Of a DNA stretch of 64,000 nt, positions 1-64,000 are shown in pieces. Numbering within the stretch: the stretch's first letter is position 1; each line of letters starts with the position of its first letter. Made by a program: the position numbers and the translations under genes. The notes under the pieces were generated by a model. That model saw only the letters and a list, made by a program, of their open reading frames with translations, was not told where the DNA came from and made no database searches. This DNA comes from Odiellus spinosus (lineage: Eukaryota; Arthropoda; Arachnida; Opiliones; Phalangiidae), in the NCBI GenBank assembly GCA_963920705.1, contig CAWUCO010000097.1:186001-250000 (forward strand), given 5' to 3'.

Positions 1-856
1 CGCTTAAAAATCAAAAGTTTTGTGTCCATTTGAATTCCAATAATCTTGGATTTTTAAGTTCTTTTGCTTAATTTTAACCAATTTTATATTTGTCACGTTT
101 TCGCAATTTAGACAAAACCAAAGTCATTCGAAAGAGCAATTAATGGACAGTCTAAATAATAAGAGTTTTCAAAAATCCGTTGAAAAACAAGAAAAATATG
201 GCCAATTCAAGAGATCATACAATATGAAAATAGTCAAATTTCAGATTTTAAAAATTCGCTTTTTGATATTAGATGTTTTTTGAATTGGCCATATTTTCCA
301 TGTTTTTCAACGGATTTTCCAAAACTCTTGTTTTTTACATAGACCAATATTTGCTCTTTCGAGTGGTCTTAATTTTGTCTAAATCGCTTAAAAATCAAAA
401 GTTTTGTGTCCATTTGAATTCCAATAATCTTGGATTTTTAAGTTCTTTTGCTTAATTTTAACCAATTTTATATTTGTCACAATTTTGCAATTTAGACAAA
501 ACCAAAGTCATTCGAAAGAGCAATTAATGGACAGTCTAAATAATAAGAGTTTTCAAAAATCCGTTGAAAAACAAGAAAAATATGGCCAATTCAAGAGATC
601 ATACAATATGAAAATAGTCAAATTTCAGATTTTAAAAATTCGCTTTTTGATATTAGATGTTTTTTGAATTGGCCATATTTTCCATGTTTTTCAACGGATT
701 TTCCAAAACTCTTGTTTTTTACATAGACCAATATTTGCTCTTTCGAGTGGTCTTAATTTTGTCTAAATCGCTTAAAAATCAAATGTTTTGTGTCCATTTG
801 AATCCAATAATGTTTGATTTTTAAGCGTTTTAGCTTCATTTCAACCCATTTTATAT

Positions 857-2948
857 TTGTCACGTTTTAGCAATTTAGACAAAACCAGTCATTCGAAAGA
901 GCAATTAATGGACAGTCTAAATAATAAGAGTTTTCAAAAATCCTTTGAAAAACAAGAAAAATATGGCCAATTCAAGAAACCATACAATATCAAAATTGTC
1001 AAATTTCAGATTTTAAAAATTCGCTTTTTGATATTAGATGTTTTTTGAATTGTCCATATTTTCCAGGTTTTTCAACGGATTTTCCAAAACTCTTGTTTTT
1101 TAGATAGACCAATATTTGCTTTTTCGAGTAGTCTTAATTTTGCCTAAATCGCTTGAAAATCAAAAGTTTTATGTCCATTTGAATCCAATAATCTTGGATT
1201 TTTAAGCGTTTTTGCTTAATTTTAACCAATTTTATATTTGTCACGTTTTCGCAATTTAGACAAAACCAAAGTCATTCGAAAGAGCAATTAATGGACAGTC
1301 TAAATAATAAGAGTTTTCAAAAATCCGTTGAAAAACAAGAAAAATATGGCCAATTCAAGAGATCATACAATATGAAAATAGTCAAATTTCAGATTTTAAA
1401 AATTCGCTTTTTGATATTAGATGTTTTTTGAATTGGCCATATTTTCCATGTTTTTCAACGGATTTTCCAAAACTCTTGTTTTTTACATAGACCAATATTT
1501 GCTCTTTCGAGTGGTCTTAATTTTGTCTAAATCGCTTAAAAATCAAATGTTTTGTGTCCATTTGAATCCAATAATGTTTGATTTTTAAGCGTTTTAGCTT
1601 CATTTCAACCCATTTTATATTTGTCACGTTTTAGCAATTTAGACAAAACCAGTCATTCGAAAGAGCAATTAATGGACAGTCTAAATAATAAGAGTTTTCA
1701 AAAATCCTTTGAAAAACAAGAAAAATATGGCCAATTCAAGAAACCATACAATATCAAAATTGTCAAATTTCAGATTTTAAAAATTCGCTTTTTGATATTA
1801 GATGTTTTTTGAATTGTCCATATTTTCCAGGTTTTTCAACGGATTTTCCAAAACTCTTGTTTTTTAGATAGACCAATATTTGCTTTTTCGAGTAGTCTTA
1901 ATTTTGCCTAAATCGCTTGAAAATCAAAAGTTTTATGTCCATTTGAATCCAATAATCTTGGATTTTTAAGCGTTTTTGCTTAATTTTAACCAATTTTATA
2001 TTTGTCACGTTTTGGCAATTTAGACAAAACCAAAGTCATTCGAAAGAGCAATTAATGGACAATCTTAATAATAAGAGTTTTCAAAAATCCGTTGAAAAAC
2101 AAGAAAAATATGGCCAATTCAAGAGATCATACAATATGAAAATAGTCAAATTTCAGATTTTAAAAATTCGCTTTTTGATATTAGATGTTTTTTGAATTGG
2201 CCATATTTTCCATGTTTTTCAACGGATTTTCCAAAACTCTTGTTTTTTACATAGACCAATATTTGCTCTTTCGAGTGGTCTTAATTTTGTCTAAATCGCT
2301 TAAAAATCAAATGTTTTGTGTCCATTTGAATCCAATAATGTTTGATTTTTAAGCGTTTTAGCTTCATTTCAACCCATTTTATATTTGTCACGTTTTAGCA
2401 ATTTAGACAAAACCAGTCATTCGAAAGAGCAATTAATGGACAGTCTAAATAATAAGAGTTTTCAAAAATCCTTTGAAAAACAAGAAAAATATGGCCAATT
2501 CAAGAAACCATACAATATCAAAATTGTCAAATTTCAGATTTTAAAAATTCGCTTTTTGATATTAGATGTTTTTTGAATTGTCCATATTTTCCAGGTTTTT
2601 CAACGGATTTTCCAAAACTCTTGTTTTTTAGATAGACCAATATTTGCTTTTTCGAGTAGTCTTAATTTTGCCTAAATCGCTTGAAAATCAAAAGTTTTAT
2701 GTCCATTTGAATCCAATAATCTTGGATTTTTAAGCGTTTTTGCTTAATTTTAACCAATTTTATATTTGTCACGTTTTGGCAATTTAGACAAAACCAAAGT
2801 CATTCGAAAGAGCAATTAATGGACAATCTTAATAATAAGAGTTTTCAAAAATCCGTTGAAAAACAAGAAAAATATGGCCAATTCAAGAGATCATACAATA
2901 TGAAAATAGTCAAATTTCAGATTTTAAAAATTCGCTTTTTGATATTAG
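857..2948 (+). repeat. 764-bp dimeric higher-order repeat, ~2.7 copies
   Basis: Two monomer types alternate. One has ACCAGTCATTCG, a TTTAGCTTCATTTCAACCC spacer and TCCTTTGAAAAAC. The other has ACCAAAGTC and TCCGTTG. The unit boundaries recur at 857, 1,621 and 2,385, exactly 764 bp apart. The copies are almost identical, differing for instance by CAGTCTAAAT versus CAATCTTAAT in the second monomer. A further copy of the same dimer occupies about 4,682-5,245. Confidence 0.9.
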
Positions 2949-3219
2949 ATGTTTTTTGAATTTGCCATATTTTCCATGTTTTTCAACGGATTTTCCAAAA
3001 CTCTTGTTTTTTACATAGACCAATATTTGCTCTTTCGAGTGGTCTTAATTTTGTCTAAATCGCTTAAAAATCTAAAGTTTTGTGTCCATTTGAATTCCAA
3101 TAATCTTGGATTTTTAAGTTCTTTTGCTTAATTTTAACCAATTTTATATTTGTCACGTTTTCGCAATTTAGACAAAACCAAAGTCATTCGAAAGAGCAAT
3201 TAATGGACAGTCTAAATAA

Positions 3220-4400
3220 TAAGAGTTTTCAAAAATCCGTTGAAAAACAAGAAAAATATGGCCAATTCAAGAGATCATACAATATGAAAATAGTCAAATT
3301 TCAGATTTTAAAAATTCGCTTTTTGATATTAGATGTTTTTTGAATTGGCCATATTTTCCATGTTTTTCAACGGATTTTCCAAAACTCTTGTTTTTTACAT
3401 AGACCAATATTTGCTCTTTCGAGTGGTCTTAATTTTGTCTAAATCGCTTAAAAATCAAAAGTTTTGTGTCCATTTGAATTCCAATAATCTTGGATTTTTA
3501 AGTTCTTTTGCTTAATTTTAACCAATTTTATATTTGTCACGTTTTCGCAATTTAGACAAAACCAAAGTCATTCGAAAGAGCAATTAATGGACAGTCTAAA
3601 TAATAAGAGTTTTCAAAAATCCGTTGAAAAACAAGAAAAATATGGCCAATTCAAGAGATCATACAATATGAAAATAGTCAAATTTCAGATTTTAAAAATT
3701 CGCTTTTTGATATCAGATGTTTTTTGAATTGGCCATATTTTCCATGTTTTTCAACGGATTTTCCAAAACTCTTGTTTTTTACAAAGACCAATATTTGCTC
3801 TTTCGAGTGGTCTTAATTTTGTCTAAATCGCTTAAAAATCAAAAGTTTTGTGTCCATTTGAATTCCAATAATCTTGGATTTTTAAGTTCTTTTTCTTAAT
3901 TTTAACCAATTTTATATTTGTCACAATTTTGCAATTTAGACAAAACCAAAGTCATTCGAAAGAGCAATTAATGGACAGTCTAAATAATAAGAGTTTTCAA
4001 AAATCCGTTGAAAAACAAAAATATGGCCAATTCAAGAAATCATACAATATCAAAATAGTCAAATTTCAGATTTTAAAAATTCGCTTTTTGATATTAGATG
4101 TTTTTTGAATTGGCTATGTTTTCCATGTTTTTCAACGGATTTTCCAAAACTCTTGTTTTTTAGATAGACCAATAATTGCTCTTTCGAGTGGTCTTAATTT
4201 TGTCTAAATCGCTTAAAAATCAAAAGTTTTGTGTCCATTTGAATTCCAATAATCTTGGATTTTTAAGTGTTTTTGCTTAATTTTAACCAATTTTATATTT
4301 GTCACAATTTTGCAATTTAGACAAAACCAAAGTCATTCGAAAGAGCAATTAATGGACAGTCTAAATAATAAGAGTTTTCAAAAATCCGTTGAAAAACAAG
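3220..4400 (+). repeat. Segment repeated 3,829 bp downstream (7,050-8,230)
   Basis: About three monomers share private markers with about 7,050-8,230 at a constant offset of 3,829 bp (10 monomers). The markers are GATATCAG in the centre (3,711 and 7,540), ACAAAGACC in the right arm, the 3-bp-shorter AACAAAAATATGG, and GGCTATGTTTTCC. Boundaries are approximate. Confidence 0.78.
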
Positions 4401-6039
4401 AAAAATATGGCCAATTCAAGAGATCATACAATATGAAAATAGTCAAATTTCAGATTTTAAAAATTCGCTTTTTGATATTAGATGTTTTTTGAATTGGCCA
4501 TATTTTCCATGTTTTTCAACGGATTTTCCAAAACTCTTGTTTTTTACATAGACCAATATTTGCTCTTTCGAGTGGTCTTAATTTTGTCTAAATCGCTTAA
4601 AAATCAAATGTTTTGTGTCCATTTGAATCCAATAATGTTTGATTTTTAAGCGTTTTAGCTTCATTTCAACCCATTTTATATTTGTCACGTTTTAGCAATT
4701 TAGACAAAACCAGTCATTCGAAAGAGCAATTAATGGACAGTCTAAATAATAAGAGTTTTCAAAAATCCTTTGAAAAACAAGAAAAATATGGCCAATTCAA
4801 GAAACCATACAATATCAAAATTGTCAAATTTCAGATTTTAAAAATTCGCTTTTTGATATTAGATGTTTTTTGAATTGTCCATATTTTCCAGGTTTTTCAA
4901 CGGATTTTCCAAAACTCTTGTTTTTTAGATAGACCAATATTTGCTTTTTCGAGTAGTCTTAATTTTGCCTAAATCGCTTGAAAATCAAAAGTTTTATGTC
5001 CATTTGAATCCAATAATCTTGGATTTTTAAGCGTTTTTGCTTAATTTTAACCAATTTTATATTTGTCACGTTTTGGCAATTTAGACAAAACCAAAGTCAT
5101 TCGAAAGAGCAATTAATGGACAATCTTAATAATAAGAGTTTTCAAAAATCCGTTGAAAAACAAGAAAAATATGGCCAATTCAAGAGATCATACAATATGA
5201 AAATAGTCAAATTTCAGATTTTAAAAATTCGCTTTTTGATATTAGATGTTTTTTGAATTTGCCATATTTTCCATGTTTTTCAACGGATTTTCCAAAACTC
5301 TTGTTTTTTACATAGACCAATATTTGCTCTTTCGAGTGGTCTTAATTTTGTCTAAATCGCTTAAAAATCTAAAGTTTTGTGTCCATTTGAATTCCAATAA
5401 TCTTGGATTTTTAAGTTCTTTTGCTTAATTTTAACCAATTTTATATTTGTCACGTTTTCGCAATTTAGACAAAACCAAAGTCATTCGAAAGAGCAATTAA
5501 TGGACAGTCTAAATAATAAGAGTTTTCAAAAATCCGTTGAAAAACAAGAAAAATATGGCCAATTCAAGAGATCATACAATATGAAAATAGTCAAATTTCA
5601 GATTTTAAAAATTCGCTTTTTGATATTAGATGTTTTTTGAATTGGCCATATTTTCCATGTTTTTCAACGGATTTTCCAAAACTCTTGTTTTTTACATAGA
5701 CCAATATTTGCTCTTTCGAGTGGTCTTAATTTTGTCTAAATCGCTTAAAAATCAAAAGTTTTGTGTCCATTTGAATTCCAATAATCTTGGATTTTTAAGT
5801 TCTTTTGCTTAATTTTAACCAATTTTATATTTGTCACAATTTTGCAATTTAGACAAAACCAAAGTCATTCGAAAGAGCAATTAATGGACAGTCTAAATAA
5901 TAAGAGTTTTCAAAAATCCGTTGAAAAACAAGAAAAATATGGCCAATTCAAGAAATCATACAATATCAAAATAGTCAAATTTCAGATTTTAAAAATTCGC
6001 TTTTTGATATTAGATGTTTTTTGAATTGGCCATATTTTC

Positions 6040-8850
6040 CATGTTTTTCAACGGATTTTCCAAAACTCTTGTTTTTTAGATAGACCAATAATTGCTCTTT
6101 CGAGTGGTCTTAATTTTGTCTAAATCGCTTAAAAATCAAAAGTTTTGTGTCCATTTGAATTCCAATAATCTTGGATTTTTAAGTGTTTTTGCTTAATTTT
6201 AACCAATTTTATATTTGTCACAATTTTGCAATTTAGACAAAACCAAAGTCATTCGAAAGATCAATTAATGGACAGTCTAAATAATAAGAGTTTTCAAAAA
6301 TCCGTTGAAAAACAAGAAAAATATGGCCAATTCAAGAAATCATACAATATCAAAATAGTCAAATTTCAGATTTTAAAAATTCGCTTTTTGATATTAGATG
6401 TTTTTTGAATTGGCCATATTTTCCAGGTTTTTCAACGGATTTTCCAAAACTCTTGTTTTTTAGATAGACCAATATTTGCTCTTTCGAGTGGTCTTATTTT
6501 CGTCTAAATCGCTTAAAAATCAAATGTTTTGTGTCCATTTGAATCCAATAATGTTTGATTTTTAAGCGTTTTACCTTCATTTCAACCCATTTTATATTTG
6601 TCACGTTTTAGCAATTTAGACAAAACCAGTCATTCGAAAGAGCATTTAATGGACAGATTTAATAATAAGAGTTTTCAGAAATCCGTTGAAAAACAAGAAA
6701 AATATGGCCAATTCAAGAAATCATACAATATCAAAATAGTCAAATTTCAGATTTTAAAAATTCGCTTTTTGATATTAGATGTTTTTTGAATTGGCCATAT
6801 TTTCCAGGTTTTTCAACGGATTTTCCAAAACTCTTGTTTTTTAGATAGACCAATATTTGCTTTTTCGAGTAGTCTTAATTTTGTCTAAATCGCTTGAAAA
6901 TCAAAAGTTTTGTGTCCATTTGAATCCAATAATCTTGGATTTTTAAGCGTTTTTGCTTAATTTTAACCAATTTTATATTTGTCACGTTTTCGCAATTTAG
7001 ACAAAACCAAAGTCATTCGAAAGAGCAATTAATGGACAATCTTAATAATAAGAGTTTTCAAAAATCCGTTGAAAAACAAGAAAAATATGGCCAATTCAAG
7101 AGATCATACAATATGAAAATAGTCAAATTTCAGATTTTAAAAATTCGCTTTTTGATATTAGATGTTTTTTGAATTGGCCATATTTTCCATGTTTTTCAAC
7201 GGATTTTCCAAAACTCTTGTTTTTTACATAGACCAATATTTGCTCTTTCGAGTGGTCTTAATTTTGTCTAAATCGCTTAAAAATCAAAAGTTTTGTGTCC
7301 ATTTGAATTCCAATAATCTTGGATTTTTAAGTTCTTTTGCTTAATTTTAACCAATTTTATATTTGTCACGTTTTCGCAATTTAGACAAAACCAAAGTCAT
7401 TCGAAAGAGCAATTAATGGACAGTCTAAATAATAAGAGTTTTCAAAAATCCGTTGAAAAACAAGAAAAATATGGCCAATTCAAGAGATCATACAATATGA
7501 AAATAGTCAAATTTCAGATTTTAAAAATTCGCTTTTTGATATCAGATGTTTTTTGAATTGGCCATATTTTCCATGTTTTTCAACGGATTTTCCAAAACTC
7601 TTGTTTTTTACAAAGACCAATATTTGCTCTTTCGAGTGGTCTTAATTTTGTCTAAATCGCTTAAAAATCAAAAGTTTTGTGTCCATTTGAATTCCAATAA
7701 TCTTGGATTTTTAAGTTCTTTTTCTTAATTTTAACCAATTTTATATTTGTCACAATTTTGCAATTTAGACAAAACCAAAGTCATTCGAAAGAGCAATTAA
7801 TGGACAGTCTAAATAATAAGAGTTTTCAAAAATCCGTTGAAAAACAAAAATATGGCCAATTCAAGAAATCATACAATATCAAAATAGTCAAATTTCAGAT
7901 TTTAAAAATTCGCTTTTTGATATTAGATGTTTTTTGAATTGGCTATGTTTTCCATGTTTTTCAACGGATTTTCCAAAACTCTTGTTTTTTAGATAGACCA
8001 ATAATTGCTCTTTCGAGTGGTCTTAATTTTGTCTAAATCGCTTAAAAATCAAAAGTTTTGTGTCCATTTGAATTCCAATAATCTTGGATTTTTAAGTGTT
8101 TTTGCTTAATTTTAACCAATTTTATATTTGTCACAATTTTGCAATTTAGACAAAACCAAAGTCATTCGAAAGAGCAATTAATGGACAGTCTAAATAATAA
8201 GAGTTTTCAAAAATCCGTTGAAAAACAAGAAAAATATGGCCAATTCAAGAAATCATACAATATCAAAATAGTCAAATTTCAGATTTTAAAAATTCGCTTT
8301 TTGATATTAGATGTTTTTTGAATTGGCCATATTTTCCAGGTTTTTCAACGGATTTTCCAAAACTCTTGTTTTTTAGATAGACCAATATTTGCTCTTTCGA
8401 GTGGTCTTATTTTCGTCTAAATCGCTTAAAAATCAAATGTTTTGTGTCCATTTGAATCCAATAATGTTTGATTTTTAAGCGTTTTACCTTCATTTCAACC
8501 CATTTTATATTTGTCACGTTTTAGCAATTTAGACAAAACCAGTCATTCGAAAGAGCATTTAATGGACAGATTTAATAATAAGAGTTTTCAGAAATCCGTT
8601 GAAAAACAAGAAAAATATGGCCAATTCAAGAAATCATACAATATCAAAATAGTCAAATTTCAGATTTTAAAAATTCGCTTTTTGATATTAGATGTTTTTT
8701 GAATTGGCCATATTTTCCAGGTTTTTCAACGGATTTTCCAAAACTCTTGTTTTTTAGATAGACCAATATTTGCTTTTTCGAGTAGTCTTAATTTTGTCTA
8801 AATCGCTTGAAAATCAAAAGTTTTGTGTCCATTTGAATTCCAATAATCTT
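6040..8850 (+). repeat. Block containing a 1,913-bp (5-monomer) repeat
   Basis: The monomer pair at about 6,226-6,790 recurs at 8,139-8,702 (offset 1,913 bp) and again at 14,258-14,821 (offset 6,119 bp from the second). The marked monomer carries AGCATTTAATGGACAGATTT, CGTTTTACC and TTATTTTCGTC, a combination seen only in these three places. Confidence 0.8.
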
Positions 8851-8903
8851 GGATTTTTAAGTTCTTTTGCTTAATTTTAACCAATTTTATATTTGTCACA
8901 ATT

Positions 8904-11900
8904 TTGCAATTTAGACAAAACCAAAGTCATTCGAAAGAGCAATTAATGGACAGTCTAAATAATAAGAGTTTTCAAAAATCCGTTGAAAAACAAGAAAAAT
9001 ATGGCCAATTCAACAAATCATACAATATCAAAATAGTCAAATTTCAGATTTTAAAAATTCGATTTTTGATATTAGATGTTTTTTGAATTGGCCATATTTT
9101 CCAGGTTTTTCAACGGATTTTCCAAAACTCTTGTTTTTTAGATAGACCAATATTTGCTCTTTCGAGTGGTCTTATTTTTGTCTAAATCGCTTAAAAATCA
9201 ATTGTTTTGTGTCCATTTGAATCCAAGAATGTTTGATTTTTAAGCGTTTTAGCTTCATTTCAACCCATTTTATATTTGTCACGTTTTGGCAATTTAGACA
9301 AAACCAGTCATTCGAAAGAGCAATTAATGGACAGTCTTAATAATAAGAGTTTTCAGAAATCCGTTGAAAAACAAGAAAAATATGGCCAATTCAAAAAATC
9401 ATACAATATCAAAATAGTCAAATTTCAGATTTTAAAAATTCGCTTTTTGATATTAGATGTTTTTTGAATTGGCCATATTTTCCATGTTTTTCAACGGATT
9501 TTCCAAAACTCTTGTTTTTTAGGTAGAGCAATATTTGCTCTTTCGAGTGGTCTTAATTTTGTCTAAATCGCTTAAAAATCAAAAGTTTTGTGTCCATTTG
9601 AATCCAATAATCTTGGATTTTTAAGCGTTTTTGCTTAATTTTAACCAATTTCATATTTGTCACGTTTTCGCAATTTAGACAAAACCAAAGTCATTCGAAA
9701 GAGCAATTAATGGACAGTCTAAATAATAAGAGTTTTCAAAAATCCGTTGAAAAACAAGAAAAATATGGCCAATTCAACAAATCATACAATATCAAAATAG
9801 TCAAATTTCAGATTTTAAAAATTCGATTTTTGATATTAGATGTTTTTTGAATTGGCCATATTTTCCAGGTTTTTCAACGGATTTTCCAAAACTCTTGTTT
9901 TTTAGATAGACCAATATTTGCTCTTTCGAGTGGTCTTATTTTTGTCTAAATCGCTTAAAAATCAATTGTTTTGTGTCCATTTGAATCCAATAATGTTTGA
10001 ATTTTAAGCGTTTTAGCTTCATTTCAACCCATTTTATATTTGTCACGTTTTGGCAATTTAGACAAAACCAGTCATTCGAAAGAGCAATTAATGGACACTC
10101 TTAATAATAAGAGTTTTCAGAAATCCGTTGAAAAACAAGAAAAATATGGCCAATTCAAGAAATCATACAATATCAAAATAGTCAAATTTCAGATTTTAAA
10201 AATTCGCTTTTTGATATTAGATGTTTTTTGAATTGGCCATATTTTCCAGGTTTTTCAACGGATTTTCCAAAACTCTTGTTTTTTAGATAGACCAATATTT
10301 GCTTTTTCGAGTAGTCTTAATTTTGTCTAAATCGCTTGAAAATCAAAAGTTTTGTGTCCATTTGAATCCAATAATCTTGGATTTTTAAGCGTTTTTGCTT
10401 AATTTTAACCAATTTTATATTTGTCACGTTTTCGCAATTTAGACAAAACCAAAGTCATTCGAAAGAGCAATTAATGGACAGTCTAAATAATAAGAGTTTT
10501 CAAAAATCCGTTGAAAAACAAGAAAAATATGGCCAATTCAAGAAATCATACATTATCAAAATAGTCAAATTTCAGATTTTAAAAATTCGCTTTTTGATAT
10601 TAGATGTTTTTTGAATTGGCAATATTTTCCATGTTTTTCAACGGATTTTCCAAAACTCTTGTTTTTTAGATAGACCAATATTTGCTCTTTCGAGTGGTCT
10701 TAATTTTGTCTAAATCGCTTAAAAATCAAATGTTTTGTGTCCATTTGAATCCAATAATGTTTGATTTTTAAGCGTTTTAGCTTCATTTCAACCTATTTTA
10801 TATTTGTCACGTTTTAGCAATTTAGACAAAACCAGTAATTCGAAAGAGCAATTAATGGACAGTCTAAATAATAAGAGTTTTCAAAAATCCTTTGAAAAAC
10901 AAGAAAAATATGGCCAATTCAAGAAACCATACAATATCAAAATTGTCAAATTTCAGATTTTAAAAATTCGCTTTTTGATATTAGATGTTTTTTGAATTGT
11001 CCATATTTTCCAGGTTTTTCAACGGATTTTCCAAAACTCTTGTTTTTTAGATAGACCAATATTTGCTTTTTCGAGTAGTCTTAATTTTGTCTAAATCGCT
11101 TGAAAATCAAAAGTTTTGTGTCCATTTGAATCCAATAATCTTGGATTTTTAAGCGTTTTTGCTTAATTTTAACCAATTTTATATTTGTCACGTTTTGGCA
11201 ATTTAGACAAAACCAAAGTCATTCGAAAGAGCAATTAATGGACAATCTTAATAATAAGAGTTTTCAAAAATCCGTTGAAAAACAAGAAAAATATGGCCAA
11301 TTCAAGAGATCATACAATATGAAAATAGTCAAATTTCAGATTTTAAAAATTCGCTTTTTGATATTAGATGTTTTTTGAATTGGCCATATTTTCCAGGTTT
11401 TTCAACGGATTTTCCAAAACTCTTGTTTTTTAGATAGACCAATATTTGCTCTTTCGAGTGGTCTTATTTTTGTCTAAATCGCTTAAAAATCAATTGTTTT
11501 GTGTCCATTTGAATCCAATAATGTTTGATTTTTAAGCGTTTTAGCTTCATTTCAACCCATTTTATATTTGTCACGTTTTAGCAATTTAGACAAAACCAGT
11601 CATTCGAAAGAGCAATTAATGGACAGTCTAAATAATAAGAGTTTTCAAAAATTCTTTGAAAAACAAGAAAAATATGGCCAATTCAAGAGATCATACAATA
11701 TGAAAATAGTCAAATTTCAGATTTTAAAAATTCGCTTTTTGATATTAGATGTTTTTTGAATTGGCCATATTTTCCATGTTTTTCAACGGATTTTCCAAAA
11801 CTCTTGTTTTTTACATAGACCAATATTTGCTCTTTCGAGTGGTCTTAATTTTGTCTAAATCGCTTAAAAATCAAAAGTTTTGTGTCCATTTGAATTCCAA

Positions 11901-14900
11901 TAATCTTGGATTTTTAAGTTCTTTTGCTTAATTTTAACCAATTTTATATTTGTCACGTTTTCGCAATTTAGACAAAACCAAAGTCATTCGAAAGAGCAAT
12001 TAATGGACAGTCTAAATAATAAGAGTTTTCAAAAATCCGTTGAAAAACAAGAAAAATATGGCCAATTCAAGAGATCATACAATATGAAAATAGTCAAATT
12101 TCAGATTTTAAAAATTCGCTTTTTGATATTAGATGTTTTTTGAATTGGCCATATTTTCCATGTTTTTCAACGGATTTTCCAAAACTCTTGTTTTTTACAT
12201 AGACCAATATTTGCTCTTTCGAGTGGTCTTAATTTTGTCTAAATCGCTTAAAAATCAAAAGTTTTGTGTCCATTTGAATTCCAATAATCTTGGATTTTTA
12301 AGTGTTTTTGCTTAATTTTAACCAATTTTATATTTGTCACAATTTTGCAATTTAGACAAAACCAAAGTCATTCGAAAGAGCAATTAATGGACAGTCTAAA
12401 TAATAAGAGTTTTCAAAAATCCGTTGAAAAACAAGAAAAATATGGCCAATTCAAGAAATCATACAATATCAAAATAGTCAAATTTCAGATTTTAAAAATT
12501 CGCTTTTTGATATTAGATGTTTTTTGAATTGGCCATATTTTCCATGTTTTTCAACGGATTTTCCAAAACTCTTGTTTTTTACATAGACCAATATTTGCTC
12601 TTTCGAGTGGTCTTAATTTTGTCTAAATCGCTTAAAAATCAAAAGTTTTGTGTCCATTTGAATTCCAATAATCTTGGATTTTTAAGTTCTTTTGCTTAAT
12701 TTTAACCAATTTTATATTTGTCACGTTTTCGCAATTTAGACAAAACCAAAGTCATTCGAAAGAGCAATTAATGGACAGTATAAATAATAAGAGTTTTCAA
12801 AAATCCGTTGAAAAACAAGAAAAATATGGCCAATTCAAGAGATCATACAATATGAAAATAGTCAAATTTCAGATTTTAAAAATTCGCTTTTTGATATTAG
12901 ATGTTTTTTGAATTGGCCATATTTTCCATGTTTTTCAACGGATTTTCCAAAACTCTTGTTTTTTACATAGACCAATATTTGCTTTTTCGAGTAGTCTTAA
13001 TTTTGTCTAAATCGCTTGAAAATCAAAAGTTTTGTGTCCATTTGAATCCAATAATCTTGGATTTTTAAGCGTTTTTGCTTAATTTTAACCAATTTTATAT
13101 TTGTCACGTTTTGGCAATTTAGACAAAACCAAAGTCATTCGAAAGAGCAATTAATGGACAATCTTAATAATAAGAGTTTTCAAAAATCCGTTGAAAAACA
13201 AGAAAAATATGGCCAATTCAAGAGATCATACAATATGAAAATAGTCAAATTTCAGATTTTAAAAATTCGCTTTTTGATATTAGATGTTTTTTGAATTGGC
13301 CATATTTTCCATGTTTTTCAACGGATTTTCCAAAACTCTTGTTTTTTACATAGACCAATATTTGCTCTTTCGAGTGGTCTTAATTTTGTCTAAATCGCTT
13401 AAAAATCAAAAGTTTTGTGTCCATTTGAATTCCAATAATCTTGGATTTTTAAGTTCTTTTTCTTAATTTTAACCAATTTTATATTTGTCACAATTTTGCA
13501 ATTTAGACAAAACCAAAGTCATTCGAAAGAGCAATTAATGGACAGTCTAAATAATAAGAATTTTCAAAAATCCGTTGAAAAACAAAAATATGGCCAATTC
13601 AAGAAATCATACAATATCAAAATAGTCAAATTTCAGATTTTAAAAATTCGCTTTTTGATATTAGATGTTTTTTGAATTGGCCATATTTTCCATGTTTTTC
13701 AACGGATTTTCCAAAACTCTTGTTTTTTACATAGACCAATATTTGCTCTTTCGAGTGGTCTTAATTTTGTCTAAATCGCTTAAAAATCAAAAGTTTTGTG
13801 TCCATTTGAATTCCAATAATCTTGGATTTTTAAGTTCTTTTTCTTAATTTTAACCAATTTTATATTTGTCACAATTTTGCAATTTAGACAAAACCAAAGT
13901 CATTCGAAAGAGCAATTAATGGACAGTCTAAATAATAAGAATTTTCAAAAATCCGTTGAAAAACAAAAATATGGCCAATTCAAGAAATCATACAATATCA
14001 AAATAGTCAAATTTCAGATTTTAAAAATTCGCTTTTTGATATTAGATGTTTTTTGAATTGGCTATATTTTCCATGTTTTTCAACGGATTTTCCAAAAATC
14101 TTGTTTTTTAGATAGACCAATAATTGCTCTTTCGAGTGGTCTTAATTTTGTCTAAATCGCTTAAAAATCAAAAGTTTTGTGTCCATTTGAATTCCAATAA
14201 TCTTGGATTTTTAAGTGTTTTTGCTTAATTTTAACCAATTTTATATTTGTCACAATTTTGCAATTTAGACAAAACCAAAGTCATTCGAAAGAGCAATTAA
14301 TGGACAGTCTAAATAATAAGAGTTTTCAAAAATCCGTTGAAAAACAAGAAAAATATGGCCAATTCAAGAAATCATACAATATCAAAATAGTCAAATTTCA
14401 GATTTTAAAAATTCGCTTTTTGATATTAGATGTTTTTTGAATTGGCCATATTTTCCAGGTTTTTCAACGGATTTTCCAAAACTCTTGTTTTTTAGATAGA
14501 CCAATATTTGCTCTTTCGAGTGGTCTTATTTTCGTCTAAATCGCTTAAAAATCAAATGTTTTGTGTCCATTTGAATCCAATAATGTTTGATTTTTAAGCG
14601 TTTTACCTTCATTTCAACCCATTTTATATTTGTCACGTTTTAGCAATTTAGACAAAACCAGTCATTCGAAAGAGCATTTAATGGACAGATTTAATAATAA
14701 GAGTTTTCAGAAATCCGTTGAAAAACAAGAAAAATATGGCCAATTCAAGAAATCATACAATATCAAAATAGTCAAATTTCAGATTTTAAAAATTCGCTTT
14801 TTGATATTAGATGTTTTTTGAATTGGCCATATTTTCCAGGTTTTTCAACGGATTTTCCAAAACTCTTGTTTTTTAGATAGACCAATATTTGCTTTTTCGA

Positions 14901-17900
14901 GTAGTCTTAATTTTGTCTAAATCGCTTGAAAATCAAAAGTTTTGTGTCCATTTGAATCCAATAATCTTGGATTTTTAAGCGTTTTTGCTTAATTTTAACC
15001 AATTTTATATTTGTCACGTTTTCGCAATTTAGACAAAACCAAAGTCATTCGAAAGAGCAATTAATGGACAGTCTAAATAATAAGAGTTTTCAAAAATCCG
15101 TTGAAAAACAAGAAAAATATGGCCAATTCAACAAATCATACAATATCAAAATAGTCAAATTTCAGATTTTAAAAATTCGATTTTTGATATTAGATGTTTT
15201 TTGAATTGGCCATATTTTCCAGGTTTTTCAACGGATTTTCCAAAACTCTTGTTTTTTAGATAGACCAATATTTGCTCTTTCGGGTGGTCTTATTTTTGTC
15301 TAAATCGCTTAAAAATCAATTGTTTTGTGTCCATTTGAATCCAATAATGTTTGATTTTTAAGCGTTTTAGCTTCATTTCAACCCATTTTATATTTGTCAC
15401 GTTTTGGCAATTTAGACAAAACCAGTCATTCGAAAGAGCAATTAATGGACAGTCTTAATAATAAGAGTTTTCAGAAATCCGTTGAAAAACAAGAAAAATA
15501 TGGCCAATTCAAGAAACCATACAATATCAAAATTGTCAAATTTCAGATTTTAAAAATTCGCTTTTTGATATTAGATGTTTTTTGAATTGGCCATATTTTC
15601 CATGTTTTTCAACGGATTTTCCAAAACTCTTGTTTTTTAGGTAGAGCAATATTTGCTCTTTCGAGTGGTCTTAATTTTGTCTAAATCGCTTAAAAATCAA
15701 AAGTTTTGTGTCCATTTGAATCCAATAATCTTGGATTTTTAAGGGTTTTTGCTTAATTTTAACCAATTTCATATTTGTCACGTTTTCGCAATTTAGACAA
15801 AACCAAAGTCATTCGAAAGAGCAATTAATGGACAGTCTAAATAATAAGAATTTTCAAAAATCCTTTGAAAAACATGAAAAATATGGCCAATTCAAGAAAC
15901 CATACAATATCAAAATTGTCAAATTTCAGATTTTAAAAATTCGCTTTTTGATATTAGATGTTTTTTGAATTGTCCATATTTTCCATGTTTTTCAACGGAT
16001 TTTCCAAAACTCTTGTTTTTTAGATAGACCAATATTTGCTCTTTCGAGTGGTCTTAATTTTGTCTAAATCGCTTAAAAATCAAAAGTTTTGTGTCCATTT
16101 GAATTCCAATAATCTTGGATTTTTAAGCGTTTTTGCTTAATTTTAACCAATTTTATATTTGTCACGTTTTCGCAATTTAGACAAAACCAAAGTCATACGA
16201 AAGAGCAATTAATGGACAGTCTAAATAATAAGAGTTTTCAAAAATCCGTTGAAAAACAAGAAAAATATGGCCAATTCAAGAAATCATACAATATCAAAAT
16301 AGTCAAATTTCAGATTTTAAAAATTCGCTTTTTGATATTAGATGTTTTTTGAATTGGCCATATTTTCCAGGTTTTTCAACGGATTTTCCAAAACTCTTGT
16401 TTTTTAGATAGACCAATATTTGCTTTTTCGAGTAGTCTTAATTTTGTCTAAATCGCTTGAAAATCAAAAGTTTTGTGTCCATTTGAATCCAATAATCTTG
16501 GATTTTTAAGCGTTTTTGCTTAATTTTAACCAATTTTATATTTGTCACGTTTTCGCAATTTAGACAAAACCAAAGTCATTCGAAAGAGCAATTAATGGAC
16601 AGTCTAAATAATAAGAGTTTTCAAAAATCCGTTGAAAAACAAGAAAAATATGGCCAATTCAACAAATCATACAATATCAAAATAGTCAAATTTCAGATTT
16701 TAAAAATTCGATTTTTGATATTAGATGTTTTTTGAATTGGCCATATTTTCCAGGTTTTTCAACGGATTTTCCAAAACTCTTGTTTTTTAGATAGACCAAT
16801 ATTTGCTCTTTCGGGTGGTCTTATTTTTGTCTAAATCGCTTAAAAATCAATTGTTTTGTGTCCATTTGAATCCAATAATGTTTGATTTTTAAGCGTTTTA
16901 GCTTCATTTCAACCCATTTTATATTTGTCACGTTTTGGCAATTTAGACAAAACCAGTCATTCGAAAGAGCAATTAATGGACAGTCTTAATAATAAGAGTT
17001 TTTAGAAATCCGTTGAAAAACAAGAAAAATATGGCCAATTCAAAAAATCATACAATATCAAAATAGTCAAATTTCAGATTTTAAAAATTCGCTTTTTGAT
17101 ATTAGATGTTTTTTGAATTGGCCATATTTTCCATGTTTTTCAACGGATTTTCCAAAACTCTTGTTTTTTAGGTAGAGCAATATTTGCTCTTTCGAGTGGT
17201 CTTAATTTTGTCTAAATCGCTTAAAAATCAAAAGTTTTGTGTCCATTTGAATCCAATAATCTTGGATTTTTAAGCGTTTTTGCTTAATTTTAACCAATTT
17301 TATATTTGTCACGTTTTCGCAATTTAGACAAAACCAAAGTCATTCGAAAGAGCAATTAATGGACAGTCTAAAAAATAAGAGTTTTCAAAAATCCGTTGAA
17401 AAACAAGAAAAATATGGCCAATTCAAGAAATCATACAATATCAAAATAGTCAAATTTCAGATTTTAAAAATTCGCTTTTTGATATTAGATGTTTTTTGAA
17501 TTGGCCATATTTTCCAGGTTTTTGCAAAGGATTTTCCAAAACTCTTGTTTTTTAGATAGACCAATATTTGCTCTTTCGAGTGGTCTTATTTTTGTCTAAA
17601 TCGCTTAAAAATCAAATGTTTTGTGTCCATTTGAATCCAATAATGTTTGATTTTTAAGCGTTTTAGCTTCATTTCAACCCATTTTATATTTGTCACGTTT
17701 TGGCAATTTAGACAAAACCAGTTATTCGAAAGAGCAATTAATGGACAGTCTTAATAATAAGAGTTTTCAGAAATCCGTTGAAAAACAAGAAAAATATGGT
17801 CAATTCAAGAAATCATACAATATCAAAATAGTCAAATTTCAGATTTTAAAAATTCGCTTTTTGATACTAGATGTTTTTTGAATTGGCCATATTTTCCAGG

Positions 17901-18571
17901 TTTTTCAACGGATTTTCCAAAACTTGTTTTTTAGATAGACCAATATTTGCTTTTTCGAGTAGTCTTAATTTTGTCTAAATCGCTTGAAAATCAAAAGTTT
18001 TGTGTCCATTTGAATCCAATAATCTTGGATTTTTAAGCGTTTTTGCTTAATTTTAACCAATTTTATATTTGTCACGTTTTCGCAATTTAGACAAAACCAA
18101 AGTCATTCGAAAGAGCAATTAATGGACAGTCTAAATAATAAGAGTTTTCAAAAATCCGTTGAAAAACAAGAAAAATATGGCCAATTCAACAAATCATACA
18201 ATATCAAAATAGTCAAATTTCAGATTTTAAAAATTCGATTTTTGATATTAGATGTTTTTTGAATTGGCCATATTTTCCAGGTTTTTCAACGGATTTTCCA
18301 AAACTCTTGTTTTTTAGATAGACCAATATTTGCTCTTTCGAGTGGTCTTATTTTTGTCTAAATCGCTTAAAAATCAATTGTTTTGTGTCCATTTGAATCC
18401 AATAATGTTTGATTTTTAAGCGTTTTAGCTTCATTTCAACCCATTTTATATTTGTCACGTTTTGGCAATTTAGACAAAACCAGTCATTCGAAAGAGCAAT
18501 TAATGGACAGTCTTAATAATAAGAGTTTTCAGAAATCCGTTGAAAAACAAGAAAAATATGGCCAATTCAAA
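8904..18571 (+). repeat. Satellite zone of 764-765 bp dimers with a monomeric run inside
   Basis: Dimer landmarks fall at 9,276, 10,040, 10,804, 11,568, 14,630, 15,394, 16,925, 17,690 and 18,452, that is 764-765 bp or multiples apart (762 where a CTC deletion gives AAAACTTG). Many copies carry CGTTTTGGCAATTTAG plus ACCAGTCATTCG. Between about 11,749 and 13,850 the dimer pattern is replaced by consecutive ACATAGACC-type monomers spaced about 384 bp. The copy at 16,925 has a GAGTTTTTAGAAATC change also seen at 38,041 and 39,571. No gene is seen. Confidence 0.85.
9525..9541 (+). repeat. 17-bp dyad AGAGCAAtatTTGCTCT (variant monomers)
   Basis: Monomers with GGTAGAGC in place of GATAGACC gain exact 7-bp inverted arms around TAT. 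The same dyad recurs at about 15.64, 17.17, 18.70, 20.61, 22.14, 24.44, 25.21 and 25.59 kb and at many later sites in the left array, and near 58.44 kb on the right. Confidence 0.8.
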
Positions 18572-21500
18572 AAATCATACAATATCAAAATAGTCAAATT
18601 TCAGATTTTAAAAATTCGCTTTTTGATATTAGATGTTTTTTGAATTGGCCATATTTTCCATGTTTTTCAACGGATTTTCCAAAACTCTTGTTTTTTAGGT
18701 AGAGCAATATTTGCTCTTTCGAGTGGTCTTAATTTTGTCTAAATCGCTTAAAAATCAAAAGTTTTGTGTCCATTTGAATCCAATAATCTTGGATTTTTAA
18801 GCGTTTTTGCTTAATTTTAACCAATTTCATATTTGTCACGTTTTCGCAATTTAGACAAAACCAAAGTCATTCGAAAGAGCAATTAATGGACAGTCTAAAT
18901 AATAAGAGTTTTCAAAAATCCGTTGAAAAACAAGAAAAATATGGCCAATTCAAGAAATCATACATTATCAAAATAGTCAAATTTCAGATTTTAAAAATTC
19001 GCTTTTTGATATTAGATGTTTTTTGAATTGGCCATATTTTCCATGTTTTTCAACGGATTTTCCAAAACCCTTGTTTTTTAGATAGACCAATATTTGCTCT
19101 TTTGATACGTGTTGATTTTGTCTAAATAGCTTAAAAATCAAAATTTTGTGTCCATTTGAATCCAATAATCTTGGATTTTGAAGCGTTTTTGCTTAATTTT
19201 AACCAATTTTATATTTGTCACGTTTTCGCAATTTAGACAAAACCAAAGTCATTCGAAAGAGCAATTAATGGACAGTCTAAAAAATAAGAGTTTTCAAAAA
19301 TCCGTTGAAAAACAAGAAAAATATGGCCAATTCAAGAAATCATACAATATCAAAATAGTCAAATTTCAGATTTTAAAAATTCGCTTTTTGATATTAGATG
19401 TTTTTTGAATTGGCCATATTTTCCAGGTTTTTGCAAATGATTTTCCAAAACTCTTGTTTTTTAGATAGACCAATATTTGCTCTTTCGAGTGGTCTTATTT
19501 TTGTCTAAATCGCTTAAAAATCAAATGTTTTGTGTCCATTTGAATCCAATAATGTTTGATTTTTAAGCGTTTTAGCTTCATTTCAACCCATTTTATATTT
19601 GTCACGTTTTGGCAATTTAGACAAAACCAGTTATTCGAAAGAGCAATTAATGGACAGTCTTAATAATAAGAGTTTTCAGAAATCCGTTGAAAAACAAGAA
19701 AAATATGGTCAATTCAAGAAATCATACAATATCAAAATAGTCAAATTTCAGATTTTAAAAATTCGCTTTTTGATATTAGATGTTTTTTGAATTGGCCATA
19801 TTTTCCAGGTTTTTCAACGGATTTTCCAAAACTTGTTTTTTAGATAGACCAATATTTGCTTTTTCGAGTAGTCTTAATTTTGTCTAAATCGCTTGAAAAT
19901 CAAAAGTTTTGTGTCCATTTGAATCCAATAATCTTGGATTTTTAAGCGTTTTTGCTTAATTTTAACCAATTTTATATTTGTCACGTTTTGGCAATTTAGA
20001 CAAAACCAAAGTCATTCGAAAGAGCAATTAATAGACAATCTTAATAATAAGAGTTTTCAAAAATTCGTTGAAAAACAAGAAAAATATGGCCAATTCAAGA
20101 AATCATACATTATCAAAATAGTCAAATTTCAGATTTTAAAAATTCGCTTTTTGATATTAGATGTTTTTTGAATTGGCCATATTTTCCATGTTTTTCAACG
20201 GATTTTCCAAAACCCTTGTTTTTTAGATAGACCAATATTTGCTCTTTCGATACGTGTTGATTTTGTCTAAATAGCTTAAAAATCAAAATTTTTTGTCCAT
20301 TTGAATCCAATAATCTTGGATTTTTAAGCGTTTTTGCTTAGTTTTAACCAATTTTATATTTGTCACGTTTTGGCAATTTAGACAAAACCAAAGTCATTCG
20401 AAAGAGCAATTAATAGACAATCTTAATAATAAGAGTTTTCAAAAATCCGTTGAAAAACAAGAAAAATATGGCCAATTCAAGAAATCATACAATATCAAAA
20501 TAGTCAAATTTCAGATTTTAAAAATTCGCTTTTTGATATTAGATGTTTTTTGAATTGGCCATATTTTCCATGTTTTTCAACGGATTTTCCAAAACTCTTG
20601 TTTTTTAGGTAGAGCAATATTTGCTCTTTCGAGTGGTCTTAATTTTGTCTAAATCGCTTAAAAATCAAAAGTTTTGTGTCCATTTGAATCCAATAATCTT
20701 GGATTTTTAAGCGTTTTTGCTTAATTTTAACCAATTTTATATTTGTCACGTTTTCGCAATTTAGACAAAACCAAAGTCATTCGAAAGAGCAATTAATGGA
20801 CAGTCTAAATAATAAGAGTTTTCAAAAATCCGTTGAAAAACAAGAAAAATATGGCCAATTCAAGAAATCATACATTATCAAAATAGTCAAATTTCAGATT
20901 TTAAAAATTCGCTTTTTGATAATAGATGTTTTTTTAATTGGCCATATTTTCCATGTTTTTCAACGGATTTTCCAAAACCCTTGTTTTTTAGATAGACCAA
21001 TATTTGCTCTTTCGAGTGGTCTTAATTTTGTCTAAATCGCTTAAAAATCATAAGTTTTGTGTCCATTTGAATCCAATAATCTTGGATTTTTAAGCGTTTT
21101 TGCTTAATTTTAACCAATTTTATATTTGTCACGTTTTCGGAATTTAGACAAAACCAAAGTCATTCGAAAGAGCAATTAATGGACAGTCTAAATAATAAGA
21201 GTTTTCAAAAATCCGTTGAAAAACAAGAAAAATATGGCCAATTCAAGAAATCATACATTATCAAAATAGTCAAATTTCAGATTTTAAAAATTCGCTTTTT
21301 GATATTAGATGTTTTTTGAATTGGCCATATTTTCCATGTTTTTCAACGGATTTTCCAAAACCCTTGTTTTTTAGATAGACCAATATTTGCTCTTTCGATA
21401 CGTGTTGATTTTGTCTAAATAGCTTAAAAATCAAAAGTTTTGTGTCCATTTGAATCCAATAATCTTGGATTTTTAAGCGTTTTTGCTTAATTTTAACCAA

Positions 21501-22670
21501 TTTTATATTTGTCACGTTTTCGCAATTTAGACAAAACCAAAGTCATTCGAAAGAGCAATTAATGGACAGTCTAAATAATAAGAGTTTTCAAAAATCCGTT
21601 GAAAAACAAGAAAAATATGGCCAATTCAAGAAATCATACATTATCAAAATAGTCAAATTTCAGATTTTAAAAATTCGCTTTTTGATAATAGATGTTTTTT
21701 GAATTGGCCATATTTTCCATGTTTTTCAACGGATTTTCCAAAACCCTTGTTTTTTAGATAGACCAATATTTACTCTTTCGATACGTGTTGATTTTGTCTA
21801 AATAGCTTAAAAATCAAAAGTTTTGTGTCCATTTGAATCCAATAATCTTGAATTTTTAAGCGTTTTTGCTTAATTTTAACCAATTTTATATTTGTCACGT
21901 TTTGGCAATTTAGACATAACCAAAGTCATTCGAAAGAGCAATTAATAGACAATCTTAATAATAAGAGTTTTCAAAAATCCGTTGAAAAACAAGAAAAATA
22001 TGGCCAATTCAAGAAATCATACAATATCAAAATAGTCAAATTTCAGATTTTAAAAATTCGCTTTTTGATATTAGATGTTTTTTGAATTGGCCATATTTTC
22101 CATGTTTTTCAACGAATTTTCCAAAACTCTTGTTTTTTAGGTAGAGCAATATTTGCTCTTTCGATACGTGTTGATTTTGTCTAAATAGCTTAAAAATCAA
22201 AAGTTTTGTGTCCATTTGAATCCAATAATCTTGGATTTTTAAGCGTTTTTGCTTAATTTTAACCAATTTTATATTTGTCACGTTTTCGCAATTTAGACAA
22301 AACCAAAGTCATTCGAAAGAGCAATTAATGGACAGTCTAAATAATAAGAGTTTTCAAAAATCCGTTGAAAAACAAGAAAAATATGGCCAATTCAAGAAAT
22401 CATACATTATCAAAATAGTCAAATTTCAGATTTTAAAAATTCGCTTTTTGATAATAGATGTTTTTTGAATTGGCCATATTTTCCATGTTTTTCAACGGAT
22501 TTTCCAAAACCCTTGTTTTTTAGATAGACCAATATTTGCTCTTTCGAGTGGTCTTAATTTTGTCTAAATCGCTTAAAAATCATAAGTTTTGTGACCATTT
22601 GAATCCTATAATCTTGGATTTTTAAGCGTTTTTGCTTAATTTTAACCAATTTTATATTTGTCACGTTTTC

Positions 22671-22782
22671 GCAATTTAGACAAAACCAAAGTCATTCGAA
22701 AGAGCAATTAATGGACAGTCTAAATAATAAGAGTTTTCAAAAATCCGTTGAAAAACAAGAAAAATATGGCCAATTCAAGAAA
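22671..22782 (+). repeat. Left palindrome arm of reference monomer
   Basis: Pairs with 22,844-22,955 in inverted orientation. The 21 mismatches cluster in two places: positions 21-25 of the arm (GTCAT against ACGTA) and positions 41-48. The tip-proximal half is the better conserved. It contains TTCGAA and TGGCCA sites. Confidence 0.93.
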
Positions 22783-22843
22783 TCATACATTATCAAAATA
22801 GTCAAATTTCAGATTTTAAAAATTCGCTTTTTGATATTAGATG
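22783..22843 (+). repeat. Centre of the monomer palindrome
   Basis: A 61-bp, very A+T-rich centre between the arms. The dyad continues inside it: TATCAAAA on the left faces TTTTGATA on the right, and CAAATTT faces AAATTCG with small offsets. A hairpin could therefore extend nearly to a short loop around CAGATTTTAA. Copies differ here mainly in ACATTATC versus ACAATATC versus ACAATATG, and GATATTAG versus GATAATAG. Confidence 0.85.
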
Positions 22844-22955
22844 TTTTTTGAATTGGCCATATTTTCCATGTTTTTCAACGGATTTTCCAAAACCCTTGTT
22901 TTTTAGATAGACCAATATTTGCTCTTTCGATACGTGTTGATTTTGTCTAAATAGC
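22844..22955 (-). repeat. Right palindrome arm of reference monomer
   Basis: Inverted copy of the left arm. Its distal third holds the main diagnostic variants of the array: AGATAGACC, ACATAGACC or AGGTAGAGC, followed by CGAGTGGTCTTAATTTTG or CGATACGTGTTGATTTTG. Confidence 0.93.
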
Positions 22956-23010
22956 TTAAAAATCAAAAGTTTTGTGTCCATTTGAATCCAATAATCTTGG
23001 ATTTTTAAGC
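22954..23010 (+). repeat. Secondary dyad in the monomer spacer
   Basis: GCTTAAAAATC at the start and GATTTTTAAGC at the end are exact 11-bp inverted repeats, separated by about 35 bp of spacer. Monomers of the GTTTGATTTTTAAGC type keep the same arms. Variants with GATTTTGAAGC (for example 19,168, 52,081 and 59,686) break one pair. Confidence 0.8.
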
Positions 23011-25460
23011 GTTTTTGCTTAATTTTAACCAATTTTATATTTGTCACGTTTTCGCAATTTAGACAAAACCAAAGTCATTCGAAAGAGCAATTAATGGACA
23101 GTCTAAATAATAAGAGTTTTCAAAAATCCGTTGAAAAACAAGAAAAATATGGCCAATTCAAGAAATCATACATTATCAAAATAGTCAAATTTCAGATTTT
23201 AAAAATTCGCTTTTTGATAATAGATGTTTTTTGAATTGGCCATATTTTCCATGTTTTTCAACGGATTTTCCAAAACCCTTGTTTTTTAGATAGACCAATA
23301 TTTGCTCTTTCGAGTGGTCTTAATTTTGTCTAAATCGCTTAAAAATCATAAGTTTTGTGACCATTTGAATCCTATAATCTTGGATTTTTAAGCGTTTTTG
23401 CTTAATTTTAACCAATTTTATATTTGTCACGTTTTCGCAATTTAGACAAAACCAAAGTCATTCGAAAGAGCAATTAATGGACAGTCTAAATAATAAGAGT
23501 TTTCAAAAATCCGTTGAAAAACAAGAAAAATATGGCCAATTCAAGAAATCATACATTATCAAAATAGTCAAATTTCAGATTTTAAAAATTCGCTTTTTGA
23601 TATTAGATGTTTTTTGAATTGGCCATATTTTCCATGTTTTTCAACGGATTTTCCAAAACCCTTGTTTTTTAGATAGACCAATATTTGCTCTTTCGATACG
23701 TGTTGATTTTGTCTAAATAGCTTAAAAATCAAAAGTTTTGTGTCCATTTGAATCCAATAATCTTGGATTTTTAAGCGTTTTTGCTTAATTTTAACCAATT
23801 TTATATTTGTCACGTTTTCGCAATTTAGACAAAACCAAAGTCATTCGAAAGAGCAATTAATGGACAGTCTAAATAATAAGAGTTTTCAAAAATCCGTTGA
23901 AAAACAAGAAAAATATGGCCAATTCAAGAAATCATACATTATCAAAATAGTCAAATTTCAGATTTTAAAAATTCGCTTTTTGATAATAGATGTTTTTTGA
24001 ATTGGCCATATTTTCCATGTTTTTCAACGGATTTTCCAAAACCCTTGTTTTTTAGATAGACCAATATTTACTCTTTCGATACGTGTTGATTTTGTCTAAA
24101 TAGCTTAAAAATCAAAAGTTTTGTGTCCATTTGAATCCAATAATCTTGAATTTTTAAGCGTTTTTGCTTAATTTTAACCAATTTTATATTTGTCACGTTT
24201 TGGCAATTTAGACATAACCAAAGTCATTCGAAAGAGCAATTAATAGACAATCTTAATAATAAGAGTTTTCAAAAATCCGTTGAAAAACAAGAAAAATATG
24301 GCCAATTCAAGAAATCATACAATATCAAAATAGTCAAATTTCAGATTTTAAAAATTCGCTTTTTGATATTAGATGTTTTTTGAATTGGCCATATTTTCCA
24401 TGTTTTTCAACGAATTTTCCAAAACTCTTGTTTTTTAGGTAGAGCAATATTTGCTCTTTCGATACGTGTTGATTTTGTCTAAATAGCTTAAAAATCAAAA
24501 GTTTTGTGTCCATTTGAATCCAATAATCTTGGATTTTTAAGCGTTTTTGCTTAATTTTAACCAATTTTATATTTGTCACGTTTTCGCAATTTAGACAAAA
24601 CCAAAGTCATTCGAAAGAGCAATTAATGGACAGTCTAAATAATAAGAGTTTTCAAAAATCCGTTGAAAAACAAGAAAAATATGGCCAATTCAAGAAATCA
24701 TACATTATCAAAATAGTCAAATTTCAGATTTTAAAAATTCGCTTTTTGATAATAGATGTTTTTTGAATTGGCCATATTTTCCATGTTTTTCAACGGATTT
24801 TCCAAAACCCTTGTTTTTTAGATAGACCAATATTTACTCTTTCGATACGTGTTGATTTTGTCTAAATAGCTTAAAAATCAAAAGTTTTGTGTCCATTTGA
24901 ATCCAATAATCTTGAATTTTTAAGCGTTTTTGCTTAATTTTAACCAATTTTATATTTGTCACGTTTTGGCAATTTAGACATAACCAAAGTCATTCGAAAG
25001 AGCAATTAATAGACAATCTTAATAATAAGAGTTTTCAAAAATCCGTTGAAAAACAAGAAAAATATGGCCAATTCAAGAAATCATACAATATCAAAATAGT
25101 CAAATTTAGGATTTTAAAAATTCGCTTTTTGATATTAGATGTTTTTTGAATTGGCCATATTTTCCATGTTTTTCAACGAATTTTCCAAAACTCTTGTTTT
25201 TTAGGTAGAGCAATATTTGCTCTTTCGAGTGGTCTTAATTTTGTCTAAATCGCTTAAAAATCAAAGGTTTTGTGTCCATTTGAATCCAATAATCTTGGAT
25301 TTTTAAGCGTTTTTGCTTAATTTTAACCAGTTTTATATTTGTCACGTTTTCGCAATTTAGACAAAACCAAAGTCATTCGAAAGAGCAATTAATGGACAGT
25401 CTAAATAATAAGAGTTTTCAAAAATCCGTTGAAAAACAAGAAAAATATGGCCAATTCAAG

Positions 25461-28400
25461 AAATCATACAATATCAAAATAGTCAAATTTCAGATTTTAA
25501 AAATTCGCTTTTTGATATTAGATGTTTTTTGAATTGGCCATATTTTCCATGTTTTTCAACGGATTTTCCAAAACTCTTGTTTTTTAGGTAGAGCAATATT
25601 TGCTCTTTCGAGTGGTCTTAATTTTGTCTAAATCGCTTAAAAATCAAAAGTTTTGTGTCCATTTGAATCCAATAATCTTGGATTTTTAAGCGTTTTTGCT
25701 TAATTTTAACCAATTTCATATTTGTCACGTTTTCGCAATTTAGACAAAACCAAAGTCATTCGAAAGAGCAATTAATGGACAGTCTAAATAATAAGAGTTT
25801 TCAAAAATCCGTTGAAAAACAAGAAAAATATGGCCAATTCAAGAAATCATACATTATCAAAATAGTCAAATTTCAGATTTTAAAAATTCGCTTTTTGATA
25901 TTAGATGTTTTTTGAATTGGCCATATTTTCCATGTTTTTCAACGGATTTTCCAAAACCCTTGTTTTTTAGATAGACCAATATTTGCTCTTTTGATACGTG
26001 TTGATTTTGTCTAAATAGCTTAAAAATCAAAATTTTGTGTCCATTTGAATCCAATAATCTTGGATTTTGAAGCGTTTTTGCTTAATTTTAACCAATTTTA
26101 TATTTGTCACGTTTTCGCAATTTAGACAAAACCAAAGTCATTCGAAAGAGCAATTAATGGACAGTCTAAAAAATAAGAGTTTTCAAAAATCCGTTGAAAA
26201 ACAAGAAAAATATGGCCAATTCAAGAAATCATACAATATCAAAATAGTCAAATTTCAGATTTTAAAAATTCGCTTTTTGATATTAGATGTTTTTTGAATT
26301 GGCCATATTTTCCAGGTTTTTGCAAATGATTTTCCAAAACTCTTGTTTTTTAGATAGACCAATATTTGCTCTTTCGAGTGGTCTTATTTTTGTCTAAATC
26401 GCTTAAAAATCAAATGTTTTGTGTCCATTTGAATCCAATAATGTTTGATTTTTAAGCGTTTTAGCTTCATTTCAACCCATTTTATATTTGTCACGTTTTG
26501 GCAATTTAGACAAAACCAGTTATTCGAAAGAGCAATTAATGGACAGTCTTAATAATAAGAGTTTTCAGAAATCCGTTGAAAAACAAGAAAAATATGGTCA
26601 ATTCAAGAAATCATACAATATCAAAATAGTCAAATTTCAGATTTTAAAAATTCGCTTTTTGATATTAGATGTTTTTTGAATTGGCCATATTTTCCAGGTT
26701 TTTCAACGGATTTTCCAAAACTTGTTTTTTAGATAGACCAATATTTGCTTTTTCGAGTAGTCTTAATTTTGTCTAAATCGCTTGAAAATCAAAAGTTTTG
26801 TGTCCATTTGAATCCAATAATCTTGGATTTTTAAGCGTTTTTGCTTAATTTTAACCAATTTTATATTTGTCACGTTTTGGCAATTTAGACAAAACCAAAG
26901 TCATTCGAAAGAGCAATTAATAGACAATCTTAATAATAAGAGTTTTCAAAAATTCGTTGAAAAACAAGAAAAATATGGCCAATTCAAGAAATCATACATT
27001 ATCAAAATAGTCAAATTTCAGATTTTAAAAATTCGCTTTTTGATATTAGATGTTTTTTGAATTGGCCATATTTTCCATGTTTTTCAACGGATTTTCCAAA
27101 ACCCTTGTTTTTTAGATAGACCAATATTTGCTCTTTCGATACGTGTTGATTTTGTCTAAATAGCTTAAAAATCAAAATTTTTTGTCCATTTGAATCCAAT
27201 AATCTTGGATTTTTAAGCGTTTTTGCTTAGTTTTAACCAATTTTATATTTGTCACGTTTTGGCAATTTAGACAAAACCAAAGTCATTCGAAAGAGCAATT
27301 AATAGACAATCTTAATAATAAGAGTTTTCAAAAATCCGTTGAAAAACAAGAAAAATATGGCCAATTCAAGAAATCATACAATATCAAAATAGTCAAATTT
27401 CAGATTTTAAAAATTCGCTTTTTGATATTAGATGTTTTTTGAATTGGCCATATTTTCCATGTTTTTCAACGGATTTTCCAAAACTCTTGTTTTTTAGGTA
27501 GAGCAATATTTGCTCTTTCGAGTGGTCTTAATTTTGTCTAAATCGCTTAAAAATCAAAAGTTTTGTGTCCATTTGAATCCAATAATCTTGGATTTTTAAG
27601 CGTTTTTGCTTAATTTTAACCAATTTTATATTTGTCACGTTTTCGCAATTTAGACAAAACCAAAGTCATTCGAAAGAGCAATTAATGGACAGTCTAAATA
27701 ATAAGAGTTTTCAAAAATCCGTTGAAAAACAAGAAAAATATGGCCAATTCAAGAAATCATACATTATCAAAATAGTCAAATTTCAGATTTTAAAAATTCG
27801 CTTTTTGATAATAGATGTTTTTTTAATTGGCCATATTTTCCATGTTTTTCAACGGATTTTCCAAAACCCTTGTTTTTTAGATAGACCAATATTTGCTCTT
27901 TCGAGTGGTCTTAATTTTGTCTAAATCGCTTAAAAATCATAAGTTTTGTGTCCATTTGAATCCAATAATCTTGGATTTTTAAGCGTTTTTGCTTAATTTT
28001 AACCAATTTTATATTTGTCACGTTTTCGGAATTTAGACAAAACCAAAGTCATTCGAAAGAGCAATTAATGGACAGTCTAAATAATAAGAGTTTTCAAAAA
28101 TCCGTTGAAAAACAAGAAAAATATGGCCAATTCAAGAAATCATACATTATCAAAATAGTCAAATTTCACATTTTAAAAATTCGCTTTTTGATATTAGATG
28201 TTTTTTGAATTGGCCATATTTTCCATGTTTTTCAACGGATTTTCCAAAACCCTTGTTTTTTAGATAGACCAATATTTGCTCTTTCGATACGTGTTGATTT
28301 TGTCTAAATAGCTTAAAAATCAAAAGTTTTGTGTCCATTTGAATCCAATAATCTTGGATTTTTAAGCGTTTTTGCTTAATTTTAACCAATTTTATATTTG

Positions 28401-31400
28401 TCACGTTTTCGCAATTTAGACAAAACCAAAGTCATTCGAAAGAGCAATTAATGGACAGTCTAAATAATAAGAGTTTTCAAAAATCCGTTGAAAAACAAGA
28501 AAAATATGGCCAATTCAAGAAATCATACATTATCAAAATAGTCAAATTTCAGATTTTAAAAATTCGCTTTTTGATAATAGATGTTTTTTGAATTGGCCAT
28601 ATTTTCCATGTTTTTCAACGGATTTTCCAAAACCCTTGTTTTTTAGATAGACCAATATTTACTCTTTCGATACGTGTTGATTTTGTCTAAATAGCTTAAA
28701 AATCAAAAGTTTTGTGTCCATTTGAATCCAATAATCTTGAATTTTTAAGCGTTTTTGCTTAATTTTAACCAATTTTATATTTGTCACGTTTTGGCAATTT
28801 AGACATAACCAAAGTCATTCGAAAGAGCAATTAATAGACAATCTTAATAATAAGAGTTTTCAAAAATCCGTTGAAAAACAAGAAAAATATGGCCAATTCA
28901 AGAAATCATACAATATCAAAATAGTCAAATTTCAGATTTTAAAAATTCGCTTTTTGATATTAGATGTTTTTTGAATTGGCCATATTTTCCATGTTTTTCA
29001 ACGAATTTTCCAAAACTCTTGTTTTTTAGGTAGAGCAATATTTGCTCTTTCGATACGTGTTGATTTTGTCTAAATAGCTTAAAAATCAAAAGTTTTGTGT
29101 CCATTTGAATCCAATAATCTTGGATTTTTAAGCGTTTTTGCTTAATTTTAACCAATTTTATATTTGTCACGTTTTCGCAATTTAGACAAAACCAAAGTCA
29201 TTCGAAAGAGCAATTAATGGACAGTCTAAATAATAAGAGTTTTCAAAAATCCGTTGAAAAACAAGAAAAATATGGCCAATTCAAGAAATCATACATTATC
29301 AAAATAGTCAAATTTCAGATTTTAAAAATTCGCTTTTTGATAATAGATGTTTTTTGAATTGGCCATATTTTCCATGTTTTTCAACGGATTTTCCAAAACC
29401 CTTGTTTTTTAGATAGACCAATATTTGCTCTTTCGAGTGGTCTTAATTTTGTCTAAATCGCTTAAAAATCATAAGTTTTGTGACCATTTGAATCCTATAA
29501 TCTTGGATTTTTAAGCGTTTTTGCTTAATTTTAACCAATTTTATATTTGTCACGTTTTCGCAATTTAGACAAAACCAAAGTCATTCGAAAGAGCAATTAA
29601 TGGACAGTCTAAATAATAAGAGTTTTCAAAAATCCGTTGAAAAACAAGAAAAATATGGCCAATTCAAGAAATCATACATTATCAAAATAGTCAAATTTCA
29701 GATTTTAAAAATTCGCTTTTTGATATTAGATGTTTTTTGAATTGGCCATATTTTCCATGTTTTTCAACGGATTTTCCAAAACCCTTGTTTTTTAGATAGA
29801 CCAATATTTGCTCTTTCGATACGTGTTGATTTTGTCTAAATAGCTTAAAAATCAAAAGTTTTGTGTCCATTTGAATCCAATAATCTTGGATTTTTAAGCG
29901 TTTTTGCTTAATTTTAACCAATTTTATATTTGTCACGTTTTCGCAATTTAGACAAAACCAAAGTCATTCGAAAGAGCAATTAATGGACAGTCTAAATAAT
30001 AAGAGTTTTCAAAAATCCGTTGAAAAACAAGAAAAATATGGCCAATTCAAGAAATCATACATTATCAAAATAGTCAAATTTCAGATTTTAAAAATTCGCT
30101 TTTTGATAATAGATGTTTTTTGAATTGGCCATATTTTCCATGTTTTTCAACGGATTTTCCAAAACCCTTGTTTTTTAGATAGACCAATATTTGCTCTTTC
30201 GAGTGGTCTTAATTTTGTCTAAATCGCTTAAAAATCATAAGTTTTGTGACCATTTGAATCCTATAATCTTGGATTTTTAAGCGTTTTTGCTTAATTTTAA
30301 CCAATTTTATATTTGTCACGTTTTCGCAATTTAGACAAAACCAAAGTCATTCGAAAGAGCAATTAATGGACAGTCTAAATAATAAGAGTTTTCAAAAATC
30401 CGTTGAAAAACAAGAAAAATATGGCCAATTCAAGAAATCATACATTATCAAAATAGTCAAATTTCAGATTTTAAAAATTCGCTTTTTGATATTAGATGTT
30501 TTTTGAATTGGCCATATTTTCCATGTTTTTCAACGGATTTTCCAAAACCCTTGTTTTTTAGATAGACCAATATTTGCTCTTTCGATACGTGTTGATTTTG
30601 TCTAAATAGCTTAAAAATCAAAAGTTTTGTGTCCATTTGAATCCAATAATCTTGGATTTTTAAGCGTTTTTGCTTAATTTTAACCAATTTTATATTTGTC
30701 ACGTTTTCGCAATTTAGACAAAACCAAAGTCATTCGAAAGAGCAATTAATGGACAGTCTAAATAATAAGAGTTTTCAAAAATCCGTTGAAAAACAAGAAA
30801 AATATGGCCAATTCAAGAAATCATACATTATCAAAATAGTCAAATTTCAGATTTTAAAAATTCGCTTTTTGATAATAGATGTTTTTTGAATTGGCCATAT
30901 TTTCCATGTTTTTCAACGGATTTTCCAAAACCCTTGTTTTTTAGATAGACCAATATTTACTCTTTCGATACGTGTTGATTTTGTCTAAATAGCTTAAAAA
31001 TCAAAAGTTTTGTGTCCATTTGAATCCAATAATCTTGAATTTTTAAGCGTTTTTGCTTAATTTTAACCAATTTTATATTTGTCACGTTTTGGCAATTTAG
31101 ACATAACCAAAGTCATTCGAAAGAGCAATTAATAGACAATCTTAATAATAAGAGTTTTCAAAAATCCGTTGAAAAACAAGAAAAATATGGCCAATTCAAG
31201 AAATCATACAATATCAAAATAGTCAAATTTCAGATTTTAAAAATTCGCTTTTTGATATTAGATGTTTTTTGAATTGGCCATATTTTCCATGTTTTTCAAC
31301 GAATTTTCCAAAACTCTTGTTTTTTAGGTAGAGCAATATTTGCTCTTTCGATACGTGTTGATTTTGTCTAAATAGCTTAAAAATCAAAAGTTTTGTGTCC

Positions 31401-32349
31401 ATTTGAATCCAATAATCTTGGATTTTTAAGCGTTTTTGCTTAATTTTAACCAATTTTATATTTGTCACGTTTTCGCAATTTAGACAAAACCAAAGTCATT
31501 CGAAAGAGCAATTAATGGACAGTCTAAATAATAAGAGTTTTCAAAAATCCGTTGAAAAACAAGAAAAATATGGCCAATTCAAGAAATCATACATTATCAA
31601 AATAGTCAAATTTCAGATTTTAAAAATTCGCTTTTTGATAATAGATGTTTTTTGAATTGGCCATATTTTCCATGTTTTTCAACGGATTTTCCAAAACCCT
31701 TGTTTTTTAGATAGACCAATATTTACTCTTTCGATACGTGTTGATTTTGTCTAAATAGCTTAAAAATCAAAAGTTTTGTGTCCATTTGAATCCAATAATC
31801 TTGAATTTTTAAGCGTTTTTGCTTAATTTTAACCAATTTTATATTTGTCACGTTTTGGCAATTTAGACATAACCAAAGTCATTCGAAAGAGCAATTAATA
31901 GACAATCTTAATAATAAGAGTTTTCAAAAATCCGTTGAAAAACAAGAAAAATATGGCCAATTCAAGAAATCATACAATATCAAAATAGTCAAATTTAGGA
32001 TTTTAAAAATTCGCTTTTTGATATTAGATGTTTTTTGAATTGGCCATATTTTCCATGTTTTTCAACGAATTTTCCAAAACTCTTGTTTTTTAGGTAGAGC
32101 AATATTTGCTCTTTCGAGTGGTCTTAATTTTGTCTAAATCGCTTAAAAATCAAAGGTTTTGTGTCCATTTGAATCCAATAATCTTGGATTTTTAAGCGTT
32201 TTTGCTTAATTTTAACCAGTTTTATATTTGTCACGTTTTCGCAATTTAGACAAAACCAAAGTCATTCGAAAGAGCAATTAATGGACAGTCTAAATAATAA
32301 GAGTTTTCAAAAATCCGTTGAAAAACAAGAAAAATATGGCCAATTCAAG
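25461..32349 (+). repeat. 6,889-bp (18-monomer) segment, copy 2
   Basis: Directly adjacent duplicate of the preceding segment. Reading the two in parallel I found very few differences, for example CACATTTT at 28,168 where copy 1 has CAGATTTT at 21,279. Such near identity over 6.9 kb means either a very recent tandem duplication or exchange, or an assembly duplication. Confidence 0.88.
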
Positions 32350-34266
32350 AAATCATACATTATCAAAATAGTCAAATTTCAGATTTTAAAAATTCGCTTT
32401 TTGATATTAGATGTTTTTTGAATTGGCCATATTTTCCATGTTTTTCAAAGGATTTTCCAAAACCCTTGTTTTTTAGATAGACCAATATTTGCTCTTTCGA
32501 TACGTGTTGATTTTGTCTAAATAGCTTAAAAATCAAAAGTTTTGTGTCCATTTGAATCCAATAATCTTGGATTTTTAAGCGTTTTTGCTTAATTTTAACC
32601 AATTTTATATTTGTCACAATTTTGCAATTTAGACAAAACCAAAGTCATTCGAAAGAGCAATTAATGGACAGTCTAAATAATAAGAGTTTTCAAAAATCCG
32701 TTGAAAAACAAGAAAAATATGGCCAATTCAAGAAACCATACAATATCAAAATAGTCAAATTTCAGATTTTAAAAATTCGCTTTTTGATATTAGATGTTTT
32801 TTGAATTGGCTATATTTTCCATGTTTTTCAACGGATTTTCCAAAACTCTTGTTTTTTAGGTAGAGCAATATTTGCTCTTTCGAGTGGTCTTAATTTTGTC
32901 TAAATCGCTTAAAAATCAAAAGTTTTGTGTCCATTTGAATCCAATAATCTTGGATTTTTAAGCGTTTTTGCTTAATTTTAACCAATTTTATATTTGTCAC
33001 GTTTTCGCAATTTAGACAAAACCAAAGTCATTCGAAAGAGCAATTAATGGACAGTCTAAATAATAAGAGTTTTCAAAAATCCGTTGAAAAACAAGAAAAA
33101 TATGGCCAATTCAAGAAATCATACATTATCAAAATAGTCAAATTTCAGATTTTAAAAATTCGCTTTTTGATAATAGATGTTTTTTGAATTGGCCATATTT
33201 TCCATGTTTTTCAACGGATTTTCCAAAACCCTTGTTTTTTAGATAGACCAATATTTGCTCTTTCGATACGTGTTGATTTTGTCTAAATAGCTTAAAAATC
33301 AAAAGTTTTGTGTCCATTTGAATCCAATAATCTTGGATTTTTAAGCGTTTTTGCTTAATTTTAACCAATTTTATATTTGTCACGTTTTGGCAATTTAGAC
33401 ATAACCAAAGTCATTCGAAAGAGCAATTAATAGACAATCTTAATAATAAGAGTTTTCAAAAATCCGTTGAAAAACAAGAAAAATATGGCCAATTCAAGAA
33501 ACCATACAATATCAAAATAGTCAAATTTCAGATTTTAAAAATTCGCTTTTTGATATTAGATGTTTTTTGAATTGGCTATATTTTCCATGTTTTTCAACGG
33601 ATTTTCCAAAACTCTTGTTTTTTAGATAGACCAATAATTGCTCTTTCGAGTGGTCTTAATTTTGTCTAAATAGCTTAAAAATCAAAAGTTTTGTGTCCAT
33701 TTGAATCCAATAATTTGGATTTTTAAGCGTTTTTGCTTAATTTTAACCAATTTTATATTTGTCACAATTTTGCAATTTAGACAAAACCAAAGTCATTCGA
33801 AAGAGCAATTAATGGACAGTCTAAATAATAAGAGTTTTCAAAAATCCGTTGAAAAACAAGAAAATTATGGCCAATTCAAGAAACCATACAATATCAAAAT
33901 AGTCAAATTTCAGATTTTAAAAATTCGCTTTTTGATATTAGATGTTTTTTGAATTGGCCATATTTTCCATGTTTTTCAACGGATTTTCCAAAACTCTTGT
34001 TTTTTAGATAGACCAATATTTGCTCTTTCGAGTGGTCTTAATTTTGTCTAAATCGCTTTAAAGTCAAAAGTTTTGTGTCCATTTTAATCCAATAATTTTG
34101 GATTTTTAAGCGTTTTTGCTTAATTTTAACCAATTTTATATTTGTCACAATTTTGCAATTTAGACAAAACCTAATTCATTCGAAAGAGCAATTAATGGAA
34201 AGCGTAATAATTAGAGTTTTCAAAAATCCGTTGAAAAACAAGAAAAATATGGCCAATTCAAGAAAC
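31205..34266 (+). repeat. 3,062-bp (8-monomer) segment, copy 1
   Basis: Overlaps the end of the 6,889-bp unit and continues into new monomers. Landmarks at 31,223, 31,995, 32,372, 32,622, 33,138 and 33,701 recur 3,062 bp later. Markers include TTTTTCAAAGGATTTT, GGCTATATTTTCC, CAATAATTTGG (a one-base-pair-class deletion in the spacer) and GAAAATTATGG. Confidence 0.85.
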
Positions 34267-37200
34267 CATACAATATCAAAATAGTCAAATTTCAGATTTT
34301 AAAAATTCGCTTTTTGATATTAGATGTTTTTTGAATTGGCCATATTTTCCATGTTTTTCAACGAATTTTCCAAAACTCTTGTTTTTTAGGTAGAGCAATA
34401 TTTGCTCTTTCGATACGTGTTGATTTTGTCTAAATAGCTTAAAAATCAAAAGTTTTGTGTCCATTTGAATCCAATAATCTTGGATTTTTAAGCGTTTTTG
34501 CTTAATTTTAACCAATTTTATATTTGTCACGTTTTCGCAATTTAGACAAAACCAAAGTCATTCGAAAGAGCAATTAATGGACAGTCTAAATAATAAGAGT
34601 TTTCAAAAATCCGTTGAAAAACAAGAAAAATATGGCCAATTCAAGAAATCATACATTATCAAAATAGTCAAATTTCAGATTTTAAAAATTCGCTTTTTGA
34701 TAATAGATGTTTTTTGAATTGGCCATATTTTCCATGTTTTTCAACGGATTTTCCAAAACCCTTGTTTTTTAGATAGACCAATATTTACTCTTTCGATACG
34801 TGTTGATTTTGTCTAAATAGCTTAAAAATCAAAAGTTTTGTGTCCATTTGAATCCAATAATCTTGAATTTTTAAGCGTTTTTGCTTAATTTTAACCAATT
34901 TTATATTTGTCACGTTTTGGCAATTTAGACATAACCAAAGTCATTCGAAAGAGCAATTAATAGACAATCTTAATAATAAGAGTTTTCAAAAATCCGTTGA
35001 AAAACAAGAAAAATATGGCCAATTCAAGAAATCATACAATATCAAAATAGTCAAATTTAGGATTTTAAAAATTCGCTTTTTGATATTAGATGTTTTTTGA
35101 ATTGGCCATATTTTCCATGTTTTTCAACGAATTTTCCAAAACTCTTGTTTTTTAGGTAGAGCAATATTTGCTCTTTCGAGTGGTCTTAATTTTGTCTAAA
35201 TCGCTTAAAAATCAAAGGTTTTGTGTCCATTTGAATCCAATAATCTTGGATTTTTAAGCGTTTTTGCTTAATTTTAACCAGTTTTATATTTGTCACGTTT
35301 TCGCAATTTAGACAAAACCAAAGTCATTCGAAAGAGCAATTAATGGACAGTCTAAATAATAAGAGTTTTCAAAAATCCGTTGAAAAACAAGAAAAATATG
35401 GCCAATTCAAGAAATCATACATTATCAAAATAGTCAAATTTCAGATTTTAAAAATTCGCTTTTTGATATTAGATGTTTTTTGAATTGGCCATATTTTCCA
35501 TGTTTTTCAAAGGATTTTCCAAAACCCTTGTTTTTTAGATAGACCAATATTTGCTCTTTCGATACGTGTTGATTTTGTCTAAATAGCTTAAAAATCAAAA
35601 GTTTTGTGTCCATTTGAATCCAATAATCTTGGATTTTTAAGCGTTTTTGCTTAATTTTAACCAATTTTATATTTGTCACAATTTTGCAATTTAGACAAAA
35701 CCAAAGTCATTCGAAAGAGCAATTAATGGACAGTCTAAATAATAAGAGTTTTCAAAAATCCGTTGAAAAACAAGAAAAATATGGCCAATTCAAGAAACCA
35801 TACAATATCAAAATAGTCAAATTTCAGATTTTAAAAATTCGCTTTTTGATATTAGATGTTTTTTGAATTGGCTATATTTTCCATGTTTTTCAACGGATTT
35901 TCCAAAACTCTTGTTTTTTAGGTAGAGCAATATTTGCTCTTTCGAGTGGTCTTAATTTTGTCTAAATCGCTTAAAAATCAAAAGTTTTGTGTCCATTTGA
36001 ATCCAATAATCTTGGATTTTTAAGCGTTTTTGCTTAATTTTAACCAATTTTATATTTGTCACGTTTTCGCAATTTAGACAAAACCAAAGTCATTCGAAAG
36101 AGCAATTAATGGACAGTCTAAATAATAAGAGTTTTCAAAAATCCGTTGAAAAACAAGAAAAATATGGCCAATTCAAGAAATCATACATTATCAAAATAGT
36201 CAAATTTCAGATTTTAAAAATTCGCTTTTTGATAATAGATGTTTTTTGAATTGGCCATATTTTCCATGTTTTTCAACGGATTTTCCAAAACCCTTGTTTT
36301 TTAGATAGACCAATATTTGCTCTTTCGATACGTGTTGATTTTGTCTAAATAGCTTAAAAATCAAAAGTTTTGTGTCCATTTGAATCCAATAATCTTGGAT
36401 TTTTAAGCGTTTTTGCTTAATTTTAACCAATTTTATATTTGTCACGTTTTGGCAATTTAGACATAACCAAAGTCATTCGAAAGAGCAATTAATAGACAAT
36501 CTTAATAATAAGAGTTTTCAAAAATCCGTTGAAAAACAAGAAAAATATGGCCAATTCAAGAAACCATACAATATCAAAATAGTCAAATTTCAGATTTTAA
36601 AAATTCGCTTTTTGATATTAGATGTTTTTTGAATTGGCTATATTTTCCATGTTTTTCAACGGATTTTCCAAAACTCTTGTTTTTTAGATAGACCAATAAT
36701 TGCTCTTTCGAGTGGTCTTAATTTTGTCTAAATAGCTTAAAAATCAAAAGTTTTGTGTCCATTTGAATCCAATAATTTGGATTTTTAAGCGTTTTTGCTT
36801 AATTTTAACCAATTTTATATTTGTCACAATTTTGCAATTTAGACAAAACCAAAGTCATTCGAAAGAGCAATTAATGGACAGTCTAAATAATAAGAGTTTT
36901 CAAAAATCCGTTGAAAAACAAGAAAATTATGGCCAATTCAAGAAACCATACAATATCAAAATAGTCAAATTTCAGATTTTAAAAATTCGCTTTTTGATAT
37001 TAGATGTTTTTTGAATTGGCCATATTTTCCATGTTTTTCAACGGATTTTCCAAAACTCTTGTTTTTTAGATAGACCAATATTTGCTCTTTCGAGTGGTCT
37101 TAATTTTGTCTAAATCGCTTTAAAGTCAAAAGTTTTGTGTCCATTTTAATCCAATAATTTTGGATTTTTAAGCGTTTTTGCTTAATTTTAACCAATTTTA

Positions 37201-37400
37201 TATTTGTCACAATTTTGCAATTTAGACAAAACCTAATTCATTCGAAAGAGCAATTAATGGAAAGCGTAATAATTAGAGTTTTCAAAAATCCGTTGAAAAA
37301 CAAGAAAAATATGGCCAATTCAAGAAACCATACAATATCAAAATAGTCAAATTTCAGATTTTAAAAATTCGCTTTTTGATATTAGATGTTTTTTGAATTG
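34267..37400 (+). repeat. 3,062-bp (8-monomer) segment, copy 2
   Basis: Tandem duplicate of 31,205-34,266, with the same ordered markers. It includes the unusual degenerate monomer with ACCTAATTCATTCG and GGAAAGCGTAATAATTAGAG (34,170-34,215 and 37,232-37,277). The match ends near 37,400, where ATTTTTCATGTTTTTCTACGG replaces ATTTTCCATG. Confidence 0.83.
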
Positions 37401-40400
37401 GCTATATTTTTCATGTTTTTCTACGGATTTTCCAAAACTCTTGTTTTTTAGATAGACCAATATTTGATCTTTTGAGTGGTCTTAAATTTGTCTTAATCGC
37501 TTTAAAATCAAAAGTTTTGTGTCCATTTGAATCCAATAATCTTGGATTTTTAAGTTTTTTTGCTTAATTTTAACCAATTTTATATTTGTCACAATTTTGC
37601 AATTTAGACAAAACCAAAGTCATTCGAAAGAGCAATTAATGGACAGTCTAAATAATAAGAGTTTTCAAAAATCCGTTGAAAAACAAGAAAATTATGGCCA
37701 ATTCAAGAAACCATACAATATCAAAATAGTCAAATTTCAGATTTTAAAAATTCGATTTTTGATATTAGATGTTTTTTGAATTGGCCATATTTTCCAGGTT
37801 TTTCAACGGATTTTCCAAAACTCTTGTTTTTTAGATAGACCAATATTTGCTCTTTCGGGTGGTCTTATTTTTGTCTAAATCGCTTAAAAATCAATTGTTT
37901 TGTGTCCATTTGAATCCAATAATGTTTGATTTTTAAGCGTTTTAGCTTCATTTCAACCCATTTTATATTTGTCACGTTTTGGCAATTTAGACAAAACCAG
38001 TCATTCGAAAGAGCAATTAATGGACAGTCTTAATAATAAGAGTTTTTAGAAATCCGTTGAAAAACAAGAAAAATATGGCCAATTCAAAAAATCATACAAT
38101 ATCAAAATAGTCAAATTTCAGATTTTAAAAATTCGCTTTTTGATATTAGATGTTTTTTGAATTGGCCATATTTTCCATGTTTTTCAACGGATTTTCCAAA
38201 ACTCTTGTTTTTTAGGTAGAGCAATATTTGCTCTTTCGAGTGGTCTTAATTTTGTCTAAATCGCTTAAAAATCAAAAGTTTTGTGTCCATTTGAATCCAA
38301 TAATCTTGGATTTTTAAGCGTTTTTGCTTAATTTTAACCAATTTTATATTTGTCACGTTTTCGCAATTTAGACAAAACCAAAGTCATTCGAAAGAGCAAT
38401 TAATGGACAGTCTAAATAATAAGAGTTTTCAAAAATCCGTTGAAAAACAAGAAAAATATGGCCAATTCAAGAAATCATACATTATCAAAATAGTCAAATT
38501 TCAGATTTTAAAAATTCGCTTTTTGATAATAGATGTTTTTTGAATTGGCCATATTTTCCATGTTTTTCAACGGATTTTCCAAAACCCTTGTTTTTTAGAT
38601 AGACCAATATTTGCTCTTTCGATACGTGTTGATTTTGTCTAAATAGCTTAAAAATCAAAAGTTTTGTGTCCATTTGAATCCAATAATCTTGGATTTTTAA
38701 GCGTTTTTGCTTAATTTTAACCAATTTTATATTTGTCACGTTTTGGCAATTTAGACATAACCAAAGTCATTCGAAAGAGCAATTAATAGACAATCTTAAT
38801 AATAAGAGTTTTCAAAAATCCGTTGAAAAACAAGAAAAATATGGCCAATTCAAGAAACCATACAATATCAAAATAGTCAAATTTCAGATTTTAAAAATTC
38901 GCTTTTTGATATTAGATGTTTTTTGAATTGGCTATATTTTTCATGTTTTTCTACGGATTTTCCAAAACTCTTGTTTTTTAGATAGACCAATATTTGATCT
39001 TTTGAGTGGTCTTAAATTTGTCTTAATCGCTTTAAAATCAAAAGTTTTGTGTCCATTTGAGTCCAATAATCTTGGATTTTTAAGCGTTTTTGCTTAATTT
39101 TAACCAATTTTATATTTGTCACAATTTTGCAATTTAGACAAAACCAAAGTCATTCGAAAGAGCAATTAATGGACAGTCTAAATAATAAGAGTTTTCAAAA
39201 ATCCGTTGAAAAACAAGAAAATTATGGCCAATTCAAGAAACCATACAATATCAAAATAGTCAAATTTCAGATTTTAAAAATTCGATTTTTGATATTAGAT
39301 GTTTTTTGAATTGGCCATATTTTCCAGGTTTTTCAACGGATTTTCCAAAACTCTTGTTTTTTAGATAGACCAATATTTGCTCTTTCGGGTGGTCTTATTT
39401 TTGTCTAAATCGCTTAAAAATCAATTGTTTTGTGTCCATTTGAATCCAATAATGTTTGATTTTTAAGCGTTTTAGCTTCATTTCAACCCATTTTATATTT
39501 GTCACGTTTTGGCAATTTAGACAAAACCAGTCATTCGAAAGAGCAATTAATGGACAGTCTTAATAATAAGAGTTTTTAGAAATCCGTTGAAAAACAAGAA
39601 AAATATGGCCAATTCAAAAAATCATACAATATCAAAATAGTCAAATTTCAGATTTTAAAAATTCGCTTTTTGATATTAGATGTTTTTTGAATTGGCCATA
39701 TTTTCCATGTTTTTCAACGGATTTTCCAAAACTCTTGTTTTTTAGGTAGAGCAATATTTGCTCTTTCGAGTGGTCTTAATTTTGTCTAAATCGCTTAAAA
39801 ATCAAAAGTTTTGTGTCCATTTGAATCCAATAATCTTGGATTTTTAAGCGTTTTTGCTTAATTTTAACCAATTTCATATTTGTCACGTTTTCGCAATTTA
39901 GACAAAACCAAAGTCATTCGAAAGAGCAATTAATGGACAGTCTAAATAATAAGAGTTTTCAAAAATCCGTTGAGAAACAAGAAAAATATGGCCAATTCAA
40001 CAAATCATACAATATCAAAATAGTCAAATTTCAGATTTTAAAAATTCGATTTTTGATATTAGATGTTTTTTGAATTGGCCATATTTTCCAGGTTTTTCAA
40101 CGGATTTTCCAAAACTCTTGTTTTTTAGATAGACCAATATTTGCTCTTTCGAGTGGTCTTATTTTTGTCTAAATCGCTTAAAAATCAATTGTTTTGTGTC
40201 CATTTGAATCCAATAATGTTTGATTTTTAAGCGTTTTAGCTTCATTTCAACCCATTTTATATTTGTCACGTTTTGGCAATTTAGACAAAACCAGTCATTC
40301 GAAAGAGCAATTAATGGACACTCTTAATAATAAGAGTTTTCAGAAATCCGTTGAAAAACAAGAAAAATATGGCCAATTCAAGAAATCATACAATATCAAA

Positions 40401-40560
40401 ATAGTCAAATTTCAGATTTTAAAAATTCGCTTTTTGATATTAGATGTTTTTTGAATTGGCCATATTTTCCAGGTTTTTCAACGGATTTTCCAAAACTCTT
40501 GTTTTTTAGATAGACCAATATTTGCTTTTTCGAGTAGTCTTAATTTTGTCTAAATCGCTT
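37400..40560 (+). repeat. Mosaic satellite block with 1,530-bp (4-monomer) duplication
   Basis: About 37,390-38,330 recurs at about 38,920-39,870 with an offset of 1,530 bp. Shared markers are TTTTTCATGTTTTTCTACGG, TTTGATCTTTTGAG, CTCTTTCGGGTGG and GAGTTTTTAGAAATC. The CTCTTTCGGGTGG and GAGTTTTTAG monomers are otherwise found at about 15.2-17.3 kb. The block ending near 40,560 resembles 9.7-10.4 kb (GACACTCTTAAT at 10,096 and 40,319). It is thus assembled from units found elsewhere in the array. Confidence 0.78.
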
Positions 40561-40599
40561 GAAAATCAAAAGTTTTGTGTCCATTTGAATCCAATAATC

Positions 40600-43500
40600 T
40601 TGGATTTTTAAGCGTTTTTGCTTAATTTTAACCAATTTTATATTTGTCACGTTTTCGCAATTTAGACAAAACCAAAGTCATTCGAAAGAGCAATTAATGG
40701 ACAGTCTAAAAAATAAGAGTTTTCAAAAATCCGTTGAAAAACAAGAAAAATATGGCCAATTCAAGAAATCATACAATATCAAAATAGTCAAATTTCAGAT
40801 TTTAAAAATTCGCTTTTTGATATTAGATGTTTTTTGAATTGGCCATATTTTCCAGGTTTTTGCAAAGGATTTTCCAAAACTCTTGTTTTTTAGATAGACC
40901 AATATTTGCTCTTTCGAGTGGTCTTATTTTTGTCTAAATCGCTTAAAAATCAAATGTTTTGTGTCCATTTGAATCCAATAATGTTTGATTTTTAAGCGTT
41001 TTAGCTTCATTTCAACCCATTTTATATTTGTCACGTTTTGGCAATTTAGACAAAACCAGTTATTCGAAAGAGCAATTAATGGACAGTCTTAATAATAAGA
41101 GTTTTCAGAAATCCGTTGAAAAACAAGAAAAATATGGTCAATTCAAGAAATCATACAATATCAAAATAGTCAAATTTCAGATTTTAAAAATTCGCTTTTT
41201 GATACTAGATGTTTTTTGAATTGGCCATATTTTCCAGGTTTTTCAACGGATTTTCCAAAACTTGTTTTTTAGATAGACCAATATTTGCTTTTTCGAGTAG
41301 TCTTAATTTTGTCTAAATCGCTTGAAAATCAAAAGTTTTGTGTCCATTTGAATCCAATAATCTTGGATTTTTAAGCGTTTTTGCTTAATTTTAACCAATT
41401 TTATATTTGTCACGTTTTCGCAATTTAGACAAAACCAAAGTCATTCGAAAGAGCAATTAATGGACAGTCTAAATAATAAGAGTTTTCAAAAATCCGTTGA
41501 AAAACAAGAAAAATATGGCCAATTCAACAAATCATACAATATCAAAATAGTCAAATTTCAGATTTTAAAAATTCGATTTTTGATATTAGATGTTTTTTGA
41601 ATTGGCCATATTTTCCAGGTTTTTCAACGGATTTTCCAAAACTCTTGTTTTTTAGATAGACCAATATTTGCTCTTTCGAGTGGTCTTATTTTTGTCTAAA
41701 TCGCTTAAAAATCAATTGTTTTGTGTCCATTTGAATCCAATAATGTTTGATTTTTAAGCGTTTTAGCTTCATTTCAACCCATTTTATATTTGTCACGTTT
41801 TGGCAATTTAGACAAAACCAGTCATTCGAAAGAGCAATTAATGGACAGTCTTAATAATAAGAGTTTTCAGAAATCCGTTGAAAAACAAGAAAAATATGGC
41901 CAATTCAAAAAATCATACAATATCAAAATAGTCAAATTTCAGATTTTAAAAATTCGCTTTTTGATATTAGATGTTTTTTGAATTGGCCATATTTTCCATG
42001 TTTTTCAACGGATTTTCCAAAACTCTTGTTTTTTAGGTAGAGCAATATTTGCTCTTTCGAGTGGTCTTAATTTTGTCTAAATCGCTTAAAAATCAAAAGT
42101 TTTGTGTCCATTTGAATCCAATAATCTTGGATTTTTAAGCGTTTTTGCTTAATTTTAACCAATTTCATATTTGTCACGTTTTCGCAATTTAGACAAAACC
42201 AAAGTCATTCGAAAGAGCAATTAATGGACAGTCTAAATAATAAGAGTTTTCAAAAATCCGTTGAAAAACAAGAAAAATATGGCCAATTCAAGAAATCATA
42301 CATTATCAAAATAGTCAAATTTCAGATTTTAAAAATTCGCTTTTTGATATTAGATGTTTTTTGAATTGGCCATATTTTCCATGTTTTTCAACGGATTTTC
42401 CAAAACCCTTGTTTTTTAGATAGACCAATATTTGCTCTTTTGATACGTGTTGATTTTGTCTAAATAGCTTAAAAATCAAAATTTTGTGTCCATTTGAATC
42501 CAATAATCTTGGATTTTGAAGCGTTTTTGCTTAATTTTAACCAATTTTATATTTGTCACGTTTTCGCAATTTAGACAAAACCAAAGTCATTCGAAAGAGC
42601 AATTAATGGACAGTCTAAAAAATAAGAGTTTTCAAAAATCCGTTGAAAAACAAGAAAAATATGGCCAATTCAAGAAATCATACAATATCAAAATAGTCAA
42701 ATTTCAGATTTTAAAAATTCGCTTTTTGATATTAGATGTTTTTTGAATTGGCCATATTTTCCAGGTTTTTGCAAATGATTTTCCAAAACTCTTGTTTTTT
42801 AGATAGACCAATATTTGCTCTTTCGAGTGGTCTTATTTTTGTCTAAATCGCTTAAAAATCAAATGTTTTGTGTCCATTTGAATCCAATAATGTTTGATTT
42901 TTAAGCGTTTTAGCTTCATTTCAACCCATTTTATATTTGTCACGTTTTGGCAATTTAGACAAAACCAGTTATTCGAAAGAGCAATTAATGGACAGTCTTA
43001 ATAATAAGAGTTTTCAGAAATCCGTTGAAAAACAAGAAAAATATGGTCAATTCAAGAAATCATACAATATCAAAATAGTCAAATTTCAGATTTTAAAAAT
43101 TCGCTTTTTGATATTAGATGTTTTTTGAATTGGCCATATTTTCCAGGTTTTTCAACGGATTTTCCAAAACTTGTTTTTTAGATAGACCAATATTTGCTTT
43201 TTCGAGTAGTCTTAATTTTGTCTAAATCGCTTGAAAATCAAAAGTTTTGTGTCCATTTGAATCCAATAATCTTGGATTTTTAAGCGTTTTTGCTTAATTT
43301 TAACCAATTTTATATTTGTCACGTTTTGGCAATTTAGACAAAACCAAAGTCATTCGAAAGAGCAATTAATAGACAATCTTAATAATAAGAGTTTTCAAAA
43401 ATTCGTTGAAAAACAAGAAAAATATGGCCAATTCAAGAAATCATACATTATCAAAATAGTCAAATTTCAGATTTTAAAAATTCGCTTTTTGATATTAGAT

Positions 43501-46500
43501 GTTTTTTGAATTGGCCATATTTTCCATGTTTTTCAACGGATTTTCCAAAACCCTTGTTTTTTAGATAGACCAATATTTGCTCTTTCGATACGTGTTGATT
43601 TTGTCTAAATAGCTTAAAAATCAAAATTTTTTGTCCATTTGAATCCAATAATCTTGGATTTTTAAGCGTTTTTGCTTAGTTTTAACCAATTTTATATTTG
43701 TCACGTTTTGGCAATTTAGACAAAACCAAAGTCATTCGAAAGAGCAATTAATAGACAATCTTAATAATAAGAGTTTTCAAAAATCCGTTGAAAAACAAGA
43801 AAAATATGGCCAATTCAAGAAATCATACAATATCAAAATAGTCAAATTTCAGATTTTAAAAATTCGCTTTTTGATATTAGATGTTTTTTGAATTGGCCAT
43901 ATTTTCCATGTTTTTCAACGGATTTTCCAAAACTCTTGTTTTTTAGGTAGAGCAATATTTGCTCTTTCGAGTGGTCTTAATTTTGTCTAAATCGCTTAAA
44001 AATCAAAAGTTTTGTGTCCATTTGAATCCAATAATCTTGGATTTTTAAGCGTTTTTGCTTAATTTTAACCAATTTTATATTTGTCACGTTTTCGCAATTT
44101 AGACAAAACCAAAGTCATTCGAAAGAGCAATTAATGGACAGTCTAAATAATAAGAGTTTTCAAAAATCCGTTGAAAAACAAGAAAAATATGGCCAATTCA
44201 AGAAATCATACATTATCAAAATAGTCAAATTTCAGATTTTAAAAATTCGCTTTTTGATAATAGATGTTTTTTGAATTGGCCATATTTTCCATGTTTTTCA
44301 ACGGATTTTCCAAAACTCTTGTTTTTTACATAGACCAATATTTGCTCTTTCGAGTGGTCTTAATTTTGTCTAAATCGCTTAAAAATCATAAGTTTTGTGT
44401 CCATTTGAATCCAATAATCTTGGATTTTTAAGCGTTTTTGCTTAATTTTAACCAATTTTATATTTGTCACGTTTTCGCAATTTAGACAAAACCAAAGTCA
44501 TTCGAAAGAGCAATTAATGGACAGTCTAAATAATAAGAGTTTTCAAAAATCCGTTGAAAAACAAGAAAAATATGGCCAATTCAAGAAATCATACATTATC
44601 AAAATAGTCAAATTTCAGATTTTAAAAATTCGCTTTTTGATATTAGATGTTTTTTGAATTGGCCATATTTTCCATGTTTTTCAACGGATTTTCCAAAACC
44701 CTTGTTTTTTAGATAGACCAATATTTGCTCTTTCGATACGTGTTGATTTTGTCTAAATAGCTTAAAAATCAAAAGTTTTGTGTCCATTTGAATCCAATAA
44801 TCTTGGATTTTTAAGCGTTTTTGCTTAATTTTAACCAATTTTATATTTGTCACGTTTTCGCAATTTAGACAAAACCAAAGTCATTCGAAAGAGCAATTAA
44901 TGGACAGTCTAAATAATAAGAGTTTTCAAAAATCCGTTGAAAAACAAGAAAAATATGGCCAATTCAAGAAATCATACATTATCAAAATAGTCAAATTTCA
45001 GATTTTAAAAATTCGCTTTTTGATAATAGATGTTTTTTGAATTGGCCATATTTTCCATGTTTTTCAACGGATTTTCCAAAACCCTTGTTTTTTAGATAGA
45101 CCAATATTTACTCTTTCGATACGTGTTGATTTTGTCTAAATAGCTTAAAAATCAAAAGTTTTGTGTCCATTTGAATCCAATAATCTTGAATTTTTAAGCG
45201 TTTTTGCTTAATTTTAACCAATTTTATATTTGTCACGTTTTGGCAATTTAGACATAACCAAAGTCATTCGAAAGAGCAATTAATAGACAATCTTAATAAT
45301 AAGAGTTTTCAAAAATCCGTTGAAAAACAAGAAAAATATGGCCAATTCAAGAAATCATACAATATCAAAATAGTCAAATTTCAGATTTTAAAAATTCGCT
45401 TTTTGATATTAGATGTTTTTTGAATTGGCCATATTTTCCATGTTTTTCAACGAATTTTCCAAAACTCTTGTTTTTTAGGTAGAGCAATATTTGCTCTTTC
45501 GATACGTGTTGATTTTGTCTAAATAGCTTAAAAATCAAAAGTTTTGTGTCCATTTGAATCCAATAATCTTGGATTTTTAAGCGTTTTTGCTTAATTTTAA
45601 CCAATTTTATATTTGTCACGTTTTCGCAATTTAGACAAAACCAAAGTCATTCGAAAGAGCAATTAATGGACAGTCTAAATAATAAGAGTTTTCAAAAATC
45701 CGTTGAAAAACAAGAAAAATATGGCCAATTCAAGAAATCATACATTATCAAAATAGTCAAATTTCAGATTTTAAAAATTCGCTTTTTGATAATAGATGTT
45801 TTTTGAATTGGCCATATTTTCCATGTTTTTCAACGGATTTTCCAAAACCCTTGTTTTTTAGATAGACCAATATTTGCTCTTTCGAGTGGTCTTAATTTTG
45901 TCTAAATCGCTTAAAAATCATAAGTTTTGTGTCCATTTGAATCCTATAATCTTGGATTTTTAAGCGTTTTTGCTTAATTTTAACCAATTTTATATTTGTC
46001 ACGTTTTCGCAATTTAGACAAAACCAAAGTCATTCGAAAGAGCAATTAATGGACAGTCTAAATAATAAGAGTTTTCAAAAATCCGTTGAAAAACAAGAAA
46101 AATATGGCCAATTCAAGAAATCATACATTATCAAAATAGTCAAATTTCAGATTTTAAAAATTCGCTTTTTGATATTAGATGTTTTTTGAATTGGCCATAT
46201 TTTCCATGTTTTTCAACGGATTTTCCAAAACCCTTGTTTTTTAGATAGACCAATATTTGCTCTTTCGATACGTGTTGATTTTGTCTAAATAGCTTAAAAA
46301 TCAAAAGTTTTGTGTCCATTTGAATCCAATAATCTTGGATTTTTAAGCGTTTTTGCTTAATTTTAACCAATTTTATATTTGTCACGTTTTCGCAATTTAG
46401 ACAAAACCAAAGTCATTCGAAAGAGCAATTAATGGACAGTCTAAATAATAAGAGTTTTCAAAAATCCGTTGAAAAACAAGAAAAATATGGCCAATTCAAG

Positions 46501-46550
46501 AAATCATACATTATCAAAATAGTCAAATTTCAGATTTTAAAAATTCGCTT
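40600..46550 (+). repeat. Third copy of the 17.3-25 kb satellite block
   Basis: Landmarks match those 23,338 bp upstream: 41,028 with 17,690, 41,790 with 18,452, 42,315 with 18,977, 43,460 with 20,122, 45,374 with 22,036 and 46,140 with 22,802. After about 46.5 kb the offset drops by 1,532 bp (4 monomers) and the markers then match the end of the 6,889-bp unit. It differs locally at 44,270-44,335 and near 45,929. Confidence 0.85.
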
Positions 46551-48850
46551 TTTGATAATAGATGTTTTTTGAATTGGCCATATTTTCCATGTTTTTCAAC
46601 GGATTTTCCAAAACCCTTGTTTTTTAGATAGACCAATATTTACTCTTTCGATACGTGTTGATTTTGTCTAAATAGCTTAAAAATCAAAAGTTTTGTGTCC
46701 ATTTGAATCCAATAATCTTGAATTTTTAAGCGTTTTTGCTTAATTTTAACCAATTTTATATTTGTCACGTTTTGGCAATTTAGACATAACCAAAGTCATT
46801 CGAAAGAGCAATTAATAGACAATCTTAATAATAAGAGTTTTCAAAAATCCGTTGAAAAACAAGAAAAATATGGCCAATTCAAGAAATCATACAATATCAA
46901 AATAGTCAAATTTAGGATTTTAAAAATTCGCTTTTTGATATTAGATGTTTTTTGAATTGGCCATATTTTCCATGTTTTTCAACGAATTTTCCAAAACTCT
47001 TGTTTTTTAGGTAGAGCAATATTTGCTCTTTCGAGTGGTCTTAATTTTGTCTAAATCGCTTAAAAATCAAAGGTTTTGTGTCCATTTGAATCCAATAATC
47101 TTGGATTTTTAAGCGTTTTTGCTTAATTTTAACCAGTTTTATATTTGTCACGTTTTCGCAATTTAGACAAAACCAAAGTCATTCGAAAGAGCAATTAATG
47201 GACAGTCTAAATAATAAGAGTTTTCAAAAATCCGTTGAAAAACAAGAAAAATATGGCCAATTCAAGAAATCATACATTATCAAAATAGTCAAATTTCAGA
47301 TTTTAAAAATTCGCTTTTTGATATTAGATGTTTTTTGAATTGGCCATATTTTCCATGTTTTTCAAAGGATTTTCCAAAACCCTTGTTTTTTAGATAGACC
47401 AATATTTGCTCTTTCGATACGTGTTGATTTTGTCTAAATAGCTTAAAAATCAAAAGTTTTGTGTCCATTTGAATCCAATAATCTTGGATTTTTAAGCGTT
47501 TTTGCTTAATTTTAACCAATTTTATATTTGTCACAATTTTGCAATTTAGACAAAACCAAAGTCATTCGAAAGAGCAATTAATGGACAGTCTAAATAATAA
47601 GAGTTTTCAAAAATCCGTTGAAAAACAAGAAAAATATGGCCAATTCAAGAAACCATACAATATCAAAATAGTCAAATTTCAGATTTTAAAAATTCGCTTT
47701 TTGATATTAGATGTTTTTTGAATTGGCTATATTTTCCATGTTTTTCAACGGATTTTCCAAAACTCTTGTTTTTTAGGTAGAGCAATATTTGCTCTTTCGA
47801 GTGGTCTTAATTTTGTTTAAATCGCTTAAAAATCAAAAGTTTTGTGTCCATTTGAATCCAATAATCTTGGATTTTTAAGCGTTTTTGCTTAATTTTAACC
47901 AATTTTATATTTGTCACGTTTTCGCAATTTAGACAAAACCAAAGTCATTCGAAAGAGCAATTAATGGACAGTCTAAATAATAAGAGTTTTCAAAAATCCG
48001 TTGAAAAACAAGAAAAATATGGCCAATTCAAGAAATCATACATTATCAAAATAGTCAAATTTCAGATTTTAAAAATTCGCTTTTTGATAATAGATGTTTT
48101 TTGAATTGGCCATATTTTCCATGTTTTTCAACGGATTTTCCAAAACCCTTGTTTTTTAGATAGACCAATATTTGCTCTTTCGATACGTGTTGATATTGTC
48201 TAAATAGCTTAAAAATCAAAAGTTTTGTGTCCATTTGAATCCAATAATCTTGGATTTTTAAGCGTTTTTGCTTAATTTTAACCAATTTTATATTTGTCAC
48301 GTTTTGGCAATTTAGACATAACCAAAGTCATTCGAAAGAGCAATTAATAGACAATCTTAATAATAAGAGTTTTCAAAAATCCGTTGAAAAACAAGAAAAA
48401 TATGGCCAATTCAAGAAACCATACAATATCAAAATAGTCAAATTTCAGATTTTAAAAATTCGCTTTTTGATATTAGATGTTTTTTGAATTGGCTATATTT
48501 TCCATGTTTTTCAACGGATTTTCCAAAACTCTTGTTTTTTAGATAGACCAATAATTGCTCTTTCGAGTGGTCTTAATTTTGTCTAAATAGCTTAAAAATC
48601 AAAAGTTTTGTGTCCATTTGAATCCAATAATTTGGATTTTTAAGCGTTTTTGCTTAATTTTAACCAATTTTATATTTGTCACAATTTTGCAATTTAGACA
48701 AAACCAAAGTCATTCGAAAGAGCAATTAATGGACAGTCTAAATAATAAGAGTTTTCAAAAATCCGTTGAAAAACAAGAAAATTATGGCCAATTCAAGAAA
48801 CCATACAATATCAAAATAGTCAAATTTCAGATTTTAAAAATTCGCTTTTT
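46550..48850 (+). repeat. 2,297-bp (6-monomer) segment, copy 1
   Basis: Landmarks at 46,911 (AAATTTAGG), 47,289, 47,539, 48,055 and 48,618 recur 2,297 bp later. It carries a GATATTGTC variant (48,192) and a GTTTAAATCGC variant (47,815), which are found only here and in copy 2. It corresponds to about 31.6-33.95 kb in the first large block. Confidence 0.85.
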
Positions 48851-51147
48851 GATAATAGATGTTTTTTGAATTGGCCATATTTTCCATGTTTTTCAACGGA
48901 TTTTCCAAAACCCTTGTTTTTTAGATAGACCAATATTTACTCTTTCGATACGTGTTGATTTTGTCTAAATAGCTTAAAAATCAAAAGTTTTGTGTCCATT
49001 TGAATCCAATAATCTTGAATTTTTAAGCGTTTTTGCTTAATTTTAACCAATTTTATATTTGTCACGTTTTGGCAATTTAGACATAACCAAAGTCATTCGA
49101 AAGAGCAATTAATAGACAATCTTAATAATAAGAGTTTTCAAAAATCCGTTGAAAAACAAGAAAAATATGGCCAATTCAAGAAATCATACAATATCAAAAT
49201 AGTCAAATTTAGGATTTTAAAAATTCGCTTTTTGATATTAGATGTTTTTTGAATTGGCCATATTTTCCATGTTTTTCAACGAATTTTCCAAAACTCTTGT
49301 TTTTTAGGTAGAGCAATATTTGCTCTTTCGAGTGGTCTTAATTTTGTCTAAATCGCTTAAAAATCAAAGGTTTTGTGTCCATTTGAATCCAATAATCTTG
49401 GATTTTTAAGCGTTTTTGCTTAATTTTAACCAGTTTTATATTTGTCACGTTTTCGCAATTTAGACAAAACCAAAGTCATTCGAAAGAGCAATTAATGGAC
49501 AGTCTAAATAATAAGAGTTTTCAAAAATCCGTTGAAAAACAAGAAAAATATGGCCAATTCAAGAAATCATACATTATCAAAATAGTCAAATTTCAGATTT
49601 TAAAAATTCGCTTTTTGATATTAGATGTTTTTTGAATTGGCCATATTTTCCATGTTTTTCAAAGGATTTTCCAAAACCCTTGTTTTTTAGATAGACCAAT
49701 ATTTGCTCTTTCGATACGTGTTGATTTTGTCTAAATAGCTTAAAAATCAAAAGTTTTGTGTCCATTTGAATCCAATAATCTTGGATTTTTAAGCGTTTTT
49801 GCTTAATTTTAACCAATTTTATATTTGTCACAATTTTGCAATTTAGACAAAACCAAAGTCATTCGAAAGAGCAATTAATGGACAGTCTAAATAATAAGAG
49901 TTTTCAAAAATCCGTTGAAAAACAAGAAAAATATGGCCAATTCAAGAAACCATACAATATCAAAATAGTCAAATTTCAGATTTTAAAAATTCGCTTTTTG
50001 ATATTAGATGTTTTTTGAATTGGCTATATTTTCCATGTTTTTCAACGGATTTTCCAAAACTCTTGTTTTTTAGGTAGAGCAATATTTGCTCTTTCGAGTG
50101 GTCTTAATTTTGTTTAAATCGCTTAAAAATCAAAAGTTTTGTGTCCATTTGAATCCAATAATCTTGGATTTTTAAGCGTTTTTGCTTAATTTTAACCAAT
50201 TTTATATTTGTCACGTTTTCGCAATTTAGACAAAACCAAAGTCATTCGAAAGAGCAATTAATGGACAGTCTAAATAATAAGAGTTTTCAAAAATCCGTTG
50301 AAAAACAAGAAAAATATGGCCAATTCAAGAAATCATACATTATCAAAATAGTCAAATTTCAGATTTTAAAAATTCGCTTTTTGATAATAGATGTTTTTTG
50401 AATTGGCCATATTTTCCATGTTTTTCAACGGATTTTCCAAAACCCTTGTTTTTTAGATAGACCAATATTTGCTCTTTCGATACGTGTTGATATTGTCTAA
50501 ATAGCTTAAAAATCAAAAGTTTTGTGTCCATTTGAATCCAATAATCTTGGATTTTTAAGCGTTTTTGCTTAATTTTAACCAATTTTATATTTGTCACGTT
50601 TTGGCAATTTAGACATAACCAAAGTCATTCGAAAGAGCAATTAATAGACAATCTTAATAATAAGAGTTTTCAAAAATCCGTTGAAAAACAAGAAAAATAT
50701 GGCCAATTCAAGAAACCATACAATATCAAAATAGTCAAATTTCAGATTTTAAAAATTCGCTTTTTGATATTAGATGTTTTTTGAATTGGCTATATTTTCC
50801 ATGTTTTTCAACGGATTTTCCAAAACTCTTGTTTTTTAGATAGACCAATAATTGCTCTTTCGAGTGGTCTTAATTTTGTCTAAATAGCTTAAAAATCAAA
50901 AGTTTTGTGTCCATTTGAATCCAATAATTTGGATTTTTAAGCGTTTTTGCTTAATTTTAACCAATTTTATATTTGTCACAATTTTGCAATTTAGACAAAA
51001 CCAAAGTCATTCGAAAGAGCAATTAATGGACAGTCTAAATAATAAGAGTTTTCAAAAATCCGTTGAAAAACAAGAAAATTATGGCCAATTCAAGAAACCA
51101 TACAATATCAAAATAGTCAAATTTCAGATTTTAAAAATTCGCTTTTT
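48851..51147 (+). repeat. 2,297-bp (6-monomer) segment, copy 2
   Basis: Tandem duplicate of the preceding unit. The join lies inside one monomer: at about 48,850 a monomer that elsewhere reads GATATTAG switches to GATAATAG plus AAAACCCTTG and TTTACTC, the sequence that starts the unit. The resulting hybrid monomer is the expected product of unequal exchange. Confidence 0.83.
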
Positions 51148-52301
51148 GATATTAGATGTTTTTTGAATTGGCCATATTTTCCATGTTTTTCAACGGATTT
51201 TCCAAAACTCTTGTTTTTTAGATAGACCAATATTTGCTCTTTCGAGTGGTCTTAATTTTGTCTAAATCGCTTTAAAGTCAAAAGTTTTGTGTCCATTTTA
51301 ATCCAATAATTTTGGATTTTTAAGCGTTTTTGCTTAATTTTAACCAATTTTATATTTGTCACAATTTTGCAATTTAGACAAAACCAAATTCATTCGAAAG
51401 AGCAATTAATGGAAAGCGTAATAATTAGAGTTTTCAAAAATCCGTTGAAAAACAAGAAAAATATGGCCAATTCAAGAAACCATACAATATCAAAATAGTC
51501 AAATTTCAGATTTTAAAAATTCGCTTTTTGATATTAGATGTTTTTTGAATTGGCTATATTTTTCATGTTTTTCTACGGATTTTCCAAAACTCTTGTTTTT
51601 TAGATAGACCAATATTTGATCTTTTGAGTGGTCTTAAATTTGTCTTAATCGCTTTAAAATCAAAAGTTTTGTGTCCATTTGAATCCAATAATCTTGAATT
51701 TTTAAGTTTTTTTGCTTAATTTTAACCAATTTTATATTTGTCACAATTTTGCAATTTAGACAAAACCAAAGTCATTCGAAAGAGCAATTAATGGACAGTC
51801 TAAATAATAAGAGTTTTCAAAAATCCGTTGAAAGACAAGAAAATTATGGCCAATTCAAGAAACCATACAATATCAAAATAGTCAAATTTCAGATTTTAAA
51901 AATTCGCTTTTTGATATTAGATGTTTTTTGAATTGGCTATATTTTCCATGTTTTTCAACGGATTTTCCAAAACTCTTGTTTTTTAGATAGACCAATATCT
52001 GCTCTTTCGAGTGGTCTTAATTTTGTCTAAATCCCTTAAAAATCAAAAGTTTTGTGTCCATTTGAATTCCAATAATCTTGGATTTTGAAGCGTTTTTGCT
52101 TAATTTTAACCAATTTTATATTTGTCACAATTTTGCAATTTAGACAAAACCAAAGTCATTCGAAAGAGCAATTAATGGACAGTCTAAATAATAAGAGTTT
52201 TCAAAAATCCGTTGAAAAACAAGAAAAATATGGCCAATTCAAGAAACCATACAATATCAAAATAGTCAAATTTCAGATTTTAAAAATTCGCTTTTTGATA
52301 T
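51148..52301 (+). repeat. Degenerate satellite monomers next to the retrotransposon
   Basis: The last three left-hand monomers match about 37.0-37.8 kb (offset 14,152) up to about 51.93 kb. They carry more private changes than most, including ACCAAATTCATTCG, GGAAAGCGTAATAATTAG, TTGAAAGACAAG and AATATCTGCTC. The final monomer has AAATCCCTTAAAAATC and GATTTTGAAGCG, a combination otherwise seen only in the right array at about 59.63 and 63.08 kb. The array stops inside the palindrome centre at GATAT. Confidence 0.8.
52234..52301 (+). repeat. 68-bp satellite duplication, left copy
   Basis: The satellite stretch from CCAATTCAAG to TTTTTGATAT immediately left of the element is identical to the first 68 bp to its right. 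It far exceeds the ~5-bp target duplication usual for copia integration. Confidence 0.92.
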
Positions 52302-52328
52302 CTCGATGGCTTAAATAAAACCTCAACA
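52302..52328 (+). repeat. Remnant of 5' LTR (last 27-38 bp)
   Basis: Identical to the last bases of the 3' LTR (56,739-56,765), ending in CCTCAACA. The identity with the 3' LTR actually begins at 52,291 (CTTTTTGATAT), but those 11 bases are also satellite sequence, so the exact breakpoint is ambiguous between 52,291 and 52,302. U3 and R, with TATA box and polyadenylation signal, are missing. Confidence 0.93.
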
Positions 52329-52358
52329 GGTTATGGGCCCAGCACGCTTCCACTGCGC
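52329..52358 (+). other. Primer-binding site for a 5'-half initiator tRNA-Met
   Basis: Begins directly after the LTR terminal CA. GGTTATGGGCCCAG is complementary to the anticodon arm of eukaryotic initiator tRNA-Met, as in Drosophila copia, which is primed by the 5' half of that tRNA. Here complementarity appears to continue through CACGCTTCCACTGCGC, about 30 bases in all, toward the D-arm. The tRNA comparison is from memory and should be confirmed with the host tRNA gene. Confidence 0.88.
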
Positions 52359-52365
52359 AACATAG
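52333..52365 (+). other. Ten-codon upstream frame inside the leader
   Basis: The ATG within the primer-binding site opens ten codons and ends at TAG (52,363-52,365), in the same phase as gag-pol. It rules out an earlier start for gag-pol and could slightly reduce its translation. It is probably only a by-product of the tRNA-complementary sequence. Confidence 0.4.
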
Positions 52366-52431
52366 ATCTTTCAGTCAAGCTATTCATCCGGTTGAGACAA
52401 CTGTATCCTGTTTTACGGTGAACAATCCTCG

Positions 52432-55400
52432 ATGGAAGGTTTACTTCGAAATGAGATTGAAAAGCTGTCTGGACCTGAGAACTGGCGGAGTTGGAAACGA
52501 CAAGTCGAAGATGTTTTGACTATGCGGGATGCCTTCGAGATTGTCACCGGCGAATGGGAAGAGCCATCAGCCCCTCCGGAAGAGTCAACAGCAACTATGT
52601 GGGCGGCTTACGTGGTAAAGAAAAAGAAGTACCGGGTTGCTTTCAGTACTGCCCGTACTATAATTTGGTCATCACTTTCAAGCAAAGTCCAGAACATGAT
52701 CACAAACTGTGATACATCCCAAGAGATGTGGGAGAAATTACTTGAAATCTTTGAGCAGAAGTCGTCGAATCGCCTCAGGAAACTTCTCGCGCAGTTGATG
52801 AGAGCATCGAAATCTTCAGACGTCGACATGGCCACGCACCTGGCTCAGCTTCGTACATTATGGGCCGATATACTTACAACAGCTAAGAAGGAGAAGGGTG
52901 TCTCTTTCGATGAATGTATCTTAATAGCAAGTATTTTTGAGTCATTACCACAAGATGAATTTCGAGAGTTCGGTATGCTGTGGGACACCCTTCCGGAAGA
53001 GAAGCAGACGGTTGCGGAACTTGAGCGTCTCCTTATTGGTCGAGCCACGCGTGATGGGAACGTCTTCGAAGCATCAGCCGGGCTTGTGGCTCGAAAGGGC
53101 GGCAGCTTTAGATCAAGTAACCCGGGCAGGCAATCTTCAAGTAGTACGAGCAAGGTGCCTGATCATAATGAAGAACCATTCAAGAAACAGCATAATCGAA
53201 GACGAAAACCAAGATGTTACAACTGTAACGCCACTGGACATCTTTCTAGAGATTGTAAGCTGTCGAAGAATGGATCTGGAGGGGAAAATACTAAAGAACA
53301 TCGTGACTCGAAAGGCAACGGCGGTGGCTTATTCGCAGCAAATGGCTTGGTTGTTCGAACAACAGCGGAAACTGAGTGGTATTTTGATACAGGAGCTACA
53401 CAGCATATCACAAATGATGTCACAAGTTTTATCAGTTTCCGGAAATTTGATAACCCAATGTCTCTACAGATTGGAAACAAGGCCCAGATGTTAGCAGACG
53501 GTGAAGGTGAAATTGCAGTTCTATATAATATCGGAGCTGCACTCCATCGAGAAGTCATTCATAATGTCTGGCACATAAAAGGATTCGCCTGCAACGTATT
53601 TTCAGTAAGAGCTTCAATGAGGAGAAATCAGAATCTGGAATTCGTCGCCACGGCAAAGTCTTGCGGGCTGTACGAAAATGTCAAAGGAAAGAAGAACCTT
53701 CGTCTTCCGGGAAAAGTAGAGGCCTTACTTCGTCTTGACATAACAGTAGAACAACCATCAAATACAGCTCAACTCGCCACCGATCCGATAAACGATAAAA
53801 AGGCAGACCTTCAAGTATGGCATGAGCGCCTTGGCCATCAAGACAAGCGCCACGTCACAGCAATTCTTAAAAGGATTGGCTACGAAGTCATCGAACAGAA
53901 AACTGACAAGCTCTGTGAAGGTTGCATCTACGGAAAAATGACTCGGCACTGTTTTGGCACGCGACTTGAGAAGGCAACAAAACCAGGAGAACGAATTCAT
54001 TCTGATCTCTGGGGACCATCTCCTACGCCGTCTATGAAGGGCAAACTGTACTATCTCCTTTTCAAGGATGAATTTTCCGGCATACGTACAGCATATTTTC
54101 TGTCCAAGAAATCCGAAGTCGTTGATCGTTTTAAGGACTTTCTCGCTATGTGCAGGAATTACGAGCACAATGTAAGAGAACTAATTACAGATAACGGGAC
54201 TGAGTACATCAATGAAGAGTTCAGACGTGTGACAGCACAAGAAGTAGGCCTAAAACACCGGACCTCAATGCCGTATACGCCGGAGCAAAACGGTGTTGCT
54301 GAGAGAGAAAACCGAACTATCATGGAGTCAGTACGAGCTATGCTGCATTCGAAACCTAACTTACCACCCAAACTTTGGGCCGAAGCGGTAAACACGACGG
54401 TGTACATTTTTAATCGTACGGCACCGACACGCATATCCGAGAAGACACCATACGAGCTATGGACAGGAAAGGCAAACCCATCAATCAAGCATCTTCGAGT
54501 ATTTGGGACAGAATGCTATGTTCATATTCCGAAAGAGAAACGAAGAAAACTTTCAAAGAAGGCATATAAGGGTTTTTTGGTTGGTTATGAAGATAACGCT
54601 GACGGATATAGAATATACGTTCCAGAGATCAATAATGTTATACGTTCTCGAAACGTCAAGTTCAATGCAGAGAAAAGCGTAATGGAATCATTGGCTTTAA
54701 TTCCAGACGATGTCGGTAGCCAGGGCGAGCAGGTCCCTACTAATGATGGCAATAATCTCGAAGACTCTACAGACGATGAAATCTCAGAAGAATCCGGTAA
54801 CGAGACCGGAGAAGTGGTCAGCCCAGAAAAACCTGCCCTGATACAACCAATAGTAGTAGCTGAAGGTCGTAATCTACGGGACCGTTCCAAGATGAAATCA
54901 TATTCTTGTAATATCTGTCCGCCGGCAAATAAAGCTCTCCTGGTCTGCGACGCCTTACCAAAGACAGCGAGAGAAGCTCGTTCGTCATTTGACCAAGAAG
55001 AGTGGACGAAAGCAATGGAGGATGAATTATTGGCCATGGAAAAGCATAACGTTTATGTGATGGTCGATCCTCCTCCTGGACGCAAAATCGTTGGAAACCG
55101 TTGGATTTTTCGTACCAAGAATGACATAGATGGGACAGTTGTCAAATATAAAGCACGACTTGTGGCAAAAGGCTACACGCAAAGAGAAGGTATCGATTAC
55201 GAAGAAACTTTTGCTCCAGTCGCTCGATTTGAGACCGTTCGGATTTTTCTGAGTATCGTTGCTCAGAAACAACTTTCTTTGAAACAGTTTGACGTAAAAA
55301 CTGCGTTTCTTCACGGAAGTCTAACAGAGGACATTTATTTGCGGCAACCTGAGGGTTTTGACGATGGTAGCGGTCGCGTATGGAAACTACGAAAGAGTCT

Positions 55401-56514
55401 TTATGGACTGAAGCAATCACCACGTTGTTGGAACGAAAGGATAAACACAGTTCTACTGGATCACGGTTTTAAACCAGCAGATGGAGATCGCTGCTTATAC
55501 GTTTTTTCCGACAAAGATACATTTCTAATAATCATACTCTACGTGGATGATGGTCTGATCGCTGGAACCACTGATATATCTATGCAAGACTTCTTTCAGA
55601 AATTTAGCGAAGAATTTGAGATCACTACGGGTTTTGCTTCAATGTACCTTGGCCTAAAAATTGACTTTACAATTGACGGCTCAATCTTCCTTAATCAGAG
55701 CGCCTATATCAAAAGCGTTCTAGAACGATTCAATATGCTCGACAGCAAACCCGTCAAGACTCCTGCAACTAAACCTGATCTGAGTATCGAAGGACAGTCG
55801 CTTTTCGAACATGAAACCGTATACGCCTCAGCAATTGGGAGCCTTCGCTACGCAGCCTTGGGAACACGTCCCGATATAGAATTTGCTGTCAACCGCGTAT
55901 CTCAAGCTATGTCAAAACCAACTGTTGCGGATTGGAACGCAGTGAAACGAATTCTCCGGTATCTGAAAGGAACTACAACTCATGGACTGTTATTTAAAGC
56001 TACTGATACGTCATCTATAGTACCATACTGTGACGCAGATTACGGAGGATGTGAAAAAACGAGGCGTTCAACCTCGGGTATTGTTTGCCTGATGGGTTCT
56101 ACACCTGTCACATGGGCAAGTCGGAAACAACAACCCGTCGCTCTCTCGACAACAGAAGCCGAGCTGGTTGCTGCTACAGAAGCTGCTAAGGACGTAGTCT
56201 GGATCGAAGGAATAAAAGAAACCCTCGGTATCACCAGCATGAACAAGATTCCAACTCTCCGTATTGACAATGCCGGAGCTATCAAATTGATTCGCAATCC
56301 TGAGTTTCATCGAAGGACGAAACATATAAGTATTCGGCAATACTATATCCGGGAGCTGGTTCAAGAAGGGAAGATTGCTATCACCTACGTACCAACCGAA
56401 GATCAGTTGGCCGATATTCTCACAAAACCTTTGGGCAACATAGTCTTTCTTCGTTTACGTCAGAAATTGAATATTCTACCAATAGAAGAAGTCGTCATCA
56501 AGGGCGAGTGTTGA
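52432..56514 (+). CDS. Copia-type Gag-Pol polyprotein, intact (1,360 aa)
   Basis: A single frame encodes all proteins needed for retrotransposition. Gag capsid-like region: residues about 10-200. It is followed by a basic Ser/Arg-rich linker and a CX2CX4HX4C zinc knuckle (C262-C275). The aspartic protease has DTGA with D319. The integrase has an HHCC finger (H469/H474, C495, C498; exact histidines uncertain), then catalytic D525 (HSDLWG), D587 (TDNG) and E624 (NGVAER). The reverse transcriptase spans about 858-1,100, with D954 in [10 protein letters not shown] and YVDD at 1,037-1,040. RNase H has D1201, E1242, D1279 and D1328. All catalytic motifs are present, with no stop or frameshift. The length is close to that of Drosophila copia. 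The start is the first ATG after the leader that stays open; its context is weak at -3 but has G at +4. The last two codons lie in the 3' LTR. How Gag is made in excess is not visible; splicing is used in Drosophila copia. Confidence 0.97.
56500..56508 (+). other. Probable polypurine tract (AAGGGCGAG)
   Basis: Short purine-rich run directly before the 3' LTR, where plus-strand synthesis should start. It is interrupted by one C and doubles as coding sequence for the end of gag-pol, so the call rests mostly on position. Confidence 0.5.
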
Positions 56515-56610
56515 AGTTCGAGTGATAACGAGATCTATTTATAATTGACCTTCGTACTTTGTTTTATTTTGGACTGTATATTAATAGATAACGTATTTTT
56601 TATTGCTGCT

Positions 56611-56618
56611 TATATATA
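56611..56618 (+). promoter_or_regulatory. TATA-like box in 3' LTR
   Basis: TATATATA about 100 bp into the LTR and 80 bp ahead of the AATAAA, a plausible U3 promoter position. Being in the 3' LTR it would drive transcription out into the right satellite rather than the element. Confidence 0.6.
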
Positions 56619-56690
56619 CCTTGTTCATTGATGTTTTATTTCACTCTGTAGTTCGATATGTAATCGTTATGTTGTTTGATTAATTTCGTT

Positions 56691-56696
56691 AATAAA
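56691..56696 (+). terminator. Polyadenylation signal AATAAA in 3' LTR
   Basis: Canonical hexamer downstream of the TATA-like box, placing R between roughly 56,640 and 56,715 and U5 after it. A second AATAAA lies near the LTR end (about 56,751). Confidence 0.6.
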
Positions 56697-56765
56697 CAAA
56701 TATCTTGTTAACCAGTTTTTCTTATTCCTTTTTGATATCTCGATGGCTTAAATAAAACCTCAACA

Positions 56766-56833
56766 CCAATTCAAGAAACCATACAATATCAAAATAGTCA
56801 AATTTCAGATTTTAAAAATTCGCTTTTTGATAT
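56766..56833 (+). repeat. 68-bp satellite duplication, right copy
   Basis: Identical to 52,234-52,301. It starts exactly at the LTR terminus, so this side looks like a normal integrase junction, whereas the left side does not. Confidence 0.92.
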
Positions 56834-59024
56834 TAGATGTTTTTTGAATTGGCTATATTTTCCATGTTTTTCAACGGATTTTCCAAAACTCTTGTTTTTT
56901 AGATAGACCAATAATTTCTCTTTCGAGTGGTTTTAATTTTGTCTAAATCGCTTAAAAATCAAAAGTTTTGTGTCCATTTGAATCCAATAATCTTGGATTT
57001 TTAAGCGTTTTTGCTTAATTTTAACCAATTTTATATTTGTCACGTTTTCGCAATTTAGACAAAACCAAAGTCATTCGAAAGAGCAATTAATGGACAGTCT
57101 AAATAATAAGAGTTTTCAAAAATCCGTTGAAAAACAAGAAAAATATGGCCAATTCAAGAAATCATACAATATCAAAATAGTCAAATTTCAGATTTTAAAA
57201 ATTCGCTTTTTGATATTAGATGTTTTTTGAATTGGCCATATTTTCCACGTTTTTCAACGGATTTTCCAAAACTCTTGTTTTTTAGATAGACCAATATTTG
57301 CTCTTTCGAGTGGTCTTAATTTTGTCTAAATCGCTTAAAAATCAAAAGTTTTGTGTCCATTTGAATTCCAATAATCTTGGATTTTTAAGTACTTTTGCTT
57401 AATTTTAACCAATTTTATATTTGTCACAATTTTTCAATTTAGACAAAACCAAAGTCATTCGAAAGAGCAATTGATGGACAGTCTAAATAATAAGAGTTTT
57501 CAAAAATCCGTTGAAAAACAAGAAAAATATGGCCAATTCAAGAAATCATACAATATCAAAATAGTCAAATTTCAGATTTTAAAAATTCGCTTTTTGATAT
57601 TAGATGTTTTTTGAATTGGCCATATTTTCCATGTTTTTCAACGGATTTTCCAAAACTCTTGTTTTTTACATAGACCAATATTTGCTCTTTCGAGTGGTCT
57701 TAATTTTGTCTAAATCGCTTAAAAATCAAAAGTTTTGTGTCCATTTGAATAAAATAATCTTGGATTTTTAAGCGTTTTTGCTTAATTTTAACCAATTTTA
57801 CATTTGTCACGTTTTGGCAATTTAGACAAAACCAAAGTCATTCGAAAGAGCAATTAATAGACAATCTTAATAATAAGAGTTTTCAAAAATCCGTTGAAAA
57901 ACAAGAAAAATATGGCCAATTCAAGAAATCATACAATATCAAAATAGTCAAATTTCAGATTTTAAAAATTCGCTTTTTGATATTAGATGTTTTTTGAATT
58001 GGCCATATTTTCCATGTTTTTCAACGGATTTTCCAAAACCCTTGTTTTTTAAATAGACCAATATTTGCTCTTTCGATACGTGTTGATTTTGTCTAAATAG
58101 CTTAAAAATCAAAATTTTGTGTCCATTTGAATCCAATAATATTGGATTTTTAAGCGTTTTTGCTTAATTTTAACCAATTTTATATTTGTCACGTTTTCGC
58201 AATTTAGACAAAACCAAAGTCATTCGAAAGAGCAATTAATGGACAGTCTAAATAATAAGAGTTTTCAAAAATCCGTTGAAAAACAAGAAAAATATGGCCA
58301 ATTCAAGAAATCATACAATATCATAATAGTCAAATTTCAGATTTTAAAAATTCGCTTTTTGATATTAGATGTTTTTTGAATTGGCCATATTTTCCATGTT
58401 TTTCAACGGATTTTCCAAAACTCTTGTTTTTTAGGTAGAGCAATATTTGCTCTTTCGAGTGGTCTTAATTTTGTCTAAATCGCTTAAAAATCAAAAGTTT
58501 TGTGTCCTTTTGAATCCAATAATCTTGGATTTTTAAGCGTTTTTGCTTAATTTTAACCAATTTTATATTTGTCACGTTTTCGCAATTTAGACAAAACCAA
58601 AGTCATTGGAAAGAGCAATTAATGGACAGTCTAAATAATAAGAGTTTTCAAAAATCCGTATAAAAACAAGAAAAATATGGCCAATTCAAGAAATCATACA
58701 TTATCAAAATAGTCAAATTTCAGATTTTAAAAATTCGCTTTTTGATATTAGATGTTTTTTGAATTGGCCATATTTTCCATGTTTTTCAACGGATTTTCCA
58801 AAACCCTTGTTTTTTAGATAGACCAATATTTGCTCTTTCGATACGTGTTGATTTTGTCTAAATAGCTTAAAAATCAAAAGTTTTGTGTCCATTTAAATCC
58901 AATAATCTTTGATCTTTAAGCGTTTTTGCTAAATTTTAACCCATTTTATATTTGTCACGTTTTGGCAATTTAGACAAAACCAAAGTCATTCGAAAGAGCA
59001 ATTAATGGACAGTCTAAAGAATAA
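56766..59024 (+). repeat. Satellite monomers following the retrotransposon
   Basis: About six monomers of ordinary type. Minor private changes are TTTCTCTTTCGAGTGGTTTTAATTT at 56,917, CAATTGATGG at 57,469, GAATAAAATAATC at 57,748, CATAATAGTC at 58,322 and CCGTATAAAAACAAG at 58,657. No gene or other insertion is visible. Confidence 0.85.
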
Positions 59025-62000
59025 GAGTTTTCAAAAATCCGTTGAAAAACAAGAAAAATATGGCCAATTCAAGAAATCATACATTATCAAAATAGTCAAA
59101 TTTCAGATTTTAAAAATTCGCTTTTTGATATTAGATGTTTTTTGAATTGGCCATATTTTCCATGTTTTTCAACGGATTTTCCAAAACCCTTGTTTTTTAG
59201 ATAGACCAATATTTGCTCTTTCGATACGTGTTGATTTTGTCTAAATAGCTTAAAAATCAAAAGTTTTGTGTCCATTTGAATCCAATAATCTTGGATTTTT
59301 AAGCGTTTTTGCTTAATTTTAACCAATTTTATATTTGTCACGTTTTGGCAATTTAGACAAAACCAAAGTCATTCGAAAGAGCAATTAAAGGACAGTCTAA
59401 ATAATAAGAGGTTTCAAAAATCCGTTGAAAAACAAGAAAAATATGGCCAATTCAAGAAATCATACAATATCAAAATAGTCAAATTTCAGATTTTAAAAAT
59501 TCGCTTTTTGATATTAGATGTTTTTTGAATTGGCCATATTTTCCATGTTTTTCAACGGATTTTCCAAAACTCTTGTTTTTTAGATAGACCAATATTTGCT
59601 CTTTCGAGTGGTCTTAATTTTGTCTAAATCCCTTAAAAATCAAAAGTTTTGTGTCCATTTGAATTCCAATAATCTTGGATTTTGAAGCGTTTTTGCTTAA
59701 TTTTAACCAATTTTATATTTGTCACAATTTTGCAATTTAGACAAAACCAAAGTCATTCGAAAGAGCAATTAATGGACAGTCTAAATAATAAGAGTTTTCA
59801 AAAATCCGTTGAAAAACAAGAAAAATATGGCCAATTCAAGAAACCATACTATATCAAAATAGTCAAATTTCAGATTTTAAAAATTCGCTTTTTGATATTA
59901 GATGTTTTTTGAATTGGCTATATTTTCCATGTTTTTCAACGGATTTTCCAAAACCCTTGTTTTTTAGATAGACCAATATTTGCTCTTTCGATACGTGTTG
60001 ATTTTGTCTAAATAGCTTAAAAATCAAAAGTTTTGTGTCCATTTGAATCCAATAATCTTGGATTTTTAAGCGTTTTTGCTTAATTTTAACCAATTTTATA
60101 TTTGTCACGTTTTGGCAATTTAGACAAAACCAAAGTCATTCGAAAGAGCAATTAAAGGACAGTCTAAATAATAAGAGTTTCAAAAATCCGTTGAAAAACA
60201 AGAAAAATATGGCCAATTCAAGAAATCATACAATATCAAAATAGTCAAATTTCAGATTTTAAAAATTCGCTTTTTGATATTAGATGTTTTTTGAATTGGC
60301 CATATTTTCCATGTTTTTCAACGGATTTTCCAAAACTCTTGTTTTTTAGATAGACCAATATTTGCTCTTTCGATACGTGTTGATTTTGTCTAAATAGCTT
60401 AAAAATCAAAAGTTTTGTGTCCATTTGAATCCAATAATCTTGGATTTTTAAGCGTTTTTGCTTAATTTTAACCAATTTTATATTTGTCACGTTTTGGCAA
60501 TTTAGACAAAACCAAAGTCATTCGAAAGAGCAATTAAAGGACAGTCTAAATAATAAGAGGTTTCAAAAATCCGTTGAAAAACAAGAAAAATATGGCCAAT
60601 TCAAGAAATCATACAATATCAAAATAGTCAAATTTCAGATTTTAAAAATTCGCTTTTTGATATTAGATGTTTTTTGAATTGGCCATATTTTCCATGTTTT
60701 TCAACGGATTTTCCAAAACTCTTGTTTTTTAGATAGACCAATATTTGCTCTTTCGAGTGGTCTTAATTTTGTCTAAATCGCTTAAAAATCAAAAGTTTTG
60801 TGTCCATTTGAATTCCAATAATCTTGGATTTTGAAGCGTTTTTGCTTAATTTTAAACAATTTTATATTTGTCACGTTTTCGCAATTTAGACAAAACCAAA
60901 GTCATTCGAAAGAGCAATTAATGGACAGTCTAAATAATAAGAGTTTTCAAAAATCCGTTGAAAAACAAGAAAAATATGGCCAATTCAAGAAACCATACTA
61001 TATCAAAATAGTCAAATTTCAGATTTTAAAAATTCGCTTTTTGATATTAGATGTTTTTTGAATTGGCCATATTTTCCATGTTTTTCAACGGATTTTCCAA
61101 AACTCTTGTTTTTTAGATAGACCAATAATTTCTCTTTCGAGTGGTCTTAATTTTGTCTAAATCGCTTAAAAATCAAAAGTTTTGTGTCCATTTGAATCCA
61201 ATAATCTTGGATTTTTAAGCGTTTTTGCTTAATTTTAACCAATTTTATATTTGTCACGTTTTCGCAATTTAGACAAAACCAAAGTCATTCGAAAGAGCAA
61301 TTAATGGACAGTCTAAATAATAAGAGTTTTCAAAAATCCGTTGAAAAACAAGAAAAATATGGCCAATTCAAGAAACCATACTATATCAAAATAGTCAAAT
61401 TTCAGATTTTAAAAATTCGCTTTTTGATATTAGATGTTTTTTGAATTGGCTATATTTTCCATGTTTTTCAACGGATTTTCCAAAACTCTTGTTTTTTAGA
61501 TAGACCAATATTTGCTCTTTCGAGTGGTCTTAATTTTGTCTAAATCGCTTAAAAATCAAAAGTTTTGTGTCCATTTGAATTCCAATAATCTTGGATTTTT
61601 AAGTACTTTTGCTTAATTTTAACCAATTTTATATTTGTCACAATTTTGCAATTTAGACAAAATCAAAGTCATTCGAAAGAGCAATTAATGGACAGTCTAA
61701 ATAATAAGAGTTTTCAAAAATCCGTTGAAAAACAAGAAAAATATGGCCAATTCAAGAAATCATACAATATCAAAATAGTCAAATTTCAGATTTTAAAAAT
61801 TCGCTTTTTGATATTAGATGTTTTTTGAATTGGCCATATTTTCCATGTTTTTCAACGGATATTCCAAAACTCTTGTTTTTTACATAGACCAATATTTGCT
61901 CTTTCGAGTGGTCTTAATTTTGTCTAAATCGCTTAAAAATTTAAAGTTTTGTGTCCATTTGAATTCCAATAATCTTGGATTTTTAAGTGTTTTTGCTTAA

Positions 62001-62474
62001 TTTTAACCAATTTTATATTTGTCACAATTTTGCAATTTATACAAAACCAAAGTCATTCGAAAGAGCAATTAATGGACAGTCTAAATAATAAGAGTTTTCA
62101 AAAATCCGTTGAAAAACAAGAAAAATATGGCCAATTCCAGAAATCATACAATATCAAAATAGTCAAATTTCAGATTTTAAAAATTCGCTTTTTTATGTTA
62201 GATGTTTTTTGAATTGGCCATATTTTCCAGGTTTTTCAACGGATTTTCCAAAACTCTTGTTTTTTAGATATACCAATATTTGCTCATTCGAGTGGTCTTA
62301 TTTTTGTCTAAATCGCTTAAAAATCAAATGTTTTGTGTCCATTTGAATCCAATAATGTTTGATTTTTAAGCGTTTTAGCTTCATTTCAACCCATTTTATA
62401 TTTGTCACGTTTTGGCAATTTAGACAAAACCAAAGTCATTCGAAAGAGCAATTAATGGACAGTCTTAATAATAA
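59025..62474 (+). repeat. 3,450-bp (9-monomer) segment, copy 1
   Basis: Landmarks at 59,096, 59,682, 59,863 and 60,245 recur exactly 3,450 bp later. Shared private markers are AATTAAAGGACAG, AAGAGGTTTC, the one-base deletion AAGAGTTTCAAAAATCC (60,175 and 63,625), AAATCCCTTAAAAATC and ACCATACTATATC. Confidence 0.85.
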
Positions 62475-64000
62475 GAGTTTTCAAAAATCCGTTGAAAAAC
62501 AAGAAAAATATGGCCAATTCAAGAAATCATACATTATCAAAATAGTCAAATTTCAGATTTTAAAAATTCGCTTTTTGATATTAGATGTTTTTTGAATTGG
62601 CCATATTTTCCATGTTTTTCAACGGATTTTCCAAAACCCTTGTTTTTTAGATAGACCAATATTTGCTCTTTCGATACGTGTTGATTTTGTCTAAATAGCT
62701 TAAAAATCAAAAGTTTTGTGTCCATTTGAATCCAATAATCTTGGATTTTTAAGCGTTTTTGCTTAATTTTAACCAATTTTATATTTGTCACGTTTTGGCA
62801 ATTTAGACAAAACCAAAGTCATTCGAAAGAGCAATTAAAGGACAGTCTAAATAATAAGAGGTTTCAAAAATCCGTTGAAAAACAAGAAAAATATGGCCAA
62901 TTCAAGAAATCATACAATATCAAAATAGTCAAATTTCAGATTTTAAAAATTCGCTTTTTGATATTAGATGTTTTTTGAATTGGCCATATTTTCCATGTTT
63001 TTCAACGGATTTTCCAAAACTCTTGTTTTTTAGATAGACCAATATTTGCTCTTTCGAGTGGTCTTAATTTTGTCTAAATCCCTTAAAAATCAAAAGTTTT
63101 GTGTCCATTTGAATTCCAATAATCTTGGATTTTGAAGCGTTTTTGCTTAATTTTAACCAATTTTATATTTGTCACAATTTTGCAATTTAGACAAAACCAA
63201 AGTCATTCGAAAGAGCAATTAATGGACAGTCTAAATAATAAGAGTTTTCAAAAATCCGTTGAAAAACAAGAAAAATATGGCCAATTCAAGAAACCATACT
63301 ATATCAAAATAGTCAAATTTCAGATTTTAAAAATTCGCTTTTTGATATTAGATGTTTTTTGAATTGGCTATATTTTCCATGTTTTTCAACGGATTTTCCA
63401 AAACCCTTGTTTTTTAGATAGACCAATATTTGCTCTTTCGATACGTGTTGATTTTGTCTAAATAGCTTAAAAATCAAAAGTTTTGTGTCCATTTGAATCC
63501 AATAATCTTGGATTTTTAAGCGTTTTTGCTTAATTTTAACCAATTTTATATTTGTCACGTTTTGGCAATTTAGACAAAACCAAAGTCATTCGAAAGAGCA
63601 ATTAAAGGACAGTCTAAATAATAAGAGTTTCAAAAATCCGTTGAAAAACAAGAAAAATATGGCCAATTCAAGAAATCATACAATATCAAAATAGTCAAAT
63701 TTCAGATTTTAAAAATTCGCTTTTTGATATTAGATGTTTTTTGAATTGGCCATATTTTCCATGTTTTTCAACGGATTTTCCAAAACTCTTGTTTTTTAGA
63801 TAGACCAATATTTGCTCTTTCGATACGTGTTGATTTTGTCTAAATAGCTTAAAAATCAAAAGTTTTGTGTCCATTTGAATCCAATAATCTTGGATTTTTA
63901 AGCGTTTTTGCTTAATTTTAACCAATTTTATATTTGTCACGTTTTGGCAATTTAGACAAAACCAAAGTCATTCGAAAGAGCAATTAAAGGACAGTCTAAA
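62475..64000 (+). repeat. 3,450-bp segment, copy 2 (cut by window end)
   Basis: Continues the markers of the preceding copy in the same order to the end of the window. Immediately before it the monomer is of the TTTAGCTTCATTTCAACCC type, unlike the monomer before copy 1, which fixes the start near 62,475. Confidence 0.83.

Follow-up and report, generated by a model that had tools for sequence, protein, structure and literature searches.

Satellite monomers that contain long inverted repeats have been described in several insects. Tribolium brevicornis has a 1061-bp satellite with inverted segments of ~470 bp (Mravinac 2005, as cited in PMC13081366; title in PMC10218199), and the 385-bp satellite of Trichogramma brassicae carries 80-bp inverted repeats (Landais 2000, as cited in PMC13081366, PMC8122249). 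Long dyads within monomers are also reported from the wasp genera Diadromus and Eupelmus (PMC8122249). TmSat2 of Tribolium madens is described as having a palindrome-like monomer with macro-dyads, and its inverted subarrays meet at conserved inversion sites (PMC13081366). These accounts provide the insect precedents that the original prediction had invoked for satellites with inverted subunits (PMC13081366, PMC8122249).

A second group of systems links satellites to transposons. Tetris of Drosophila virilis is described as a non-autonomous foldback element whose long inverted repeats hold TIR-220 tandem repeats that also form satellite arrays, reaching up to 66 copies in the assembly; its target duplications are 8-10 bp and the Mutator superfamily has been suggested for it (PMC4079207). 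Rehavkus-1_TC of Tribolium castaneum is given as a 9.5-kb DNA transposon with the low-copy, 164-bp satellite TCsat23 in its inverted ends (PMC10218199), and the capture of tandem repeats by small transposons has been discussed (PMC12628747). Monomers with long dyads are on record, if uncommon, as are foldbacks that bear satellites. The combination of a palindromic satellite with a satellite-bearing foldback was not found in the literature searched, which leaves out most subscription papers.

The window analysed here is a 64,000-nucleotide stretch of the harvestman Odiellus spinosus (contig C107:186001-250000) in an assembly of 443 Mb and 286 contigs. It is occupied by a long tandem array of one monomer, the form of a satellite, in plus orientation. 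Tandem Repeats Finder (period 383) and BLAST tiling place 383-bp monomers at 1..52301, with the array extending past the window, and tiling with the reference monomer followed by monomer cutting recovers the array again at 56766..64000. The only uncovered stretch longer than 20 bp in this tiling is 52302-56765. Complete monomers, taken as every stretch of 340-420 bp from one recognised monomer start to the next, number 154 and have a mean pairwise identity of 95.8% (range 90.6-100%); one 4915-bp interval containing a retrotransposon is dropped. Mild two-monomer periodicity is present (identity 96.6% at lag 2 vs 95.9% at lag 1).

The interruption at 52302..56765 (plus strand) is a later insertion of a Copia-type LTR retrotransposon and not satellite, as identified from the BLAST gap, an open reading frame of 1360 codons (52432-56514) and Pfam matches to RVT_2, rve, copia-type gag and zinc-knuckle. 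Inspection by eye shows a truncated left long terminal repeat that meets the satellite inside a TTTTTGATAT word common to both, and to the right of the element the satellite restarts ~65 bp upstream in the monomer. The shortened left repeat and the upstream restart suggest a deletion after the insertion.

The reference monomer (22671..23053, plus strand; consensus register 22669-23051) is a palindrome followed by a spacer. Its left arm (22671..22782, plus) and its inverted right arm (22844..22955, minus) are each 112 bp long, and a recount of the ungapped pairing gives the originally predicted 91 of 112 matches. The consensus of the 154 window monomers gives 93/112, and the arm match per monomer averages 80.2% (range 73.9-83.9%, n=154), against a background over all axes of the same consensus of 31% (sd 5%). 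Just one further axis scores high (75%): it is the mirror axis, displaced by half a period and sharing the same arms, which puts the axes 191.5 bp apart within the 383-bp period. In gapped alignment to its own reverse complement, the 285-bp block scores 281, a value reached by none of 500 dinucleotide shuffles (mean -116, sd 25, maximum -16); arms no better than shuffled sequence, the outcome that would have spoken against a dyad, were thus not found. Folding prediction agrees: the 285-bp strand reaches -74.9 kcal/mol (z -15.1), lower than all 200 shuffles, and a 383-bp register gives z -12.8.

Symmetry weakens towards the centre and is lost in the spacer. The 61-bp centre (22783..22843) holds a weak gapped dyad in the consensus, its global score being equalled by 2/500 shuffles and its local score by 17/500, which bears out, weakly, the expectation that the dyad runs on through the middle. 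No dyad was detected in the consensus of the 98-bp spacer (22956..23053), where 242/500 shuffles did as well globally and 179/500 locally. Alignment of the whole monomer to its reverse complement yields 284 identities over 369 columns, which come from the 285-bp block; self-complementarity of the part outside it is no better than in shuffles. Two inverted subunits therefore make up most of the monomer (285/383 bp) without covering all of it, and the 383-bp unit is an inverted pair of ~142 bp with a 98-bp spacer. The original prediction that every monomer is a ~285-bp palindrome holds for the dyad, which is found in all 154 complete monomers down to the lowest arm match of 73.9%, and fails for the unit length, which is 383 bp with 98 bp lacking a dyad. 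Because the spacer shows no dyad beyond shuffles, derivation from two ~190-bp subunits by inverted duplication, which had also been proposed, is unsupported.

The satellite is abundant genome-wide. An exact 31-base left-arm word is present in 30,602 forward and 29,281 reverse copies, 59,883 in all, and has 127 occurrences in the window against 154 complete monomers; if this ratio is typical, the genome total is estimated at ~73,000 monomers, 28 Mb or roughly 6% of the assembly. Sampling of C107 in 20 pieces of 10 kb found the satellite in plus orientation in 13 (between 1 and 1.13 Mb), in minus orientation in five (1.32-1.73 Mb) and absent from two. Another 11 pieces of 1.5 kb from this contig, nine at 1.14-1.317 Mb, one at 1.77 Mb and one at the contig end, were free of satellite. 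The oppositely oriented arrays thus lie ~200 kb apart, with sampled pieces between them lacking satellite; C107 may be misassembled. On other contigs, 1.5-kb pieces carried minus-orientation satellite in 2/3 (C248) and 3/3 (C18) cases. An exact search with one 39-base word (two free positions) returned 0 matches in bacterial/archaeal and viral contig collections, a result of little weight because neither collection is one of insect DNA.

Several further observations concern array edges and other parts of the assembly. Borders of the C107 arrays fall at L029 8451, L028 5790 and L031 8158, corresponding to monomer columns 343, 287 and 350; close by, within the spacer and next to it, is a 12-bp inverted repeat (CGCTTAAAAATC / GATTTTTAAGCG), and the inversion centre of the element described below breaks at column 342. 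Edge monomers at L028 and L029 (C107 1.026-1.128 Mb) stand further from the consensus (mean identity 94.7% and 93.3%), have recurring deletions of ~155 bp and ~30-36 bp and show a poorer arm match (74.8%, n=29). At the start of contig C1 (L009 1-410), TCAGG/TTAGG repeats of opposite orientation meet head to head, and words of this type occur 7853 times forward and 3113 times reverse genome-wide. COX1-like matches with stops on C17 (L038 and L039, 3.1-4.4 Mb) are probably nuclear copies of mitochondrial DNA. Judged by eye, the frames of mitochondrial COX1 and its neighbours resemble those of an insect.

Outside the long arrays, the satellite is carried by a transposon. On C1-C5, where the 31-base word was located at 31 places among the matches listed, it forms seven compact clusters in which plus copies are followed by minus copies at recurring distances; the other listed places are a single copy on C1, a spread cluster of minus copies on C5 and plus copies at the start of C6. 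The inner part, read in four of the seven clusters, consists of plus monomers, a switch at a common junction and then minus monomers. This junction, from monomer column 342 to column 191 inverted, is identical in all five centres read, the fifth belonging to a copy on C16. Both copies on C2 also carry a 149-bp tandem repeat, inverted and with G/C blocks, on both sides, and the one read end to end has outer inverted repeats of 1452 bp (98.8% identical) together with a further inverted satellite part.

The ends of the element are exact (GGCTCCGTC...); all four copies read at this point begin GGCTCCGTCAACTTGGCCCC..., with the same sequence inverted on the opposite side. Its exact terminal 30-mer occurs 27 times genome-wide, of which 26 form 13 plus/minus pairs spaced by 3592-5809 bp and the last is unpaired, on C13; four of the 13 copies are exactly 5521 bp long. 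The count of 13 complete copies covers exact-ended elements only, and satellite content is established in eight of them, the seven C1-C5 clusters and the C16 copy at 8.08 Mb. Flanks were read for all 13 pairs: nine have perfect 9-bp target duplications, and the other four are imperfect: three differ at 1, 2 and 3 of the 9 positions, respectively, and the fourth is a 7-bp repeat. Copies on C3 and C5 share 99.97% identity over 3263 bp despite lying on different contigs, which indicates recent movement; the two C2 copies share 97.3% over 2372 bp.

Long inverted repeats holding tandem repeats, defined ends with target duplications and recent dispersed copies make this a non-autonomous foldback-type transposon that moved recently. 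The fetched inner part of a C2 copy has five frames of 78-104 codons, all running through satellite, whereas its fetched right end has no complete frame of at least 60 codons, and two element frames had no Pfam match above the cut-off (best E 0.066). Target duplications in the Mutator superfamily measure ~8-11 bp. Since those seen here are 9 bp in 9/13 copies, a length that fits this superfamily, the element probably belongs to it. The genome has 72 MULE matches; none among the matches listed lies inside the 13 end pairs. One element monomer contains a short hairpin-core insertion (L057 614-728) flanked by a 12-bp direct repeat of satellite sequence, which by eye looks like a small MITE.

Because the element carries several monomers in each inverted arm, the palindrome of the monomer and the fold-back of the element are two separate levels of symmetry. 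A dispersed fold-back relative, as had been anticipated, does exist, in the form of this transposon and not of a single palindromic monomer. The monomer itself may still have a MITE-like fold-back ancestry.

Arms differ from each other by 17-20%, compared with 4.2% between monomers, and the inverted duplication is therefore older than the array. The reading preferred here begins with that duplication: ~142 bp beside a 98-bp spacer would have been duplicated in inverted orientation to give the 383-bp unit, which ordinary array turnover, presumably unequal exchange and conversion, would then have amplified and kept homogeneous as one block, leaving the palindrome mainly as a relic. The element holds a satellite piece, inverted on itself, in the inner part of its inverted repeats and has moved it to other sites by transposition with 9-bp target duplication, using a putative transposase; most likely it captured existing satellite DNA once. 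This account as a whole is given a probability of roughly 60%.

The order of satellite and element is the point at which this account meets its strongest competitor, namely that the foldback transposon came first and tandem units in its inverted repeats grew into satellite arrays, the order suggested for Tetris and TIR-220. The element is built like Tetris, which is described with long inverted repeats, internal tandem repeats, target duplications of 8-10 bp and no transposase (PMC4079207), and its two C2 copies hold a second tandem repeat, of 149 bp. Against this order, neither that repeat nor the element ends (20 bases, up to 3 edits) turned up in the window or among the sampled array pieces, which are a small part of the arrays. 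Exact-ended copies are also few, with 13 complete elements set against 59,883 exact satellite words. Monomers collected from the window and 29 loci numbered 572 (two loci gave none). A tree was built from 147 distinct sampled monomers and rooted at its midpoint; in it the nine distinct monomers of the element group into a single clade among those of the arrays (support 0.73), and at its deepest split 16 monomers of the inner array edge on C107 (L028, L029) separate from all others. The polarity of the tree is weak because of midpoint rooting and the modest support of the clade. Element and array majority differ at 14 columns, where by our own reading the older state is that of the array at four (it pairs with the partner arm) and of the element at two, with neither favoured at five and no partner available at three; two of the four columns favouring the array lie in the palindrome centre, where the partner is uncertain. 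Capture of the satellite by the element is likelier than the reverse, a direction that these data resolve weakly, and a transposon-first origin is accordingly rather unlikely while being the most credible of the alternatives.

Another possibility is that the palindrome is functional, its arms forming hairpins or cruciforms that aid nucleosome positioning or mark centromeric chromatin. Functions of this kind have been suggested for dyads in satellites (PMC8122249, PMC13081366), and the 285-bp block has a strong predicted fold. Mean variant frequency at paired arm columns is also below that at mispaired columns (0.021 vs 0.048, p 0.055), a borderline hint of constraint. The 191.5-bp spacing of the axes approximates one nucleosome repeat, but any single dyad in a 383-bp period gives that spacing. 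Other comparisons speak against selected pairing. Among window monomers, partner columns show no excess mutual information (70/200 shuffles reach the observed value), and paired and mispaired arm columns vary about equally often (64/186 vs 15/38, Fisher p 0.58). Variants at mispaired columns restored pairing in 8/18 cases, with one third expected (p 0.32), and near-invariant columns (<1% variants) are as frequent in the arms as in the spacer (163/224 vs 69/96, p 0.89). The arms, moreover, have already diverged by the 17-20% noted above. One further figure weighs against the preferred account: arm match is slightly higher in element monomers (81.6%, n=17) than in the window (80.4%, n=154). A functional palindrome is thus improbable: on the basis of absent covariation and of no clear constraint in this array, the structure is apparently a relic of duplication in the main.

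Coding and structured-RNA content of the satellite was also considered. The window has 0 Rfam matches at gathering score to a ribozyme or known RNA. A peptide encoded by the monomer was rejected, as the 79-codon open stretch of the consensus is equalled in 74/300 shuffles; longer stop-free stretches occur in the window than in the consensus (29 of 90 codons, minus strand).

The element could further be imagined to plant ready-made inverted satellite blocks, with the oppositely oriented C107 arrays having grown from such a seed. This extension is highly doubtful; if true, a transposon would set the spread and orientation pattern of a major satellite. Segmental duplication or misassembly is a barely credible source of the dispersed copies, for although repeats are difficult to assemble and this assembly comprises 286 contigs, the exact ends are common to 13 places and the perfect 9-bp duplications at 9/13 differ in local sequence between sites, which contradicts segmental duplication.

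If the window is typical, a major satellite making up ~6% of the assembly is here tied to a transposon that has moved recently and whose ends and target duplications can be read. The system offers a datable, testable case of satellite DNA leaving or entering arrays. It also keeps distinct two easily confused features, palindromy of the monomer and the fold-back order in which monomers are arranged, and its absent covariation argues against presuming that pairing maintains long satellite dyads.

Likened by description, the satellite of T. brassicae is the nearest in monomer length of the systems compared, being almost equal to the present one, and it also has long inverted repeats, although its arms are 80 bp against 112 bp here. 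The T. brevicornis satellite shares the design in which two inverted subunits form most of the monomer, whereas both monomer and arms are much shorter in O. spinosus. TmSat2 resembles it in its palindrome-like monomer and in having arrays in both orientations, as found here on one contig, C107; unlike the meeting subarrays of TmSat2, the sampled opposite arrays of C107 are separated by ~200 kb, and the pieces sampled in that gap lack satellite. Rehavkus-1_TC likewise carries a satellite in the inverted ends of a DNA transposon, but that element is 9.5 kb long and its 164-bp satellite is low-copy. Tetris differs in that the satellite of O. spinosus is far larger (59,883 exact 31-mers), has a palindromic monomer and is accompanied by a 149-bp repeat that lies outside the satellite. 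Both are foldbacks whose tandem repeats are shared with satellite arrays, with target duplications within 8-10 bp and a suggested place in Mutator, and by these descriptions Tetris is the closest described case to the element reported here.
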